Shown: one piece after another, positions 1 to 64,000 of the stretch
Position numbering within the stretch: the stretch's first letter is position 1
Layout of the letters: each line of letters opens with the position of its first letter
Assembly: GCA_028045305.1 (NCBI GenBank)
Contig: JAOFTV010000003.1
Span: 62,001-126,000, forward strand
From: Opitutales bacterium
GTDB lineage: Bacteria; Verrucomicrobiota; Verrucomicrobiia; Opitutales; Seribacteraceae
DNA length: 64,000 nucleotides
Direction: 5' to 3'
Program-made: the position numbers and the translations under genes
The notes under the pieces: generated by a model
What the model saw: the letters and a program-made list of their open reading frames with translations, nothing else
The model's database searches: none
Told to the model about the DNA's origin: nothing

Positions 1-886
1 TAGAAACACGTTCAACCAGGTCGGGTTTGGCGGAGTGATATGTAATGGACAGAATACTTTCATTAAAAAGTGTGATCTTTAAAAATTTGTCCTTTCCGTA
101 AAAGTCATTGTACCAGGGGGCTTGCAGGTGCTTGCTTCTCATGAAGTAAAAAGTGAAGAAAAAATCACTCGCTCTTACAGGTTTCCCATCGCTGTATCTG
201 GCGTCATTATCCAATTGAAAATAGACAGTGCGTCCATCTTCTCCCAAGGCCCAACGCTTTGCCAATCCCGGGTAATAACCATCAGAATTTGGATGTGTCA
301 TCACGAGACCAACCCCATTATAATCAAGTAAATATCGACGAAAGGCTCCGTTGGCGTCGGGTCCAATGGTTCGCAAGGTTCTCGGAAAGTCAGACATGAA
401 AGTTTTCCAGGTTCCACCCCTTATTGCATCTGGTGAAGAAAACTCCTCCTCTCGTGAACCGTTCTCCCATTGCAAGTTCTTGGGCAATTGATCGATGTTT
501 GAAATCACAAATGCATCTTTGTGCTGCAGATAAAATTCTAAAACCGCTTCAGTACAGTGGTCCAATAAGGGGTGAGCATTACCCAATTCATCCAGGAGAC
601 CGGAAGATTCTTCGGATAGAGAAATATCCAAGGATTGATTCTTGTGAATACTCGGAACCGAAGACCCGATCTCTTTTCTGAATTCATTAGCAAACTCGCG
701 AGCCAGTTCCCTAATGTAAGCACGGTCTGCTTTGTTTAAAGCTGGGCTTGTTTCGATGGGTCCGTCGCTTGAGTTAACTGGCTCTGGTCTTTTAAGAGTA
801 TTGTCTTCACACCCTCCAAGAAAAGAAAGGAGATATAATGCCGTGAAGATAAATGGTCGTGAATGTTTCTTTTTTGGAATGTTCAT
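1..886 (-). CDS. Peptide ABC transporter solute-binding lipoprotein, YejA-like (partial)
   Basis: This open frame has no stop before the window edge, so only the first 295 residues are visible and it is absent from the ORF track. The start ATG overlaps the stop of the YejE-like gene (ATGA). It begins with a lipoprotein signal ending in LSFLGGC, followed by an acidic linker. From about residue 155 the SBP_bac_5 fold appears: a 'YPGLAKRWALGEDGRTV' stretch, then 'YSDGKPVRASDFFFTF', the usual hallmark of oligopeptide-binding proteins. The linker of about 130 residues before the binding domain is longer than usual. It presumably delivers peptides to the YejB/YejE permeases encoded just upstream in the same operon. 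Confidence 0.85.
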   Translation of the reverse strand, partial: MNIPKKKHSRPFIFTALYLLSFLGGCEDNTLKRPEPVNSSDGPIETSPALNKADRAYIRELAREFANEFRKEIGSSVPSIHKNQSLDISLSEESSGLLDELGNAHPLLDHCTEAVLEFYLQHKDAFVISNIDQLPKNLQWENGSREEEFSSPDAIRGGTWKTFMSDFPRTLRTIGPDANGAFRRYLLDYNGVGLVMTHPNSDGYYPGLAKRWALGEDGRTVYFQLDNDARYSDGKPVRASDFFFTFYFMRSKHLQAPWYNDFYGKDKFLKITLFNESILSITYHSAKPDLVERVS

Positions 887-1959
887 TGGTAGGTAGAAAA
901 TTTTTTGGGATCAAAAGCTTCGCGGACTGCTTCGCCAACAAAGGTGACCAAGGTAAGAGTAAGCACTAGTGCCCCAGCGGCAGAAGCTACGATCCAAGGG
1001 GCAACCCTCAGGTTGTTCACTCCCTGCTTGAGCAATTCTCCCCAACTCGGAGTAGGGGCTGGTAAACCATAGCCGAGAAAGTCCAGTGCAGTGATAGAAG
1101 ATATGGCGGCGGCTACAGTAAAGGGAGCAAAAGTAACCAAAGTGGAAATAACATTGGGCAGAAGATGCCGAAAAATAATCCTGCACGGACCCGCACCAAT
1201 TACCTCAGCCGATGCAATGTAGTCTTTGGCCTTTTCCTTGTAAACCGCAGAACGAACATAATAAGTCATTCCCGTCCAACTAAACAAAACCATGATCATA
1301 AGGAGAGCGGATATTTGCCATCCACTACCCCACCATCCGGGCATTACCGAAGCAAGAATTATAACCATGTAGAGAAAAGGAACATTTGACCAAATCTCAA
1401 CGAGTCGCAAACCAAACATATCTGCCTTACCCCCGAAGTAGCCAAGGATCGAACCAGCGGCAATAGCCAATAGATAGGTCAAGAAAAGGTAGCCAAGTGC
1501 AAAAGTAAAAGCGATTCTGAATCCGTAAACCAGGCGGGCAAGTACATCTCTTTCGGTTTTGTCTGTACCCAAGATGTGCCTCGTTTTCCAGTCAGGGGCA
1601 GAAAACCCAGTGGAATCGGTATCTCGATAGTCCATCTCATACGGATCATAGGGGATAGGTGGTAAAAGAACCCAGTTTCCCCCTGCCTGGTCGTGGAAAA
1701 TCTGTTTAAGTTCCCGATAATTTGTTTCATATCCGTAATTCAATCCGAATTGCTCACCCGGAATTTGAGCTCCATAAGAAGGGAAAAAATATTCGCCTTC
1801 ATAACATACGATCAAAGCCCGTTTATTTACCAGCAACTCAGCTCCCAAACTTAGTAAAAAAGCTAAAAATAAGAATAAGAAAGCCCAATATCCCCGACGC
1901 AACGATCGAAAACGGATGAGTTTTCGCTGGATCAAGGGGTTAAGCTGCATTTTGATCAT
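883..1959 (-). CDS. yejE: Peptide ABC transporter permease, YejE-like
   Basis: Inner-membrane permease of the YejE branch of BPD_transp_1. A first membrane helix near residues 20-38 is followed by the long periplasmic loop typical of YejE, including 'YEGEYFFPSYG' and 'LPPIPYDPYEMDY', then 'HILGTDKTERDVLARLVYGFR'. The EAA permease signature lies around 'ASAEVIGAGPCRIIFRHLLPN'. I use the ATG at 1959 instead of the longer ORF-track start, because it overlaps the stop of the upstream yejB-like gene as ATGA and gives a normal N-terminus. It also overlaps the downstream solute-binding gene by ATGA, so the three are probably translationally coupled. Confidence 0.88.
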   Translation of the reverse strand: MIKMQLNPLIQRKLIRFRSLRRGYWAFLFLFLAFLLSLGAELLVNKRALIVCYEGEYFFPSYGAQIPGEQFGLNYGYETNYRELKQIFHDQAGGNWVLLPPIPYDPYEMDYRDTDSTGFSAPDWKTRHILGTDKTERDVLARLVYGFRIAFTFALGYLFLTYLLAIAAGSILGYFGGKADMFGLRLVEIWSNVPFLYMVIILASVMPGWWGSGWQISALLMIMVLFSWTGMTYYVRSAVYKEKAKDYIASAEVIGAGPCRIIFRHLLPNVISTLVTFAPFTVAAAISSITALDFLGYGLPAPTPSWGELLKQGVNNLRVAPWIVASAAGALVLTLTLVTFVGEAVREAFDPKKFSTYQ

Positions 1960-3380
1960 CCCTCGAAACGTACTCTTGGGTCGGCCCAGGCAACGAGTGC
2001 ATCTGCTAGGACATTTCCTAGTAACATTAAACAAGCGGACAATCCGAGCACTCCCATGACCACCGGATAATCCCGGTCGATCACCGCGTTAAATCCTAAA
2101 AGACCAAACCCATCGATATCAAAAATCGTTTCAATTAGAAAGGAGCCGGTGACAAATAAGGTGACCTGATGCCCGACATTCGTGGCCAGAGGAACAAGCG
2201 AATTGCGAAGGGCATGTCGACGAACGGCCTGAGAAAAGGAAAGCCCCTTGGCCATTGCAGTCCGAACATAATCAGCTGCCAAGTGATCAAGCAGATGATT
2301 CTTCATCAACATAGTGACAAAAGCAAAGCCACCTATCAAATAACAAGCGAGCGGCTGAACCGTATGGGCAAACAAATCAAGAGTTTGATCCCAAAGGCTC
2401 ACTTCATTTACCCTATTTGAAGTCAATCCACTCATTGGTAACCAGTCCAGTTGAACGGAAAAGAAAAGCAACAAAAGAGACCCCAAGGCATATCCTGGAA
2501 TGGCATATCCCAAAAAAACCAAAACGGATGAAAAATCATCTGACCATGTCTTGTGCTTTAAGGCTTTAAAAACGCCCAAAGGAATGCAAACGATATAGGT
2601 CAATAAGAAGGTAAGGACTCCAAAATAAGTCGACACTGGTAGGCGTTCAGCGATAACAGATACAACTGGCTCTCCAAACCGAATAGATTTCCCCAGGTTT
2701 CCCTGAATTACACCGGCATACTTTTCCAGGTATAGTTCGGCGACAGGTACAGCAAACTTCCCACGCTCTGCATCACACATTCGAACCTGCCAATTTCCTA
2801 AGAGAGATGACCGGTTAACGATCTCTACGGTTCCGTTGTTTAATCTTCGCAAATTTACAAGTTCGCGGGCTCCTTCAATCCATCCCGTGTTTTCATCGAC
2901 CTCCCAGCCATCAATTCGCCCATCCCCATTCCCATCCAATTCTGTAAAAGGTATGGCTCGCTTAAGATGCTGGGGTACTTCTTCCCGGCTAATATAGCCA
3001 TCTCCGTCCCAGTCCAAACGTAAAATATTAAAATCAGGCAGACTAATCCGCTCGCTTGTCTCTATTTTATTATTCGAGAACTGAACCTCTCGGAATTCGA
3101 TTTCTCGAGGCTTTAATCCTAACCAAATTAAATAGGCTTCCCAGATCGGTTTATCAAATCCATACAGCCTTTTCATCTGCAATAACTGCTCGCCCGAGAG
3201 GGCCTGCTCAGTCCCTGGACTACGACCGCCACCGCCATCTTCACCCACTTGTTGCATCTGCATCATCGCTTGTTCGATCGGACCACCCGGAGCCATGCGG
3301 GTCAAAGCAAATACCATCAAGCTAATCCCCACCAAGACGGGAGGAATCAAAAGCAACCTACGAATGAAGTAATCGCGCAT
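1956..3380 (-). CDS. yejB: Peptide ABC transporter permease, YejB-like, with EF-hand insertion
   Basis: The start 'MRDYFIRRLLLIPPVLVG' is the normal YejB/OppB N-terminus; the ORF-track start 18 codons upstream is a GTG. The protein has 474 residues, about 110 more than E. coli YejB. The extra length lies in the periplasmic loop after TM1 (about residues 89-223) and carries two canonical EF-hand loops, DWDGDGYISREE (123-134) and DGNGDGRIDGWE (149-160). After the insertion the YejB core resumes at 'GVIQGNLGKSIRFGEPV' and ends with the family's 'GLLGFNAVIDRDYPVVMG'. It pairs with the YejE-like gene to form the membrane channel. No ATPase is seen on this strand; it may lie beyond the window or be supplied by the divergent fused OppDF. 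Confidence 0.88.
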   Translation of the reverse strand: MRDYFIRRLLLIPPVLVGISLMVFALTRMAPGGPIEQAMMQMQQVGEDGGGGRSPGTEQALSGEQLLQMKRLYGFDKPIWEAYLIWLGLKPREIEFREVQFSNNKIETSERISLPDFNILRLDWDGDGYISREEVPQHLKRAIPFTELDGNGDGRIDGWEVDENTGWIEGARELVNLRRLNNGTVEIVNRSSLLGNWQVRMCDAERGKFAVPVAELYLEKYAGVIQGNLGKSIRFGEPVVSVIAERLPVSTYFGVLTFLLTYIVCIPLGVFKALKHKTWSDDFSSVLVFLGYAIPGYALGSLLLLFFSVQLDWLPMSGLTSNRVNEVSLWDQTLDLFAHTVQPLACYLIGGFAFVTMLMKNHLLDHLAADYVRTAMAKGLSFSQAVRRHALRNSLVPLATNVGHQVTLFVTGSFLIETIFDIDGFGLLGFNAVIDRDYPVVMGVLGLSACLMLLGNVLADALVAWADPRVRFEG

Positions 3381-3511
3381 GTGGTGAAAAGAAAATTCAT
3401 ACTTCGAATCTCTGATCGGAGTAAAGACAAACACCCAAAACCTGATAATTTATCCATCCTTTTGCTTGCCAACTCCGAATACCTGTCGCGTACTTTGTCG
3501 GAAACAACTTT

Positions 3512-5167
3512 ATGCACTCAAATTCTTCATCCAATAAACAAACCCACTTGGTCGGGCTAATCGGTTTATTGTGCTTGGCTTGGTTGCTGCAGGGATGTTC
3601 TCAACCTTCCAATGTAGAGACTGCACTGGATAAAGGCATCCTCCACTTTGGCTTGGGAGCAGAACCCCAGCACCTCGACCCACATCTCGCCACCAGTGTG
3701 GCCGCCCACAATATTTTGTCTGCATTGCTCGAGGGCTTGGTTAGCGAACACCCCAAAACACTCAAACCCGTTCCTGGAGTCGCCCATCGATGGGAACAAT
3801 CAAAGGACGGAAAGACCTACATTTTTTATCTTCGGAAGGATGCCCATTGGAGCAACGGTGATCCCCTAACTGCCCATGATTTTGTCTACTCTTTTCGCCG
3901 CATCCTTAATCCAAACCTGGGTGCTCAATATGCTTCCATGCTTCATCCTTTAAAAAATGCCAGGCTCTATCATGAGGGAAAAAAGACCTGGGAAGAGGCA
4001 AAGGTTGGAGCAGTAGCGACAGATGATTATATTCTAGAAATTACTTTGGAACACTCCATTCCCTACTTCTTGGAATTACTCAACCATTATTCCTGGTTTC
4101 CCGTACACCGCCCCACCCTGGAAAAATTTGAAGCCTTTGAAAAAATGGGCACTCCATGGACTAAGCCAGGCAACTTTGTGGGCAATGGGCCTTTTCGGTT
4201 GATTAACCATCAAATTAACTCGGTCATCTCGGTGGGGAAAAACGAACATTATTGGGATGCTTCATCCGTTCAACTAAAGGGCATACGCTTCTATCCGATT
4301 GAGGCCGTGGATACAGAAGAACGGGCTTATCGTGCGGGCTTTCTGCACTTAACCCAGAGCGTATCCGCCGACCGCATTGATTTTCTAAAAGAAAAGTATC
4401 CCAAAGAACTGCACTTCGAGCCCTATCTCGGCACTTATTTTTATCGTTTCAACTTGAAGTCTCCACCTTTTGACGATCTGCGGGTCCGCCAAGCCTTTAG
4501 CTTGGCAATCAATCGTCAACGCCTAGTCGACAAGGTACTAAAGGGGGGACAGTCGCCCGCGAATACCTTTACACCTCCAGGCACAGGAGGATTTTATCCC
4601 AAGCCCCAATTTCTTTATGACCCACAAAAGGCCAAGCAGTTGCTGGATTCATATTTATCTGAAAAAGGATTGGAAAGGTTGCCCCCAGTCGAATTAACCT
4701 ACAACACTTCAGAAGGACACAAGAAAGTGGCCGAAGCTCTACACGGTATGTGGAAAGAAGCTCTTGGAGTGGAAATTCGGCTACTCAATATGGAGTGGAA
4801 AGTCTTTCTCTCTACCGTTTCCAAAGGTGAATTTTCATTGGCTCGGGCAGGATGGATTGGAGATTATGTCGATCCACATACTTTTCTCCATATGTGGCGG
4901 TCGGGTGAAGGGCTCAATATGACTGGCTGGGCAAATGCACCCTACGACCAAGCCTTGAAACTTGGAGAAACCTCAAATTCCGAGAAGGAGCGCTGGGAAA
5001 ACTTTCAAAAATGCGAGGATTTATTGGCTATGGAATTCCCCGTCCTCCCCCTCTATTTTTATGTACACCTAACTTTGCGTCACCCCACTGTTCGGGGTTG
5101 GCACCCAACCCTTCTCGATCACCATCCCTATAAACACGTTTACTTAAGTAAGGAGGAATCCCCTTGA
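3512..5167 (+). CDS. oppA: Oligopeptide ABC transporter solute-binding lipoprotein, OppA-like
   Basis: A 551-residue SBP_bac_5 protein. The lipoprotein signal ends in LLQGC, so it is probably anchored to the membrane facing the periplasm. Family hallmarks follow: 'GAEPQHLDPHLATS', 'HRWEQSKDGKTYIFYLRKDAHWSNGD' split around the 'LTAHDFVYSF' box, and 'DDLRVRQAFSLAINR'. It is the first gene of a four-gene plus-strand operon (binding protein, two permeases, fused ATPase), divergent from the YejB-like gene across about 130 bases. Its length is normal for OppA. Substrate is inferred to be oligopeptides; murein peptides or other ligands cannot be excluded. Confidence 0.92.
   Translation: MHSNSSSNKQTHLVGLIGLLCLAWLLQGCSQPSNVETALDKGILHFGLGAEPQHLDPHLATSVAAHNILSALLEGLVSEHPKTLKPVPGVAHRWEQSKDGKTYIFYLRKDAHWSNGDPLTAHDFVYSFRRILNPNLGAQYASMLHPLKNARLYHEGKKTWEEAKVGAVATDDYILEITLEHSIPYFLELLNHYSWFPVHRPTLEKFEAFEKMGTPWTKPGNFVGNGPFRLINHQINSVISVGKNEHYWDASSVQLKGIRFYPIEAVDTEERAYRAGFLHLTQSVSADRIDFLKEKYPKELHFEPYLGTYFYRFNLKSPPFDDLRVRQAFSLAINRQRLVDKVLKGGQSPANTFTPPGTGGFYPKPQFLYDPQKAKQLLDSYLSEKGLERLPPVELTYNTSEGHKKVAEALHGMWKEALGVEIRLLNMEWKVFLSTVSKGEFSLARAGWIGDYVDPHTFLHMWRSGEGLNMTGWANAPYDQALKLGETSNSEKERWENFQKCEDLLAMEFPVLPLYFYVHLTLRHPTVRGWHPTLLDHHPYKHVYLSKEESP
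5150..5156 (+). promoter_or_regulatory. Strong Shine-Dalgarno site deciding a TTG start
   Basis: AAGGAGG lies 7 bases before the TTG at 5164. It sits inside the end of oppA and identifies TTG, overlapping the oppA stop as TTGA, as the oppB start. Most other genes in this window lack such a clear site. Confidence 0.75.
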
Positions 5168-6084
5168 AGAAATTTGTTCTCTCCCGGGTTTTACAAGCTA
5201 TTCCGACCTTATGGGTTATTGCCACGCTTACCTTCTTTATGACCCGATATGCTCCGGGTGGTCCCTTTGATGCAGAAAAGGCAATTCCTCAGGAGATTAA
5301 AGTTAAGCTGGAAAGTCATTTTGGGCTCGATCGTCCATTGTTTGATCAGTACCTGCTCTATTTAAAAAATCTCTTGCGTGGCGACCTTGGTCCATCATTT
5401 AAATATTCGGGTTGGGAAGTCTCGGAATTAATCGCTACCGCCTTTCCGGTTTCCTTGACTTTGGGAGTTTTATCGTTGGGGATCGCCCTGTTTATCGGCA
5501 TACCCGCAGGGATCATGGCCGCTCTGCGAAAAAACACTTGGTTGGATTACCTGCCTATGAGTCTGTCCATGGCTGGAATTTGCTTACCCACCTTTGTCCT
5601 TGGTCCATTGCTCATTTACATTTTCTCCACCCAGTTGGGCCTCTTTCCCCCACTTGGATGGTACGGTCCGTCGGACTGGTTCCTTCCCTCTTTCACACTT
5701 GGGTTGTTTTATGCCGCCTATGTTGCCCGCCTGACCCGGGCTGGAATGCTTGAAACATTGCAGCAAGATTATGTGCGCACCGCCCGTGCCAAAGGGGCCA
5801 CTCCTTGGCGTGTTGTAACCCGACATGCCTTGCGTGGAGGACTCCTCCCGGTCGTCACATACTTAGGGCCCGCGTTTGCTGGTCTGGTCAGTGGATCTTT
5901 TGTCATTGAAAGTATATTTTTCATACCTGGACTGGGAAAATTCTTTGTTACTGCAGCCTTCAACCGTGATTACACCATGGTTCTGGGAACTGTGCTTTTT
6001 TATGCCAGCTTGATTATTTTGCTCAACTTACTGGTCGACTTACTTCAGGCATGGATTGACCCCAAAGCCCGACAAACTAGATGA
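5164..6084 (+). CDS. oppB: Oligopeptide ABC transporter permease, OppB-like
   Basis: A 306-residue BPD_transp_1 permease. The N-terminus 'VLSRVLQAIPTLWVIATLTFF' followed by 'MTRYAPGGPFD' is diagnostic for OppB/DppB. The EAA loop is 'RTARAKGATPWRVVTRHALRGG', which docks the ATPase, and the end 'IDPKARQTR' is typical. The TTG start is supported by a strong Shine-Dalgarno site and overlaps the oppA stop by 4 bases; its own stop overlaps the next gene as ATGA. Six membrane helices are expected. Confidence 0.93.
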   Translation: MKKFVLSRVLQAIPTLWVIATLTFFMTRYAPGGPFDAEKAIPQEIKVKLESHFGLDRPLFDQYLLYLKNLLRGDLGPSFKYSGWEVSELIATAFPVSLTLGVLSLGIALFIGIPAGIMAALRKNTWLDYLPMSLSMAGICLPTFVLGPLLIYIFSTQLGLFPPLGWYGPSDWFLPSFTLGLFYAAYVARLTRAGMLETLQQDYVRTARAKGATPWRVVTRHALRGGLLPVVTYLGPAFAGLVSGSFVIESIFFIPGLGKFFVTAAFNRDYTMVLGTVLFYASLIILLNLLVDLLQAWIDPKARQTR

Positions 6085-6941
6085 GTTTAGAAACATCATC
6101 CTCCTTGGGTCGAGATGCTTGGTTGCGCTTACGGGCAAACCGAATGTCCATGATTAGCTTGTTTATTTTGATTGGCATTGCCTTCGTCTCCATCTTTGGT
6201 CCTGCCTTATCTTCATACGATTACGATCAGCAAAACTTGGATCGTGTATTTGAAAGCCCCGGAAAAGACCATATTTTTGGTACCGACAACCTTGGGCGTG
6301 ACCTTTTTGCCCGAACCACTTATGGAGGGAGAATATCTTTGGCTGTTGGATTGCTCGCTACCGTGGTATCTTTGGTAATTGGGGTGAGTTATGGGATGTT
6401 TTCTGGCTACATAGGGGGCCGCATCGATACATGGATGATGCGAGCTGTGGATGTTCTTTATGCCCTACCTTTCACCATTTTTGTGATCTTATTGATGGTT
6501 TTATTTGGAAGAAACTTCCTCTTGCTTTTCATCGCGATTGGAGCCGTGGAATGGTTGACAATGGCTCGCATCACCCGGGCACAGACCATGAATTTGAAAA
6601 AATCTGAATTTATCGAAGCAGCCCGGGCCTTAGGCTATTCGCATGGTCGCATTCTATTCCGACACCTTCTTCCAAATTTGATCGGTCCAATTATAGTTTA
6701 TGCGACCCTGACTGTTCCCGCAGTTATGCTATTAGAAGCCGTACTCAGTTTTCTCGGACTTGGTATACAGGCGCCGATGAGCTCATGGGGCAGCCTAATC
6801 AAGGAAGGGGCAGAGAAAATGGATGCCGCTCCCTGGCTTCTCTTGTTTCCGGGAATCTTTTTCTGCCTTTCTTTATTTGCACTTAATTTTTTAGGAGATG
6901 GTCTTCGAGATGCCCTCGATCCAAAATCGTCCAAGGACTAA
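6081..6941 (+). CDS. oppC: Oligopeptide ABC transporter permease, OppC-like
   Basis: A 286-residue partner of OppB. The OppC_N-type start 'DAWLRLRANRMSMISLFIL' is followed by 'HIFGTDNLGRDLFARTTYGGRIS', the near-invariant OppC/DppC box, and by the EAA motif 'EAARALGYSHGRILFRHLLPN'. The C-terminus 'LGDGLRDALDPK' is also canonical. Its start overlaps the oppB stop (ATGA), and the ATPase gene begins 4 bases after its stop, so stoichiometric expression within one operon is likely. Confidence 0.93.
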   Translation: MSLETSSSLGRDAWLRLRANRMSMISLFILIGIAFVSIFGPALSSYDYDQQNLDRVFESPGKDHIFGTDNLGRDLFARTTYGGRISLAVGLLATVVSLVIGVSYGMFSGYIGGRIDTWMMRAVDVLYALPFTIFVILLMVLFGRNFLLLFIAIGAVEWLTMARITRAQTMNLKKSEFIEAARALGYSHGRILFRHLLPNLIGPIIVYATLTVPAVMLLEAVLSFLGLGIQAPMSSWGSLIKEGAEKMDAAPWLLLFPGIFFCLSLFALNFLGDGLRDALDPKSSKD

Positions 6942-6945
6942 AATC

Positions 6946-8643
6946 ATGGGAAATTTGGATATACAAAACTTAAAAGTATCCTTTCACACCCGCGAAGGAA
7001 TTATCCATGCTGTCGATGGTGTTGATCTTTCAATCAAGCCAGGAGAGATTGTTGGCTTGGTCGGGGAGTCAGGTTCGGGCAAGTCCGTAACCTGCAATTC
7101 CGTGCTCAAACTTCTTCCTGTCCCTCCTGCTCGGATTGAGAAAGGGCAAATTGAGTGGTCAGGAAAAGACCTTATCGATCATGACGAACAAAATATGCAG
7201 GCAATCCGAGGCAAAGAAATCTCCATGATCTTTCAAGATCCTATGAGTTGCTTGAACCCTTACCTCTCGGTGCTTGAGCAGGTTGCTGAACCCCTAGTAA
7301 TTCATGGAATGGCCAGCCTTGAGGATGCTAGAAAACAGGCCAGTGAAATGCTTGTCAACGTGGGCGTGCAAAGAGTTGTGGATCATCCCCATGCCTATCC
7401 GCATGAATTTTCTGGAGGGATGCGCCAACGGGCGATGATTGCCATGGCCTTGGTAACAAAACCCTCACTCTTACTTGCGGACGAACCCACTACCGCCTTG
7501 GATGTAACCGTCCAAGCTAAGGTGTTAAGTATCCTTAAAACATTGTGTACCGACTTAGGCGTAAGCGTTCTTTTTGTTAGTCATGACCTCGGACTGGTCG
7601 CCGAACTGGCCGACCGCGTGGTAGTGATGTATCGAGGAAAAGTAGTCGAGCAAAACCATACAGGTTCAATTTTCTCAAACCCTCAACACCCCTATGTGAA
7701 AGCCTTGATCGCTTGTCGACCGACATTGGAAAGTAACCCTGTCCGATTGCCTACGGTGGATGATTTCATGAACCCAAAAACGGGGAAAGAAGAGGCCCTT
7801 GAGAAACTGGTAGCCCCATCCCTAAATTTAGATTCCCAAGAAACTCTGCTTCAAGTCGAGAATCTAGTGGTTGAATTTCCAACCGAAGATGGTCCTGTTC
7901 GGGCAGTTGATGGAGCAAGCCTCATGATTCGTAAAGGATCGACTCATGGTTTGGTCGGAGAGTCAGGATCGGGGAAAACGACTTTAGGCAGGTCCATTCT
8001 CCACTTGGCTCAATTGATGTCGGGAAGCATTCTTTATCAGGGAAAACCTATCAATCTGGATCACCCTGATGATCGAAGTAAATTCCGCAAATCTATGCAG
8101 ATTATTTTTCAGGATCCTTACGCCTCCCTAAATCCCCGCCTTACCATTGAGCAAACCCTGCTCGAACCCATGAAGGTTCATGGTATTGGGAGTTCTCGTA
8201 AGGAGCGCATCGAGCGCGTGATTAACCTATTGGAGGAAGTTGGGTTGGGAGAGGAATATCTCCACCGCTATCCTCATGAGTTCTCCGGAGGGCAGAGACA
8301 AAGAATTTGCGTCGCACGGGCATTAACCACCGAGCCGGAGTTTATTGTTTGTGACGAATGCGTGAGTGCTATGGATGTGTCTGTACAAGCCCAGGTGCTC
8401 AACTTACTACGATCTCTTCAAGCCTCTCGCAACCTGACCTACCTTTTTATTTCTCACGATTTGGGCGTGGTCAAATTTATGTCCGATGAAATTTCCGTTA
8501 TGCAAAACGGAAAAATTGTTGAGAACGGATTAGCAGATGATCTTTATCGCAGCCCAAAATCAGATTATACTCGAAAGCTTCTCAACTCCATTCCCTTAGC
8601 TAATCGATCTGCAAATTTCCAAATTAATCGTCCGTCGGTTTAA
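6946..8643 (+). CDS. Fused oligopeptide ABC transporter ATPase, OppD-OppF
   Basis: Two complete ABC ATPase domains in one 565-residue chain, corresponding to OppD then OppF. Domain 1 has Walker A GESGSGKS, signature FSGGMRQR and Walker B LLLADEPTTALD; domain 2 has GESGSGKTT, FSGGQRQR and the Walker B variant FIVCDECVSAMD. Both retain the catalytic Glu. I use the ATG at 6946, just after the oppC stop and preceded by an AAGGA-like site, because the ORF-track start lies inside oppC. The last 20 bases overlap the convergent transglutaminase-like gene. The fusion supplies both nucleotide-binding sites for the OppBC channel and could also serve the divergent Yej permeases. Confidence 0.93.
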   Translation: MGNLDIQNLKVSFHTREGIIHAVDGVDLSIKPGEIVGLVGESGSGKSVTCNSVLKLLPVPPARIEKGQIEWSGKDLIDHDEQNMQAIRGKEISMIFQDPMSCLNPYLSVLEQVAEPLVIHGMASLEDARKQASEMLVNVGVQRVVDHPHAYPHEFSGGMRQRAMIAMALVTKPSLLLADEPTTALDVTVQAKVLSILKTLCTDLGVSVLFVSHDLGLVAELADRVVVMYRGKVVEQNHTGSIFSNPQHPYVKALIACRPTLESNPVRLPTVDDFMNPKTGKEEALEKLVAPSLNLDSQETLLQVENLVVEFPTEDGPVRAVDGASLMIRKGSTHGLVGESGSGKTTLGRSILHLAQLMSGSILYQGKPINLDHPDDRSKFRKSMQIIFQDPYASLNPRLTIEQTLLEPMKVHGIGSSRKERIERVINLLEEVGLGEEYLHRYPHEFSGGQRQRICVARALTTEPEFIVCDECVSAMDVSVQAQVLNLLRSLQASRNLTYLFISHDLGVVKFMSDEISVMQNGKIVENGLADDLYRSPKSDYTRKLLNSIPLANRSANFQINRPSV

Positions 8644-9478
8644 CCCGGACCACTACTTCAAATTCACTGGGCTGAGGCCCGAAATAAGAACCGGTAACTG
8701 GAGCCACATCACGATAGTCTCTACCCGTTCCTAAAATCACATAAGTATCGTCGACCACCCGGTTGTTGGTTGGGTCCAACCCAAACCACCCATGTCCATC
8801 AACCATCACCTCCAGCCAGGCATGAGAAGCTTCAGATCCGCGCATCTGACGATCCCTCGTTGAATCAAAAAAATAGCCACTTACATAGCGCGCTGGGATA
8901 CCGAGGCAGCGGCACAAAGCAAGTGCAGCGTGAACAAAGTCCTGGCAAACTCCACGGCGGATTTTGAGTACTTCATTAGCATGTGTCTCCACTGTTGTCG
9001 TGCTTTTACAATATTCAAAGTTTTGATAAATAAAACACATCACTTGAAAAGCGGTTTGAAAAACGTCCGTTGAATTTGCCCGAATATCAACCGCTGTCCG
9101 CCAGACCTCCGGGTTAATCTCAACGAAGGTAGAACTCTGCAGATAATCGCGGTATTCTGGAACTCCTCCCATTTTAGATAAAGTGGACATGTTTACGCCG
9201 TATGGAAAATGATCAAAATTCACCCGAGAATTTGTTTCAACTACCGAGCGTACCTCGATGGCCAATTTTTGATGTTCTTCTGCCAATTCGAAATAATGTA
9301 CTATGTTCCCATTTAAATCCAAATAGCTTTTCGGACGACAGATTGGTAAAATCGAGATGGTGGAGGAGACACACTTTTGCCAGTCGTTACTCAACGGGTG
9401 CAACCTTAACTCGTTATAGCTTTGCGTGACCGGACTTGGATACCGGTAACTCGTCCGATGGAAAATGTACAACCGCAT
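8624..9478 (-). CDS. Transglutaminase-like protein with bacterial transglutaminase N-terminal region
   Basis: The N-terminus 'FHRTSYRYPSPVTQSYNELRL' matches the Bact_transglu_N region. The transglutaminase-like core follows with an apparent catalytic triad: Cys178 in RRGVCQDFVH, His219 in EASHAWLEV and Asp235 in GLDPTNN. No signal peptide is seen, so the protein is probably cytoplasmic. It lies downstream of the alpha-E and ATP-grasp genes. The family and order are widespread in bacteria, and comparative studies of amidoligases have proposed roles in peptide synthesis or modification; the real substrate is unknown. The end overlaps the oppDF gene by 20 bases in convergent orientation. Confidence 0.85.
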   Translation of the reverse strand: MRLYIFHRTSYRYPSPVTQSYNELRLHPLSNDWQKCVSSTISILPICRPKSYLDLNGNIVHYFELAEEHQKLAIEVRSVVETNSRVNFDHFPYGVNMSTLSKMGGVPEYRDYLQSSTFVEINPEVWRTAVDIRANSTDVFQTAFQVMCFIYQNFEYCKSTTTVETHANEVLKIRRGVCQDFVHAALALCRCLGIPARYVSGYFFDSTRDRQMRGSEASHAWLEVMVDGHGWFGLDPTNNRVVDDTYVILGTGRDYRDVAPVTGSYFGPQPSEFEVVVRVKPTDD

Positions 9479-9527
9479 GGCTGGCGACAGGTCTTCTAGG
9501 TAACGACAGTTTCAACCCTATTGGGAA

Positions 9528-10514
9528 TCACTGCTGTTGCTGAGCTTGGGCTAGTTGGGCGGCATCACTCTCGCCCAGGCTTTTAATTTCGGATGGTAAC
9601 AAGACATAGGTCTCAAATACCCGTTGGCCAATTTCAATCAGATTGGTCTGCAGTTCATCGAGAGTCTCGTGCAAACCTTTCTCCATGACTTGCTCCAAGT
9701 TGGTAAAATTAACCATAGCCAAGGCACTGCCGGTCAACCGTTCCGCCTCATTATAAAATGTACCGGAAGGAGAACCCGATATTGTATGCAAGCTATGATC
9801 AATGGTTCGTATACAAAAACGAATCGATCTAGGAAAGTCTTCGGAGAACAGAAGAAAGTTGGCTACATTCTGTAAGGATAGGTTTCCACGAAATTGTTGA
9901 CGGAAGGCGGATAAGGCAATGCAGCATCGCAGAACAGACATTAAATCAGACCGGGAAGGTGCCTTGTTCCGAAAATTCAAGGTGTCAAGCATCCGGCTTG
10001 TTTGATCAGTCCGCTCCAAATATTTTCCTAAAGTTAAAAAGCGCCAGCCTTCTCCATGGGGAATAGTGGCATCGGACAAGCCCTGAAAAACCAGGGAGAA
10101 ACGGGAGATTCGATCGAGCAAATGATCCGATCCCTGCTCATAAAGTTCTTCCGCCCCTCCATCGCGAAAGAACAAATAAATGTTATTCAATTCCAGCCAA
10201 AGTTCTTCAGATAATTGATCCCTTACCATCCGAGCATTTTCACGTGCCATATAAATAGAGGATCGGATGGAGTTTCCATAGGCTTCTGAAAATATCAATG
10301 TTTTGCCAATCTTACGCCCCCCAACCTCTTCCAGGTGCACTTCGTCTATGCAAATGGATTTTAGAACAGGCTGCCAAAATTCTTTCAGTTGTTCATCGTT
10401 ATCTGCATACTCCAAGGCTAAGCTTTGGTTTACCTGAATCATCCTGGCCATACCCTCAGCCCGTTCGATGTACCGGCTCATCCAATATAAATTATCTGCA
10501 ACTCGAGAAAGCAT
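9528..10514 (-). CDS. Alpha-E domain protein (DUF403)
   Basis: The start 'MLSRVADNLYWMSRYIERAE' is the signature of the alpha-E family, an all-helical domain found almost only beside circularly permuted ATP-grasp proteins. I choose this ATG at 10514 because the ORF-track start lies inside the upstream gene. The body contains family-like 'LGKYLERTDQTSRMLD' and 'SYMAREN'-type helices ('IYMARENARMVRDQLSEE'). Length (328 residues) is normal. It sits 4 bases after the ATP-grasp gene and before the transglutaminase-like gene. Its biochemical role is not established; a scaffold or carrier function for the neighbouring amidoligase is only a suggestion. Confidence 0.88.
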   Translation of the reverse strand: MLSRVADNLYWMSRYIERAEGMARMIQVNQSLALEYADNDEQLKEFWQPVLKSICIDEVHLEEVGGRKIGKTLIFSEAYGNSIRSSIYMARENARMVRDQLSEELWLELNNIYLFFRDGGAEELYEQGSDHLLDRISRFSLVFQGLSDATIPHGEGWRFLTLGKYLERTDQTSRMLDTLNFRNKAPSRSDLMSVLRCCIALSAFRQQFRGNLSLQNVANFLLFSEDFPRSIRFCIRTIDHSLHTISGSPSGTFYNEAERLTGSALAMVNFTNLEQVMEKGLHETLDELQTNLIEIGQRVFETYVLLPSEIKSLGESDAAQLAQAQQQQ

Positions 10515-10518
10515 GAGC

Positions 10519-11973
10519 TTAAAAATCCTTAAGTACCCAAGTGTCTTTACTTCCACCACCTTGGGAAGAATTGACCACCAGAGAACCTTTCCTTAGTGCT
10601 ACGCGGGTCAGACCGCCAGGTACGATTTCTACATCCTCGCCGTAAAGAATGAAAGGACGTAAATCAACATGTCTACCAGCTATACCTTCTTCGCAAAAAG
10701 TAGGGTGACGGGAAAGAGAAATGATGGGTTGGGCAATATATTCTCTGGGATTGGATGTAATGAGCCGGGCAAATTCCTCCCTCTCCTTGGCTGTGGATTG
10801 ATTGCCAATGAGCATACCATATCCTCCGGATTCGTTGGCTGCCTTGACCACCAGGTTTTCAAGGTTTTCTAAAACATGCGACCGGTCCGATTCCCGCCAA
10901 CACAAATAAGTGGGCACATTCTGAAGAATCGCATCCTCATCAAGATAGTATTTAATCATCTCTGGAACATAAGCATAAGTCACCTTGTCATCGGAAACTC
11001 CCGTTCCGACGGCGTTGGCAAGGGCAACATGTCCACGAAGGTATGCATCCATTAATCCGGAAACTCCCAGCATTGAATCTTTACGAAATACCAAAGGGTC
11101 CAGGAATTCATCGTCTAACCTTCGATAGATCACATCGACCTGAACCAACCCGCGGGTCGTTCTCATGTATACAAAAGAATCAATCGTAATCAGGTCTTTG
11201 CCCTCCACAATTTCTATGCCCATCTGTCTAGCCAGAAAGGTATGTTCGAAATAGGCACTATTGTGAACTCCAGGAGTCAGCAAAACGCAAACGGGTTTTT
11301 GTGACTTTCGAGGAGAAAGGTGCTCCAAAGTTCTTAAGAGCAAGTCGGGATAAACTTCTACGGGACGAACTGACATACCTCCAAAAGTTTGAGGAAAGGT
11401 ACGCTTGATAATTTCCCTGTTTTCCAAGAGATATGATGCACCAGATGGGCAACGTGCATTGTCTTCCAAAACCAAGTAATTTCCCTGGTCATCACGAATC
11501 AAATCAGTCCCGCAAATATGAGCATATACCTCTTGAGGGGGGTCAAATCCGATCATCTCCGGACGAAAATTTTTCGATGACCGAACAATCTCCTCAGGAA
11601 TAATCCCATCCTTTATGATCTTTCCTTCGTGGTAAATATCATTGAGGAATAAATTTAGGGCGATGATTCGTTGCCTAAGGCCACGTTCGATCACACTCCA
11701 TTCGCTCTCTGGAATTACCCGAGGAATCGGGTCAAAGGGGAAAATTCTTTCAGTCCCCCCTTCTTCTCCATAGACCGTAAAGGTAATACCATGCTCAAGA
11801 AAAGAAGTGTCTGCTTGTTGCCTCCTTTCAGAAATTTCCGATTCTGTCAGGCTGTCCAATCTTTTAAAAATTCTTTCATAATGAGGGCGTGGATTTTCCC
11901 CCTCATTATCGATGAACATTTCATCAAAGAAATGATCAACCGAATAATTTTTAAATTGGGAGTGAGAATTCAT
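10519..11973 (-). CDS. Circularly permuted ATP-grasp type 2 protein (DUF404/DUF407)
   Basis: A 484-residue member of the family defined by '[22 protein letters not shown]' near the N-terminus, '[26 protein letters not shown]' in the middle and '[15 protein letters not shown]' plus '[30 protein letters not shown]' at the end. These carry the permuted ATP-grasp nucleotide-binding elements. The protein is expected to form amide or peptide bonds using ATP. It is the first gene of the three-gene set with alpha-E and transglutaminase-like proteins. The start ATG follows about 70 bases of AT-rich sequence that presumably holds the promoter. Confidence 0.92.
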
Positions 11974-12046
11974 TAAAATATTTTACAAAAGAAAGAGTTC
12001 AAGTCTTGCGCCACTCTGTCTAATTGGAAAGTTCATTGTCACTTTT

Positions 12047-12928
12047 TTATTCTTTTTTGGCCGATTTCGTCTGCCCAACCGATCTTTGGAAAGAAAAGAG
12101 GAATTGTTGAGCAAGTCCTGCGTGTTGGCCAAAATGGATTCCAGCAAATTCCTGCATTTGTTGCATGGTCCATCCTTTCATCCCGTATTGTCTTTCTAAA
12201 GCTTGTAAAATCCAGGTGTCGATGGGGAACGCTTGGCTTTTTCCAGCACCAAATAAAAGTACGCAATCCGCCACCTTGGGTCCCACGCCAGGAAGTTCCA
12301 TAAGACAAGACCGGGCTTCTTTGTACTTCAACCCACTTACCTCCTCTAACCAGCCATGCCGTTGGCTAAGAAATTGGGCGACACCAACCAAGTACTTAGC
12401 ACGGTACCCCATACCCAACTTTCTCGCTTCAGTTTCAGACAATTTACTCAGCCTTTCCCAGCCGGGAAAAGCGAATAAATCCTCGCCCAAATCTTCTCCA
12501 AAATTTAAGTGGATGCGATGACGAAGTTGCTTAATTTGAGGAATGCTCTTGGCGGAACTTAAAAGAAAAACCAATAAGGTTTCATCGATTGGTTGCCTGA
12601 GCACTCTCAAGCCGGAGAATTTCTTGATTGCTTGATCCAATGACAGATCACTGCGCCAGGGCAAAGCATCAATAGCTCTGCAGTAAGAATCATCCAGCCA
12701 CAAATAATGTTCCAATTCTTTTTTGCCAATGGGAATAGAACCAGATGATTTCCATTGTAATTGTTCGTTCTCCCAACGCAAATGAACAACTGCCCTACGA
12801 ATAACTCCGATCCATTGATTTTCACCTTGTGAAGACCATGAAAAGCTTTGTCCTCCAAGCAAAGATTCCTCAAGACCAAGTAGATTAATTAAGTCCGCAG
12901 AACCGATCGACTGCCAAGAAGCGGTCAT
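12047..12928 (-). CDS. 8-oxoguanine DNA glycosylase, OGG1 type
   Basis: The N-terminal OGG_N region has 'SLLGGQSFSW', the counterpart of the eukaryotic GQSFRW motif, and the HhH-GPD core reads 'LPGVGPKVADCVLLF'. Lys218 (Schiff base) and Asp237 are 19 residues apart, exactly as K249 and D268 of human OGG1. It should excise 8-oxoguanine opposite cytosine and nick the strand. I use the ATG at 12928, after the stop of the upstream secreted-protein gene; the longer ORF-track start would overlap that gene by 77 bases and adds no conserved sequence. OGG1-type enzymes are uncommon in bacteria compared with Fpg/MutM. Confidence 0.88.
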   Translation of the reverse strand: MTASWQSIGSADLINLLGLEESLLGGQSFSWSSQGENQWIGVIRRAVVHLRWENEQLQWKSSGSIPIGKKELEHYLWLDDSYCRAIDALPWRSDLSLDQAIKKFSGLRVLRQPIDETLLVFLLSSAKSIPQIKQLRHRIHLNFGEDLGEDLFAFPGWERLSKLSETEARKLGMGYRAKYLVGVAQFLSQRHGWLEEVSGLKYKEARSCLMELPGVGPKVADCVLLFGAGKSQAFPIDTWILQALERQYGMKGWTMQQMQEFAGIHFGQHAGLAQQFLFSFQRSVGQTKSAKKE

Positions 12929-12947
12929 GATATTGGTGCATCCCAAT

Positions 12948-13442
12948 TTACTTGGACCACAAAAAACTTTGATTCGATGCAAGCGTAGATCCTTGACCGT
13001 CGCACAGGCGTAATCGCCAAGCAAGCGGCTTGAGAGATCGGTCTGGCCAATGCTCCCCGGTCAATCCGACAAAGACTTCTTTGCCAAAAAGATTTAAATC
13101 AGTGATAGGTACTTTTTGGGTTTTAGAAACAGGGTCGGCAGAGGTCACCCAATCTAAAATCCATTGAGAACGAATTGGTAATTCTTGTTTTGCCCCACCC
13201 ACTTTTACTACAAAATAAAATCCATCTCGGCTTTTAGGCTTTGAGCGACAGTAAACTTTCCCACCTGTATATTCCCGTCCAGTAAAGTACTCTGGAATAC
13301 GTTTGAAGTCATAAACCGTGAAAAATTCTTGGTTTCTAACTTCTAATTTTAGCTCCCCAAAACAGAAAGGGTTAATAAAAGATAAACAAATTAAGATCGT
13401 AGGGAGGACAATTATTATTCCCCGCATCCCCAGTCTGTTCAA
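12948..13442 (-). CDS. Secreted protein of unknown function
   Basis: I do not recognise the family. The 164-residue product starts with a basic residue-containing n-region and a hydrophobic stretch ending near 'FINPFCFGE', a plausible signal peptide. The mature part is small and probably beta-rich, with 'REYTGGKVYCRSKPKSRDGFYFVVKVGG' and a C-terminal 'WPDRSLKPLAWRLRLCDGQG'; two cysteines could form a disulphide. It lies 3 bases after the small basic protein gene and 19 bases before the OGG1 gene, so the three are probably co-transcribed even though a functional link is not obvious. Confidence 0.7.
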   Translation of the reverse strand: MNRLGMRGIIIVLPTILICLSFINPFCFGELKLEVRNQEFFTVYDFKRIPEYFTGREYTGGKVYCRSKPKSRDGFYFVVKVGGAKQELPIRSQWILDWVTSADPVSKTQKVPITDLNLFGKEVFVGLTGEHWPDRSLKPLAWRLRLCDGQGSTLASNQSFLWSK

Positions 13443-13445
13443 AAA

Positions 13446-13757
13446 TTACTCCTCAGAGGAGGCAGGTGTATCTGTCTGCTCAACAGTAGTTGCAGGCGTT
13501 TTCGCAGCTTTAGAGTCTGGACCAAGAACATCAGCAGTAGTTGCTTTGTCCGAAGCCTTGACCTCAGCTTCGGCAGCGGTTGGTTCTTCCTTGGAGGCGG
13601 GACGCTTAGGCACAGACTTGGCAACTTTCTTGGCCTTGACCGGTTTTACCTTAGTGGACGTTTTCTTGGGGGCGGCTTCGACAAGCGCCTTTTTGCGGCG
13701 GGCCAAATAGGCAGCACGACGACGGCGCTTGATCAATTTATTATACTGTTTGCTCAT
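13446..13757 (-). CDS. Small protein with basic N-terminus and acidic Ala/Thr-rich tail
   Basis: A 103-residue protein of strongly biased composition. The first 30 residues are rich in Arg and Lys ('KRRRRAAYLARRKKA'), the middle alternates Lys/Pro/Val as in histone H1-like tails, and the last 50 residues are acidic and rich in Ala, Thr and Ser. It is probably a nucleic-acid or ribosome-associated small protein, but no domain can be named. The ORF on the opposite strand over the same region is a compositional shadow. It is the first gene of the group leading to the OGG1 glycosylase. Confidence 0.7.
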   Translation of the reverse strand: MSKQYNKLIKRRRRAAYLARRKKALVEAAPKKTSTKVKPVKAKKVAKSVPKRPASKEEPTAAEAEVKASDKATTADVLGPDSKAAKTPATTVEQTDTPASSEE

Positions 13758-13817
13758 GTTGGAAGGAAGAACCTAAATTAATAAGAAAGAGTTGGCAAGC
13801 TCAGGGAATGGACAGGT

Positions 13818-14903
13818 TCAAGCTATCTCAACGGGCTTACCCGAACGGGCAGACTCGTAGGTAGCATCAATGATCTTCATCAATGCAAGGGCTTGATCGG
13901 GTGTATTTAAAGGGGCTTCTTTGCCCTCTAAAGTTAAAGCGAAATTCTGGGCTGATCGGATTCTTCCCATATCTTCGCATTCCTCAACCACCACCGAGCG
14001 ATTGACCGAACGACCGTGTTCTTGAAAATAAAGTTCACAATCATCTAAAGCAGTAGCATCAATTCCATCCCGCCCGAATAGCCTTCGAACCATTCCACCA
14101 GCCTGAGATCCTTGGAATGTAACCGAAACTTCTTCGCGTTTGTTCATTTCCGCCCAAGACACTTGAAAACTTAATACCTGGCCGGTATCAAAACGAACAA
14201 AGCCATGGGCTGCACTTTCAACATCGGTCACACCATCAGCCACATCGGGAATCCCCCACGGTCCCTTGAATCCCTTATCTTGGATAAAGTCATTAAAGGT
14301 CTGAGCAAGCACATGAGTGGGCTTGGGATAATCCATGTAAAAGAGAGCCAAATCAATCATGTGTAAAAGATCGATCAAAGGGCCCCCGCCCGACTGAGCC
14401 TGGTTGGTAAACCATCCACCAAAGCCGGGAATTCCCGTTCGACGAATCCATTTGGCCTGAGCGGAATTAATCGTTCCCAACTGGCCGGACTCAATGTAAC
14501 TTCGCATAGCATAAGATTCCGGCCGTGCACGGTTATTGAAGTTGAACATCAATGTCTTACCCGCATCATCTGCCGCCTGTTTCATCTCTGCTACTTCCAG
14601 GGCATTGAGGGCAGGTGGTTTTTCGCAAAAAACATGTTTTCCTGCACGCAAAGCCTGTAATGCAAGAGGCATGTGTGTACGATTGGGCGTAATAATACTA
14701 ATTGCGTCCAAGTCCGACAATTCATCCAACATCTTTTGAGAATCTCCAAAGACATGAGATGCTCCGTAAGTATGAGCCGCCTTCTTGGCAGCTTCTTGGT
14801 TCATATCGCAAATGGCAATAATTTCGCCACCGCCTGCTTTAAATCCAGGGGCATGATATTGCAACATTCCACCGGCACCAATGATTCCTATTTTTTGAGT
14901 CAT
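13818..14903 (-). CDS. Gfo/Idh/MocA family oxidoreductase
   Basis: A 361-residue NAD(P)-dependent dehydrogenase. The N-terminal Rossmann fold starts 'KIGIIGAGGMLQYH', and the family's 'FCEKPPALNALEVAEMKQA' carries the EKP motif whose Lys is catalytic. The C-terminal alpha/beta domain includes 'GGGPLIDLLHMIDLALFYM', corresponding to the substrate-binding D..H region. No secretion signal is seen, so it is probably cytoplasmic. It is followed upstream by a second dehydrogenase and a TIM-barrel isomerase, a combination typical of sugar, inositol or sugar-acid catabolism. The substrate cannot be read from sequence. Confidence 0.9.
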   Translation of the reverse strand: MTQKIGIIGAGGMLQYHAPGFKAGGGEIIAICDMNQEAAKKAAHTYGASHVFGDSQKMLDELSDLDAISIITPNRTHMPLALQALRAGKHVFCEKPPALNALEVAEMKQAADDAGKTLMFNFNNRARPESYAMRSYIESGQLGTINSAQAKWIRRTGIPGFGGWFTNQAQSGGGPLIDLLHMIDLALFYMDYPKPTHVLAQTFNDFIQDKGFKGPWGIPDVADGVTDVESAAHGFVRFDTGQVLSFQVSWAEMNKREEVSVTFQGSQAGGMVRRLFGRDGIDATALDDCELYFQEHGRSVNRSVVVEECEDMGRIRSAQNFALTLEGKEAPLNTPDQALALMKIIDATYESARSGKPVEIA

Positions 14904-14930
14904 AAAATATTAATAGATAAAGGCTAGAAT

Positions 14931-16100
14931 TTACTTAGGAATAGAGGGAAATTTGACCCACTTTTGCTTTGAGTTGGAGCTTTTGACCACGGTCTCGATA
15001 AACGCCATGCCAATAATACCATCACGAATATCCGGATAATCATAACCTGACTTACGGGGAAACTTTCCATTCACTTCATCACGAATTGCCACGGATACGG
15101 AGTTGTAAACATTAGCAAAGGCTTCAATAAATCCTTCCGGATGCCCAAAAGGTATACGCGTATGTGAGGCTGCATCTCCAGAAACATAACTGTTTCCACG
15201 TCGGTAAACCTGCCGAGGAGCACGGGCATCCTTAACGATCAAATCATTGGGCTCTTCCTGGTGCCACTCAATTGACTTCTTGGTTCCATATACCCGAATA
15301 TTAAGGTTATTCTCATCTCCATTGGAAACTTGAGATGCATAAATAATTCCCCGAGCACCTCCTTTAAAGCGAACCAAAACATTGCCATCATCATCCAATT
15401 TTCTCCCCGGAATATTTACGGAAAGATCGGCACATAATGAATCGATCTCCAAACCGCTTATATAATGAACGAGGTTTTCCGCGTGGGTTCCAATATCTCC
15501 CATACAGTTGGAAATACCTGCAACTTTCGGATCGGCTCGCCAGTTAGCAATCGATTTGTCTTCTCCAGTCAAAGCGGTGATGGCATAGCCCTGAGGGTAT
15601 TCGCATACCACCTTGATGATTTTTCCAAGATCTCCTTTTTTCACCATCTGACGTGCAAGCTTGACCATGGGGTAGCCTGTATAGTTGTGGGTGAGGGCAA
15701 ATACCTTTTTGCTTTTATGAATAATTTTTTTCAATTCCCTAGCCTCCGCCAGAGTGAAGGTGGCTGGTTTGTCACAGATTACATTGATACCCGCTTCCAA
15801 AAAGGTCTTAGCGACTTCGAAGTGCAAATGATTGCGCACCACAATAGATACAAAGTCTATTCTTTCTCCCAAAGGCAAGGCACTTTCCTTTTGGGCCATT
15901 TCCTTGTAGGAGAAATAAACTTTCGACGAGTCGACAAAAAAGTCCTTACCCGACAAGGCTGATTTTTTGGGGTCAGAGGAAAAGGCCCCCGCCACCAGTT
16001 CAATTTGCCCGTCCAAAGCGGCCGCCCGGCGATGAACACCTCCAATAAAAGCCCCCCGGCCTCCTCCAACCATACCCATTCTTAATTTTCTATTTTTCAT
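14931..16100 (-). CDS. Gfo/Idh/MocA family oxidoreductase
   Basis: A second, diverged dehydrogenase of 389 residues. The Rossmann motif is 'MGMVGGGRGAFIGGVHRRAA', and the EKP motif is changed to CDKPATFTLAEARELKK, a common functional variant. 'NCMGDIGTHAENLVHYISG' marks the C-terminal substrate domain with the conserved D..H pair. It closely resembles the planctomycete and verrucomicrobial subfamily with the 'RGAFIG' start. It lies 12 bases downstream of the isomerase gene and 27 bases upstream of the other dehydrogenase, so the three probably form one operon for carbohydrate oxidation and isomerisation. Confidence 0.9.
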   Translation of the reverse strand: MKNRKLRMGMVGGGRGAFIGGVHRRAAALDGQIELVAGAFSSDPKKSALSGKDFFVDSSKVYFSYKEMAQKESALPLGERIDFVSIVVRNHLHFEVAKTFLEAGINVICDKPATFTLAEARELKKIIHKSKKVFALTHNYTGYPMVKLARQMVKKGDLGKIIKVVCEYPQGYAITALTGEDKSIANWRADPKVAGISNCMGDIGTHAENLVHYISGLEIDSLCADLSVNIPGRKLDDDGNVLVRFKGGARGIIYASQVSNGDENNLNIRVYGTKKSIEWHQEEPNDLIVKDARAPRQVYRRGNSYVSGDAASHTRIPFGHPEGFIEAFANVYNSVSVAIRDEVNGKFPRKSGYDYPDIRDGIIGMAFIETVVKSSNSKQKWVKFPSIPK

Positions 16101-16112
16101 ATATTTGAAAGA

Positions 16113-17156
16113 TTATTGGTTTTCTTTGTCGAATGCCGAATCAAAGGCCATTTCATTAGGTTTAAAATCCAGCTTTCTTACAAAATCACAGGACTCTTCA
16201 GCTCCGTGAAATCGATCCATCCGGCTATCCTCCCACTCGACTGAAAGTGGACCAGCATAACCAATATCGTTGAGGGCAATAATAATATCCTCAAAATTAA
16301 CATCTCCGCGACCAATGGAACGAAAGTCCCAAAACCTTCGGGGATCCGCAAATGTGGTATGCCCTCCAAATACTCCTACCGACCCGTCTCCGTGCCCCCA
16401 CCAGGCATCCTTCATGTGGGCATGGTAGATACGTCCTGGAAATGTTCTGATAAACTTTACATAGTCCACGCCTTGATAACCAAGGTGCGAGGGATCATAA
16501 TTAAAACCAAAGCGTTTATGACCCTTGACCGCGTCCAAAGCCCGCTGGGCACTGGCTATATCAAAGGCAATTTCCGTTGGGTGAACCTCCAAAGCAAAGT
16601 TTACCTTTTGCTTTTCAAACTCCTCAAGAATGGGGCCAAAACGACGGGCAAAATCTTCAAACCCCTTGTCCCAGTAGGCTTGGTCCGTTGGTGGAAACGC
16701 ATAGATAGAATGCCAGATACTCGATCCGGTAAAACCATTTACCACAGCCGGAAAATCGTCCTTTTTTCCCCTGCCAGGTTTTTCATTAATGAAATTTCGG
16801 CATGCCTTGGCCGTCTTGGCTAATTTTTTGGCTGCCCGCCGGCGAACTTTTTCAGGATCACCTTCGCCCCAAACATCTGCGGGCAAGATGGATTTGTGAC
16901 GCTCGTCTATCAGATCGCAAACCGCCTGTCCGACCAAGTGGCTGGATATGGCAAAGGCAGTTAGTCCATGATCACTTAGAATCTCCCATCTTTCACGGCA
17001 GTATTTTTTGGAGACAGCTGCTTTATCGACATCGAAATGATCGCCCCAACAGGCTAATTCCAATCCGTCGTATCCCATCTGGGAAGCTTTGGCGGCAAGG
17101 TCCGGAAGTGAAAGATCGGCCCATTGACCGGTGAAGAGTGTGACATTTCTAGGCAT
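16113..17156 (-). CDS. Sugar phosphate isomerase/epimerase (xylose isomerase-like TIM barrel)
   Basis: A 347-residue AP endonuclease family 2 / xylose isomerase-like TIM barrel. The N-terminal '[22 protein letters not shown]' strand and '[15 protein letters not shown]' with metal-binding Glu and His are visible, followed by '[21 protein letters not shown]' and 'HAHMKDAWW', then '[14 protein letters not shown]', giving the usual Glu/Asp/His/Glu metal site. It is the first gene of the three-gene sugar operon. It probably isomerises a keto-sugar or keto-inositol intermediate; the specific reaction is not determined by the sequence. Confidence 0.88.
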
Positions 17157-17248
17157 GGCTAATATAGTAGGATTTAAAAGTTAGGGTTTATGGTTTTCGC
17201 AAATTCAGAAGTTTATGGGCAACCCCTTTTTTATAAAAGTTCGAAACC

Positions 17249-17908
17249 TTAGTTCCGGATAACGATTTTTTCTGCAGTTTTGGATCCCAAAGTAATGACT
17301 GTTTTGTTATCAATTTTTATCTCTATGGAATCGGCAATCCGATCATGGCGAATCACTTCAATTTTTCTGCCGGGCATCAATTTATTTTTGCGGGCAAATT
17401 GAAGAAATTCCTTTTCTTGATCCTGTATTGATTCAATACGCACAAGGTCTCCCACTTTACAATCTAGCAAACTCCGGTTGGATGCCTTGGGTAAGCCTCC
17501 CCTCTTTGTAGGAATGGGATCACCATGGGGGTCGTGGCTTGGACGACCAAGAAATTCGTCCAGTTTTTCTAAAACTTTTTCGGAAATGGCATGTTCCAAT
17601 ACTTCAGCTTCTTCATGAATTTCTCCCCAGTCTAAACCAAGAGTCTCAACCAAAAAGGTTTCGAGCAATCGATGCCGGCGCAACATATTCATACCCACCT
17701 TGCGACCGGCAGTTGTTAATTTTACTCCTTTGCGAGGTCGATACTTCACCCATCCCTTACTTTCCATATTTTTAACCATGGTAGTGGCAGTTCCAGGCGT
17801 GACCCCAAGGCAATCAGCTATTTTACCCATGCCCACCTCGGAAGAAGTTCCCTGAAGGGATTCCACTAGGATTTGCTTGAGATAATTCTCTACGGTCGAG
17901 CTTGGCAT
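17249..17908 (-). CDS. DtxR/MntR-family metal-dependent repressor
   Basis: Winged-helix repressor with dimerisation domain and C-terminal FeoA/SH3-like domain, 219 residues from the chosen start. The HTH is 'KIADCLGVTPGTATTMVKNM'. Metal ligands of the central site are present: His79 in RRHRLLE, and Glu102, Glu105 and His106 in EEAEVLEH. At the N-terminus the position that is Asp in MntR and Met in DtxR reads Asn (VENYL), an unusual change. Start choice is uncertain among ATG 17908, ATG 17926 and a TTG at 17956, since none has a good Shine-Dalgarno. It is divergent from the metal importer and presumably represses it through the palindrome in between. Confidence 0.88.
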   Translation of the reverse strand: MPSSTVENYLKQILVESLQGTSSEVGMGKIADCLGVTPGTATTMVKNMESKGWVKYRPRKGVKLTTAGRKVGMNMLRRHRLLETFLVETLGLDWGEIHEEAEVLEHAISEKVLEKLDEFLGRPSHDPHGDPIPTKRGGLPKASNRSLLDCKVGDLVRIESIQDQEKEFLQFARKNKLMPGRKIEVIRHDRIADSIEIKIDNKTVITLGSKTAEKIVIRN

Positions 17909-17945
17909 ATTAAATAAAGAAACCATAACCCTGATGTTGACCCCT

Positions 17946-17973
17946 TTGATTTTCAAGCCTATTTGTTTATACT
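17946..17973 (+). promoter_or_regulatory. Predicted sigma-70 promoter of the metal importer operon
   Basis: TTGATT and TATACT are separated by 16 bases, a good match to the -35/-10 consensus. The implied transcription start, about 17980, falls only 7 bases before the GTG at 17987, so the mRNA would be nearly leaderless. The -10 box overlaps the left arm of the palindrome. Confidence 0.55.
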
Positions 17974-17988
17974 TTGATTAATCAAAGT
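17971..17988. promoter_or_regulatory. Perfect 18-bp palindrome, probable DtxR/MntR operator
   Basis: ACTTTGATTAATCAAAGT is identical to its reverse complement. It lies between the divergent repressor and importer genes, overlaps the predicted -10 box and start site, and touches the GTG start codon. Position and symmetry fit a metal-dependent repressor operator; binding is inferred. Confidence 0.7.
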
Positions 17989-18970
17989 GAAATATTTTAA
18001 ACATCAACACTACAGAAATAATAAGCTCTTTTTCCTGCTCTTTGTTTTGGTATCTTGTGCATGGCTAATTTCGTGTACAAATTTAAATGAAGATCGAGGA
18101 GATGTACCTGAAAAGTTTAAGTTGTTAGCAACAACAACTCATCTCGCTGATTTGGCCCGTCAAATTGGAGGCGATCGTATCGAGGTAGACGCCCTCATGG
18201 GTCCGGGCGTTGACCCGCATTCTTACCGAGCATCCGCTCAGGATATTGCCCGACTTCATGAAGCTGATTTCGTCTTGTTTCACGGCCTATCTCTCGAAGG
18301 GAAAATCGCCCGGGTGTTACAGGAAACCAAACGCAAAGGAAAAGTTCACTTTTCTCCCTGCGAGGAATTACCACGAAATCAATTAATTTTCACCAATGAT
18401 ACAAACCATACTGTTGACCCGCACCTTTGGTTCGCACCCGACCTTTGGATATCATGTGCCCACGCACTAGCCCAAAAGCTTTCGGAAGTAATGCCAGAAG
18501 AGAAAAGTTTTTTTGAAACAAATTTATCTGCCTTTAGGGATTCAGTGAAATCAATCGATAGATGGGGCAAATCTCTGTTGTTAGGCATACCGAAGAACCA
18601 ACGCATCTTAATTACAAGTCATGACGCCTTTCAGTATTTTGGAAATCATTTCGCAATCCGGGTAATCGGCCTGCAAGGAATCAATACCCTTGCAGAAGCA
18701 GGCTTGGCCGACCGGACTAATTTAGTCGATTTTATCCGGCAGCATAACTCCCCTGCCCTTTTTGTTGAAAGCAGTGTAAACCCAAAAGCTTTGGTAGAAA
18801 TTGCCAAAGAGACTGGTGCGTACATCGGGGGCACTCTTTTTTCTGATGCCTTGGGAACTGACAAACAATTCACTCAAGGGCCGGACGGAAATAATCATTC
18901 GACTGCTACCTGGCAAGGGATGATGGTTCACAATTTGAATGTCATTAAAAAAGCCCTGAGCGAGCGTTGA
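17987..18970 (+). CDS. troA: Metal (Mn/Fe/Zn) ABC transporter solute-binding lipoprotein
   Basis: A 327-residue cluster A-I metal-binding protein. The lipoprotein signal ends in AWLISC. Four candidate metal ligands are visible: His in GVDPHSY, His in VDPHLWF, His in TSHDAFQYF and Asp in FSDALG. The short, not strongly His-rich loop between the first two argues for Mn or Fe over a ZnuA-type zinc protein, though this is weak evidence. The start is a GTG abutting the palindromic operator with no Shine-Dalgarno, consistent with a near-leaderless message. It heads an operon of binding protein, ATPase and two permeases, as in Tro/Ytg systems. Confidence 0.92.
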   Translation: MKYFKHQHYRNNKLFFLLFVLVSCAWLISCTNLNEDRGDVPEKFKLLATTTHLADLARQIGGDRIEVDALMGPGVDPHSYRASAQDIARLHEADFVLFHGLSLEGKIARVLQETKRKGKVHFSPCEELPRNQLIFTNDTNHTVDPHLWFAPDLWISCAHALAQKLSEVMPEEKSFFETNLSAFRDSVKSIDRWGKSLLLGIPKNQRILITSHDAFQYFGNHFAIRVIGLQGINTLAEAGLADRTNLVDFIRQHNSPALFVESSVNPKALVEIAKETGAYIGGTLFSDALGTDKQFTQGPDGNNHSTATWQGMMVHNLNVIKKALSER

Positions 18971-19758
18971 TGAAAGCCACCCTACCCAAGCCCCTGGAGA
19001 TTCACGACCTTACGGTGGCTTACCAAAAAAAACCGGTACTCTATGGGATAGATATGGAAGTAGAGGCAGGGTCTTTGGTTGGCATAATTGGTCCCAACGG
19101 TGCCGGAAAATCGACCTTAATTAAAGCGGTCATGGGGATCATAAAACCAGTGGACGGATATGTTAAAATCTTTGGAGAAACAACCCGTAAAGCCATTACC
19201 CGTGTAGGTTATGTTCCACAACGGGCAAGTGTGGATTGGGATTTTCCAGTAAGTGCTATGGATGTTGTTCTGATGGGCAGGTTTAGTCATGCTGGATGGT
19301 TCAGAAGGATTAGTAAGCGCGATCGTATATTTGCCGCGGAATGCCTCGAGCAAATGAACATGCTCCCTTACGCTAATCGCCAAATCGGCAACCTGTCGGG
19401 TGGTCAACAACAACGAGTATTTCTCGCACGTGCCCTAGCCCAACAAAGTGATCTATACCTAATGGATGAACCCTTCGAAGGCGTCGATGCAATCACGGAA
19501 AAGGCCATTGTCGATTTACTCAAAAGTTTGCGCAACCAAGGAAAAACCCTATTGGTCGTACACCACGATTTATCTACAGCCAAAGAATATTTCGACCAGC
19601 TGGCCCTCCTGAATTTGCGCCTCGTTGCTTTTGGAGAAACTCAGGATGTTTTCACGCATGAACTTTTGCAAAGAACCTATGGCGGAAAACTAACCGTGCT
19701 CTCAGAGATAGGTAGCCGACAGGTAGAGCAAAAACAGCCGCCTTCAGCCGTTTTATAA
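18967..19758 (+). CDS. troB: Metal ABC transporter ATP-binding protein
   Basis: A 263-residue ABC ATPase with Walker A GPNGAGKS, signature LSGGQQQR and Walker B LYLMDEPFEGVD, followed by the H-loop in VVHHDLS. Sequence features such as 'GYVPQRASVDWDFPVSAMDVVLMGR' are characteristic of Mn/Zn/Fe importers. The start ATG overlaps the binding-protein stop by 4 bases, and the following permease gene begins directly after its stop. It energises uptake through the two permeases encoded downstream. Confidence 0.93.
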   Translation: MMKATLPKPLEIHDLTVAYQKKPVLYGIDMEVEAGSLVGIIGPNGAGKSTLIKAVMGIIKPVDGYVKIFGETTRKAITRVGYVPQRASVDWDFPVSAMDVVLMGRFSHAGWFRRISKRDRIFAAECLEQMNMLPYANRQIGNLSGGQQQRVFLARALAQQSDLYLMDEPFEGVDAITEKAIVDLLKSLRNQGKTLLVVHHDLSTAKEYFDQLALLNLRLVAFGETQDVFTHELLQRTYGGKLTVLSEIGSRQVEQKQPPSAVL

Positions 19759-21246
19759 ATGTTTTTACTGATTTGGAAAAGGCTTCGGTGTGCCCTTCTA
19801 CTTTTGGCTTTGTTTTGGATGCCATGTGTTTTGAGTGCTGCCCAAATTTCGTCTAATTTGGAGCAGGATTGGATCAATAAAGCATTTCGCTTTTGGACTT
19901 TTGCTGATTCCTCCATTCAAGTGATTGCCCTGGGAGCAATCCTCATCGGAATCAATTGCGGACTTATGGGCGGTTATGTGGTAAGTCGGAGACTCTCGAT
20001 GTTTGGAGACACCCTCTCACATGCTGTGCTCCCCGGGATTGCTGTTGGCTTTATGATCAGTCAATCAAGGGATGAAGTCGCATTAATGATTGGAGCGACT
20101 TTTTCGGGATTTGTTGGAGTTGGGATCATTTCCCTACTTAAAAGGTATACCAAAATGAAAGAGGACAGTGCCATGGGACTGGTCTTATCAGGCTTTTACG
20201 CACTTGGTATTTGCCTGATTACTTATTTACAAAAATCATCTGGCGGGGGAATGGCCGGGCTAGAAAGTTATCTCTTTGGCTCCCTTGTTGGACTGTCTTC
20301 CGATGACCTTATTCCTCTTTGCCTTTGTCTTGCTATGATCATTCTTTGCTTTGTTTTGCTAAACAAGGAATTGCTCCTTTCTGGTTTTGATCCATCCTTC
20401 GCACGGTCTGTGGGCCTGCCGGTTGATCTTTTACACTTTTGCCTTTGGATATTATTGGCCTTTTGCATCGTTTCTTCTCTTCAAATTATTGGGGTAGTTC
20501 TGGTTTCCGCCCTCTTAATTATTCCCGCGGCGACCGCTGGATTGCTCACTCACAAGATGAGTCGGTTGCTCCTCTTTTCTGGTATTTTAGGAGCCCTGAC
20601 CGGAATCATTGGTTGCTTTCTCTCTTTTCTGGTGGAAAGACTCCCCGCCGGTCCGGTAATCGTACTGTGTTCGGCCTTTCTTTTTTTGACGGTTTTATTC
20701 TTCAATCCCGTTCGGGGCATTCTTCCATCTTGGATTCGAACAAGAAAAAGAGGACAGCGTATTCGTTGCGAAAACACCCTCAAGGCATGCTACCAGGTAC
20801 TGGAAGAATCTTCTTTTTCCAGCCAATCTTTTTCTCAAACTTCCCTGGCTCGAAGACGGAGAAAGAGCGATGCAGAAATCGAACGGGAAATCGATGTCTT
20901 GATTCGAGAAGGTTATGCAACTCGTCAGATAATTTTACTTGAGCAAAAAAGTGAACTCCCCTCAGAAAATATGATTTCCCTGACCCCAAGCGGCTGGGAG
21001 ATTGCAACCCGGATGATTCGTAATCATCGCCTTTGGGAATTGTATCTAACCAAAGAAGCCTCTTATGCCCCGGATCATGTTCATGATGACGCGGAAAAAA
21101 TTGAACATATCATTGGAGAAAAAACCGTTCGAGAACTTGAACGTATTCTTGATAACCCGCGGCGTGACCCCCACGGAAAACTAATACCAAGCCAAAATGA
21201 TATTGATCGCGGCTGGCTATCCCCTCCCCTGGTTACAGAAAAATAA
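19759..21246 (+). CDS. troC: Metal ABC permease fused to a DtxR-like repressor domain (YtgCR architecture)
   Basis: Residues 1-30 form a signal-like helix; residues 50-320 are an ABC-3 permease ('VVSRRLSMFGDTLSHAVLPG', 'LLLSGFDPSFARSVGLP'). After 'NPVRGILPSWIRTRKRG' the chain continues for 165 residues as a DtxR-like winged helix and dimerisation domain. His423 in RNHRLWE and Glu446, Glu449 and His450 in DDAEKIEH reproduce the DtxR/MntR metal site; 'NPRRDPHGKLIP' matches the region found in the separate repressor ('RPSHDPHGDPIP'). In Chlamydia trachomatis the same fusion, YtgCR, is cleaved to release the repressor. A stand-alone regulator is also present upstream, so two DtxR-type proteins serve one operon. 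Confidence 0.93.
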   Translation: MFLLIWKRLRCALLLLALFWMPCVLSAAQISSNLEQDWINKAFRFWTFADSSIQVIALGAILIGINCGLMGGYVVSRRLSMFGDTLSHAVLPGIAVGFMISQSRDEVALMIGATFSGFVGVGIISLLKRYTKMKEDSAMGLVLSGFYALGICLITYLQKSSGGGMAGLESYLFGSLVGLSSDDLIPLCLCLAMIILCFVLLNKELLLSGFDPSFARSVGLPVDLLHFCLWILLAFCIVSSLQIIGVVLVSALLIIPAATAGLLTHKMSRLLLFSGILGALTGIIGCFLSFLVERLPAGPVIVLCSAFLFLTVLFFNPVRGILPSWIRTRKRGQRIRCENTLKACYQVLEESSFSSQSFSQTSLARRRRKSDAEIEREIDVLIREGYATRQIILLEQKSELPSENMISLTPSGWEIATRMIRNHRLWELYLTKEASYAPDHVHDDAEKIEHIIGEKTVRELERILDNPRRDPHGKLIPSQNDIDRGWLSPPLVTEK

Positions 21247-22199
21247 TGTTTAATCTCGTTGAAAGCTTAATAGATGCCTGGTCCACCCATGAGCAAGTCA
21301 TTTGGAATCTGCAAATTGTTTTTATGGGTATAATGGTCAGCCTTAGTTGTGGCTTGGTTGGTTGCTTTGTGGTGGTCAGACGAATGGCCCTTCTGGGGGA
21401 TGCAGTTAGTCATGGTATTTTACCTGGAATTGTAATCGCTTACTTACTTACAGGTAGTTTATCAGTCGGACCGGTCTGGATCGGTGCCTGTATCGCAGGC
21501 TTAGGGTGCGGGGCATGTATCGAATGGTTACGAACCAAAACACCCCTACGTGAGGATGCCGCGATGGGTCTTACCTTTACTTCTTTTTTTGCACTGGGGA
21601 TTGTGTTACTCAGTCTTGAAGTTGGACAAGTTCATTTAGATCCCGCCTGTATTCTTTACGGAGAAATTGGACTTACTCCACTCGCACCCGAACTGGTGCT
21701 TTGGGGAGTACCTTGTGGGAATCAAGCTCTTTGGAATATGGGCTTGGTCTGCCTCGCGACAATGATTTCAACCGTAGTCTTTTATCGGTTTCTTTTAGTC
21801 ACTAGTTTTGATACCAGCCTTGCCCGCTCTCTGGGCATGCCCGTAGCCTCGATACAATATGGATTGATGCTTCTATTAGCCTTGGTTGTAGTTGCCTCGT
21901 TCGAATCCGTTGGCGTGATTTTGGTTTTAGCCATGATGATATTACCCCCCGTTTCCTCGTCTTTTCTTTTTCGTCGCTTACCAAATATTCTTCTTAGTTG
22001 CCTGCCCTTATCAATTCTTTACTCCCTCGGTGGTCTCCACCTTGCTTATTGGATGAACTTTCCTATTTCCGCATCGATGGCCATTACCGGGGTTGTAATT
22101 TTTTTACCATGTTGCCTCTTTGGACCAAACGGTGGAATTTTTACTAATACTAAAAGCTTATCCATTCAAGAAGGCTCAAAAGGTATACCAATCAACTAA
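21246..22199 (+). CDS. troD: Metal ABC transporter permease
   Basis: A 317-residue ABC-3 permease, starting on the last base of the previous stop (TAATG). The core reads 'CFVVVRRMALLGDAVSHGILPGI' and 'LVTSFDTSLARSLGMPVASIQ', as in TroD/MntB/ZnuB permeases, with eight or so membrane helices. Unlike its partner it has no repressor extension. A strong hairpin terminator follows immediately, ending the operon. Confidence 0.92.
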   Translation: MFNLVESLIDAWSTHEQVIWNLQIVFMGIMVSLSCGLVGCFVVVRRMALLGDAVSHGILPGIVIAYLLTGSLSVGPVWIGACIAGLGCGACIEWLRTKTPLREDAAMGLTFTSFFALGIVLLSLEVGQVHLDPACILYGEIGLTPLAPELVLWGVPCGNQALWNMGLVCLATMISTVVFYRFLLVTSFDTSLARSLGMPVASIQYGLMLLLALVVVASFESVGVILVLAMMILPPVSSSFLFRRLPNILLSCLPLSILYSLGGLHLAYWMNFPISASMAITGVVIFLPCCLFGPNGGIFTNTKSLSIQEGSKGIPIN

Positions 22200-22205
22200 G
22201 CACAA

Positions 22206-22232
22206 AAAAGCCCCCGCAAAGCGGAGGCTTTT
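22206..22232. terminator. Bidirectional rho-independent terminator
   Basis: A stem of 11 pairs with one mismatch (AAAAGCC.CCGC / GCGG.GGCTTTT) around an AAA loop. The A-run on one side and T-run on the other let it serve both the importer operon and the convergent small secreted protein gene. Confidence 0.85.
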
Positions 22233-22250
22233 GGATTAAATAAATATAGC

Positions 22251-22535
22251 TTACTTTTGAGCAAGTGCGATTTTGGATGCCTTCTTGCTTGAACAATTAC
22301 ATCCATCAATTGCGATCTTGTCACCAGCGGCCAATTTAGTTGGGCATTCAAACCCATCCAACTCGGTTTTGCTGGATACTTTAATCTGCTTTTCACGCTT
22401 TCCCTGTTTTACTGTAAGGGTCTTGGAGTCAGCATCAAAACTTACCACTTTGCCTTTTATTGTCTTGGAAGGACAACCAGCAAATACGGAAGCGGCCAAA
22501 AAGAAACTAGCGAGGATAATTGCAACGATTTTCAT
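22251..22535 (-). CDS. Small secreted cysteine-containing protein
   Basis: A 94-residue protein with a clear signal peptide (MKIVAIILASFFLAASVFAG). The mature part 'KGKVVSFDADSKTLTVKQGK' and 'LAAGDKIAIDGC' resembles the small beta-barrel fold of DUF5666-like proteins, with cysteines at the mature N-terminus, in ECP and in CNC. The paired cysteines and the position next to a metal importer suggest possible metal binding, but that is a guess. It is convergent with the importer and shares its terminator. Confidence 0.75.
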   Translation of the reverse strand: MKIVAIILASFFLAASVFAGCPSKTIKGKVVSFDADSKTLTVKQGKREKQIKVSSKTELDGFECPTKLAAGDKIAIDGCNCSSKKASKIALAQK

Positions 22536-22639
22536 GATATTATGGGGTTAGGATTAAAAAATATTTAATACTTACTTCCAATCCACTATTTCAAAAGACA
22601 CAAGAACGAAGTATACTTTTCTAAAATAAATTATTTCTT

Positions 22640-23839
22640 ATGTTGTATAATAATCGAGCCTTCTTAAGTGCACTAATTGTTCTCTTTTTCTTTGGATCCT
22701 TCTTCCCGAGTATTGCTCACCCCATTCCCGATCTTCCCGTTTTCGGATCGTTCGATAACAATGGGACTTCGAATATCTTGATCGAGATCGACCCCAGAGG
22801 CTTTGCCGAGGATCCGGAAGCCGAATCATTCCTGACGTCAGATACCCTAAACGACTTCAATATTTCTGAACGGAATCATTTGCTCGAACAGGCAAAAGAG
22901 TTGGTTAAAAAGTCTTTGCTCATCCGTTTAAATGAGGAACCCTGGAATCTTCCTGAATTTGAGTATGGCTTTTCCAAACCGCGAATGGTCGAGTTTTCTG
23001 ATGCCCCCATTATCCTATTGGAAGCAACCGCCAAGCTTTCGCGTGAGACAAATGCCACCTATCAAATTAAAGCAAAGGAATCTGCCCCCCTCGACTTGAT
23101 CTTCACCAACCGTTTAAATGGAATACCTCATCGCCGGGTGAATGTATTATTTCCTGGAGAGGAAAGCTTTGCGCTTCGCCTTCCCCCACTGAAAAGCTTG
23201 GAGCATATTTCCGATGACCCTGTTTCAGATACTCCAAAATTAACCAACTCTGAACAAAATAGTTATGTCGATGCAGACACCTGGAGCACCTTTGCATCCT
23301 TTCTTAGGCAAGGCTTTTTACATGTTCTGCCCCTTGGGCTCGACCATATTCTCTTTGTTATCGGTCTCTTTCTATTATCCAGAAAGTTCAAGGTTTTGAT
23401 CTACCAAATATCTATTTTCACCCTGGCTCATACCTTGACACTCGGCTTAGCCACCCTTGGATTGATTTCGGTTCCCTCCACCATCGTAGAGCCCATCATT
23501 GCCGCCAGTATTGCTTTCGTTGCTTTGGAAAATATCTTTTTTCCCACCTACCATCCCCGCAGACTTATCATTGTCTTTGTTTTCGGACTCATTCACGGAC
23601 TTGGATTTGCTGGTGCTCTTTCCGATCTCAACCTCGATCCCTCTATACTCATATTTTCCCTGATCGGATTTAATTTAGGAGTAGAAGGTGGTCAACTCGC
23701 AGTCATCCTACTTTCTTTTATTGGAGTTTATCGTTTTAAAAATGAAGACTCTTACCGGAAAGGAATTGTTATTCCTTTGTCATTCATTATTGCAGTCCTC
23801 GGAGTTTATTGGGCGATTGAAAGAGTTTGGAACGGTTAA
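22640..23839 (+). CDS. HupE/UreJ-like membrane protein (HupE_UreJ_2 family)
   Basis: A 399-residue protein with an N-terminal signal and a periplasmic domain of about 190 residues, then six or seven membrane helices. The membrane part starts 'LRQGFLHVLPLGLDHILFVIGLFLL' and contains 'FTLAHTLTLGLA' and 'GLIHGLGFAGALSDL', the His-rich motifs that define the family, proposed to move nickel, cobalt or another divalent metal. It lies between the metal importer and other genes and is transcribed alone. Metal identity is not determined. Confidence 0.88.
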   Translation: MLYNNRAFLSALIVLFFFGSFFPSIAHPIPDLPVFGSFDNNGTSNILIEIDPRGFAEDPEAESFLTSDTLNDFNISERNHLLEQAKELVKKSLLIRLNEEPWNLPEFEYGFSKPRMVEFSDAPIILLEATAKLSRETNATYQIKAKESAPLDLIFTNRLNGIPHRRVNVLFPGEESFALRLPPLKSLEHISDDPVSDTPKLTNSEQNSYVDADTWSTFASFLRQGFLHVLPLGLDHILFVIGLFLLSRKFKVLIYQISIFTLAHTLTLGLATLGLISVPSTIVEPIIAASIAFVALENIFFPTYHPRRLIIVFVFGLIHGLGFAGALSDLNLDPSILIFSLIGFNLGVEGGQLAVILLSFIGVYRFKNEDSYRKGIVIPLSFIIAVLGVYWAIERVWNG

Positions 23840-23940
23840 ATGAACTTCGCCTTGCTAAAAAAAGTTTCCATTTTTTCCATCTTTCTCCGTGCAAAATAAC
23901 TTTGATGGAATTAGGGATAACCTAAACTAATAACACTTCT

Positions 23941-26136
23941 ATGACTCGCTTATCCACCACCCTTTGCTTTTTGTTACTTTCCTTTCCCGTTTTCCTAGCT
24001 GCCAAAGGCCTGCAACTCTCACGAGGCGAGTTGGCCAAAGAGGTGGCAGAAATAAACAAAATTCTTAGAGATGAACATTCGCAAAGGGAAATTACGCCAC
24101 CAGGAAAACTTTCCAATAGTCTGTTAGTTCGAAGGGTTTATCTGGCGACTGCTGGAAGAATACCAAGCTACTCTGAAATCAAAGATATTCACCCTTTTAA
24201 TCAACCAGAGTTAAAGCAGGTATTGATCGATAAACTTTTAGAATCTAAAGCATATCAGAGCCAAATGTTTAATTGGTGGGCCGATCATCTCCGAGCAAAA
24301 TCATACATCATGGGCCAGGCAAACCAGATAGGTGTCGGCCATCTTTATGTGGATTGGTTGAAGACCCAAGTCTCGGAAAATGTCCCCTATGATGAAATGG
24401 CCCGGCAAGTAGTCGCCTCGGAGGGCTATCCTTGGAAGAATGGTGCGGTGGGATATTACCTAAGGGACGATGGCATGCCCCTCGAAAATATGTCTAATAC
24501 TGCAGAATTATTTCTGGGGACCCAACTAGTATGTGCCCAGTGCCACAACCACCCCTTTGATAAGTGGACGCAAATGGAATACTATCAAATGGCTGCCCAT
24601 ACCTATGGAATGGTTACCCGTATGCAGGGAAAAACAGTTGATGGGATCAAGAAATTAGCAAAGAACTTTAAGAAACGCGGAAATGGCATGCAAATGATGT
24701 CCATGTCCTCCAAGCCGGATCAGCTCGAGAAACAGGCACGAGCCTTCCGGCAAGCTGTTCAGGATATGTTGCTACCCCTTCAATTCGGTGCACATCATAA
24801 GGATAGAAAATTAAAGTTACCTCACGACTATAAGTATGATGATGGAAAACCGCATCAAGTGATTCAACCAGGAGTTATTTTTGAAAATGATAACGATTTT
24901 AACTCATCCGAATCCAATGATCTAGTTAATCAATATGCCCAGTGGATATCCTCTCCTAACAATCCCCGTTTTACCAAAGTCGTTGTAAATAGGATTTGGA
25001 AAAAGATATTTGGGCGGGGATTGGTAGAGCCCCTGAATGATTGGAGAGAAGATACCGAAGCCTCCATGCCAAAACTCCTTGACCATCTATCGGGGTTGCT
25101 CGTTCGTTTGGATTATGACCTTAGGGAATTTCAACGGGTTCTTCTCAACCTGAACATTTTTGAAAACCAAGCCTTTGACCAGGAATTGGAGTCGCTAGCC
25201 CCATACTACTTTCAGGCTCCTACTCTGCAGAGAATGTCAGCTGAGCAGTTATGGGATTCTTTGCTCACTTTAGTTGTTCCGGAAATTGATCACCGTCAGC
25301 CAAAAGAGGAGGAGGTTGATTTCCTCGAGTCTAAAAAGACGAACCTGGAAAAGTACCGTTTAAAAGTGGGAGGAATGTCATCAGAAGAATTGTTTGATGT
25401 CGTCAAGGAGGGAAGGAAACAAATAGTTGAAATTCAGGAACAGATAAATGCCATCAATGCTCGGATGAAAAAGGCTGTAGAGTTGGATGATCGAGAATCA
25501 CTTGGTAAACTTAAAAGACTCCAAAACGAATTGCGTGATAATCAGCGCTTTGCACTCGCGAGCAAAATTATGGGAGGTGAATTTAATGTTTATTCAATGT
25601 ATAAGAATTATCCTCCAAAAAGAAAACGCAAGCCTTCTGAAGAGGAAAGAAAGTTCCCAACTCATTTACGCCGAGCGTCTGAACAAAATTCGCCTGCTAA
25701 TGCTGACCATTTCCTCAGAGAATTTGGCCAGTCTGATCGGGATTTAATCAATAACAGCCGAAAAGAAGCATCGATTCCTCAAGTGCTAAACCTAATGAAT
25801 GGTAACCTCCGTTGGAGATTAATTGATAAGCATTCTCCCCTCGCGAAAGCGGTCATTAAAGAAGAAACCCTGGAGCAAAAAATTAAGATCGTTTATGAGG
25901 CCATGCTCCAAAGATCTCCTACAGATAAGGAAATTGAACTTTGTAAGAATAGCCTGCCCTTTCCGGATTTACCCACTGCTCCAGCCTTCAAAGATTCGGA
26001 TACTCAAAAGCAGAAAGCTCAGATCACCCAAAAAGCGAAAAAGCAAAAGGAGTATTACCAAAATCGAGTGCATAATGAATTGCGTCATCTTGCTTGGGCA
26101 TTGCTTAACACTCGTGAATTTTCTTTCATCCAGTAA
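23941..26136 (+). CDS. DUF1549/DUF1553 domain protein (secreted)
   Basis: A 731-residue protein with a signal peptide (ending near FLAAKG). DUF1549 covers the first third with 'RRVYLATAGRIPSYSEI' and contains the haem-like or metal-binding 'CAQCHNHPFDKWTQ' motif; DUF1553 follows with 'RFTKVVVNRIWKKIFGRGLVEP' and ends 'LAWALLNTREFSFIQ'. A charged, probably coiled-coil stretch separates them. No PSCyt1 or other cytochrome domain is fused at the N-terminus, which many homologues have. This pair with DUF1501 is a hallmark of planctomycetes and verrucomicrobia; its biochemical role is unproven. Confidence 0.92.
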   Translation: MTRLSTTLCFLLLSFPVFLAAKGLQLSRGELAKEVAEINKILRDEHSQREITPPGKLSNSLLVRRVYLATAGRIPSYSEIKDIHPFNQPELKQVLIDKLLESKAYQSQMFNWWADHLRAKSYIMGQANQIGVGHLYVDWLKTQVSENVPYDEMARQVVASEGYPWKNGAVGYYLRDDGMPLENMSNTAELFLGTQLVCAQCHNHPFDKWTQMEYYQMAAHTYGMVTRMQGKTVDGIKKLAKNFKKRGNGMQMMSMSSKPDQLEKQARAFRQAVQDMLLPLQFGAHHKDRKLKLPHDYKYDDGKPHQVIQPGVIFENDNDFNSSESNDLVNQYAQWISSPNNPRFTKVVVNRIWKKIFGRGLVEPLNDWREDTEASMPKLLDHLSGLLVRLDYDLREFQRVLLNLNIFENQAFDQELESLAPYYFQAPTLQRMSAEQLWDSLLTLVVPEIDHRQPKEEEVDFLESKKTNLEKYRLKVGGMSSEELFDVVKEGRKQIVEIQEQINAINARMKKAVELDDRESLGKLKRLQNELRDNQRFALASKIMGGEFNVYSMYKNYPPKRKRKPSEEERKFPTHLRRASEQNSPANADHFLREFGQSDRDLINNSRKEASIPQVLNLMNGNLRWRLIDKHSPLAKAVIKEETLEQKIKIVYEAMLQRSPTDKEIELCKNSLPFPDLPTAPAFKDSDTQKQKAQITQKAKKQKEYYQNRVHNELRHLAWALLNTREFSFIQ

Positions 26137-26141
26137 TCGCC

Positions 26142-27437
26142 ATGAGTACCCAAAACTTTTTCCAATCTGAACTAAACCGTAGAGCATATTTGAGTTATGC
26201 AGCCAAAAGCTTTCTTGGGGTTAGCATACTGCCCTGGGTAACCAACTCTCCAGCCATTGGTGCAGGCTTGGGACTTAACCGTCCGGTAAATTATGCCCCC
26301 AAAGCAAAAAATGTGATCTACCTCTACATGTCTGGAGGAATGAGTCATCTCGATACTTTCGACCCTAAAACAAGCGAGGTTAAAGGACCGATGGGACTGG
26401 TAAAAACGAAAACCGATGGAATTGCCCTAGCGGAGACCCTTCCATTACTCGCTAATCACTCCGACAAAATTGCAGTTATCAGGGGTTTAACCTCAACCAA
26501 AGGGGCTCACGAACAGGGAAATTACTTCATGCACACAAGCTATGATAAAAGGGGCACCATTGTACACCCAAGCATGGGGTCATGGGTGACTCGTTTGGAC
26601 GGTCGGTTTAACCCTACTCTACCCGGTGCAGTGGTGGTAGGCACTGGCAACCAACATCCACTATCCGGTTTTCTATCTACCCAGCACCAGCCCCTAAAAG
26701 TTGGAGCCCCCGGAAAAGGACTGGCCAATTGTGAACACAAAGGATTTGACGAAGATACTTTCAACAGGAACTTAAATTTATCCAAAAATTTGGACCAAGC
26801 TTTTGTTCAAAAATATAACCTCGCAAAAGTACGCTCCTATGCTGACATTTACGAAGATGCCGTCCGTTTGATGCGAAGCAAAGACTTGGACGCATTTGAT
26901 TTAAGCCAAGAGACACAAGGAGTACGCGATGCCTATGGAAGGGATAATTTTGGCCAGGGTGTACTACTGGCAAGAAGGCTAGTTGAAAAACAGGTTCGGT
27001 TTGTCGAGGTACAGCTTGGCGGATGGGATACTCATAACAATAATTACGAGCGCGTATTTGAGAGGTGCGATATTCTCGACCAAGCACTATCCGCTTTATT
27101 GGACGATCTGCATAAACGTGGGATGCTCGAAGAAACCTTAGTGGTTTTGGCCACTGAATTTGGTCGCACCCCAGACTACAATGTGAATCTAGGAAGAGAT
27201 CATTACCCTAAAGCATTTTCCTGCATGCTTGCCGGAGGAGGGGTTCGCGGTGGACAGATCTGGGGAGCGACGGACGAAGAGGGTCGCGAAGTGGTCGATG
27301 GGATCACGCAGATTCCTGACTTTAACGCCACTATTGCCTATGCTCTTGGACTGCCATTGGACGAAATCGTTTTCTCTCCGTCCCGCAGGCCATTCACTCT
27401 TGTTGACAAAGGGCAACCCCTTACCCAGCTCTTTTAA
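26142..27437 (+). CDS. DUF1501 domain protein (alkaline phosphatase/sulfatase fold)
   Basis: A 431-residue protein that starts 5 bases after the DUF1549/1553 gene. The Tat-like or hydrophobic N-terminus (RRAYLSYAAKSFLGVSILPW, with an arginine pair) suggests export. 'VIYLYMSGGMSHLDTFDPK' and 'VVLATEFGRTPDYN', then 'GRDHYPKAFSCMLAGGGVRGG', are the typical DUF1501 blocks, related to the alkaline phosphatase superfamily. It functions with the upstream protein in an unknown process outside the cytoplasm. Confidence 0.93.
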   Translation: MSTQNFFQSELNRRAYLSYAAKSFLGVSILPWVTNSPAIGAGLGLNRPVNYAPKAKNVIYLYMSGGMSHLDTFDPKTSEVKGPMGLVKTKTDGIALAETLPLLANHSDKIAVIRGLTSTKGAHEQGNYFMHTSYDKRGTIVHPSMGSWVTRLDGRFNPTLPGAVVVGTGNQHPLSGFLSTQHQPLKVGAPGKGLANCEHKGFDEDTFNRNLNLSKNLDQAFVQKYNLAKVRSYADIYEDAVRLMRSKDLDAFDLSQETQGVRDAYGRDNFGQGVLLARRLVEKQVRFVEVQLGGWDTHNNNYERVFERCDILDQALSALLDDLHKRGMLEETLVVLATEFGRTPDYNVNLGRDHYPKAFSCMLAGGGVRGGQIWGATDEEGREVVDGITQIPDFNATIAYALGLPLDEIVFSPSRRPFTLVDKGQPLTQLF

Positions 27438-27545
27438 AAACATTCTTCTTTAGAATTTGGTACCCTAATGGCTCTTTGGACTCGACCTTTGCATAGGTCA
27501 TCGGCAAGGGTAGAAACCTTTCAACCTAAACTATAACCAAATATT

Positions 27546-28145
27546 ATGAAGTATCTCGCCTGTTTTGCGCTCTTGCTTCCTTTCGTCGTGTCAGCAGCCA
27601 AATCTTCCTCATCATCATCCGAAAATGTCATCGTCATCGAATTGAAGGACGGTCCAGTCGTCATCGAAACTTTCCCAGATGTCGCACCCAAGCATGTTGA
27701 ACGTATCGAAAAGCTTGCCAAAGCCGGAAAGTACGACGGTGTAGCCTTTCATCGAGTCATCGATGGTTTCATGGCTCAAACCGGTGATGTTGAATTTGGA
27801 AATGTCAAAGATTTTAGTGAGCGCAAAGTTGGAACCGGTGGTTCTGACTTTCAAGACATCAAGGCAGAATTCAATGACAAGAAACATGAGCGTGGCACCT
27901 GTTCCATGGCTCGCTCAGCCAGTCCCGATAGTGCCAACAGCCAATTTTTTATCTGCTTCGAACCTTCTTCCTTTCTCGATCGTCAATACACGGTTTGGGG
28001 CCAAGTGATTGAGGGTATGGAATTTGTGGACAACATTAAAATGGGTTCTAGCCGGGACAATGGATCGGTTAGCGATCCTGACCATATGGTCAAAGTAACC
28101 GTTGGTAGACCAAAGGCAGAAAAAAGTAAATCGGACGAAAAGTAA
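27546..28145 (+). CDS. Secreted cyclophilin-type peptidyl-prolyl isomerase
   Basis: A 199-residue cyclophilin. The signal peptide (MKYLACFALLLPFVVSAAKS) and a serine linker precede the domain. Active-site blocks are visible: 'FHRVIDGFMAQTGD', 'GTCSMARSASPDSANSQFFIC' and 'LDRQYTVWGQVIEGMEFVD', close to the PpiA/CypA pattern. It should assist protein folding in the periplasm. It is monocistronic, with 108 bases upstream and a convergent gene downstream. Confidence 0.93.
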   Translation: MKYLACFALLLPFVVSAAKSSSSSSENVIVIELKDGPVVIETFPDVAPKHVERIEKLAKAGKYDGVAFHRVIDGFMAQTGDVEFGNVKDFSERKVGTGGSDFQDIKAEFNDKKHERGTCSMARSASPDSANSQFFICFEPSSFLDRQYTVWGQVIEGMEFVDNIKMGSSRDNGSVSDPDHMVKVTVGRPKAEKSKSDEK

Positions 28146-28156
28146 TCTTTCGATTC

Positions 28157-28179
28157 ATCCACTCACAAGTTGTGTGGAT
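28157..28179. terminator. Stem-loop between convergent genes
   Basis: ATCCAC..ACAA pairs with TTGTGTGGAT, with a 2-base bulge. It lies between the cyclophilin stop and the convergent DUF3299 stop and could act in both directions. There is no T-run, so it is a weak candidate. Confidence 0.35.
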
Positions 28180-28952
28180 TAAGGATCAGATCCGATTAAC
28201 TCTTCGCACTGCAAATGGTAGAGACCAACAAAGAATTCTTCGTCCCATCTCTCTTCCACTGTCAGCCTTCCCAAGATCCGTATCACGCGGTCCATGGTTA
28301 CTTCCACTCCGCTCTCGGATCGGGCAACCACCCATCCATTTGCTTCTGGAGCCTGCCCAAAACAACAGCTTAATTGATCGGGCATTAATAAAAATTCTTT
28401 CACTAAATTCTCTTCATTGACCACGGTCGGGACCATAAATCCCTCGATCGCAACCTGCGTCCCGGAAAGACTACGTACTTGCTTAGGTACGCGAGCCGAA
28501 TAAGCAGAAAAGTCATAATCCAACCCATCTGACTCCCATTCAATTTCATAAGGGAAAGTGGTAAGTACGGAATACTTCAATGCCTCGTATCCACTGGAAC
28601 TATCATGGGGTGGAAGATTATTAATGACCGGCAAGGATTGATTGTCCTCCGTAGACAATAAGGTTTGACCCAGAACAATTCTGCCCTCCAGTATTTCACC
28701 CGTCTGATTTAAATCGGCAATGGTACTTGTATTCTCCTCCGGTGCCTTGAATTCTTCAAGCACATCCTTAGGCGGGTTAGAAACTGGAACTCCTATGGGA
28801 TCTCCGGTCAAAGGCTCGCCCACTTCAGTGAATTCAAATTGCTTTGCTGAATCCTCTGACTCTGGTGAATATCCGACAGACCAGCAGGTAAAAACCAACA
28901 GAATTCCCTTTAGGCCCAAAGGTGCCACCGATCGTTTTTCTTTGCTACTCAT
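28179..28952 (-). CDS. DUF3299 family exported protein
   Basis: A 257-residue protein with a short hydrophobic N-terminus ('GLKGILLVFTC') that may be a signal or lipoprotein signal, then a long acidic linker, and a C-terminal DUF3299 domain: 'RSLSGTQVAIEGFMVPT' followed by 'FLLMPDQLSCCFGQAPEANGWVV', with the conserved CC pair. It is the last gene of a LolD-like ATPase, FtsX-like permease and DUF3299 set. Similar sets are Zur-regulated in some proteobacteria (the Zrg genes of Vibrio cholerae, from memory), suggesting a zinc-related role. Confidence 0.8.
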   Translation of the reverse strand: MSSKEKRSVAPLGLKGILLVFTCWSVGYSPESEDSAKQFEFTEVGEPLTGDPIGVPVSNPPKDVLEEFKAPEENTSTIADLNQTGEILEGRIVLGQTLLSTEDNQSLPVINNLPPHDSSSGYEALKYSVLTTFPYEIEWESDGLDYDFSAYSARVPKQVRSLSGTQVAIEGFMVPTVVNEENLVKEFLLMPDQLSCCFGQAPEANGWVVARSESGVEVTMDRVIRILGRLTVEERWDEEFFVGLYHLQCEELIGSDP

Positions 28953-28967
28953 TGCCTAACTTACCCA

Positions 28968-30182
28968 CTATCCGTGAGGATTTAGAGATTCTTGCAAGCT
29001 CGAACAATAAAGTTTGCGGGCAGGAAACCAGGCACTTACAAGGCCAAGCAGAAGAATACCTACTCCTGTAAGCAAAGCCATGCCATCCAATATGGGCAGG
29101 TTCATACCCACACCAATTTGTAAATGAATAAGCGATGATACAGCCATGGATAAGAGAAAATAAATAATCCATGATCCCAATGCTCCGAAGGCGGATAGCA
29201 ATATAGATTGCCAAAGAATGGATCCAGTTACCACCGTTCGGCTTGCACCCATACAGCGAAGCACCGCAAATTCGCGCCTTCTCTCATGCATGGTTGTACG
29301 CAGGGTTGCTAAAATAATTAAGCCACCCACCAAAGCCATTAATAGGGCAAGAGCAGCAACCGAACGCTCCAGCCAAGCAAAGCGGTTAAAGAAGGACGAT
29401 AAAATTGCAGGTACCGGCCATGCGAGAGTAGCCCGATCGCCCTGCTTATTATATTTTACATCCAAGGCTAGTCCCGATGAACCCTTCAAGTTTAACAATA
29501 CACCACTTATGGAATTTGCTTCCTCAGGATCATGCCCTTCCATCGTTTGTACACCTCTAAGAGGAATCCAGATTACTTGATCGGTTGGAGTTCCCGTGGG
29601 TTCCAAAATTCCCACCACTAGGTAAATATCGTTATGTTTACGGTCTGGGTTGTATTCCAGTCCATGGTAAGGGTGGAATCGATCGCCCAATTGCAACTCA
29701 AGTGCTCTGGCCACTTCGGCACCCACCAAGGCCTCCTTAGCCGAATCCGAAAAGATTCTTCCCGGTGATCGCACCTGATAATTTTTTCCGGATTTCCACT
29801 GATGATTAAGAAATAATTCCGGTATGGTTCCAACTAATCGATATCCAAGGTAATTATCTCCCAAGGCAAATGGATAAGCCTCCGAAACTCCAGGGTGTGA
29901 ACGAATGGTTTCATACTGTTCCCAGTCCAAATTTCCTGGAGAATTTTCCAGGTGGAACAAGGCATTGAGCACGATTTGAAGTTGTGAACCTCTCGCTCCT
30001 AAAACAGCGTCAAATCCACCCGCGGAATGGGCGAAGGCCAGCTTGACTGATTGTTTGGTTTTCCATGCTCCCAAAAATAATCCTCCAGACAAAGATACGG
30101 TAAATACGGCCACTAAAGTAGAAAGGAGGTTCTGCCTGAGTGCTCGTCTCGCAAGTCTTAAAGATACAGATATCGCAGCCAT
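28968..30182 (-). CDS. FtsX-like ABC transporter permease
   Basis: A 404-residue MacB/LolC-type permease: one N-terminal helix ('LLSTLVAVFTVSLSGGLFLG'), a periplasmic domain of about 220 residues, and three C-terminal helices in the FtsX domain ('TTMHERRREFAVLRCMGASRTVV'). I use the ATG at 30182, just after the ATPase stop; the ORF-track start is a TTG inside the ATPase gene. Such permeases usually perform mechanotransmission and do not import solutes themselves. It works with the upstream ATPase and perhaps the downstream DUF3299 protein. Confidence 0.88.
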   Translation of the reverse strand: MAAISVSLRLARRALRQNLLSTLVAVFTVSLSGGLFLGAWKTKQSVKLAFAHSAGGFDAVLGARGSQLQIVLNALFHLENSPGNLDWEQYETIRSHPGVSEAYPFALGDNYLGYRLVGTIPELFLNHQWKSGKNYQVRSPGRIFSDSAKEALVGAEVARALELQLGDRFHPYHGLEYNPDRKHNDIYLVVGILEPTGTPTDQVIWIPLRGVQTMEGHDPEEANSISGVLLNLKGSSGLALDVKYNKQGDRATLAWPVPAILSSFFNRFAWLERSVAALALLMALVGGLIILATLRTTMHERRREFAVLRCMGASRTVVTGSILWQSILLSAFGALGSWIIYFLLSMAVSSLIHLQIGVGMNLPILDGMALLTGVGILLLGLVSAWFPARKLYCSSLQESLNPHG

Positions 30183-30189
30183 ATTTCTT

Positions 30190-30885
30190 TTACTGTTTTT
30201 CAATCTCCACCTCTTCGGACTCTTTAACTTGATTCAATTCTTCCCAGTCAATTTGATGTTCGAACTTCCCAATCACTCGAGGGTCATGGCTGACTAAAAT
30301 GAGTGCGCTCTCCCACTCCTTGCAAAGCGAACGCAGTAGCTCAAGTGAACAATCTGTATTGGTGGGGTCTAAATTTCCTGTTGGTTCATCGGCTAGAACC
30401 AGTTTGGGCCGATTAATCAGAGCACGGGCAATAGCCACGCGTTGTTGCTGACCGATTGAAAGTTGACCAGGAAGGTGATCCTTACGGTCTCCCAGCCCTA
30501 CTTTATCGAGCAAGCAACGAGCCCGGTCAAAGTTGGAGGATCCATTCAGGTTCATGGCCAAGAGTAGGTTTTCCATACAGCTAAAACCGTTCAACAAATT
30601 AAACGATTGAAAGATATAACCAATCATTCCCGATCTCAATTGGTCACGATCTGATTCATTCATCGCACCCAAAGATTGACCATCGATCAAGATCTGTCCC
30701 GAATCCGGAGTTAATACTCCGGCAAGCATATGTAAAAAAGTTGTCTTTCCACTGCCGCTAGGTCCTTTGATAGCGATCTGCTGATTATGCTCCATGGAAA
30801 ATGCCGGCACTTCTACGACAGGCTGACTCTTTCCGTTTGGTAAACGAAAAGATAAATGAAGGTTTTCAACAGATAGAAAGTACAT
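30190..30885 (-). CDS. LolD-like ABC transporter ATP-binding protein
   Basis: A 231-residue ATPase with Walker A GPSGSGKT, signature LSIGQQQR (Ile in place of the second Gly of LSGGQ) and Walker B LVLADEPTGNLD. It is in the LolD/MacB family and pairs with the FtsX-like permease that follows. The acidic tail ('KESEEVEIEKQ') is unusual. It heads the three-gene set; a promoter should lie in the 129 bases before it, shared divergently with the Nudix gene. Confidence 0.92.
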   Translation of the reverse strand: MYFLSVENLHLSFRLPNGKSQPVVEVPAFSMEHNQQIAIKGPSGSGKTTFLHMLAGVLTPDSGQILIDGQSLGAMNESDRDQLRSGMIGYIFQSFNLLNGFSCMENLLLAMNLNGSSNFDRARCLLDKVGLGDRKDHLPGQLSIGQQQRVAIARALINRPKLVLADEPTGNLDPTNTDCSLELLRSLCKEWESALILVSHDPRVIGKFEHQIDWEELNQVKESEEVEIEKQ

Positions 30886-30983
30886 GCAATAGAAATTCCT
30901 TAATACCCCAAAGTAATTAGCTGAGCAAGCGGGATGGGCTGAGCACTGAAGGTTTTATCGATTCACTATTTACAAAGATATCA

Positions 30984-31003
30984 GTTACGATATCAAAAGT
31001 AAC
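30984..31003. promoter_or_regulatory. Inverted repeat upstream of the Nudix gene
   Basis: GTTAC and GTAAC flank a 10-base spacer that includes GATATC, and a second GATATC lies just upstream. The element sits in the divergent region between the LolD-like ATPase and the Nudix gene, near the Nudix ribosome-binding site. It may be an operator; no regulator is identified. Confidence 0.3.
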
Positions 31004-31014
31004 AAGGTGGAAAT

Positions 31015-31419
31015 GTGGAAGGTTTTAAGAAAGTAAAATCCAATTCGAAGTGGGGAGTCATTCCCTACCGAACGAATTCTTTTGGAAAGATTGAAGTGCT
31101 TGTGATTTCAACCAAAAGAAAAAATTGGAGCCTACCTAAGGGAAATTTAATGAAACGCATAGGACCAGCCCGTACTGCTCAGTTAGAGGCTTATGAAGAG
31201 GCGGGCATTGAAGGCGTTTTGGCTTCCAAGCCTATTCCCTGTTCTATTGGACGGACTTGTATTTATTTATACCCCATGGCCGTGAGCAAAGTTTTTGAAA
31301 ATTGGCCGGAAGCATCCTTTCGTAAGAGGAAGTGGATACAACTTTCCAAAGCTAGCCATATTCTTCACCATCGGGCAATGGGCAAAGTTTTACGTAAATT
31401 TTTCCCACAAAGGACTTGA
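31015..31419 (+). CDS. Nudix hydrolase-like protein
   Basis: A 134-residue Nudix fold with GTG start preceded by AAGGTGG. 'WGVIPYR' and 'WSLPKGNLMKRIGPARTAQLEAYEEAGIEG' match the Nudix box region, but the canonical first Glu is Ile and the RE pair reads LE; the EExG element is intact. The LPKG..M...G...A...EA.EEAG form resembles a subfamily with diphosphoinositol-polyphosphate-like activity. Substrate is unknown. Confidence 0.82.
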   Translation: MEGFKKVKSNSKWGVIPYRTNSFGKIEVLVISTKRKNWSLPKGNLMKRIGPARTAQLEAYEEAGIEGVLASKPIPCSIGRTCIYLYPMAVSKVFENWPEASFRKRKWIQLSKASHILHHRAMGKVLRKFFPQRT

Positions 31420-31460
31420 TTTTCTTTGTCCCCCAAGCCTCTGTGCTTATTACTTAAAGT

Positions 31461-32369
31461 ATGAGCTATCGTGGATTTGACTTTGAAAAAAATGCTCCGC
31501 TTTTTCGACCACCCAAATATACTGGAATTACTCTTTCACTACTTTCTATCTTTGTGTTGGTATGCATGCTTGCCGTTTGGGAGAAAATGGTGCCCATCAA
31601 TCACCAAATAACTCTTGTTGGCTATGCATGGAAGGACTGCCAAGAACCTCTGGAATTATCAAGGGTCTCGTTTCAACAGGAAACCGGCATCCATGTTGAA
31701 ATTCAATATTTTCAAGAATCTACCCTGCTGCAAGCAAACATGCTTCCTGATTCAATTGACTTTATGATCCTTCCGACAGCCAATGATGATCAAACTTTCA
31801 ATTCATCTGAAATGTGGGCAGAAAAAATTCCTTTGGCTTTTCAATCCTCAAATAAACAAGGTAGTATGAAAGGTGAAAAACCGTTAGTTGGCTGGATTGC
31901 TCAAAATACTGCCTCCAGTGTAAACGCTTTGCTTTTTAACAGGTATCTCTCTGCACCTTCAAGGGGCCAATTTGACTTTGCCACAAAAGGCTGGGTAGGC
32001 GTAAAGGGGGACCGGTGGACTAAGTCTCCAAATTTGCAAATGTTCTTACCTAAAAAAATGCAACAATTGGCCTCTCCGATATTCAACGCTTTCCAATTAA
32101 GAGAAGGCGTAAGCGTAAACGCTCAATTCTTTGACCAAGACTCAATGCTTAAGGCCCTAAAATTGACCTCCCAAAGCCAATCAAAGAAATACTTACCTGA
32201 TTTAGTTTGGATAAGCTCAAATGCAATGGCGACTCATTTTGAGACACTCCCGTTTACATCATTAGGGAACCATGGAGTGGTTAGCTTACCAAAAGCTTAT
32301 CTGTGTCAATGGTCTAACCTCCAGCAAACTGCCGAACGATTTCATCACTTTGCATCAAAGAGCATTTAA
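31461..32369 (+). CDS. Membrane-anchored solute-binding-like protein (ModA-like fold)
   Basis: A 302-residue protein with one membrane helix (about residues 23-42) and an extracytoplasmic domain. 'VSFQQETGIHVEIQYFQESTLLQA' resembles the start of ModA-type periplasmic binding proteins, where a strand is followed by a chain of 'F...TG..V' and a small-residue loop. No cysteine lipobox is seen, so the helix itself is the anchor. I cannot assign a ligand. It is followed by an HtrA-like protease and its degenerate partner on the same strand. Confidence 0.6.
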   Translation: MSYRGFDFEKNAPLFRPPKYTGITLSLLSIFVLVCMLAVWEKMVPINHQITLVGYAWKDCQEPLELSRVSFQQETGIHVEIQYFQESTLLQANMLPDSIDFMILPTANDDQTFNSSEMWAEKIPLAFQSSNKQGSMKGEKPLVGWIAQNTASSVNALLFNRYLSAPSRGQFDFATKGWVGVKGDRWTKSPNLQMFLPKKMQQLASPIFNAFQLREGVSVNAQFFDQDSMLKALKLTSQSQSKKYLPDLVWISSNAMATHFETLPFTSLGNHGVVSLPKAYLCQWSNLQQTAERFHHFASKSI

Positions 32370-32398
32370 TTTTTTTCGCAAAAATCTGAAAAGTTGAG

Positions 32399-33358
32399 AT
32401 GAGATCTGTGTTTTTCCATACTGTTTTTTTAATATATTCGACTTATGCTTTATCAATCGAACATGATTTTAAAGAGACTTTCCAAGATTATACACAAGAG
32501 GATTTGCATGTTGTCGAAAAACAAATTCAAAACCTCTTACCACGCTTAAAACGAACCGTTGTTTCTATCGAAACATTGGATGGAGCTGGGAGTGGGGTCA
32601 TTGTCACCAAAGATGGGTTAGTTATTTCCGCCGCACATGTCATTGAGCAAAGGGGAAAAAAAATGACTGTTATTCTTTCAGATGGCCGAAAGATTCATGC
32701 CGTTAGCAAAGGGGGTTCCCAACTATCCGACGCAGGCATGCTCAAACTTAATGACGACGGACCTTTTGAATTTGCCACTATGGCCAAGTCAGGAAGTTCT
32801 AAAGTTCACCAGTGGTGCTTTGCACTTGGGCATCCAAATGGCTACAATAAAGATAGGGGCATTGTACTTAGGGCAGGTAAAATTCTTGCAAAAAAAGACG
32901 AAACCATTCAAACGAATTGTCGTTTATTAGGAGGAGATTCAGGTGGTGCACTTTTCAATCTTCAAGGAGAAGTAATCGGCATACACAGTCGAATATCCAA
33001 TAAGCCCGAAGAAAATTTTCATACATCTATCGAATCTTTTTTATCAAACTGGGATTATTTTTTGTCTGAGGAACTTTTGACCCTGGAAAATTTGAAAGCA
33101 GGTGGCTTTTTAGGTGTTTCATGTGAGCAATCAAATAATGGTTTGCTAATCCTGAAAGTAGTTCCTGGTTCCGCTGCTGAAAAACTTGGCCTTTTCGCTA
33201 ACGATGAGCTCTTGTGCTTGGATGGAATACCGCTAGACACTAGAGAAAAATTAACAATCCTAGTTTCTAAAAAATCACCCGGAGAAGTAATCACTTTGGA
33301 TTTCTTGAGAAAAGGCAGAGAAATTTCTATTCAGGTAGCCCTAGGGACCCGACAATGA
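32399..33358 (+). CDS. HtrA-like S1C serine protease with PDZ domain
   Basis: A 319-residue protein with a signal peptide, trypsin-like domain and C-terminal PDZ. The catalytic triad is intact: His80 in ISAAHVI, Asp111 in SDAGMLKL and Ser181 in GGDSGGALF. The PDZ domain spans about 235-315 ('VVPGSAAEKLGLFANDELLCLDG'). It should act in the periplasm on misfolded or specific envelope proteins. The next gene, a degenerate relative, starts at its stop as ATGA, so the two are translated together. Confidence 0.88.
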   Translation: MRSVFFHTVFLIYSTYALSIEHDFKETFQDYTQEDLHVVEKQIQNLLPRLKRTVVSIETLDGAGSGVIVTKDGLVISAAHVIEQRGKKMTVILSDGRKIHAVSKGGSQLSDAGMLKLNDDGPFEFATMAKSGSSKVHQWCFALGHPNGYNKDRGIVLRAGKILAKKDETIQTNCRLLGGDSGGALFNLQGEVIGIHSRISNKPEENFHTSIESFLSNWDYFLSEELLTLENLKAGGFLGVSCEQSNNGLLILKVVPGSAAEKLGLFANDELLCLDGIPLDTREKLTILVSKKSPGEVITLDFLRKGREISIQVALGTRQ

Positions 33359-34389
33359 AAATGCCTAACAAACATAGCTTTCTAATCTTCATTATTTATA
33401 CCCTTACTTGTTCTTGCAACGGCCTAGGCATTCTCAAAAAAGAAAAAAATGATCAACTTGCAGAAAAAAAGATTCTTGAATTTTCTGGAACCTCAAAAAG
33501 TAGAATTCTCGAATCCACAGTTTCATTGTTTCGCAATAATAAAAGAATCGCCCTAGGACTAGTTGTCGATCCAAGTGGGCTATTTTTAACAAAAGCAAGT
33601 GCCAGCGTTGGTGCTACCTATGCAAAATCAAGCACCGGAGAAAAATTTCCTGTAAGAATTCGAAAGCGGGACAAATTTACTGACTTGGCTCTTCTGCAAA
33701 TTCCACAATCATCCCACGATTGGCCACTTATTGATTGGATGGTTGATGATAATCGAACGGTTGAGGGGAGTTGGGTCACAACTGCCAGTCCGACTCTAGA
33801 ATCAGTATACCTGAGTATTCTTTCCGGAAATCCTAGAGAAATTCATCGAGAGGGAGGTGTTATGGGAGTTATCCTTGGTGATAAAGGGGACGAACCGGGT
33901 ATTCCCGTGCTTGAGGTTATTCCCTATTCTGCAGCAGATCGGGGAGGACTTCAGCAAAAAGACTTATTATTGTCAGTTGATGGAAGGAAAGTTTTTAATA
34001 GCCAGGAAGTTTATAATCTGTTGAACGAAAAAGATCCAGGTGACCTTATCCTTCTAAAAGCTAAACGGCGGGAAAATGAGGTCGAAATGAGAATCACCCT
34101 GGGTCATCGTTCCGTAACTTTCGACCTGTTCAACAGGAACTTATTAATAAGTGGACCTGTCTCAAAACGTAAAGATGGATTCCCCATGGTTTTACAGCAT
34201 GATGCCCCCTTGGAACGGACTGCAATGGGCGGCGGCCTTTTTGCTCCATCAGGTAAGTGTATAGGAATAAATGTAGCTAGAGTTGATCGGGTAACAACTT
34301 ATGCGCTCCCTACTTCGATCATTGAACCAATTGTTATAAAATGGCTCAATTCTATGCTCCCCAAAACTAGCGAACCGGATAAGCAATGA
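33355..34389 (+). CDS. Degenerate S1C-like pseudo-protease with PDZ inserted in the fold
   Basis: A 344-residue protein with a lipoprotein-like signal (TLTCSC). Residues 45-140 resemble the first barrel of an HtrA protease, but the His site reads TKASAS; Asp110 remains (FTDLALL). A PDZ domain follows at about 168-250 ('VIPYSAADRGGLQQKDLLLSVDG'). Only after it, at 285-330, comes the segment matching the second barrel, 'MGGGLFAPSGKCIGINVAR', where the Ser of N-S-G-G-A-L is Met. The order protease half, PDZ, protease half is unusual. It is coupled to the active protease and probably regulates or scaffolds it (inference). Confidence 0.75.
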   Translation: MKMPNKHSFLIFIIYTLTCSCNGLGILKKEKNDQLAEKKILEFSGTSKSRILESTVSLFRNNKRIALGLVVDPSGLFLTKASASVGATYAKSSTGEKFPVRIRKRDKFTDLALLQIPQSSHDWPLIDWMVDDNRTVEGSWVTTASPTLESVYLSILSGNPREIHREGGVMGVILGDKGDEPGIPVLEVIPYSAADRGGLQQKDLLLSVDGRKVFNSQEVYNLLNEKDPGDLILLKAKRRENEVEMRITLGHRSVTFDLFNRNLLISGPVSKRKDGFPMVLQHDAPLERTAMGGGLFAPSGKCIGINVARVDRVTTYALPTSIIEPIVIKWLNSMLPKTSEPDKQ

Positions 34390-35548
34390 CAATTCTCATT
34401 CCAATTTCTGAACCTCTGTAGGACGGTTCATATGCACCCCTACTCGCCGATCTGCACTCCTGAGCAGTTCTGTAAAAACTACCACCTCTTACCACCCGCT
34501 TAGTTCCATAAATTGGACCAATGGGATCGATGTCTAGTTCTCTTGTAGGGTAATCACCATAATAGTCATAACACCACTCCATAACATTTCCGTGCATATC
34601 ATAAATCCCCCAAGCATTAGCTGAATATTTTGGGGAAGTCGGATCAACCTGACTTATTGAACCACGATTAATTGGAATAAAGGATGTCTTGGACATTCGT
34701 TCATCAAGAATGTAATTACGATTCGATCCATCGATATTTGCATTTTCTCCAGACAGCCAATCTCCATCTTGCAAACCGCAAAATCCTTCGCTTCCTCCTC
34801 GACAAGCATATTCCCATTCCGCTTCAGTTGGTAAACGAACCACCATTCCCCGTGGCAGAATATTTTGTTGTCTCCACTTATTTGTTAAACTCCAACAAAA
34901 AGAAACCGCTTGAGAATAAGAAATTCGAGTGACTGGATATTTTTCATGTAACCTTCCCCGCCTCTTACAACCTAATTGATCCATTTTTTCCACCACATCA
35001 TCAAATGTAGGAAACTTTGGGTTTATTAATTCGTACGACCTTCCACCTTTTACAGGTTCCCAGCTTCCCATAAGATTGGCAGCCTGATGAAAATGTATTT
35101 TTTCACTATTCAAATCCCCATATTTGAGGATTGCATAGTTGTCACCTTTACGCCCGATAGTGCCACTAATTTCATCCAGCAGATCGTCGGTTAAAAAAAA
35201 TACCGGACTTCCTTTTTTAAAATCCTCGTCAAATTGTTCGTTCCACTCTCGATTGGTTAACTCAAATTTACTGATCCAAAAAGGGTTAGTAATTTTTACT
35301 AAGTGTTTTACCTCATCTCCTCTTCGACCATATTCCCTGGCAGGGCTTCCCATGAAAAACTCTCCTGGATTCACCGGAGTAAAGTTATCCATTTCATCAA
35401 GTGCCTTCGTTTCACCATCGGAAATAATCTGCTTCGGGCCTTTGGGGGCGACTGGGATTATACTTCCAGCCATCAATACGGAAAAAAATGGCAGGAAAAT
35501 TGAACTAATAAGAAAAAAATTTAAAACCTGCCTCGGTTTCCAAGCCAT
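34367..35548 (-). CDS. FGE/SUMF1-fold protein
   Basis: A formylglycine-generating-enzyme-like domain after a signal peptide: 'VNPGEFFMGSPAREYGRRGDEVKHLVKI', 'RLPTEAEWEYACRGG', 'DMHGNVMEWCYDYYGDYP' and 'VVRGGSFYRTAQECRSASRG' are hallmarks. Of the two catalytic cysteines of true sulfatase-activating FGE, the first position reads Arg and only the second (QECR) remains, so sulfatase activation is unlikely. No sulfatase of that class lies in the window. The start at 35548 is chosen because it gives a clean signal peptide. The end overlaps the plus-strand pseudo-protease by 23 bases. Confidence 0.85.
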   Translation of the reverse strand: MAWKPRQVLNFFLISSIFLPFFSVLMAGSIIPVAPKGPKQIISDGETKALDEMDNFTPVNPGEFFMGSPAREYGRRGDEVKHLVKITNPFWISKFELTNREWNEQFDEDFKKGSPVFFLTDDLLDEISGTIGRKGDNYAILKYGDLNSEKIHFHQAANLMGSWEPVKGGRSYELINPKFPTFDDVVEKMDQLGCKRRGRLHEKYPVTRISYSQAVSFCWSLTNKWRQQNILPRGMVVRLPTEAEWEYACRGGSEGFCGLQDGDWLSGENANIDGSNRNYILDERMSKTSFIPINRGSISQVDPTSPKYSANAWGIYDMHGNVMEWCYDYYGDYPTRELDIDPIGPIYGTKRVVRGGSFYRTAQECRSASRGAYEPSYRGSEIGMRIVIAYPVR

Positions 35549-35706
35549 TTCAAGCTTTCGATTCAAAAGAAACATATACCCTAAGCCCTCGAGTGAAAAT
35601 CGTAGAGCCAAATATCAAACCTGTCCACCGGCTCACTCATATACCATGAAAAAGAAGGCGGGGGTTGCTTCAAAGCAAAATGAAATAATTACCTTGGATC
35701 GCTTCT

Positions 35707-37374
35707 TCATTGTGTGGCAGATTCTTCATGCACCATAGGAAGTTTAATATAAAAAGTAGTTCCTATCCCTTCTTTACTATCAAACCAAATTTGTCCCTTA
35801 TGGGATTTAACAATTACATTGTGAGCAATGGCTAGTCCTTGACCCGTTCCGACACCCACCTCCTTGGTAGTAAAGAACGGTTCAAATATTCTCGTCTGCA
35901 CCTTTGCGGGAATACCCCCTCCGTTGTCCGCAATCGAAATGACTACACATTCAGCGTCTGGATAATGCTGGGTGGCTACTACAATTGCTCCTTTTTGCCC
36001 CTCCTTCATTCGATCACGAATCGCATGGGCACCATTGACGATTAAATTAAGTACGACCTGATTTATTTCTCCAACATTACAGGGAACCATAGGCATGCTG
36101 TCTTGAAGTCGTAAATCAAGTTCTGCATGATATTTCCATTCATTTGTCGCAACTACTACCGTGGACCTTATTGCTTGATTTAAATCATTTGGTCTTTTTG
36201 CCGATTCAGCATCCCGATAGGCAAAATTTTTCATCGACTTGACAATCGTAGTAATTCTAGAAATTCCTTCCGCTGCTTGCTCAACTGCTTCCTCTGCATT
36301 TTCTTTAAAAAAATCAATTTCGCCATCATCGGGAGCATCAGGAGACTGGTTCAATTTCTTTATAAAGCCATTCGTTGCATCTTTTAAAAAAAGAATGTTA
36401 TCATTGGCAAATTGGGATGGTGAATTGATCTCATGAGCAATACCTGATGCCAATTGACCCACCGCTTCCATTTTTTGGGCATGAACCAACTGGGTTTCCA
36501 ATTCCTGCCTTTGCCGCATTTCTAACTTAAGTTTGTCATTACTTTTTTGCAAGGCAGCTGTTCTTTTAAGAACTGTGCTCTCCAACCCAATAATCAAACC
36601 CTGCAGCTTTTTGGTAACAGAACGAATCTCGTAAGGCCCAGAAGCTTTCAGATTGAAAGGTTGGTTACGATCAATTGAATTTTTTGCAGCTTCTTCTAAT
36701 TTACGAATCGGACTGGCAAAACTTTTGTATGTTACGATGGCCAAGGAAACGACGAGGCAAAAATATAACCCGATTGCGATAAAAAAAAGCATAAACCTCG
36801 TACTTCTCTCCTCTTCCATAAGTGCCCACTTTTGAGCTATGGCTAACTGGGATTCTCTAAGGTTTGCTTTCGCTTTAGATTCTAAAAAGTCCAAACCTCC
36901 AGAAAGATTCTCTCGAGCAGAATCGTAACTTAACCTCGATTTATTCCGCTGTTTTAAGGAATGTAAATTTGGCTGTTCAAAAATATCCTCCATTGCAAAA
37001 ATTGCTGACTCCAAAATCTCCAAGTTGGCTTCAATTGGCTGCATGATTTTAACAGGATAGTTCTTGCGGTGCCGTTCCAAAATCACCCGCATACCTTCCT
37101 TGGCAGCACTCAACCTATCTCTCACCACACCATAAACGCCTGAATAGTTCTCGGGATAAATTTCCAGTGCTTTGGAAATATCCCTTGACGCATCTAAAAA
37201 TGCTATCACATCACTATACTCGGCAGAGCTCACTCCAGAGTTTTTACTTTCCTCTTTAAGCTCCCTGTTGGACCGAGCATTGCTTTCAAGCATCCACCAA
37301 CCAAAAATACCAACGAGCAAAGCACCTCCTAGGCTACCTGCCGAAAGTAGGCCGATGTAAGATTTTACTTTCAT
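35707..37374 (-). CDS. Sensor histidine kinase
   Basis: A 555-residue membrane kinase: TM1 (8-28), a helical periplasmic domain of about 165 residues, TM2 (195-217), a HAMP-like region (to about 265), a coiled coil, and the kinase core. His314 in GIAHEINSP is the phosphorylation site; the N box is '[13 protein letters not shown]', G boxes are 'DNGGGIP' and '[10 protein letters not shown]'. The gene lies 24 bases downstream of the response regulator gene, so the pair is co-transcribed. The ligand is unknown. Confidence 0.93.
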
Positions 37375-37398
37375 GAACCCTTGTCCATTGCAATTCGA

Positions 37399-38547
37399 TT
37401 ACTTCGGATAAGATACAGGAATCAATACCTTAATCTTTTTGGGGAAGGGATCATCGGAGTAACAAGATGCATAATTTTTAATTACCTTAAGCAAGTGTCG
37501 GTCAATATCGGCACCGGACGATGCGATTAGCATACTTTCTTGAAGCAAGAGGTCTTCGGCTAAAATCATTCCTTCCATAAATTTTTTGTAACTCAATTCC
37601 TCCATTTCAAACTTGGATGCATTGTTGCTAAGTTGAGCTGCTAGAGCCTCTATTACAAAAGGAGCATAAATCTCCTGGCGGGATTCAAAGGTTTTAAGGA
37701 TTAAAGTATCTTCGTGCCCTTGCTCCTTGTAATAGTCGTAATCAAGTGCCAATCGAATGATAGAGGCACTTGCACGAATACCAGAACTGTCATCAGGCTC
37801 AAATTTTGGTTGAACATCTAAGCGCTGTAATATCTCGCCCACATCTTCCAGTCCGGGAATCAAGTCAACAATCTTGAGCGTCTCTGTCGGTAATTCACGA
37901 AGCATAATCTTGATCTCTGGAGGCAACTTCTCTCGATGATAAACCGCTTCGCTCACATGTGCAGGAAGAGAAAGGTAAGCAAGCTGAGAAAACACTGCCG
38001 CTACATCCACCCGCCAAGCTTGTGGTACCCCCAGAGACTCTGCCAAGGAGTTTGCTAGCCGTCTCACTCTTTGTGCCCGACCAAAGAATAAAGGCTGTAT
38101 GGTAGACAGAGACTGTGCGAGCGCATCAACCGCACCTCGCAAAGTTTGATCAAGCAATATCCTCTTACTGCAAATAAGGTCATACTGATTGACCGCATCC
38201 GTAAGTACATTAATCAAAGTTTCTGGAGGGCATGGTTTGGACAGCATCCTAAAGACATTTCCTTCATTAACTGCAGCCATGGCAGATTCAAAATCTGTGA
38301 ATCCAGTTAAAAGAACAGTCACAACTTCTGGGTCGATTTTTTTGATAGCGGCAAGCATTTCCGCACCATTCATTCTCGGCATTCTCATATCGGAAAGCAC
38401 AACCGCAAAGCCGCCCTCCTCTTGAAATAATTCTAAGCCTTCCTGTCCATCTGATGCCAAATGTAACTCAAATTTATTTCTAAGGTTTAATTGAAAGCCT
38501 TTAAGGATAGATTCCTCATCATCCACGCATAAAATTTTGGTATTCAT
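37399..38547 (-). CDS. Response regulator with degenerate HD-GYP-type output domain
   Basis: The receiver domain (1-120) is intact: Asp53 in LSDMRMPRMNG, Thr81 and Lys104. The rest, about 135-340, follows the pattern of RpfG-type HD domains: 'GRAQRVRRLANSLAESLG' for the SxxHxxRV helix and 'VAAVFSQLAYLSLPA' where HD-GYP enzymes read AALLHDIGKIGIP. The HD pair is SQ and the first His is missing, so cyclic-di-GMP hydrolysis is unlikely. It resembles regulators in which a catalytically dead HD domain binds a partner. It precedes its sensor kinase. Confidence 0.85.
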   Translation of the reverse strand: MNTKILCVDDEESILKGFQLNLRNKFELHLASDGQEGLELFQEEGGFAVVLSDMRMPRMNGAEMLAAIKKIDPEVVTVLLTGFTDFESAMAAVNEGNVFRMLSKPCPPETLINVLTDAVNQYDLICSKRILLDQTLRGAVDALAQSLSTIQPLFFGRAQRVRRLANSLAESLGVPQAWRVDVAAVFSQLAYLSLPAHVSEAVYHREKLPPEIKIMLRELPTETLKIVDLIPGLEDVGEILQRLDVQPKFEPDDSSGIRASASIIRLALDYDYYKEQGHEDTLILKTFESRQEIYAPFVIEALAAQLSNNASKFEMEELSYKKFMEGMILAEDLLLQESMLIASSGADIDRHLLKVIKNYASCYSDDPFPKKIKVLIPVSYPK

Positions 38548-38628
38548 AAATTTAAAAAGGTGATGATCTTGAAGAAATTACTCATCCCTCAGAAAACGAT
38601 TTAACAAGCAGTGGAAAAATAAGCATAT

Positions 38629-39597
38629 TTAATTTAGCCTGAAACCAGCCATTTTCTGTTCGACTTTCTTTTGATTTTTCCAATTTTCTGGCTTTGGGAA
38701 GTCTTGGTTTTGAAGCAGGTCTTTCATCGTCACTTCTTTGCTGGAAACTCCCGTTTTTGGAACATCCACTTTCGCAATCCACGCAATGGCATTGAGCACC
38801 AGTCTCCTTGCATCTAAGGATGCCCAATTTTCATGAAAGTGCGCCCCAGTAAATCCAAAGCCTCTTCCATAGTTGTAATCTTCGCCGCGCTGATAAGCCC
38901 ATGCCACATGCTGGGCCTCTTTACGCTTAAGAACTGCAGCGGCTACATTCGGGTTACCATGATGAGGATGTTTATCCACACCCGGTTTCAATCGTTTCAT
39001 AGTGTTCTCTGGTGGATGAGCAGAAAGTATTGGAAAGATTGACCCAATTGCAGAAGTCGCTTCACGAAACCTCATATGATAGTACCATTCATCCTGCATG
39101 GTAAAGGGCATGACCCCCTGAGTAATAGGATGACTGGGTAGAAGTTTAAATGATGCATTCCAAACTGGATTGACCGACCAATAAGGTTCAAAATACCCGC
39201 CAATCCATTTAAGAAAATGATCTCCGGCAGGCCCTTTTGTTGTTTCAACCCCATAATGGATACAGGCCAAACCAACCCCCCTCCGCATTATTTGATCAAA
39301 TTCCTTCAAGTGTTTGTTCAACAAGTGCCTAACTCCTCCATCGCAAGCAACCACAACGGCAGCAGCATCATCAAAGACGGTAACATCCTTTGGATAACCA
39401 GAATCCGTCACCACTTGTGTAGTAATTCCAATATTGGCATCCTCAAGATGTTTTGCCAAGAGCATGCAGCCAGCTGCGTGTTCATGAGCAAAAAAACCAT
39501 GACTCTTAGCACCTGCTACAAAGACCACCTTCTTATTCTTTGCAACGGAGCTAAATACTGTAACAAAAAAGATTAAACAAATTGTTGATATTTTCAT
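38629..39597 (-). CDS. ThuA-like domain protein (secreted)
   Basis: A 322-residue protein with a signal peptide (MKISTICLIFFVTVFSSVAK) and a ThuA-type class I glutamine amidotransferase-like fold: 'KVVFVAGAKSHGFFAHEHAAGCMLLAKHL', 'VVVACDGGVRHLLNKHLKEFDQI', 'GVGLACIHYGVE' and 'HPITQGV'. ThuA members occur widely in planctomycete and verrucomicrobial carbohydrate utilisation; the reaction is not established. A 16-residue tail holds the last conserved Lys-rich region. It stands alone on the minus strand between the two-component genes and the membrane unknowns. Confidence 0.9.
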   Translation of the reverse strand: MKISTICLIFFVTVFSSVAKNKKVVFVAGAKSHGFFAHEHAAGCMLLAKHLEDANIGITTQVVTDSGYPKDVTVFDDAAAVVVACDGGVRHLLNKHLKEFDQIMRRGVGLACIHYGVETTKGPAGDHFLKWIGGYFEPYWSVNPVWNASFKLLPSHPITQGVMPFTMQDEWYYHMRFREATSAIGSIFPILSAHPPENTMKRLKPGVDKHPHHGNPNVAAAVLKRKEAQHVAWAYQRGEDYNYGRGFGFTGAHFHENWASLDARRLVLNAIAWIAKVDVPKTGVSSKEVTMKDLLQNQDFPKPENWKNQKKVEQKMAGFRLN

Positions 39598-39703
39598 CTA
39601 ATAATTCTTAGCGTTTGGCCGCACAAATTGGAAACTAAAACCAAATTTTTAAGTTTAGCAGAAAAGTGCCTGCAGTGTTCTGGTACTTAATTTTCTAATT
39701 TAA

Positions 39704-41065
39704 TTAAGGATCAAGCTCCTTTATCGACAAGTAAAACCTTATGAAAAGCGGATCTTTAGAATCGATTTGAGCCATCACCTCTTCGCCCATTGATTCGAAA
39801 GATCGCCCAATACGTAGTACTAATTCTCTGTTCGATAATCTTTTTACACTAGGATCATCGCCATGAATCCTACGATACTCTGAAACCATTTCACATGAAT
39901 AAGTAGGCTCTTCGATTTTTTCAGCAAAAGAAGAGACTGGCGTGTTCAGCTTAACATCTTGGCTAGTTGTCGCTTTAGTCATCATCTTCCTATTTAAAGA
40001 TTTGAAGGTGCTTGGCTTCTTTTCCTGAGCACCGTGAGATTGAGGATAGAGAATGCTGGCAACGCGAAAATAATCAATACACTGGAGAGCATAAGCGACT
40101 GCAAAAGATGAGATGGGTACCTCCGCATCTTCTTTACGAATTCTCAGTAAACCACCTAGGCGCGAAGGGTATAAAAATTCTGATTGCCTCGACTTTATAA
40201 CCCAGCTCAATGTAGCCATGTTTTGTGTTCTGTTACCGGGGCTAAATTCGTCTTCAATAGCCAAAAACCAAGCTCTCGAATCCTCAACAGGCATAGGCAC
40301 GGGACGGCTAGGGTTTTCTACAATAATTCCGCGATAGGTGGATGGCCGAGCAAAGCATGCTTCCATTATTAACGAAGCTTGTTCTCCTCTACCAAAAACA
40401 ACTAAATTCTCGGCCAACAAGGGATAACTCGCTTTCAAGAAAGAGATTTTACCCATTAGGTCCTCAAGTGATTCAGTTGCCAGTAATAAGCAAGCTACTC
40501 CATTATTTAGAAGAAATGAAAAAGATTTTTCCAATTCTGCAAACTGATCTTCATAATCAGAATTGCTTGAAGCGGAGGTTAAGAAAATGAAGAAGCCTTC
40601 CGCAAACTCCAGCAAGTCTCCCTCTCTTCTAGCCAATCCATCCCTTACATCCTCAAACATAGCAGGACGTTTGAGCCCCGGAGTTACCACTCCACGCAAC
40701 ATTTGAAAATCTCGTATATCAAACTCTCCCAATGGGTCGTCTATGGTAGACAAATACTCCAGAAAACGATCTCTTTTAGGTAATGAGAAACTCATGACTT
40801 TTGAGGAATAATCATCCTCTTTGAGGATCTGTCCTTCGATCGAAAGTGAGTCGACAATAGCTTTTGGGGGTTCCGCAAAGTGATCGAGCCCCAGTTTGCT
40901 TAGCATGGGGTTTATAGAGCCCTGCAAGTAATTACCCCATGCCCAGCTTAGTCTTTTCGACGCGTAGGTTTCTACAAGACGGAAGCAAGCACCCTCAAGA
41001 ATATAAAGAGTCAAAAAACCAATCATTATTCCGCATGAAACAGACAATATCCTTTTGAAGATCAT
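39704..41065 (-). CDS. Membrane-anchored protein, possible inactive alpha/beta hydrolase
   Basis: I cannot name the family. The 453-residue product has an N-terminal membrane helix (about 6-25), then an extracytoplasmic part. At 221-245, 'NLVVFGRGEQASLIMEACF' looks like the strand and nucleophile elbow of an alpha/beta hydrolase (GxSxG) in which the Ser is Gly or Glu, followed by 'YRGIIVENPSRP' and 'AWFLAIEDEFSPG', where hydrolases place the acid loop. If so, it is catalytically dead. Its start overlaps the previous gene as ATGA. Confidence 0.5.
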   Translation of the reverse strand: MIFKRILSVSCGIMIGFLTLYILEGACFRLVETYASKRLSWAWGNYLQGSINPMLSKLGLDHFAEPPKAIVDSLSIEGQILKEDDYSSKVMSFSLPKRDRFLEYLSTIDDPLGEFDIRDFQMLRGVVTPGLKRPAMFEDVRDGLARREGDLLEFAEGFFIFLTSASSNSDYEDQFAELEKSFSFLLNNGVACLLLATESLEDLMGKISFLKASYPLLAENLVVFGRGEQASLIMEACFARPSTYRGIIVENPSRPVPMPVEDSRAWFLAIEDEFSPGNRTQNMATLSWVIKSRQSEFLYPSRLGGLLRIRKEDAEVPISSFAVAYALQCIDYFRVASILYPQSHGAQEKKPSTFKSLNRKMMTKATTSQDVKLNTPVSSFAEKIEEPTYSCEMVSEYRRIHGDDPSVKRLSNRELVLRIGRSFESMGEEVMAQIDSKDPLFIRFYLSIKELDP

Positions 41066-42066
41066 TTCTTAATAACTAATTCTGCACCCTCATCCGTCTC
41101 TTCAACAACCGCCCCGACTTCCTCAGGTTCGCCGATTGGATTCAAATCGTCAGTTATCTCATTTTCTTTATTGTATTCAACGGGCGTGGAAGATGGGGTG
41201 GTGGCTTCCTCCTCCTGGGTAATGCTATTCAAATTAGGAGAAGCTTCTTCTTCCTCTCCCATAGATGATTCTTCCAAAGGGTCACTTTCCTGGGAAAGAT
41301 CAACATCCATTGCTTCATTCGCTCCTACTGGCAAATTTTCTTGGTCAGTAGTGTCATCTTCGCCAACTGTAGTTAATAAATTTTCGTCGACATCTTCAGG
41401 GCTGGGCGGGACTCCCTTATCCTTGCCAGCGAGATTTTCTTCAGTATTTGGTGGTGGCTGGCCTTCGCTTAAAACTACTTTTTCACTATTTTTCTGCTCA
41501 ATTTTTGTAATTGGCGGCTGGATTTCCGAACGAATTATGGGAGAAAGTGGATCGTCAGCATAACCCTTACCCCTGCCCTCATTTAGGCTCTTTCGTTTGA
41601 TGTGCAATCCATACCATAAAATACATACCGCGCCAGGATAGGTGAAAAGCGTGACAGTGAACAAGCTAAGTTTGTCCTCCCGCGTAACCGTATTGTCGTC
41701 ATGAATGAAACGAAACCAAAAACTAAAAAGCAGGGCAATTAGAGGTATAGAAATTGCAAAACTAAGGAATTTTATCTGTATACGTTGGCTAGGTAAAAAG
41801 CTGGTGATGATTAAACAAAATGAACCAAGGCCGATATATGCCCCTAAGCCAACTTTCAATCTTAGTAGGTGGTCTGCAACTGTATCAGGTTTGCCCAAGC
41901 CAAGGATTTCAGACACGCTGTACCCCATAAACCTAAACTCGACTAATACTTGCGTAAAATTTTCTAACGACAACGCGTTGAATTCAATTACTGCACCCAT
42001 AAAAGCCAAGACCAACAAACCTACTGCACCTGCAGTGAAGAAAAGGGCTTTGCTCAAGGCATGCAT
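41062..42066 (-). CDS. Membrane protein with long acidic cytoplasmic or periplasmic tail
   Basis: A 334-residue protein. Residues 5-145 contain about four hydrophobic helices, including 'FFTAGAVGLLVLAFMGAV' and 'LFTVTLFTYPGAVCILWYGL'; residues 160-334 form a low-complexity tail rich in Glu, Asp, Pro, Thr and Ser that is probably disordered. No homology is recognised. It is translationally coupled (ATGA) to the possible inactive hydrolase downstream, suggesting a two-protein membrane complex. The 216 bases beyond its other side show no recognisable feature. Confidence 0.6.
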   Translation of the reverse strand: MHALSKALFFTAGAVGLLVLAFMGAVIEFNALSLENFTQVLVEFRFMGYSVSEILGLGKPDTVADHLLRLKVGLGAYIGLGSFCLIITSFLPSQRIQIKFLSFAISIPLIALLFSFWFRFIHDDNTVTREDKLSLFTVTLFTYPGAVCILWYGLHIKRKSLNEGRGKGYADDPLSPIIRSEIQPPITKIEQKNSEKVVLSEGQPPPNTEENLAGKDKGVPPSPEDVDENLLTTVGEDDTTDQENLPVGANEAMDVDLSQESDPLEESSMGEEEEASPNLNSITQEEEATTPSSTPVEYNKENEITDDLNPIGEPEEVGAVVEETDEGAELVIKK

Positions 42067-42282
42067 TACAAAATAAAGCTATTACCTTTCTGACATCGCA
42101 ATATAAAGCAAGGCAAACCTCATATCAGAAATCTTAATACTGAAAAAATGCTTCCAAGGACACTAATATACATTGACCTAAAATTAATCTCTAAACCTTT
42201 GAGCATAAATGAAGCTAATTCGATGCAAAATTCACCCAACTATACAAAATGGGGAAATTTCGGAAATAATTGAATAGACTTT

Positions 42283-42981
42283 TCACTTACGAAGAACACG
42301 AATTAAAAGATCATCCCATAGCATTTCTTGTTCAGCATAGGAGAAACCCCACAATACACACTTTCCAGCAAGATTGTTTATCACGGAATTCATGGCAGCT
42401 ACCTGACCCGACTGAGCAGACTCCAGCCTTACCTCCAGTCTTATCAGCATCTCTGCCTTATCAGTTTGCTCGACAATCTGTAAACATACACGCATCCACT
42501 CCCTGGAGTCCCAGTCTATATAATTCTCATGTTTCCAGTAATCCAAGTAAGATAAAATACCAGTTTTAGAAACGGGATTCAGCCGGTAGTGAATTCCCCT
42601 TATACCCCCAATGGCTCCTGAGAATGCACTATGTCTTCTGCTTTTTACCCCACCTAGGCAGGAGAAGGACAACTCCATCGTTTCAGTTCCCAATCGGGGG
42701 CCAAATAAAAACCCATGCTCCCCCACCGGATTACCCGGTAAAACAAGGCATTTTCGACCATCTCGTCGGTGTACCGAAAAACTTCCTTCCAAAATAAAAA
42801 AATCTTTAGGTAGCTTACCGTCCTCAATTTCTTCAAAATTCTGCTCGTAGATGACCTTCCAGTCCTTCTCTCTTTTTTGGGGAGAAGTGCCATGGGCTTT
42901 ATCAAAAAAAGATACGAGAAACACGCACAGAAGACTTAAAAAAAACCTATTCACGGCTAGATAAATTACTACTTTCCTCAT
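42283..42981 (-). CDS. Secreted concanavalin-like (DUF1080-type) domain protein
   Basis: A 232-residue protein with a signal peptide. The mature part begins 'WKVIYEQNFEEIEDGKLPKDF', then 'GSFSVHRRDGRKCLVLPGNP' and ends 'YAEQEMLWDDLLIRVLRK', the pattern of a jelly-roll domain like that at the end of the beta-propeller protein at 62.3 kb. It is the last gene of the long minus-strand array and overlaps the FtsX gene. The GTG at 42954 would give a shorter signal peptide starting MNRFFLSLLC and is a realistic alternative start. Confidence 0.65.
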   Translation of the reverse strand: MRKVVIYLAVNRFFLSLLCVFLVSFFDKAHGTSPQKREKDWKVIYEQNFEEIEDGKLPKDFFILEGSFSVHRRDGRKCLVLPGNPVGEHGFLFGPRLGTETMELSFSCLGGVKSRRHSAFSGAIGGIRGIHYRLNPVSKTGILSYLDYWKHENYIDWDSREWMRVCLQIVEQTDKAEMLIRLEVRLESAQSGQVAAMNSVINNLAGKCVLWGFSYAEQEMLWDDLLIRVLRK

Positions 42982-45900
42982 TTAATCCCAAGCGAATTGC
43001 CAAAAATACAGAAAAAACCGTCACGCAGATTAAGGTAACACCGAAACTGAGCACGCCTCCCAAATAAAAATTACCCGAACTGCTCAAAATAGCGGGCAAG
43101 ACACCAAGCAATCCAGCCCCAAACCCAATCGATAGCCCCCAAGCGACAAGGCTTATATTTTCCTTCCATGCGAGTACTCTCAAGCGTGCTAAGGAATACC
43201 CAATGGCATTCAAAATTGCCTGCTCTTTTCTTCGCTCCCACAAATTTCTCATAATTGCGACAAGCAAACCAAAAGTGCCAAGAATAACACCGAGACCACC
43301 AAGAAATTGAAAGATCGAAAGATAAGTATTTTCCACTTCTTTGAGCCTGTGTAATCTCTCTTGGATCAATTGCGTTTCGGGACCGTAATTAAAAAGCCTG
43401 TCTTTTAAATGATTCAAAACAATTTGCTGCCGGTCATTTTCCACATCTATCCAAAAATTCTGGTATCCTCCCCTTCCGGGAAAAAGTTTAACCCAATGCT
43501 CTTCAGCAAAATACAAGCCGCCCTGAAGAAAGCTGCCCTTAACAACTGCAGCAATCTGGATTTTAAAAGTTTTTCCCTCGCCATTGGTATACGGAATCTG
43601 GTCACCAACTTTCTTCTTCAACGCCCACATTAAAGTATTTTGATCAACCAAAGCAGGGTAGATGCCGTCTGCGATTGGCTTGCTCAATGCAGACCAGTTT
43701 CCTTCCACAAATTCAAAGCGTCCACTCAGCTGACCCAATGGAACTCCATACAGCGGTGGAGTCTGGGCCTGGTTCAAGTTTAAACAACTTGCATCATCTC
43801 CATCCTTTACCCGTAAGGAAACCAAAGAGACACCGTTCATGATACCCGGGTCTAGGTCGAACAATGCTTCTGCTTCGGTCCCGAGTAAATCATCATACAA
43901 AGGAAGGCTGGTCTTTAAAATATGAGAAAATCCACCCGTGCCTGAGTCTAGCTTAGAGCAGTCTTCAGCTGCTTTTTGTCGAAATGCCCCTGCCCCAATT
44001 ACCAAAAAGGAACCAACAGCAAGAATGCCGACTACGATTAACTTCCTACCAATCCTGCGATCCAATTGTAGCAGAAATTTGGGTTCGCCCACATTATGTT
44101 TGGTTTTTTTGTGGAACCTAAAAAATCCGCCCAACCCAGCCGTAAGGACCAAGGCACCAACTCCAAAAAAAGTTGGCCCCACAGGCAATTGATTAAGCCA
44201 ACCAAATATGGAAAGCAAAATTGCAGTCGTCCATATCGCGACTAAAAACCATCTTCCCCCATCCGGTTTTTTAATTTCAGAACCAGCACAGGGTACGATA
44301 AACTCTCCTCCATTTAACAATGCCACGGGTGCTTGCCTGGATTGTTTTCGACTGACCCAGGCCAAGGTGAACAAACCCATGCAAAAACTACCAAGAGCCC
44401 CAATTCCAATCGATTGTGCCGTTGGAGCGTAAATGATTTGAAGGTTGGAAACCGCCCCGCCCCATGACCCTCCCAGCATCGCCAAGATTCCTTTTCCAAA
44501 AAACCATGCCCAACCTAAACCCATCAGGGAGCCAAGCAAACATACAACACCCGCTTCGGCCCAAGTCAGTACTTTTACCCGCATAGGACTATAACCTAGT
44601 GCAAAAAATAGGCCGACCTGCCGGTTTCTTTGCTCCATAGAAAAACCAAAGAGCATCGCACTTAAAGATACGCCAGCCAGGATCACAAAAAATCCAAAAG
44701 CAAGAAAGAGCTGGCTAAAATCAACCGGGCCGGATACCGCATTTTTCGCATCATTTTTCAATTGAATAATGCGTAAGCCTGAATCTGACGACCTTAACTT
44801 TTCTTGCAAATCAGTCTGCAATCTCTGGGCTGATCTCTTTCCGAATGCCCGAAGGCCTGTATGGTTCCCCCAACGATTCCCCCACATTTCCTGGGCTGCC
44901 AAAAGAGATACAAATGCTTTGGGACTCCCACGAAAATCATCCCAGTATTTCTCATCTTTTGGCCTAATCTTATACTTAATCGGAATACCCGTATCCCATT
45001 CTCCGCAATTTTCTGCATCACTTAAGCCCGGGAACCTTGGAGTCCAATCGCTCTCTTGCCCAGAATCAATTTTTTTAGGCATCGGCAATATTTTTCCGAC
45101 CTCAAATGACTCTAAGCTTTGCAATAATTCTCGGCTTTCTCCGACGGTGTAATACTGCAGGCTCACACGATCTCCAAGACTAAGATTTAAATCTTGTGCA
45201 GCCCATTGGTTTAGGGCGATTTGATCGTCTGACCACTCTCCGGAAAGCAATCCTTCCGCTCTCGGCTCCACTCCACAAACCATCGAGTATGGAATTATTG
45301 ATCTACTCTGGTCCTGCCCTATTACAGGCTTACTTATAGCGTTAACTAAATAGGTAAATTCACCTTGTAAACTTGGATTAATTTCCATGGCCTTATCTAC
45401 GATAGAATCTGAGAGAAAAACACTACGTGTGCGAAGACTCCAGGCTTCATTTGACTGTAGTTTTTTTATATCCAGACCAGCATCCGATAAAGTCCATACG
45501 CGTTCCATGTTCTCTTCCAAAATATTTTCGGGCTCATTGGTTAAGACAAGGAGTAGATTGGCAAAATCCGTTCGTTCTCCAACCGGGTCAAAGTTAACAA
45601 ACATATCCTCTTGCAACAGGGAAAGGGGGGCAAAGACGGTTCGAATCGGCTCCATGTTTGCTCGCAAAGAAAATTTTCCCAACTGGGAAGAGTTTAATAC
45701 TCCCCCAAATGGACGATTCCAGGAAACAAAACGGGCATCACGTTCTCCAGACAAGGGAGCATCACGCGAAAAAAGACTTGGCTCTTCCACTCTTAAAATC
45801 ATTCGGGTGCCAGCTTTTACTCCCAACTCATTGGCAAGATCTGGGCTGAACCAAAAATTTTGCTGCTTAAGATCAGGTGCTTGTTTGGGGTCCTTCGCAA

Positions 45901-46264
45901 AATCAAAAAAACGATCGTCTATACCCAAGACCTGTACTCCACTTGCACGAACCTTACCATCCGGAGATGCCAGGGTTCCCTGAGTCATCAAGACTGGAGC
46001 AAATTGGGCAGACTCATTACCTTTCCAACCGGCCTGCATACGATTGGCCAAATCGGCATGAAAATACCCATCCTCAGATATAAAAAGGTGAGTAATTTTT
46101 CCAATACGTTCGAGGGCCTGGTAAGACAAGCTGGCCCGAACTGAATCTCCCACTGTCAAAGCACCCACAAGGATCATGGAGGCAAGGGCCGCCCCCAAAG
46201 AGGTCCCCAAGTGTTGTCGCTTGGAATATTTTAAATTGGCGAAAACAATTCGCCAGATCCTCAT
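42947..46264 (-). CDS. Large FtsX-like ABC permease (YbbP-like)
   Basis: A 1105-residue permease with one N-terminal helix and two FtsX modules, as in YbbP: the first around 'FSMEQRNRQVGLFFALGYSPMRVKVL', the second around 'RNLWERRKEQAILNAIGYSLARLRVL'. The large extracytoplasmic domains lie between. It starts in the stop of the LolD-like ATPase gene (ATGA). E. coli YbbA-YbbP is encoded beside the TesA thioesterase; a thioesterase of a different fold lies close by here too. It probably extracts or moves a hydrophobic compound made by the neighbouring enzymes (inference). Confidence 0.88.
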   Translation of the reverse strand: MRIWRIVFANLKYSKRQHLGTSLGAALASMILVGALTVGDSVRASLSYQALERIGKITHLFISEDGYFHADLANRMQAGWKGNESAQFAPVLMTQGTLASPDGKVRASGVQVLGIDDRFFDFAKDPKQAPDLKQQNFWFSPDLANELGVKAGTRMILRVEEPSLFSRDAPLSGERDARFVSWNRPFGGVLNSSQLGKFSLRANMEPIRTVFAPLSLLQEDMFVNFDPVGERTDFANLLLVLTNEPENILEENMERVWTLSDAGLDIKKLQSNEAWSLRTRSVFLSDSIVDKAMEINPSLQGEFTYLVNAISKPVIGQDQSRSIIPYSMVCGVEPRAEGLLSGEWSDDQIALNQWAAQDLNLSLGDRVSLQYYTVGESRELLQSLESFEVGKILPMPKKIDSGQESDWTPRFPGLSDAENCGEWDTGIPIKYKIRPKDEKYWDDFRGSPKAFVSLLAAQEMWGNRWGNHTGLRAFGKRSAQRLQTDLQEKLRSSDSGLRIIQLKNDAKNAVSGPVDFSQLFLAFGFFVILAGVSLSAMLFGFSMEQRNRQVGLFFALGYSPMRVKVLTWAEAGVVCLLGSLMGLGWAWFFGKGILAMLGGSWGGAVSNLQIIYAPTAQSIGIGALGSFCMGLFTLAWVSRKQSRQAPVALLNGGEFIVPCAGSEIKKPDGGRWFLVAIWTTAILLSIFGWLNQLPVGPTFFGVGALVLTAGLGGFFRFHKKTKHNVGEPKFLLQLDRRIGRKLIVVGILAVGSFLVIGAGAFRQKAAEDCSKLDSGTGGFSHILKTSLPLYDDLLGTEAEALFDLDPGIMNGVSLVSLRVKDGDDASCLNLNQAQTPPLYGVPLGQLSGRFEFVEGNWSALSKPIADGIYPALVDQNTLMWALKKKVGDQIPYTNGEGKTFKIQIAAVVKGSFLQGGLYFAEEHWVKLFPGRGGYQNFWIDVENDRQQIVLNHLKDRLFNYGPETQLIQERLHRLKEVENTYLSIFQFLGGLGVILGTFGLLVAIMRNLWERRKEQAILNAIGYSLARLRVLAWKENISLVAWGLSIGFGAGLLGVLPAILSSSGNFYLGGVLSFGVTLICVTVFSVFLAIRLGLNEESSNLSSRE

Positions 46265-46956
46265 GAATCCACCTTTTTTAAATCTCCGTCATCAAAGGCC
46301 CAAACCTCTTCCATTTGATTGGCCAGAGACACGGCATGGGTCACGACAACCAAGGTAGTTTCTTTTTCCCGATTCAGACGAACCAACAACTCCATCAAAC
46401 TTTCTGCTTTTGCTTGATCAAGAGCACCAGTTGGCTCATCCGCCAATAGCAGCCTCGGCCCATTGATCAGGGCACGGGCTACTGCCACTCGTTGTCTCTC
46501 CCCGCCGGATAATTGACCTGGTAAATGATTTGCCCGCTCAGACAGACCAACCTCATGAAGAAGTTCCAATGCCTGATTTTGCAAGGCCTGTCCACTTGCA
46601 CCCCCATGACCTGCTAAAGCAGGAATCATAACGTTTTCCAACGCGGAAAGTGCGGGCAGCAAATGGTGAGATTGAAAGACAAACCCTAGCGTACGGTTAC
46701 GAAAACAAGCCGCCTCCTTAGGAGACTGTTGGTGAACATTTTTACCTTCTATTAACACCTCGCCACCCGTAGGACGGTCCAACCCGCCAATCAGGTTGAG
46801 CAAAGTACTTTTACCCGATCCAGATGGCCCAACAATGGCCAAAGATTTTCCTGCCTCTACCAACAAGTTAAGATCGGAAAACACCAGACTGGAAGATCCA
46901 CCCAGGGGAGCGGAATATGCCTTCGTTAAATTTTTAATTTCTAAAAAATTGCTCAT
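46261..46956 (-). CDS. LolD/YbbA-like ABC transporter ATP-binding protein
   Basis: A 231-residue ATPase with Walker A GPSGSGKST, signature LSGGERQR and Walker B LLLADEPTGALD. The family is LolD/YbbA/MacB. It overlaps the FtsX-like permease gene by 4 bases and lies 9 bases after the ligase gene, so it is part of the long operon. It supplies ATP-driven movement to the large permease. Confidence 0.93.
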   Translation of the reverse strand: MSNFLEIKNLTKAYSAPLGGSSSLVFSDLNLLVEAGKSLAIVGPSGSGKSTLLNLIGGLDRPTGGEVLIEGKNVHQQSPKEAACFRNRTLGFVFQSHHLLPALSALENVMIPALAGHGGASGQALQNQALELLHEVGLSERANHLPGQLSGGERQRVAVARALINGPRLLLADEPTGALDQAKAESLMELLVRLNREKETTLVVVTHAVSLANQMEEVWAFDDGDLKKVDS

Positions 46957-46965
46957 TTATAGATG

Positions 46966-48249
46966 TTAATGCTTTGATTTTTTATCGGGGCGTATCCATC
47001 GTTTTGCCTTCATCTCAAACCTTGGAAGTGCACCTTTGGACAAACTTTCCACGGGAATTCTCAAGGAATAGGCATCCCGTAAGGAATCCTCCAAGGCTCG
47101 GGCAATCTCCAGATCACACTCAGCTCGTATGAAAACCTCATTCATTTCCCGGGACTCTTCAATGACTACCTGGTACTCATAAATTTCTGAAAATTTTCTG
47201 ACAATGGCATCCACCCCGGAAGGGTAAAGGTTTACCCCGCGTATGACCAACATATCGTCCGTCCTGCCCAATATACCACCAACTAGATCGAAGGTAGGAA
47301 ACCCTAATGCATCCACTCCCCGATTTACACGGACTAAATCGCCCGTACGATACCGCAAAACCGGAGAACCCGTACGACCTAAGGGAGTCAGGATCAATTC
47401 CCCAAGTTCCCCATCATTCACCGGTCGTGTGCTTTCAGCATCAATCACCTCGGCATGATAAGAATCCAATAAAATTCGTAGACCACCCTCCCCGCCAGGA
47501 ATCTCATGAGCAACGGGTCCCACCTCGGTCATTCCGTAATGGTCATAAAGCAATGATTTGCCACCCCATCCTGTGTCCACTTTGTTCCGGTTAATTTGCT
47601 GACTTCCTCCACATTCTCCTGCCACAATTATTTTCTTTAAGGAATTTTCATGCAAAGGAATACCGCATTCATTTGCGGTATCTATCAAGCGCATGGCATA
47701 AGTAGGTGTACAAAAGAGAAATTCCACATCCTCTTTCACAATTGTAGCCAGCCTTGATTCGGTGGACTGACCGCCACCCGGTATACATATACATTCCTTT
47801 TGAATCGCCGCTTCATAGGCTGTCCAGAACCCTAGGAACGGACCAAAGGAAAAAGCAAAGAAACAACGGGCCCCCCGCCCGACTCCTGCCTCTTCGAATA
47901 TACGGTCCCAATTTCCCAGCATCCATTTCCAATCTTCATCGGTATCCATCCAGGTTATCGGATCGCCACTAGTTCCACTGGTTCTTGAAAAACGCAGGTA
48001 TTTTTCTATCGGATAGGTAAGGTTTGATCCGTGTTGTGGATTTGAAACCCGATCGTTTTCTATTTCCTGTTTAGTGGTAAGCGGACAAATTTTGGAAGAC
48101 TCCTCAAATCCCGACCATAATTTCCAATCCGACAATTCTCGGAAACGAGCTCTCTGAAAAGAATTATTTTGATTAATCTGTTCGAGGCATGATTGGAAGT
48201 CCGCCCATCTCTTTGTCTCCCACCTAAGGACTGCCTCTGCTTGATCCAT
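46966..48249 (-). CDS. PaaK-like adenylate-forming ligase
   Basis: A 427-residue member of the phenylacetate-CoA ligase branch of ANL enzymes. The phosphate loop is 'RFSRTSGTSGDPITW', the substrate region includes 'LYDHYGMTEVGPVAHE', and 'LRYRTGDLVRVNRG' and 'GRTDDMLVIRGVNLYPSGVD' are the AMP-binding and hinge motifs. It activates a carboxylic acid, plausibly an aromatic one given a chorismate-lyase-like gene 4 kb upstream. It is the second ligase of the array and differs from the one at 57.6 kb. Confidence 0.9.
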   Translation of the reverse strand: MDQAEAVLRWETKRWADFQSCLEQINQNNSFQRARFRELSDWKLWSGFEESSKICPLTTKQEIENDRVSNPQHGSNLTYPIEKYLRFSRTSGTSGDPITWMDTDEDWKWMLGNWDRIFEEAGVGRGARCFFAFSFGPFLGFWTAYEAAIQKECICIPGGGQSTESRLATIVKEDVEFLFCTPTYAMRLIDTANECGIPLHENSLKKIIVAGECGGSQQINRNKVDTGWGGKSLLYDHYGMTEVGPVAHEIPGGEGGLRILLDSYHAEVIDAESTRPVNDGELGELILTPLGRTGSPVLRYRTGDLVRVNRGVDALGFPTFDLVGGILGRTDDMLVIRGVNLYPSGVDAIVRKFSEIYEYQVVIEESREMNEVFIRAECDLEIARALEDSLRDAYSLRIPVESLSKGALPRFEMKAKRWIRPDKKSKH

Positions 48250-48287
48250 TATCCTCGTGGATTTTTATCCACTTTAAAAATTTATCG

Positions 48288-48803
48288 TCAGGAATTGGAT
48301 GCCTCTACTACAGCTGCAGGCTTGGGTGGCTTAGGGGCATGCTTGGTAATCATATATCCACCGATAGCCGCAAGAGCGATACCAAGAACGAAAGGCCAAC
48401 GAACAAATGCCCAGTTCCCATCTTTTGTTGTGCTAACCAGGGCATTAACCATAGGGGCACCAGCAAAAATAATAGACATGATAACCGGAACAAAGGCGGG
48501 ACTGGGCATTTTACCGAAGGCAAGCAATACTCCCAAGGCTCCGATCGCTCCAAGAGTTCCTGCCAACAAGGACCATTGCCAACCTTTAATTGGATAAGTC
48601 CAAAAAAAGATATTTGCTCCCTTTAACTTGAGAATGATCAACGGTGCAATTACAGCGGTTAAAAAGTAAGCAAGTCCAACCCAAAGAAAGGCCATAAGAC
48701 GACCGTTTTCCTTATCTCCCATACTGGTGGACCCGACGTGCATGCAAACACCATAGGTGCCCCAACAAACCACAGTTAACAAAGCGAAGTGTAAATAGTG
48801 CAT
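48288..48803 (-). CDS. Small DMT/EamA-like membrane protein
   Basis: A 171-residue protein with about five membrane helices ('HFALLTVVCWGTYGVCMHVG' near the start, 'FVLGIALAAIGGYMITKH' at the end), half the usual length of a drug/metabolite transporter, and therefore possibly a dimeric transporter of that superfamily. The C-terminal tail is rich in Lys and Pro. It lies 38 bases before the ligase gene in the array. A transport role is inferred. Confidence 0.65.
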   Translation of the reverse strand: MHYLHFALLTVVCWGTYGVCMHVGSTSMGDKENGRLMAFLWVGLAYFLTAVIAPLIILKLKGANIFFWTYPIKGWQWSLLAGTLGAIGALGVLLAFGKMPSPAFVPVIMSIIFAGAPMVNALVSTTKDGNWAFVRWPFVLGIALAAIGGYMITKHAPKPPKPAAVVEASNS

Positions 48804-48863
48804 TTTCTTACTTTCTAATGTTAGCCCATTTCAGGCAAATTGAAATTTAAATACACTGAGAAT

Positions 48864-49298
48864 TTAATCTCCTGCTTGCATCACCTTTGAAGAAAAAATC
48901 TCGGGAATTATAATTGGGGTCATCGATCCACTTTCCTGGTCAAAGGATACACATGCGGCAACTGCTTCTCCAACCGCGGCTTTAACGCGTTCACCATCTT
49001 CGGTTTTCCAAAATTGAAAGGCATAGGTGATGGAGCGGTCTCTCATTTCAGTGACAATTAATCTGATCTCCACTTTCTCCTCAAATCGCAAGGGGCGTTT
49101 GAAACGGCAACTTGCCTTGACGCGTGGCCAGCCAAAGCGGCCATTCTCGTCTTCCATATCGACGGATAGGCCAACACTGCGCAAAAACTCGTGCTCGCAG
49201 ATTTCCATCCAACGATAGTAGTTGGTGAAGTGCATGATGCCAGCGAGGTCGGTCTCGGAAAACTCAACCCGGCGGGTGATGGAAAATTCGGATGCCAT
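48864..49298 (-). CDS. 4HBT-type acyl-CoA thioesterase (YbgC-like)
   Basis: A 144-residue hot-dog fold thioesterase. 'VEFSETDLAGIMHFTNYYRWMEICEHEFLRSVG' is the classic 4HBT/YbgC motif with catalytic Asp17, and 'VKASCRFKRPLRFEEKVEIRL' continues the fold. It hydrolyses a thioester such as an aroyl-CoA. Located between the glycosyltransferase gene and the DMT-like gene in the long array, it fits an aromatic CoA pathway. 4-Hydroxybenzoyl-CoA is the founding substrate of the family but is not proven here. Confidence 0.9.
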   Translation of the reverse strand: MASEFSITRRVEFSETDLAGIMHFTNYYRWMEICEHEFLRSVGLSVDMEDENGRFGWPRVKASCRFKRPLRFEEKVEIRLIVTEMRDRSITYAFQFWKTEDGERVKAAVGEAVAACVSFDQESGSMTPIIIPEIFSSKVMQAGD

Positions 49299-49311
49299 AA
49301 TGAATATTTAT

Positions 49312-50607
49312 TTAATCGGTACGAAGGATGGGTGCGAGGATGTTATTGACCAAAAAATTGGCCAACTTTTCGTTGGAAAACTTTTGCCTTACCTCTTCCC
49401 TGCCTGTTTGTCCAAGGTTATGGGCACCCTTACTATCTGTAAGGAGAGTTGTGAGAGATTTGGTTAAAGAACTCGGATCATTTGAAGGATAAATCAAACC
49501 ACCACCAGTATCTTTGATGATCTCCGGGAAAGATCCGTGATCGGGTAAGACCACGGGGATGCCCGCAGCCATTGCTTCAATTACATAAAGTCCGAATGCT
49601 TCTGGGATCCGTGCAGGCACGCAAAATAATGAAAGCGTTTGAAGGAAATGGATTTTTTCAATTCGATTTAAATTGGTCTGAATTTCAAATGCACTGCTTA
49701 ATCCTGCGGCAGAAATTTTTCTCTTTTGTTCTTCAAGGTAAGGCTTGTTCTCTTGAGGCAAAGTACCAGCCACCGATAATTTCAAACTTGAATGATCACC
49801 CGATTTCTTAAGCTCGATGAAGGCATCGATTAATAGATCCAGCCCTTTTTCCGGGCAGAGACGGGCAAAGTAGCCAAGAGTAGGAACCTCGGGAGGGTTC
49901 AGAGCGGAAGAATATCCATTCATAGATATACCATTGGGGAGATGATAGATCTTTCCCTCGGGTATTTGCAGTCGCTTACTCATCAACTTGGCAAAGGAAG
50001 AACTGGGAGATATACATCCGTCCAAATTCCTGGCATCAGTTCCAAGTATATTCCATGCCTCTTCCCGGAATTCAGGAAGCAAGGAATCCAGGAATCCATC
50101 CTCTCCCTGTAAAAAAGCAAGTGTTGGAACTTTTAATTCTTTACTCACCACCCTTCCTACACCGGCAAGCATTACGGTAGAAAGTAAGAGAACATCGGGC
50201 ACCCCATTTGTACGGAACCAGTCGGTCACTTTATCAACCTCTTTGGCAAGCGGTCCGTTTTTCCCGCGAAAAGTAGATAAGGTAATCTCACCAAGTTCAC
50301 GGGCAGTGGTCATGCCCTTCCTGTTCGCTGCCCAGCGGAGGAGGCCCTGCGAATCAAATAATCGATCGATCCATTTCGGAGTTTTACGAAAGATGGGAAA
50401 CTTGTGCTGCAGATAAACATTGATACCTCCAAAAAAAATTGGACTTTTAAGAACTGCCGGTTCTTCGTCCAAAAAATGGGGAAGATATGTCGGCAGTACG
50501 GTTACATCATGTCCATGATCAATCAGGTAGCGGGCCAGGGAATTATCCCGCATGCATACACCGCAGTAATAATTGCCCGTACCGGGCGTAAGGAAAGCGA
50601 TCCTCAC
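49312..50607 (-). CDS. GT4 family glycosyltransferase
   Basis: A 431-residue GT-B enzyme. The N-terminal domain begins 'MRIAFLTPGTGNYYCGVCMRDNSLARYL', a form frequent in planctomycetes and verrucomicrobia; the C-terminal domain has 'LGYFARLCPEKGLDLLIDAFIEL' and 'PEAFGLYVIEAMAAGIPVVLPDHGSFPEII' with the EX7E nucleotide-sugar motif. It overlaps the flavin enzyme gene by 4 bases, so the two are probably translated together. It likely adds a sugar to the product of the locus or to a lipid. Confidence 0.92.
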   Translation of the reverse strand: MRIAFLTPGTGNYYCGVCMRDNSLARYLIDHGHDVTVLPTYLPHFLDEEPAVLKSPIFFGGINVYLQHKFPIFRKTPKWIDRLFDSQGLLRWAANRKGMTTARELGEITLSTFRGKNGPLAKEVDKVTDWFRTNGVPDVLLLSTVMLAGVGRVVSKELKVPTLAFLQGEDGFLDSLLPEFREEAWNILGTDARNLDGCISPSSSFAKLMSKRLQIPEGKIYHLPNGISMNGYSSALNPPEVPTLGYFARLCPEKGLDLLIDAFIELKKSGDHSSLKLSVAGTLPQENKPYLEEQKRKISAAGLSSAFEIQTNLNRIEKIHFLQTLSLFCVPARIPEAFGLYVIEAMAAGIPVVLPDHGSFPEIIKDTGGGLIYPSNDPSSLTKSLTTLLTDSKGAHNLGQTGREEVRQKFSNEKLANFLVNNILAPILRTD

Positions 50608-51869
50608 CCGGAGGTCTTGGCCAATCCGTGCTCCACCGGTTCGGGCAGGTGGGCAAGGTCAGACATTGAATCGAAAAGTTCCTTAAAATCTTGATCGTCC
50701 ACATTGCCGATCAAGCAATCGGTTAGAGAGGAGCGCAGATGATCTCCACGCTTGACCAAATCTCCAAAGCTAAATTGGGGATCATAAAATGCATAAACGA
50801 TTTTTCTCATCGTCTCGATCGAGGACTGCATACGCTTTCCATATTGCTCGAAAGATTGTGCATTTACTGGGCCTGCAGAAAGAGCCTTATCTACTTCATC
50901 GGCAAGCATCGTTCCGCTTTTTAATGCGAGAAATACTCCAGAGGAAAAAACAGGATCAAGAAAGCCAAGGGCATCTCCAGCAAGGACCAATCCATCCATT
51001 GAACAATATTTATTACGATAAGAATATTCTCCAGTTATGCGGTATTCACCTGTCTGTTCCGCACCTTGTAAATGCTCTTCAATCCATGCATTGTTTTTGA
51101 TTTCACGCTGGAAAATTTCTGCATGGTCCTTGGTTGAACCGTTAAATAAGTAATCCCGCTCAGCTACGATTCCCACGCTTACCATATCTCCACTTAATGG
51201 AATATACCAAAACCAGCCCTTGCCTGGCAGATAGGCCACGGTGGTTGCCCCTTCATCCAATCCGGGATCTCTCTTGGCATTTTTATAATAGGTCCAGAGG
51301 GCAACTTTTTTAAGTTCCGGATCGCGAACCATCCAGTTTTCTTTGTGCGCAGCAAAACAATCTCTGCCGGATGCATCAATAACTACCGGAGCAGTTAATT
51401 CAAGATCACCAAATTCTTGTGAACTTGCTTTGATCCCCGTAACTTTATCCCCCTGTTTGATCAAGCGATTGGCTTTGGTTTGTTCAAGGACAGAAGCTCC
51501 ATTTTCACGGGCTTTATCTAGGATCATTTGGTCAAACTCTTCCCGCCATACCTGCCAGGTGGTGGAAGATGGATGATCAAAGTGTTGGAAAAAATAAAAG
51601 GGTTGGGAAAGAAAACCGTCTTCCCTGACAAATTGGACACAATATTTTCGTGGATTTCCAGATTCCATTAATTGATCGATCAATCCCAAGCGTTCCAGAG
51701 GAAAATAACAAAAGGGCATCAGGGATTCTCCCACATGGTAACGGGGAAACTTTTCTTTCTCTACTATTAATACATCCCTGCCCTTTTCAGCGAGCAAGGC
51801 ACCTGTGGTCGAGCCAGCTGGTCCGGCTCCCACCACGATGGCATCGTACTGTGTCTTTAATGAAATCAT
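50604..51869 (-). CDS. Flavin-dependent halogenase-like / FAD monooxygenase
   Basis: A 421-residue FAD enzyme. The dinucleotide-binding motif is 'DAIVVGAGPAGSTTGALLAE', and the segment 'FPRYHVGESLMP' is typical of the tryptophan-halogenase-related family. The WxWxIP motif reads GWFWYIPL, and the FxxPxxSxG motif is FLDPVFSSG around residue 303, both associated with flavin-dependent halogenases and absent from ordinary monooxygenases. Related proteins in aryl polyene loci can have other roles, so halogenation is not certain. It overlaps the glycosyltransferase start by 4 bases. Confidence 0.82.
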   Translation of the reverse strand: MISLKTQYDAIVVGAGPAGSTTGALLAEKGRDVLIVEKEKFPRYHVGESLMPFCYFPLERLGLIDQLMESGNPRKYCVQFVREDGFLSQPFYFFQHFDHPSSTTWQVWREEFDQMILDKARENGASVLEQTKANRLIKQGDKVTGIKASSQEFGDLELTAPVVIDASGRDCFAAHKENWMVRDPELKKVALWTYYKNAKRDPGLDEGATTVAYLPGKGWFWYIPLSGDMVSVGIVAERDYLFNGSTKDHAEIFQREIKNNAWIEEHLQGAEQTGEYRITGEYSYRNKYCSMDGLVLAGDALGFLDPVFSSGVFLALKSGTMLADEVDKALSAGPVNAQSFEQYGKRMQSSIETMRKIVYAFYDPQFSFGDLVKRGDHLRSSLTDCLIGNVDDQDFKELFDSMSDLAHLPEPVEHGLAKTSG

Positions 51870-51927
51870 GGGGATAAGTTATATTATCCAATTCCCAATG
51901 CGAGTAAACTCAAGCAAGTATGCTCTG

Positions 51928-52482
51928 CTAAGCGGGTGGTAAAATTTCCACGATCTTTGCAATCGTCTCATTTGTACGGGTAACAATTTGATTGCTCCTG
52001 CCATACAGAGTATCGGGCAGATCCATTCCAAAAGCTTCTCGAATCGAAACATCTGGGCTGATGCGAAAGAATCCACGCAAGGAACAGGAATAAGGAATTC
52101 TTCCCTGATTAAGAATGGTGCCAAGGGGCATTTCCCCTGCAACTACTGCATCCCTCGCCACCTGAGGTAACTGTGCTAATTGAATTTCGATCGCTCCGTA
52201 TTCCACCGCCTTGACCGTTGGACCATCCGTTTCTAAAATCACCTCGCGAAAATACCCTTTTCCATCGTTGGAGGAACGCAACCTTCTTACTCCAATGGAG
52301 GTTCGGTGATGATTTTCCAACCGTGTCGTCATATCCCCCTCATGGGCAAGAAGCTGTCGATAAGGCTCGGGTAATTCTGTGTGTTCAATCGTTTGATAAT
52401 CCAAACCGGGAAGTCCACGTGCCCGCCTCATTAAAGTTAAGGGGTGGAGCAAGCCGGGAAAATTTTTTGAGGGATCAGCCAT
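51928..52482 (-). CDS. Chorismate lyase-like (UbiC/DUF98-type) protein
   Basis: A 184-residue protein that follows the UbiC layout: 'PYRQLLAHEGDMTTRLENHH' for the first substrate segment, 'YFREVILETDGPTVKAVEYG' for the strand containing the active-site Arg (Arg79), 'GEMPLGTILNQG' for the LG.TPLG segment, and a final Glu (Glu179) in KIVEILPP as in UbiC LTELFLP. It would cleave chorismate to 4-hydroxybenzoate and pyruvate, or bind a related aromatic acid. The start is ATG 52482, since the ORF-track start is TTG. Its position inside a CoA-ligase, thioesterase and flavin-enzyme array supports an aromatic acid. Confidence 0.78.
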   Translation of the reverse strand: MADPSKNFPGLLHPLTLMRRARGLPGLDYQTIEHTELPEPYRQLLAHEGDMTTRLENHHRTSIGVRRLRSSNDGKGYFREVILETDGPTVKAVEYGAIEIQLAQLPQVARDAVVAGEMPLGTILNQGRIPYSCSLRGFFRISPDVSIREAFGMDLPDTLYGRSNQIVTRTNETIAKIVEILPPA

Positions 52483-52490
52483 ATGCAAGG

Positions 52491-53828
52491 TTAGACGTAA
52501 CGGGCATCCTGATGTTGGGGAAGAAAAAATTGATCAAGCAAAGAATCCACTCTTAGTAGGGCTTCCCGAGAAAGTGTCCATTCCTCCCCTTCCATATTTA
52601 AAATTCCCTGTTCTTTCCAATCCTTAAGAATTTCGCCGTATCTTTCTTGCAGACTGATCCCAAACTTTTCCAGGAAATAACGCGGGCGAATCTTTCCCAG
52701 TTTCCATTGTAATATAAATTCACGAATAAATCGTTCATCCTCAGTGGTAAGCAAAGCTCTGCGAAGTACCGACTCCCCACCCTCAATGGTGGAACAATAA
52801 TCTTCAAAGTGGGTAAGGTTTTGATAGTGGATACCTCCGAGATGCCCAAAAGATGCAACTCCCAGAGCAATCATATCGGCACCTCCCCAAAGTTGATCCC
52901 GATAAAGAAATTTGGTGCGCTGTGGATTTTTCACTGCGGTACAGGTACTGGTCACAGAATAACCCGCAGACTCCAAACGACTAAAAGCCTCGGTCACCCA
53001 GCGTCTCTTGGTTGGCCAATCTGCCACTGGGGCACTGAGTTTGCCCTCTTCTTTCATCGTTTGATAAATAGTGGTATTGTAAGGAACTTCCATTTGATAG
53101 ATGGTCACACAATCGGGTGCCAGTTCCACCACCCGTTCTATACATTCCGACCAATTTTCATCTGTCTCCTCGAGCATACCGGCAATCAGATCGACATTTA
53201 TATTTTCGATCCCCGCATCCTTTGCCCACTGGAAAGCACGAAAGACTTCTCCAGAACGGTGAGCCCGTCCATTGGTTTCCAATACATGATCAGAAAAATT
53301 TTCGATTCCCAAACTCAGACGGGTGACTCCAAAGTCTCGAATCGCCTGTACTTTTTTTTCTGTCAGGGTACCGGGCTCGCACTCAAAGGTAACCTCTTCC
53401 GCTTCATCCCAGGGCAAAATCGCTTTCATACGATCCGTAAGTTCGGTTAATTGCTGAGCGGACAAATAGGAAGGTGTGCCTCCCCCAAAATAAACAAACT
53501 TGGGCTTTCTTCCTGCCAGGTAAGGAGAATTGGCATAGGCCTCAAATTCCTTCATCGTGGCATCGAGGTATCTCCTAACATCCGCAGAGTTTTTGTCGGT
53601 GTAGACACGAAAGTAGCAAAAGTGACAACGCTTCCTACAAAATGGAATGTGATAATAAAGCCCAAGGGGTGCCTTTCCCGGAGATGGACTGTTAAGCAAG
53701 GACTCTACACAGGGTAAGTCCTTTTCGTTCCAAAAAGAAAAGGGCGGATAGTTGGCGATGAAATAATTGCCCGCCTTGGTTTCCTCACCAGTTTTCTGAT
53801 CGGGACTATTTGATGTGGAATCGCTCAT
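52491..53828 (-). CDS. HemN/HemW-like radical SAM enzyme
   Basis: A 445-residue radical SAM protein. The cluster motif is Cys64-Cys68-Cys71 (FCRKRCHFCYF), SAM-binding GGGTP appears in 'VYFGGGTPSYLS', and the 'VTFECEPGTLTEKKVQAI' and 'GVTRLSLGIENFSDHVL' blocks match coproporphyrinogen oxidase-like enzymes. The C-terminal HemN domain ('FIREFILQWKLGKI') is present. The relatives include haem enzymes and class C methyltransferases or cyclopropanases, so the reaction is uncertain. It overlaps its upstream neighbour by 4 bases and precedes the chorismate-lyase-like gene. Confidence 0.9.
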   Translation of the reverse strand: MSDSTSNSPDQKTGEETKAGNYFIANYPPFSFWNEKDLPCVESLLNSPSPGKAPLGLYYHIPFCRKRCHFCYFRVYTDKNSADVRRYLDATMKEFEAYANSPYLAGRKPKFVYFGGGTPSYLSAQQLTELTDRMKAILPWDEAEEVTFECEPGTLTEKKVQAIRDFGVTRLSLGIENFSDHVLETNGRAHRSGEVFRAFQWAKDAGIENINVDLIAGMLEETDENWSECIERVVELAPDCVTIYQMEVPYNTTIYQTMKEEGKLSAPVADWPTKRRWVTEAFSRLESAGYSVTSTCTAVKNPQRTKFLYRDQLWGGADMIALGVASFGHLGGIHYQNLTHFEDYCSTIEGGESVLRRALLTTEDERFIREFILQWKLGKIRPRYFLEKFGISLQERYGEILKDWKEQGILNMEGEEWTLSREALLRVDSLLDQFFLPQHQDARYV

Positions 53829-54952
53829 GGAAGCTTATTCATAGTACTAAAGGCATAGAGGTTTCCATCTTCACATCCAACGAAAATCCATTCATTGGCC
53901 ACTGCACAGGTGGATGAGATCGAAGCTCCAATTTCGTAACGAGTAATTATTTCGCCCCCATTCAAATCAATTAAGTAAAGTTTTCCATCCATGGATCCAA
54001 CCACCACTTTCTCGCCTGCAATCACCGGGGATCCATCGATACGACCCCGGGCAGAAAACCTCCAATGTTGCTTGCCAGATTTTCGATTTATAGCGTGCAG
54101 TGCTTTGTCCCGCCCACCAATGATTACAAGATCTTTGGTAAGTGCGGGGGAGGAAAAGTAAGGAAAACTTTTCGGTTCATAAGACCAGGAGATTTTTCCG
54201 CTGTTCAAATCGATCGCCTGTACCGCCCGATCCATATTTCCAACATAGCCAAAGGAATCGTATACCCCTACTGAAGAAGCAATCGGAGCCCCCAGGTCGA
54301 CTTTTTGGGATAGGTTTCCATCCTCCAAAGAAACAACATAGAGTTGAGCATCGCATCCTCCAAATACCACCCATTTTTTATCCCAAATTGCTGGAGTTCC
54401 ATTGACATAATTCAATGTCTTAAACTTCCACGCGATCGATCCATCCTCTGCGTCCACACAATGCACAAAATTATCGTAGCTTCCCAAGAGCACCAACTTG
54501 CGACCAGTTGATGGATGGATGGCAGGGTTTGGAGCCCCCACAATTTCTCCCATGGTTTCATAGGCCCAATTTTGTTTGCCACTTTCTGCATCGAGACAAA
54601 ATAACCATCCATCTTTGGTGCCAATATATACCTTGCCATTATGGACTAAGGCAGGCGCATCCACTCCTAACCCGGTTTCTTTTTTCCATACCACCTGGCC
54701 GGTCTTGGAATCCAATGCATAAAAGATTCCGGTCGGACCACCCAAAAATATTTTTCCGTTCGATACCACCGGGGAGGACTTTAAAAACTTTCCCGCCTCA
54801 AAAGTCCATTCGAGTACCAATTTATCTCCTAATTTTTGTGCTGAGATACCCTGCAGTTCAGAACCTCCTCGATGATTCGGCCAATCCGCTACGCACCAAC
54901 AAGTAAAGATTGAGAGCAAGGTGCTCAAAACGATAAATGATTTGATTTTCAT
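53825..54952 (-). CDS. PQQ-like beta-propeller protein (secreted)
   Basis: A 375-residue protein with a signal peptide (ending near CWCVAD) and seven or so repeats of about 40 residues in the form 'LDSKTGQVVWKKETG', 'LDAESGKQNWAYET' and 'VDAEDGSIAWKFKT'. Such PQQ-like or BamB-like beta propellers often bind proteins or sugars. It overlaps both flanking genes by ATGA, so it belongs to the array. Its role is unclear; it could be a periplasmic scaffold for the alcohol dehydrogenase or a transporter part. Confidence 0.88.
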   Translation of the reverse strand: MKIKSFIVLSTLLSIFTCWCVADWPNHRGGSELQGISAQKLGDKLVLEWTFEAGKFLKSSPVVSNGKIFLGGPTGIFYALDSKTGQVVWKKETGLGVDAPALVHNGKVYIGTKDGWLFCLDAESGKQNWAYETMGEIVGAPNPAIHPSTGRKLVLLGSYDNFVHCVDAEDGSIAWKFKTLNYVNGTPAIWDKKWVVFGGCDAQLYVVSLEDGNLSQKVDLGAPIASSVGVYDSFGYVGNMDRAVQAIDLNSGKISWSYEPKSFPYFSSPALTKDLVIIGGRDKALHAINRKSGKQHWRFSARGRIDGSPVIAGEKVVVGSMDGKLYLIDLNGGEIITRYEIGASISSTCAVANEWIFVGCEDGNLYAFSTMNKLP

Positions 54953-56169
54953 CCTTCGTTTCTATTGTCCGCGTGGACATCAATGGATTGATAGAGTTTT
55001 ATCCAATCACTCTCTTTGATCGGGCGTGGATTAAAGGTACCCGTCCATTGATCGGCCGCATCTTGGGAAAGCTTGGGTAGTTCGGATGCAACACAATCGA
55101 CATCTTCCAAGCTTTTGGGAAGCCCGGCGAACTCGCGCAATCGAATAACTTTTTCGAGAAGCAACCCATTGGCTTGTTGATCGCTTGTGGAAGAATCTGC
55201 AAGCCCGGCAATACGGGCCAAATCGGCATATATTTTCGCACTGTTCAAATCTTCCTGATTATAAGCCATAACTGCAGGCAGGCACAAACCAACCGCCTGA
55301 CCATGAATAACTCCTTTTTGAGCCGTTAGTGGATTAGCAAGGGCATGGGCAGCTCCGAGCATGCTTCGTTCAATAGCCGCCCCCGCATGGGCGGCTCCCA
55401 ATAGCACATGGCCTCGGGCCAGTAAGTCTTGAGGGTCTTTCCATACCGTTTCCAAATTCTTTATCAAATGGACAAAGGCTTGCTGGGCATGACGACCGGA
55501 CAAGTCATTCCGACGCGAGCAAACCGCAGATTCGAGGGCATGGGCCAGGGCGTCCATTCCAGTAGCGGTACAAACGGAAAAGGGTTGGGAAAGGGTAAGC
55601 TCGGGATCCAATAGCGTAAACTTTGGCAAAGCACTAGGATCTCCGCAGGCCATTTTCCGGTGCGTCTGATCGTCAGAAATCAAGGCATACGACTGGCACT
55701 CACTTCCCGTACCTGCAGTGGTAGGAATCGCGATCATCGGGAGCAACGGCTTGGTTGCCTTAGACACACCCCAATAATCTTTCATCGAACCACCATTGGT
55801 CAGGATAAAATTTGCCCCCTTGGCGGTATCAAGTGAACTGCCTCCTCCCACACCAATGATTAGGTCAATCTCCAGTATACCCGCTTTCCGTGCGCATTCC
55901 TGTACACTTGAATCCGTAGGGTTTTCCATTGATTCCTCAAATAAAAATGTACGAATACCAGCCGACTCCAAGGACTTCATGACCTTGTGGGGATGACCGG
56001 CCGAACTTACCCCCAGGTCAGTGACCACCAAGGCACGACTGCCCAATTGCTTCGCGCACTCACCGACTTTTACCGAGGATCCGGGGCCATAAATGACCTG
56101 TTGTTCAGTTGGGTCGCCCAGTGCAAAAAAGGAAGAGTCCAACGATGGAGAGCTGGAACTTTCTGTCAT
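54949..56169 (-). CDS. Iron-containing alcohol dehydrogenase
   Basis: A 406-residue Fe-ADH. The nucleotide-binding part contains 'LIIGVGGGSSLDTAKGANFI' and 'PTTAGTGSECQSYALI'; the metal region has 'TGMDALAHALESAV' and 'GAAHALANPLTAQKGVIHGQAVG'. The Asp and three His ligands are visible, but the second His of the usual HAxxH motif is Asn. The start is ATG 56169 because the ORF-track start is TTG. It should interconvert an aldehyde and alcohol with NAD(P)H. It sits between the aldehyde dehydrogenase-like and beta-propeller genes. Confidence 0.9.
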   Translation of the reverse strand: MTESSSSPSLDSSFFALGDPTEQQVIYGPGSSVKVGECAKQLGSRALVVTDLGVSSAGHPHKVMKSLESAGIRTFLFEESMENPTDSSVQECARKAGILEIDLIIGVGGGSSLDTAKGANFILTNGGSMKDYWGVSKATKPLLPMIAIPTTAGTGSECQSYALISDDQTHRKMACGDPSALPKFTLLDPELTLSQPFSVCTATGMDALAHALESAVCSRRNDLSGRHAQQAFVHLIKNLETVWKDPQDLLARGHVLLGAAHAGAAIERSMLGAAHALANPLTAQKGVIHGQAVGLCLPAVMAYNQEDLNSAKIYADLARIAGLADSSTSDQQANGLLLEKVIRLREFAGLPKSLEDVDCVASELPKLSQDAADQWTGTFNPRPIKESDWIKLYQSIDVHADNRNEG

Positions 56170-56191
56170 TGAAAAGGGAACGGGAAGCAAA

Positions 56192-57628
56192 TCAGGCGGC
56201 CAACCCTATGGATCGACGCTTGTATAAAAATTCGAAGAGGTTGCCTTCATGTGGTTGGTCCCACGATATTTTCATCGTGGAAATAGGCCCAACATTTAAT
56301 CTTTCAATTCTGGGATCCAGGAGCAATTCTCGCTTAAAAGATTCGCTTTTAGTCAGTGCAGAGACGACCAAAGTGGGGCCGATCTTATCAAGCATTTCCG
56401 ATTGTGGAACTTCCACCACGCTAGCATAGGGGCAGAGAAATTCCCGGTTAGCCAAGGGATGTTCGATCGATTCGCAGGCAATAATTGTTGGGCGTAAATA
56501 AGTCCCTCCCTCCGCTTTCACCTGGCGGGGACCATCACGATATGGAGCCGTTGCATCATAAGCTCCAGATTCTAAAAGGTCTGTATCGATTGCAGAATCT
56601 ATCCATTCGGCCATCTTGGGGTTGGCAAATCCAGATAGGACCGCATTAGGATCGTTCATCGCTAAGGGCTTAATCGGGCCGAGTTTCTGCCCAAGGGCAT
56701 CGGCAATTTCCTTTGCATATTTGGGCACAATAATAGCGGATGCATTGATACAACTTCTTCCACCATTATCCGAAATGGAGGCTACTATGAGATCTAGGTA
56801 GTCTGGCCAGTTTTCGATCTCGTCGTCCCCGATCAATACCTTACTAAAACCGGGGCCATGGACTTGTACGCCTGGATTCCCGGCATATTGATCAGTGGTT
56901 GATTTGTCCCCAAAGATGAGTGCCCGGTCGCAAAGACGCAAAATATCAGCCGCTCCTTCATGATCCGTGGGGTAAAACCCAAAGGCTTTCGCAGGACATC
57001 CCGCTTTAATAAATGCCTGCATTAATCGATAAGGTGTCCATGGTTCGTCCTTACCGGGTTTCATAATCACCGGGATTTTCAGGGGGATTGCAGGTAGCCA
57101 AAGTGAATTAACCGCTGGAGAATTGCTGGGCATGACCAGGCCAAGTGCCTTAGTGGTTGGATGAAAACAAACCGGAGAACCAGATTGCTCCCCATATCCG
57201 CGGTCTAATACCTCCACATCCAACCCACGGGTCAATCCATTAAGAATCGTATCCATATGGGTAAGGGCGTGATGGATTTTTTCCATATTCCGACGGACCA
57301 TAATGTGGGGAAGCCCGCTGGTGGATGAAAGAGTCTCTAAATATTCCTGAGGGCTTTGCAGTTCTCCTGCTTCCCCGACAGGTAATTCTTCATGAAGAAA
57401 AAATTCTCCTGCCTGCCGGGAAATTTCCAGAAGTTCGGCAGTCGAAAATTTTTGTAAGGCGGCTCTGGCCTGTCCGACCTCTTTAAGATCTCGGCGGATC
57501 ACTCCTGGGTTTACCTGGCTCAAGGTGGCCCGTACGGACCCATCCCGATAATCGAGCACTTCAGATTGATTAAGGCTGCAGTAAGGCTTGCCCAGGCGCA
57601 AACTTGGTAAGTGGGGTGCTTGTTTCAT
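56192..57628 (-). CDS. Aldehyde dehydrogenase-superfamily acyl reductase-like enzyme
   Basis: A 478-residue ALDH-fold protein. The catalytic Cys is Cys293 in SDNGGRSCINASA, and the cofactor region includes 'GLVMPSNSPAVNSLWLPAIPLKIPVIMKPGKDEPWTP'. The general-base Glu block (ELGG) of ordinary aldehyde dehydrogenases is not seen; 'VHGPGFSKVLI' occupies its place. This points to CoA-dependent or acyl-thioester reduction (LuxC-like), a good match to the ligase that precedes it. The start is ATG 57628, 5 bases after the ligase stop. Confidence 0.88.
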   Translation of the reverse strand: MKQAPHLPSLRLGKPYCSLNQSEVLDYRDGSVRATLSQVNPGVIRRDLKEVGQARAALQKFSTAELLEISRQAGEFFLHEELPVGEAGELQSPQEYLETLSSTSGLPHIMVRRNMEKIHHALTHMDTILNGLTRGLDVEVLDRGYGEQSGSPVCFHPTTKALGLVMPSNSPAVNSLWLPAIPLKIPVIMKPGKDEPWTPYRLMQAFIKAGCPAKAFGFYPTDHEGAADILRLCDRALIFGDKSTTDQYAGNPGVQVHGPGFSKVLIGDDEIENWPDYLDLIVASISDNGGRSCINASAIIVPKYAKEIADALGQKLGPIKPLAMNDPNAVLSGFANPKMAEWIDSAIDTDLLESGAYDATAPYRDGPRQVKAEGGTYLRPTIIACESIEHPLANREFLCPYASVVEVPQSEMLDKIGPTLVVSALTKSESFKRELLLDPRIERLNVGPISTMKISWDQPHEGNLFEFLYKRRSIGLAA

Positions 57629-57633
57629 ATCTA

Positions 57634-58734
57634 TTAATAGACTCCCTCTACAATTTTTTTCTCCATCGCTCCAAACGGACGAATTTCTGCGACCCCATCC
57701 CAAGGTGCTTCGGTCCATGGTTCTCGGCGGATGGCTTCGTCACGCTCCAAAAAACGAGGCATAAAAAATTCCTTGGTTAAGGTAGTTAATTCCACCCTGC
57801 CCCAATGATTATATTCCACCGGTTTTCCGTTACCTGTATCGATCACTCGAAGGACAGCCCGTGGTTGCGGGGCGTAATAAGCAATCGAATAATCATTTTC
57901 TGGCCCAAAGGGATGGTGGCGCGCCAAACCCATCAAGGTATTCCCATAGGTCGGGACAAATCCGATCTTTCCTCCTTCGCATACCTCTTCTTGAAGAAAA
58001 CGGGCATATTGACGATCCATGGTTGTTCCCCCGCAAAATACACCTTTAATCCCGGCGCTTACCAAGTCTCGACGCTCGGCCAATGCTTCTAAAAGTTTGG
58101 GAGTTGTAAAAAGAGCACTGATCTCTCGGTTTTTAATTATGGTAAGTGCCTGTTCAACCACATGATCCATGTAGGCCCGGGCCTGATCAAATTGTTGGGT
58201 AGCGATCAATCGTTTTACCCAGCGCGGATCCAAGTCGACAAAATAACAGGAACAACCTCTTTCATTGGCCAGGTGTTCGATAGCCAGGCGCAATCTTCTC
58301 GGCCCCGTTGGGCCGACCATCAACCAGTAATGATCGCGGGGAAAATGCTCGTCATTGAGAGTCTTCGAGAAGGCGGTGTAATCGATGCGAAAATCATCCC
58401 ATCCAATTCGTTGCTTGGGCATACCCGTAGTTCCACCCGTTTCAAAAATATTAAAAGGTCGGTCGGCAAATGCCTGTGGCACCCAAACTTTATTAGGAAG
58501 GTCCCGTAACCATTCATCTTCAAAGTATGGAAATTTATTACAAAGTTCTGCGAAGGTACGAACCTCTTTCAAAGGATTGAAATCTTGTTCCTTCGCCCAG
58601 TTTAACCAAAAAGGACATCCGCTTTCCGGGGAGAAGTGCCAATTGATCATTTCCTCGACATGTTGGTCGAGATCGTTAGCCGCTTGTTTAATTTGTTCTT
58701 CGCTTACCATAACAGGGATAATTTCTAGTCGCAT
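57634..58734 (-). CDS. Adenylate-forming ligase, PaaK/LuxE-like
   Basis: A 366-residue protein of the PaaK/LuxE group. The phosphate loop is 'NIFETGGTTGMPKQRIGW'; 'GCSCYFVDLDPRWVKRL', 'SALFTTPKLLEALAERRDL' and 'VPTYGNTLMGLARHHP' are family segments. It lacks a full-length C-terminal domain and could be an acyl-protein synthetase or a CoA ligase. Directly followed by the acyl reductase-like and alcohol dehydrogenase genes, it fits a three-step acid-to-alcohol conversion. A downstream ATG at 58710 is an alternative start. Confidence 0.85.
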   Translation of the reverse strand: MRLEIIPVMVSEEQIKQAANDLDQHVEEMINWHFSPESGCPFWLNWAKEQDFNPLKEVRTFAELCNKFPYFEDEWLRDLPNKVWVPQAFADRPFNIFETGGTTGMPKQRIGWDDFRIDYTAFSKTLNDEHFPRDHYWLMVGPTGPRRLRLAIEHLANERGCSCYFVDLDPRWVKRLIATQQFDQARAYMDHVVEQALTIIKNREISALFTTPKLLEALAERRDLVSAGIKGVFCGGTTMDRQYARFLQEEVCEGGKIGFVPTYGNTLMGLARHHPFGPENDYSIAYYAPQPRAVLRVIDTGNGKPVEYNHWGRVELTTLTKEFFMPRFLERDEAIRREPWTEAPWDGVAEIRPFGAMEKKIVEGVY

Positions 58735-58750
58735 TCCCAGCGATTCGCAA

Positions 58751-60454
58751 TCACGACCGAGAAGGAAAGAATTGATCGATAGTTGATTGAGCCGGAGGCG
58801 AAGTTAGGAGGGATACAACCACAAGAGCACCCGCTGATACAAAGAAGCAAATTGCAGCTGGCACAATTCCCGGTCCCACAAAATATTCTCCGCCATATCC
58901 GGATTGATGGAAAAACCATGCCCAAGAAATTAGGGCGGTTAAAACCGATGCAATCGCACCTGCTTTGGTCGCCCGTTTCCAATAAAGAGCAGAAAAAACC
59001 AAAGGAAAAAGAGCAGCAAATCCACTAAAGCACCAAATTGCCAAATCGAAAACATTGGCATTTTGGACCGCCATGGCAAGTAAGTAGGTTACTGCTACGA
59101 TGACCACAATAAAGGAGCGCGCGATTTTTAATTTTTGCGGATCAGAGTAAACCTTACTTCCCGCACGATGAACTACGATATCATTGGTAAATACAGTACC
59201 AAGGCAAAGGAATTGAGAATCCATTGAAGACATGATAGCGGCCAGTACACCAGCAGTGAGCAAGCCGGTAAGCCAGGGGTCGCCCACGAGCATATTCAGT
59301 GTGGCAGATAAAACCGCAGGCGGTGGAATGCCTGGCGGGAGCAAGCCGGTCGCCCAAGATCCAATGAGCACGCAGGGAACCCAAACAATGAGAATGCAAA
59401 GGGGGTGAGCAATTACAGTAAGTTTAAAAGCCCGGGCATTCCGGGCGGTCAACCAATGCTGGAATAGATGAGGGAACATTCCCACACTCAAGGGAATGAA
59501 TAGGTAAGTCACAAAAGTGATAAAAGGTATACCCAGTTCGCGTTCAAAAGGAACGAGCTCTCCAGTTTTTGGGTTTTTCTTTTTAAATTCCACCGTGATT
59601 GGATCACGACCAAGGTGGGGGTGACGATCGGTCAAGTTGGAGTTTTTAAAGTCGAGCACGTGGCCAATTTTTTTTGGTGGATCCTGTTCCAATAAAATCC
59701 CGGCCTTTTGATCAAATCGATAATCCTGAACTAATGACCCGTCTTCAGTTATGCGCATGGGCACCTTGCCAGCCTGCTCGAGACCACCAAGGGATTGAAC
59801 GACAAAGTAAAAGGCAACTATTCCCATCCCCATAAAAACTACTGTCTGAAAGGCGTTAGCGAGGGCAGCTCCCCGCGAACCGCCGAGAAAAACATAGGTT
59901 AGAACCACGATGCAAATGACTAAGCCGGTTAACCAGGGAGGTATCCCGCCAATCCAGGCGGGAATCGTGGGGTTAGTAAATAAATCGGGAAAAGCCCCTG
60001 CGGTTACAGGCTCAATTACTTTACCCGCTCCTATAATCCCGATCAAAAGATAAGGAACTACCAGAAGAACAAGGATCGGAAATAAGATATAACCAAGCCC
60101 ATCACTTTCAAATCGTGCCCGAAAAAACTGGATTTGAGTTAGGTAACCGTGCCGTTTTCCCAAAGCCCATAAGCGAATACCGATAAGAAAGAAAATCGCC
60201 ATGTGTATTAAACCACTGATCGATGCCATCAAACCATAGGTACCAATGCCACGCTCAAAGGATTTTCCAGTCGAACCAACAAGAGCAAAGGCAGTCATAG
60301 TGGTGCCAAATACACTCATCAGCAGAAGAAACGGACCAATACTGTGGCTGGCCACAAAGAAATCACGGCTTGTTCCCCGAAACATCCGACCACTTCCCCA
60401 TCCTAGTAGTAAGAGTAAAGAAAGATAGCCTGAAATGATTAGTAAAACATTCAC
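58751..60454 (-). CDS. Sodium:solute symporter (SSS family)
   Basis: A 567-residue protein with about 13 membrane helices. Its N-terminus ('YLSLLLLLGWGSGRMFRGTSRDFFVASHSIGPFLLLMSVFGTTMTAF') is canonical SSS, as is 'GGSRGAALANAFQTVVFMGMG'. It has a central extramembrane insertion of about 60 residues ('DYRFDQKAGILLEQDPPKKIGHV'). It overlaps the small subunit gene by 4 bases. The substrate is unknown; uptake or exchange of an aromatic or other organic acid is possible from the context. Confidence 0.92.
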   Translation of the reverse strand: MNVLLIISGYLSLLLLLGWGSGRMFRGTSRDFFVASHSIGPFLLLMSVFGTTMTAFALVGSTGKSFERGIGTYGLMASISGLIHMAIFFLIGIRLWALGKRHGYLTQIQFFRARFESDGLGYILFPILVLLVVPYLLIGIIGAGKVIEPVTAGAFPDLFTNPTIPAWIGGIPPWLTGLVICIVVLTYVFLGGSRGAALANAFQTVVFMGMGIVAFYFVVQSLGGLEQAGKVPMRITEDGSLVQDYRFDQKAGILLEQDPPKKIGHVLDFKNSNLTDRHPHLGRDPITVEFKKKNPKTGELVPFERELGIPFITFVTYLFIPLSVGMFPHLFQHWLTARNARAFKLTVIAHPLCILIVWVPCVLIGSWATGLLPPGIPPPAVLSATLNMLVGDPWLTGLLTAGVLAAIMSSMDSQFLCLGTVFTNDIVVHRAGSKVYSDPQKLKIARSFIVVIVAVTYLLAMAVQNANVFDLAIWCFSGFAALFPLVFSALYWKRATKAGAIASVLTALISWAWFFHQSGYGGEYFVGPGIVPAAICFFVSAGALVVVSLLTSPPAQSTIDQFFPSRS

Positions 60455-60735
60455 TGCTCAGAATTCCCCTTTCCTATGTGTTTGGATTTGGTAGAAGGTG
60501 AGCTTTTTTCTTCAGCATATTTTTCCCATTCGGTCGGCCATGCACGAGTGACTGCCCAAACTCCCAAGGCCGAACAGGCGAGGGAAAATAAAGCATGATA
60601 AAATAATCCAGTGGGCATACCCAAGCCGACCAAACTTTCATCAGACCAATTCCAAATGTCTTGATGAAGAAACAGTAAAACCAAAAAGAATAACCAAAAG
60701 GTTCGCATCGGTACAGTTTTGGGATGGACTGACAT
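60451..60735 (-). CDS. Small membrane subunit of the symporter (DUF3311-like)
   Basis: A 94-residue protein with two helices: 'TFWLFFLVLLFLHQDIW' and 'LFYHALFSLACSALGVWAV', linked by 'SLVGLGMPTG', the motif of the small DUF3311-type proteins encoded beside SSS symporters. It ends in a charged cytoplasmic tail. The 4-base overlap with the symporter gene supports a two-subunit transporter. Confidence 0.78.
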   Translation of the reverse strand: MSVHPKTVPMRTFWLFFLVLLFLHQDIWNWSDESLVGLGMPTGLFYHALFSLACSALGVWAVTRAWPTEWEKYAEEKSSPSTKSKHIGKGNSEQ

Positions 60736-60750
60736 TTGCTGAAGCCCCCG

Positions 60751-62268
60751 CTACTTGCCTATGGCATAAAGATGAGTCTGGGTGGCAACATAGAGGGTTT
60801 GATTGGCCACAACGGGCGAACTATATATAGGGGCACCCAAATTTATAGTCTTAGGCTCAGGCTTTTCTTTTCCATGATCAAAGATAAGCAAATCGCCATC
60901 CTCATTTCCAAGGAGCACCTTACCATCCACCAATAAAGTGGACCCCCATATCCGGCTGTAAGAATCGTAGGTCCAATAAACCTCCCCAGTCTCGGCATCC
61001 AAGCAATGAAGAATTCCCGCGTATTCAGCTTGGTAGATCAGCCCATCTGCGATCGATGGTGTAGAAATCGTCCTGCCGATGTCGGTATTTTTCCAAATAA
61101 CTTCTCCAGTCTTTGCATTGATGCAGGAAAGACGCCCTACCCCGTCTCCATGCTCTGGGTCCTGACCGATTGAACCATATATCTTGCCTTGGTATAGAAC
61201 CGGGGTGGCAATCAATTCACTGGGCCCGGGTGGGGTAGCATAAGGAATTTTTCGACCCTCTTTATCCTTCCGGTAGGCCGGTTCATTGCAATCGACTTTC
61301 CATAAAGGTAAGAAAAGATCAAAGCCCTCTTCATCCTGTTCGGTCTTGTTGGGATAGGCATAAAGAAACCCATCAGTTCCTCCCCAAAATAATAATTCCT
61401 GCCCGTCAATCTTTCCATATGTCAAAGAAGACCAAGCCGCATGCAAAGCATGTTCACTTGCTCCAGAACCATCCTCCCCAATAAGTTCACCCGTATTTTT
61501 ATCAAGAGCGATCCAACTCGGAGAAAGAGGACTGGGAATATTGGTATGCGACCAGTCAACTCCATTAGAAGTTGCGACGAATAATCGGTCCTCAACGATC
61601 AATGCAGATGAACTGGTAACATTGTGAGGAAAGACGCCTAACTCGTCTCGCATATCATATCGCCAAATGATATCGGCATCCAATTTAAGGTTCAATGAAT
61701 CAAGCGATCCTTTGGGACGAACATATAATTCCTCTTCAGTGTAAGGGCCATCATTTCCATTCTTAAAACCGGATAGGTCCAAGCATACCACTTCGCAACG
61801 ATTGGTCACAACATAAGCCCGGCCATTTTCGATAGCTGGAGAAGAGCAGACCCCAATATATTCCCAATCGCTTACCTTGCCGGCTCCCAATTTTGGAATG
61901 ACTAACTGCCAATCAAAAGCACCCGTTTTTTCATCTAGGCAGATCACCACTCCGCGGTCTCCCTGTTTCTTGGGGTCACGAATTGATTCGTTGTTGGTTC
62001 CAACCAAAACCTTTCCTTCTCCAATGGTCACATTTCCGTAGGCCTGTGAGCCAAGTTTAGCTACCCATTTTACATTCTGGGTGGTTTTCATATCCACGGC
62101 TTCATCTTCGAGCATTTTGCCCGGATCAAATTCCAAAGTCAGCCCAGTTTCAGTGGAAACCATGTTTCGCGTTCCATCCTTTCCCCAAACAGGCCAATCT
62201 TCGCCATGAACTATTGCTGTTACTAAAATAGCATTAAGTAAAAAAGTTAAAATAAATGGATTCTTCAT
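60751..62268 (-). CDS. PQQ-like beta-propeller protein (secreted)
   Basis: A 505-residue protein with a signal peptide (ending near IVHGED). It holds repeated 'LDEKTGAFDWQL', 'INAKTGEVIWKN' and 'LDAETGEVYWTYD' blades. 'WPVWGKDGTRNMVSTETGL' at the mature start is a frequent feature of these proteins in planctomycetes and verrucomicrobia. The metal and PQQ-binding residues of true methanol dehydrogenases are not recognisable, so an enzymatic role is doubtful. It follows a similar protein 25 bases away and precedes the symporter pair. Confidence 0.88.
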   Translation of the reverse strand: MKNPFILTFLLNAILVTAIVHGEDWPVWGKDGTRNMVSTETGLTLEFDPGKMLEDEAVDMKTTQNVKWVAKLGSQAYGNVTIGEGKVLVGTNNESIRDPKKQGDRGVVICLDEKTGAFDWQLVIPKLGAGKVSDWEYIGVCSSPAIENGRAYVVTNRCEVVCLDLSGFKNGNDGPYTEEELYVRPKGSLDSLNLKLDADIIWRYDMRDELGVFPHNVTSSSALIVEDRLFVATSNGVDWSHTNIPSPLSPSWIALDKNTGELIGEDGSGASEHALHAAWSSLTYGKIDGQELLFWGGTDGFLYAYPNKTEQDEEGFDLFLPLWKVDCNEPAYRKDKEGRKIPYATPPGPSELIATPVLYQGKIYGSIGQDPEHGDGVGRLSCINAKTGEVIWKNTDIGRTISTPSIADGLIYQAEYAGILHCLDAETGEVYWTYDSYSRIWGSTLLVDGKVLLGNEDGDLLIFDHGKEKPEPKTINLGAPIYSSPVVANQTLYVATQTHLYAIGK

Positions 62269-62293
62269 CGCTTAATTAGAGTACGGAAAATTT

Positions 62294-64000
62294 TCAGGGT
62301 TTTGGATAAATGGAGAGGTTATCGAAGTAGACCTTCTTTTTGCTTTGAGGCGAAAGGGCATATATTCCGGGGGCTCCCCGCTTATGGGGTTGAGCGTGCG
62401 ACTCCTCCAAAGTCCAAGCTTCGGGTTCGGGCTCATCCCTTGGCCAAGCTTTTGCCCTAATTAACCCTGATCCATTTTCCTGCAAATCAATTTGAGTTTT
62501 TAAACGGTACCATTTGTTGGCCTCAATTGGAAAAGGAACAGACCTCTGAAAACGATCGTAATTTGAAACGACCTCGAGTTTGTTTGAATTGCCCACAAGG
62601 GCAAAAATATACCTTTGGTTCACCACCCCAACGGTGGACTTTATTCTTCGATTTCCATCCACCTTGGCGTCCATCTCCACGATATAATCACTCGCCTGCC
62701 AGTGCCCTACAAAATTCATCGCTCTTTGGAAAAGCACACGGTCCAAAGTGTTTCCCGCCACACGTTCGCCATCAAGGTTCTGTACCTGCCATCTCATGCG
62801 TGCTCCCAACCACGGCAATGGAGGATAAGAGAAAGATACACCATCACTCGCCTGTTGGGTGAACTCATACCCGATCTCAAAATCTTCCACATAGGGTAAG
62901 CTAGATAGTATTCTTCCTCTAGCCACTCCATGCAGTCCCTGATAAGAAGCCCGAATTGCTCCTGCAGAAAGCTTTGCCTGCATAGGCGCAACTAAACTGC
63001 CAGGTCCAGTTTTTGAAAGATTTCCATCTAATTCAGCTTGGACTTTGGCATTGGGGGGAATCCACTTTCCCCAAGTTAATCCGTCCCCCAACTGCTTGAT
63101 TCGACGGCCTACTGAATCCAGTGCAAAAACTCGAAAGTTCATTTTTTCTCCCGCAGGTAAGGCGAACTCAGACGGCACGATTTGAAGAGAGCTAATTTGT
63201 CCGGGGGTAAGACTTTCATCTGCATTATTGTTCCGGAAAGGCTTTGGATTTATATCCCTTCCAAAACAGTACAATTTCTTTTTGGATTGGATAAGGATCC
63301 TCCCATGGGCTACTGCAGGTGCAGCCAGGCAAGAGCTGCCAAGATCAATTTGACTAAGAATTTGACCACCGCTTCCAATATCCTTCACCACCGACACCTT
63401 GCCGTCAAACATCGGAACATACAACTTGCCATCCGCCCATGTGGGGGCGGCATGGATTTGATCCGGGGAAAGTTTTAGGGTCCAAAGGGTTTGGCCGCTT
63501 CGAGCGTCATTGCAGAACAACTCGCCAGTTTTGACAGTGGTATAGAGACGATCCTTGTAGAGCACGGGTGAACTAGTAAATGATTCAAGCTCGTCGTTAC
63601 GCCATGCTTCGCTTTGACGATCAATCTCCAGAATAGATTCTTCCAGAGTTGGCAACTTAAATGGTTTGCGAATACCCACCATTCTGCCAATACGCGAACT
63701 GTCGATATTCTCCTTGCCGTGCACAGCAATGACTAAATCTTCATGCAGAACTACACCTGCATTCACTCCACCGTGAGACATTTTAAAACGCCAAAGAGGC
63801 TGTCCGGTTCTGGCATCGACACAGACTACATGCCCGCATCCCGTCCCGCTGTAAAAAACCCTTCTTCCATCTTCTAAGTTTTCAAAGACTAAGGGGGCAA
63901 AAGAACTGTCCTTAGGGGTAGTGCCCGGGGTTGAAGTCCAGACGAGCTCACCAGTTTCTTTGTCAAAGGCATAAAACCTGTCTCTTGCTGGTCCATTCGT
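62294..64000 (-). CDS. PQQ-like beta-propeller protein with C-terminal jelly-roll domain (partial)
   Basis: The frame stays open to the window edge ('FYAFDKETGELVWTSTPG' precedes the ORF-track start), so the real start lies outside the window. It has several beta-propeller blades, then an Ig-like segment ('LQIVPSEFALPAGEKMNFRVFAL'), and a C-terminal concanavalin-like domain ending 'KKVYFDNLSIYPKP', similar to the protein at 42.3 kb. It is likely secreted. It heads the visible part of the minus-strand array. Confidence 0.85.
   Translation of the reverse strand, partial: TNGPARDRFYAFDKETGELVWTSTPGTTPKDSSFAPLVFENLEDGRRVFYSGTGCGHVVCVDARTGQPLWRFKMSHGGVNAGVVLHEDLVIAVHGKENIDSSRIGRMVGIRKPFKLPTLEESILEIDRQSEAWRNDELESFTSSPVLYKDRLYTTVKTGELFCNDARSGQTLWTLKLSPDQIHAAPTWADGKLYVPMFDGKVSVVKDIGSGGQILSQIDLGSSCLAAPAVAHGRILIQSKKKLYCFGRDINPKPFRNNNADESLTPGQISSLQIVPSEFALPAGEKMNFRVFALDSVGRRIKQLGDGLTWGKWIPPNAKVQAELDGNLSKTGPGSLVAPMQAKLSAGAIRASYQGLHGVARGRILSSLPYVEDFEIGYEFTQQASDGVSFSYPPLPWLGARMRWQVQNLDGERVAGNTLDRVLFQRAMNFVGHWQASDYIVEMDAKVDGNRRIKSTVGVVNQRYIFALVGNSNKLEVVSNYDRFQRSVPFPIEANKWYRLKTQIDLQENGSGLIRAKAWPRDEPEPEAWTLEESHAQPHKRGAPGIYALSPQSKKKVYFDNLSIYPKP

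Follow-up and report, generated by a model that had tools for sequence, protein, structure and literature searches.

The window analysed here, a 64-kb stretch of Opitutales DNA, opens inside a peptide importer operon read from the minus strand, of which two permease genes and the beginning of a gene for a solute-binding protein (SBP) are contained:

1959..3380, minus strand: first gene of the operon, encoding a YejB-like permease subunit (474 aa) for a type I peptide ABC importer
883..2034, minus strand: YejE-like second permease subunit, with PF00528 and 257 bits against NCBIfam YejE PRK15021
1..886, minus strand: third gene of the operon, of which the window contains the part encoding the N-terminus of the SBP, a YejA-like lipoprotein of 733 aa

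The permease frame starts with an ATG at position 3380 and matches PF00528 (BPD_transp_1) over residues 267-472 (E=2e-32). The YejE-like gene overlaps the end of yejB, and its start codon is uncertain; the SBP gene runs past the window edge and is found in full at L047 (8685-10886). The gene order yejB-yejE-SBP-ATPase-ATPase gives the locus the make-up of a YejB/OppB/DppB-type operon, in which a second permease, an SBP and ATPases accompany the first permease. But is the first gene a true YejB? Its top NCBIfam model is YejB PRK15133, with 227.9 bits against a cut-off of 445, and the other leading match, Opp4B, likewise stays below its own cut-off; judged by the NCBIfam model, the permease is YejB-like and not YejB sensu stricto. 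The top PDB match is DppB 8z1v (E=1e-43). Like YejABEF, DppABCDF and OppABCDF, the system combines the common permease fold and a scoop after TM1 with two permeases, an SBP and two ATPases per operon. It departs from them in two places: the short post-scoop helix that runs straight to TM2 in E. coli DppB and YejB leads into a 135-residue domain in the window permease, and the lipoprotein that serves as SBP has an additional module at its N-terminus.

Divergent to the yej operon lies a second peptide importer operon (3512-8643, plus strand) encoding OppA, B and C and a fused double ATPase, a pairing retained in L048-L072. Downstream of the yej operon, L047 carries a candidate repeat-like lipoprotein of 741 aa (2582-4807, minus strand) with an EF-like stretch, DNNKDDLIDKDEYVAM.

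Place and architecture of the permease insert

The insert and the elements that locate it are as follows:

2712..3116, minus strand: whole insert, a beta-domain with a nested EF-hand pair (residues 89-223, 135 aa)
3168..3287, minus strand: scoop region PGGPIEQAMMQMQQ..GGGG..ALSGEQLLQMKRL, located after TM1 and before the short helix that precedes the insert
2877..3038, minus strand: EF-hand pair (about residues 115-168), absent as a block in L073-L076 and G053

The insert is missing from E. coli YejB and from insert-free members of the order. Aligned end to end, the insert-free homologue L144 and E. coli DppB (8z1v) place the scoop region and set the insertion site after TM1, the scoop and a short helix, immediately ahead of GDLG, the linker to TM2. 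An earlier sequence-only reading of this DNA had reported an insertion of about 135 residues at 2712-3116, after TM1 of a YejB-like permease; its extent proved exact, and its position is borne out by the alignment. The scoop motif of DppABCDF reaches into the cleft of the binding protein DppA and seals the cavity (PMC12136057). Together with the L144-DppB alignment, this role of the scoop suggests by homology that the insert is periplasmic and adjoins the site where the SBP docks.

The insert consists of two nested things, a beta-domain of ~80 residues and an EF-hand pair of ~52 residues inside one of its hairpins. In L073-L076 and G053, the flanking beta-domain is present without the ~52 residues that contain both EF loops. 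In the AlphaFold2 model, the insert has strands at residues 92-100, 107-113, 172-179, 185-187, 196-201 and 213-220, the second and third of which are separated by the EF pair. The pLDDT of the insert is about 71-84 except for one block at 58; the membrane part of the permease is modelled poorly, and the mean pLDDT is 60. The EF-less homologue L073 is predicted to form the same six strands (pLDDT 76). Foldseek returned no match of the beta-domain to a solved fold at E<=0.001, and with the full permease model only Dpp and Opp permeases pass, as expected. The EF-hand pair reported earlier thus takes up only about 52 of the 135 residues, and the remainder is a beta-domain also found without EF-hands. 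The nesting of the pair in a separable beta-insert had been overlooked in the earlier reading, as had the fact that the partner SBP changes along with it.

Across the Opitutales, the permease loop forms a graded series, from no insert (YejB of ~340 aa) to a beta-type insert without EF-hands and on to the beta-domain with the EF pair, which in the window's family gives a YejB of 474 aa.

Conservation and distribution of the EF-hand loops

The pair is made up of two loops:

2979..3014, minus strand: EF loop 1, DWDGDGYISREE (residues 123-134)
2901..2936, minus strand: EF loop 2, DGNGDGRIDGWE (residues 149-160), matching PS00018

Both have the 12 residues of paired EF-hand loops, with acidic or amide ligands at positions 1, 3 and 5 and an acid at position 12. 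A chance motif can be rejected: the six frames of the window contain no further instance of the pattern, and two copies arose in 0 of 100,000 shuffles of either the protein or the insert. The Pfam models EF-hand_5 (E=4e-5, 23.3 bits) and EF-hand_1 (E=5e-5, 23.0 bits) match at the insert just below their curated cut-offs of 25.9 and 25.4 bits. In the AlphaFold2 model, built from 26 sequences only, short helices flank both loops, which contain strands 129-131 and 155-157 (pLDDT about 71-84). The loops had been called textbook EF-hands. Both are present, but the term is slightly too strong: EF1 has a Trp at position 2, which PROSITE PS00018 forbids and which is invariant among the EF-bearing relatives, and the gap between the loops is 14 residues against the usual ~25.

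In a set of 22 non-redundant inserts (<85% identity), positions 1, 5 and 12 of EF1 are invariant and position 3 is always D/N, while EF2 has invariant positions 1, 9 and 12 and D/N at 3 and 5. The ligand columns have a mean entropy of 0.19 bits and the other columns of the insert one of 1.27 bits (permutation P=0.0005; 0.0002 inside the EF region alone), and G071, G767 and G843 retain the ligands at 42-47% insert identity. As judged from these alignments, the EF loops are under selection, with ligands that are near-invariant while the remaining insert drifts. Could the insertion nevertheless be a decaying, functionless passenger, as its absence from most relatives might suggest? The reading frames are intact and the ligands near-invariant in 25 loci and in three divergent ones; every EF-bearing homologue keeps them, so that the degenerate loops which would have counted against the sequence-only reading are not what the homologues show. 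This conservation refutes a decaying insertion, to which we attach next to no credence.

The same loops bear on a further possibility, that the sites bind lanthanides in the manner of lanmodulin. Lanmodulin is the top PDB profile match of the insert (6mi5, E=1.3e-5; 8fns, 3.7e-5), and the Asp at position 9 of EF2 is invariant. EF loops are 12-13 residues apart in lanmodulin and about 25 in calcium-responsive EF proteins (PMC10232371); the 14 residues found here come close to the lanmodulin spacing and lie outside it. Lanmodulin is, however, a soluble, lanthanide-specific protein of four EF-hands with Pro at position 2, unlike the window insert: EF1 has Trp at this position throughout, and EF2 is variable, without Pro in the displayed sequences. 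Position 9 of EF1 is mostly Gln or Ser, the genome (77% complete) has no PQQ alcohol dehydrogenase above its cut-off, and the importer is of the peptide type. A lanthanide role is unlikely, and we rate it as very improbable. The small secreted EF proteins of Verrucomicrobiota, which make up the other matches of the profile in the phylum, share the ..LDxNxDGxIDxxE loop and the close spacing; these pairs stand alone or are fused to other secreted domains, and none is in a permease.

YejB with the EF pair is found in f1, the GTDB family of the window (26 genomes), and outside it in G071 (family f18) and in G767 and G843, which belong to f108, a family of another order than the window's. Within f1, the insert is of a different kind in some genomes and absent from others. 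Matches that carry a name are uncultured Opitutales, Opitutia or Verrucomicrobia, many of which we take, from their names, to come from marine surveys. A sample of 388 genomes from the phylum yielded no other full-length match to the EF-permease; the remaining matches scored weakly and covered only part of the length, and the ORFs read among them encode ordinary secreted EF-hand proteins. Most of the genomes compared are assemblies of uncultured organisms, many of them incomplete.

Within the window's own genus, G002-G004 (L122 and L123 being G003 and G004) have an insert-free YejB of ~345 aa; the operon was probably replaced, given that the SBP gene of G004 precedes yejB. In L116, L152 and L153 (G071, G767 and G843), a later loop of YejB is enlarged as well, by some 70-80 residues after ..WFPTGGF; this second insertion is confined to this EF-bearing clade and not found in the window's family. 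In the EF-less f1 loci L117-L121 and L129-L131, which have another beta-insert, the YejE frame is about 540-560 codons long; its last ~230 residues alone match the window YejE, and a large insertion lies on the N-terminal side.

Co-variation with the N-terminus of the binding protein

The partner SBP begins with the following module:

668..811, minus strand: SBP N-terminal module, with the lipobox Cys at 809-811, EDNTLKRP and the helix DRAYIRELAREFANEFRKEI (668-727)

SBPs from operons with the EF pair share two N-terminal features, C-[DEN]-x3-L-K-x-P and the charged helix RELAREFxxEF (for example DREFARELAREFGREFAREFARQ), and the module is unique within the window's genome. An HMM trained on the helices of f1 found the helix in 25/25 SBPs from EF-bearing operons of the first set and in 0/23 from EF-less ones (best EF-less score 1.0 bit). 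The held-out SBP of EF-bearing G071 scores 18.9 bits; the helix was predicted in advance for G767 and G843 and found in both (38.1 and 13.4 bits), while the HMM did not find it in the SBP of EF-less G572. In total, the helix is present in all 27 SBPs from EF-bearing operons, three of them outside the training set, and in none of 24 from EF-less ones, where G953, the same contig as L075, is not counted as a new EF-less case. The simpler motif C-[DEN]-x3-L after the lipobox gives the same division (27/27 against 0/22 EF-less SBPs with a recognisable lipobox). The helix itself is a prediction from sequence, and its amphipathicity is only moderate (shuffle P 0.03-0.19). In the EF-less f1 locus L119 (G008, 7000-15500), the N-terminal extension of the SBP (gene 3320-5482, plus strand) holds an EF-like loop of its own, KYDGDENGSLDKNET; neighbours of L119 have a coiled-coil-like stretch at this place.

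How often did the two traits change together? Trees were built from the YejB core, YejE and the SBP core, leaving out the insert and the SBP N-terminus. EF-less G053 is sister to the EF-bearing f1 clade (support 100/99), G071, G767 and G843 form a separate EF-bearing clade, and L073-L075 form an EF-less one. Trees that unite all EF-bearing operons are rejected at p-AU 8e-6 and 8e-5. The EF-bearing operons thus do not form one clade, and at least two changes are required, each of them matched by the SBP helix; EF pair and helix have therefore changed together at least twice. The main limit of this co-variation is that it offers two independent contrasts only, with which no sign test can reach significance, and the trees count changes without telling gain from loss.

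These counts also matter for the simplest competing explanation, in which the EF pair merely pins the fold of the insert, a long hairpin of the beta-domain, and has no special partner, so that its link to the SBP tether would be historical, the two having been lost or swapped jointly as parts of an operon type. Constant millimolar external calcium makes a structural role the default for such sites, just two joint changes are observed, and the beta-domain folds without EF-hands in the model, which makes the pair an optional extra. However, fold pinning by itself predicts no link to the N-terminus of an SBP encoded two genes on. Moreover, the YejB, YejE and SBP cores all put G053 beside the EF-bearing clade, so that a wholesale swap of the operon fails to explain how G053 comes to be without both traits. 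We regard this explanation as somewhat unlikely.

A calcium-loaded platform as the favoured reading

The joint appearance and disappearance of the EF loops and the SBP tether suggests a calcium-loaded docking site. Seawater calcium is steady at about 10 mM, and ordinary periplasmic EF-hands would accordingly always be loaded there. By sequence and model, the ~80-residue beta-domain projects immediately behind the scoop, the motif in contact with the binding protein, and the EF pair in its hairpin would be permanently calcium-loaded in seawater. The platform, stiffened by calcium, may then dock or hold the operon's own lipoprotein SBP through the N-terminal tether of the latter; the docking partner would most simply be the charged RELAREFxxEF helix, although this helix could face something other than the EF pair. 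An SBP anchored in this way would be kept beside its own permease and oriented for the hand-over of peptides. The earlier suggestion that the insertion stabilises contact with the SBP fares well to the extent that the co-variation of the SBP N-terminus points the same way, with the contact itself still putative. In favour of docking, the genes for the EF pair and the SBP lie close by in one operon; against it, EF-less relatives manage without the EF pair and without the SBP module.

The same reading had also proposed that calcium gates peptide uptake, such that binding and release would switch transport or the affinity of the SBP. EF-hands can act as switches, and the insert adjoins the scoop, the place at which a switch would be expected. 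Nothing in the data indicates gating, however: high and steady seawater calcium would keep the sites saturated, and no component of the operon is known as a calcium sensor. We consider gating improbable and favour a constitutively calcium-loaded, structural docking platform for the tethered SBP, at roughly even odds (about 0.5). The more specific version, in which the loaded EF pair is the receptor for a dedicated SBP-tether helix, and the two make up a calcium-dependent docking pair of Opitutales and a neighbouring order whose halves are gained or lost together, is put forward tentatively, as a possibility with the odds against it.

Are there precedents for such an arrangement? In the maltose importer, the P2 region of MalF is a large, beta-rich periplasmic insertion of the permease that contacts the SBP (PMC3150292). 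The window protein resembles it in having a periplasmic permease insertion whose position fits, the SBP contact being suggested here by co-variation. MalF-P2 occupies a different loop, has no EF-hands and serves a soluble SBP. For calcium-loaded paired EF motifs as a docking module, the precedent is dockerin-cohesin; the partner of dockerin is a cohesin, whereas the counterpart proposed for the EF pair would be a helix or tether.

Our searches of open-access papers brought up no ABC importer permease with an EF-hand, and the co-variation of the EF pair with the SBP tether is new here. If the EF pair does dock the tethered SBP, it would provide a natural calcium-dependent docking pair for engineering. 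It would also constitute a metal-dependent pairing of an SBP with its transporter, and would bear on how binding proteins find their own permease and stay with it.

Follow-up and report, generated by a model that had tools for sequence, protein, structure and literature searches.

What would a halogenase-type flavoenzyme do beside a chorismate-lyase-like gene in a marine bacterium? The window analysed here, a stretch of 64,000 nucleotides, comes from a marine Opitutales-like MAG of 2.3 Mb that is 77% complete. The gene in question (50604..51869, minus strand, ATG start at 51869) encodes a halogenase-type FAD enzyme of 421 aa, here called FDH. The initial annotation had placed a chorismate-lyase-like gene next to it, and this was confirmed: the neighbour (51928..52488, minus strand), which encodes a protein of 186 aa called CL below, lies 58 bases upstream and was matched to the chorismate lyase fold by predicted structure. 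Our preferred answer, held with moderate confidence, is that FDH is a flavin-dependent halogenase of an uncharacterised clade, acting in a carrier-protein-free phenol pathway.

The description of FDH as a halogenase-type flavoenzyme was borne out by its Pfam match, its nearest solved relatives and its residue K75. The match to Trp_halogenase scored 1.9e-25, at 90 bits where the cut-off is 21, and the three stretches quoted in the initial annotation, FPRYHVGESLMP, GWFWYIPL and FLDPVFSSG, were all found in the translation. A sequence search of the PDB returned as best matches FasV (8zop), CndH (3e1t), ChlB4 (7fco), PltA (5dbj), CmlS (3i3l), Mpy16 (5buk) and Bmp2 (5bva), and a structural model based on 19 relatives (pLDDT 85) ranked the same proteins first, with FasV and CndH best. 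One further protein among the nearest in the PDB, 3nix, has no stated function. FDH has the glutathione-reductase-type FAD fold, with its nearest relatives among the halogenases of the CndH/PltA group; it is nearer to this group than to the tryptophan halogenases PrnA/RebH. Identity to any tested halogenase is about 26-30%. With the seven halogenases named above FDH shares the fold, the FAD site, the GESL motif, the tunnel Lys, a WxWxIP-like motif and FxxPxxSxG. The tunnel Lys, whose presence the initial annotation had proposed to check, is K75, which aligned with the Lys of FasV, CndH, ChlB4, PltA, CmlS and Bmp2 in all six halogenase alignments inspected. The Bmp2 residues associated with bromination were set aside as evidence, since they do not reveal which halide is used.

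Both motifs that define halogenases, WxWxI and Fx.Px.Sx.G (PMC12871659), are present in FDH, as GWFWYIP (residues 218-224) and FLDPVFSSG (303-311). An alignment of 19 relatives, reaching down to 57% identity, shows no variation at K75, W219, W221, P306, S309 and G311, nor does a wider tree alignment wherever it covers these positions, so these motifs are more than chance resemblances. Distant FDH-like paralogues from other Opitutales, at about 33% identity, also have the Lys, GWFWxIP and DPxFSSG, a point absent from the initial annotation, and the halogenase-related hydroxylase QhpG keeps the conserved Trp pair (PMC7876137). The motifs thus place FDH in the family and, at the level of sequence, support halogenation without proving it. 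The halogenase reading is preferred because almost all of the closest solved structures, whether ranked by sequence or by fold, are halogenases, and because the tunnel Lys, WxWxIP and FxxPxxSxG are invariant in the clade.

Unlike the seven reference halogenases, FDH belongs to a clade of its own. In the tree this clade is monophyletic (support 1.0) and stands apart from all reference halogenases, and it carries the signature SxPFYFFQHxDHPxxTWQV (residues 88-107), of which Y92, H96 and H99 do not occur in the reference halogenases save for single coincidences. A scan of named genomes recovered at least 439 relatives, of which the best 80 share 56-60% identity with FDH, come from Verrucomicrobiota, Planctomycetota, Acidobacteriota and Armatimonadota of sea, soil, permafrost and groundwater, and have the same neighbours. 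Carriers that are in culture include Haloferula rosea KCTC 22201 and Chthoniobacter flavus Ellin428. The gene set also occurs in Planctomycetota, and is mostly partial in Acidobacteriota and Armatimonadota. An argument from the marine setting, made in the initial annotation, does not hold generally, as the same genes are found in lineages from soil, permafrost and groundwater.

Does FDH halogenate, or does it hydroxylate? Judged from its sequence, halogenation is likely, with hydroxylation as the main rival. FDH would then be a hydroxylase, or another FADH2/O2 oxygenase, of the same pathway, and its action together with radical methylation would give a compound or cofactor resembling a quinol or quinone, and not a halometabolite. 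We regard this as unlikely, with a chance large enough to be weighed seriously. QhpG is a halogenase-like flavoprotein with the Trp pair that hydroxylates Trp, and its NCBIfam model was the second best on FDH (2.8e-36). The identity of 56-60% across phyla is unusually high and, with the soil and freshwater lineages, would suit a core metabolite. A partner reductase of the usual family is also missing: PF01613 flavin reductases, the only family searched, were found neither in the FDH genome (77% complete) nor in 41 of 42 genomes of the family, as against 13 of 14 control genomes that have one. Because of the FADH2 supply, this absence was counted against halogenation, as were the low identity to tested halogenases and the change of H96 and H99 of the signature in the subclade of family f33. 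Against hydroxylation, neither K75 nor FLDPVFSSG varies, which agrees with halogenases and not with QhpG, for which Arg70, Val72 and Trp74 are reported near that site (a comparison by published residues), and every top-ranking solved relative whose function is known is a halogenase. QhpG, moreover, acts on a protein Trp, and there are no QHNDH genes at the FDH locus. A protein-derived quinone cofactor system of the LodB/GoxB/QhpG type was considered on account of the model matches and the adjacent radical SAM gene; it was ruled out, as the conserved set holds neither a target protein nor QHNDH-like genes, and the radical SAM enzyme is HemN-like.

If FDH is a halogenase, what does CL contribute? 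CL itself has no match in Pfam or NCBIfam, nor has any of 16 relatives one in Pfam. Its AF2 model (pLDDT 90) was matched by Foldseek, with probability 1.00, to 2nwi (AF1396/DUF98, 4.3e-9) and to 1fw9 (2e-5), E. coli chorismate lyase with its bound product. In UbiC, 4-hydroxybenzoate is bound by Arg76, by Glu155 and by main-chain contacts from Met34 and Leu114 (PMC7879144). The corresponding residues of CL are R81, E181, M53 and L122, paired by motif because the global alignment (hhalign) is weak, and they are kept in 83 of 83 (R81), 82 of 84 (E181), 81 of 81 (M53) and 78 of 83 relatives (L122, replaced by F in five). The effector domains of GntR/HutC regulators have the same fold, so it is the residues, not the fold, that carry the argument for a chorismate lyase. 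CL is a chorismate-lyase-fold protein in which the product-binding residues of UbiC are kept, and lyase activity is predicted.

The pairing of a chorismate lyase with a flavin halogenase, with 4-hydroxybenzoate as substrate, has a precedent (PMC10579414): Bmp5/Bmp6 and BP608/BP609 of Pseudoalteromonas and Microbulbifer, a chorismate lyase with a phenol brominase, resemble the CL-FDH pair. Bmp5 is a single-component brominase that lacks WxWxI and Fx.Px.Sx.G (PMC12871659), and FDH, having both motifs, is not of this type. The carboxylate also appears to be reduced in our system, not lost as in Bmp5/Bmp6, and the gene set always includes a radical SAM enzyme. An improbable alternative is that FDH halogenates something other than a CL product, with CL acting as a ligand-binding regulator of UbiC/HutC fold or catalysing another reaction. 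The use of this fold as an effector domain would fit a regulator, as would the lack of a sequence-level chorismate lyase match, the weak hhalign result with UbiC and the few relatives in which L122 is F or E181 is K. CL has no DNA-binding domain, however; M53, R81, G123 and E181, equivalent to product-binding residues of UbiC, are near invariant, and CL has twice been fused to FDH. That FDH has left halogenase and oxygenase chemistry altogether, for instance as a reductase or dehydrogenase similar to geranylgeranyl reductases, is very improbable: a model of that family matches (5e-34) and no PF01613 flavin reductase partner was found, but the halogenase-specific Lys and the tunnel motif are invariant, and both its fold and its sequence clearly lie nearer to the halogenases.

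A functional tie between FDH and the chorismate-lyase-like enzyme, suggested from their adjacency, was borne out by an identical phyletic profile and by gene fusions. We sought FDH, CL, the radical SAM enzyme (rSAM), an EhpF-like enzyme and an aldehyde dehydrogenase (ALDH) separately in an even draw of 289 genomes from 153 genera of the phylum, with cut-offs placed in the wide gap between cluster members and paralogues. All five were present in exactly the same 12 of the 289 genomes, which represent 10 genera and six families. Were the 12 genomes independent, one such exact coincidence would arise by chance with a probability of about 1e-21, a figure that their relatedness raises much; given six scattered families, a chance origin is implausible. 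Members of family f33 have the genes at scattered sites or on different contigs, so linkage does not explain the shared distribution. It is nearly certain that FDH belongs to a pathway with CL and its partners. The identical distribution of the five genes defines a new pathway, even if FDH is a hydroxylase, and FDH represents a new halogenase-like clade in this undescribed pathway. A literature search for halogenase, Verrucomicrobia and chorismate lyase together found nothing.

CL and FDH form one uninterrupted reading frame at five loci: L110, L111, L113, L118 and L181 (genome G346). The fusion at L181 has no ATG between its parts, only TTG. At the other four an in-frame ATG precedes the FDH part and no stop codon ends the lyase part, and separate initiation of FDH is possible there. 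In the tree these four group with the unfused Chthoniobacter flavus, apart from L181; the fusion has thus arisen at least twice. Nine genomes were checked because no lyase-like gene lies near their FDH, and in five of them, all Acidobacteriota loci, none is detectable genome-wide. In these five the phenol must have a different origin, or the substrate must be a different one, and the absence of CL was counted against the explanation that we consider best.

The surrounding genes run in the order PQQ3-PQQ2-DUF3311-SSF-EhpF-ALDH-FeADH-PQQ1-rSAM-CL-FDH-GT4-4HBT-DMT-PaaK-LolD-FtsX, all on the minus strand, an arrangement that most of the family shares and that also occurs in two further families of the order. 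Our neighbourhood survey showed no recurrent PKS, NRPS or carrier protein family around the FDH relatives, which again sets FDH apart from the reference halogenases. The EhpF-like adenylating enzyme (57634..58734) matches EhpF (3hgu/3l2k, 8e-45). EhpF and the dehydrogenase EhpG reduce an acid to the aldehyde. The EhpF operon makes a phenazine antibiotic, D-alanylgriseoluteic acid, from chorismate, and EhpF, a homologous ANL enzyme, acts after the chorismate-derived aromatic acid has formed (PMC3175449); in our system, by contrast, there are no phenazine genes, and the proposed substrate is a monocyclic phenol. The ALDH family protein (56192..57718) has an invariant catalytic Cys, C323. As called, its reading frame shares 85 bases with the EhpF-like gene; since most homologues are about 30 residues shorter, translation probably begins inside this frame, about 30 aa downstream. 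An iron-containing alcohol dehydrogenase (FeADH, 54949..56190) follows, and these three genes stay together in several scattered genomes.

The product of the rSAM gene (52491..53828) is HemN-like and has the residues by which class C radical SAM methylases hold two SAM molecules. Its PDB matches are HemN (1olt, 2.9e-34) and NocN (9p2u, 8.5e-26). CxxxCxxC and the residues reported to hold both SAM molecules in NocN/NosN (PMC13266988) are kept in 91-95 of 95 relatives, except that Ser225 is Thr throughout and C133 varies; some of these two-SAM residues occur in HemN too. HemN-like enzymes are known to methylate aromatic rings, as in CoeI (PMC9714029) and NocN/NosN (PMC13266988), class C methylases to which rSAM is similar only at about the level of HemN. 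Downstream of FDH lie a GT4 glycosyltransferase gene with a GTG start (49312..50607), a 4HBT-family acyl-CoA thioesterase (48864..49298; Pfam 4HBT_2, 1.7e-12), a small membrane protein conserved in the cluster (DMT, 48288..48803) and a PaaK-like aryl-CoA ligase (46966..48249; PDB 4r1l, 2.3e-35) whose matches to the NCBIfam models PaaK and FlxY are below cut-off. The sampled motif residues of the ligase and the thioesterase are kept. The set is completed by a LolD-like ATPase with an FtsX-like permease, a possible exporter (42947..46956), a sodium:solute symporter (SSF) with a DUF3311-like protein (58751..60735), a PQQ-like beta-propeller protein between rSAM and FeADH (53825..54952) and two more such proteins at the cluster edge (60751..63781). 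An aryl polyene or flexirubin pathway was rejected, as only the PaaK-like ligase and the thioesterase fit it and no ketosynthase or carrier protein recurs nearby.

How might these enzymes work together? A phenol pathway is suggested because of the fold and residues of CL, the co-inheritance of the five genes, the fusions, and the EhpF and HemN-like precedents. We infer every step, as well as the order, the halide and the product, from genes, residues, co-inheritance and fusion. CL would convert chorismate to 4-hydroxybenzoate. FDH would use FADH2, O2 and halide to form HOX at the flavin, which would pass to K75 and halogenate the phenol ring ortho to the OH; the substrate may be the free acid, or else a thioester that the PaaK-like ligase would form and the 4HBT thioesterase would release. 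The HemN-like enzyme would add a carbon to the ring by radical methylation, the EhpF-like enzyme and ALDH would reduce the carboxylate to the aldehyde, and FeADH would reduce this to the benzyl alcohol. The product may be exported by the LolD/FtsX pair and, in some lineages only, glycosylated by GT4. The initial annotation had read flavin tailoring followed by glycosylation from a 4-base overlap of FDH with the glycosyltransferase gene. The overlap was confirmed from the coordinates (49312-50607 and 50604-51869), and the sequence of events may hold in some lineages; it does not hold generally, since many relatives have no GT4 gene beside FDH, among them four of the five that carry the fusion. 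Only tentatively, we propose a vertically kept, carrier-protein-free pathway that crosses phyla and leads from chorismate to a halogenated, C-methylated hydroxybenzyl alcohol or aldehyde, with the halogenase fed straight by the lyase domain. Two organohalogens were considered as products, planctomycete alichondrichlorin and 3,5-dibromo-p-anisic acid (PMC12078418); no link to either is claimed, and no genes are known for alichondrichlorin.

If FDH is a halogenase, a short, assayable pathway from a common central metabolite to an organohalogen would operate in the marine Opitutales, which are abundant and uncultured, and in many Verrucomicrobia, Planctomycetes and Acidobacteria of soil. Cluster finders that rely on PKS/NRPS signatures would be expected to miss it. 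The spread and conservation of a pathway with a halogenated product would suggest that the organohalogen has a central function in physiology or signalling and is not an occasional defence compound. The fusion polypeptide should then convert chorismate and halide to halogenated 4-hydroxybenzoate.

Further FDH-like genes were seen outside the cluster. In other Opitutales (L163, L166, L167, L169 and L171-L175) two such genes lie side by side where the cluster is absent, and they are of different types, one with GWFW and FSSG, the other with GWWAW and YSPG. Genome G076 has a second FDH copy with 66% identity outside its cluster (L066, G076:C12, 5252-6508), beside a short block of reading frames for desaturase-like and cyclopropane-synthase-like proteins. 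At L074 (G007:C6, about 48517-49778 of the contig), the FDH gene of a close relative is in two frames, split near residue 331; the pieces have 99% and 98% identity, and the split is either an assembly error or a broken gene. Elsewhere in the window, a circularly permuted ATP-grasp protein (10519-11973, minus strand; PF14403, 4.9e-163) has two uncharacterised neighbours in the same direction (8624-9478 and 9528-10559), and genes of oligopeptide-type ABC transporters stand back to back on both strands at 883-8643.
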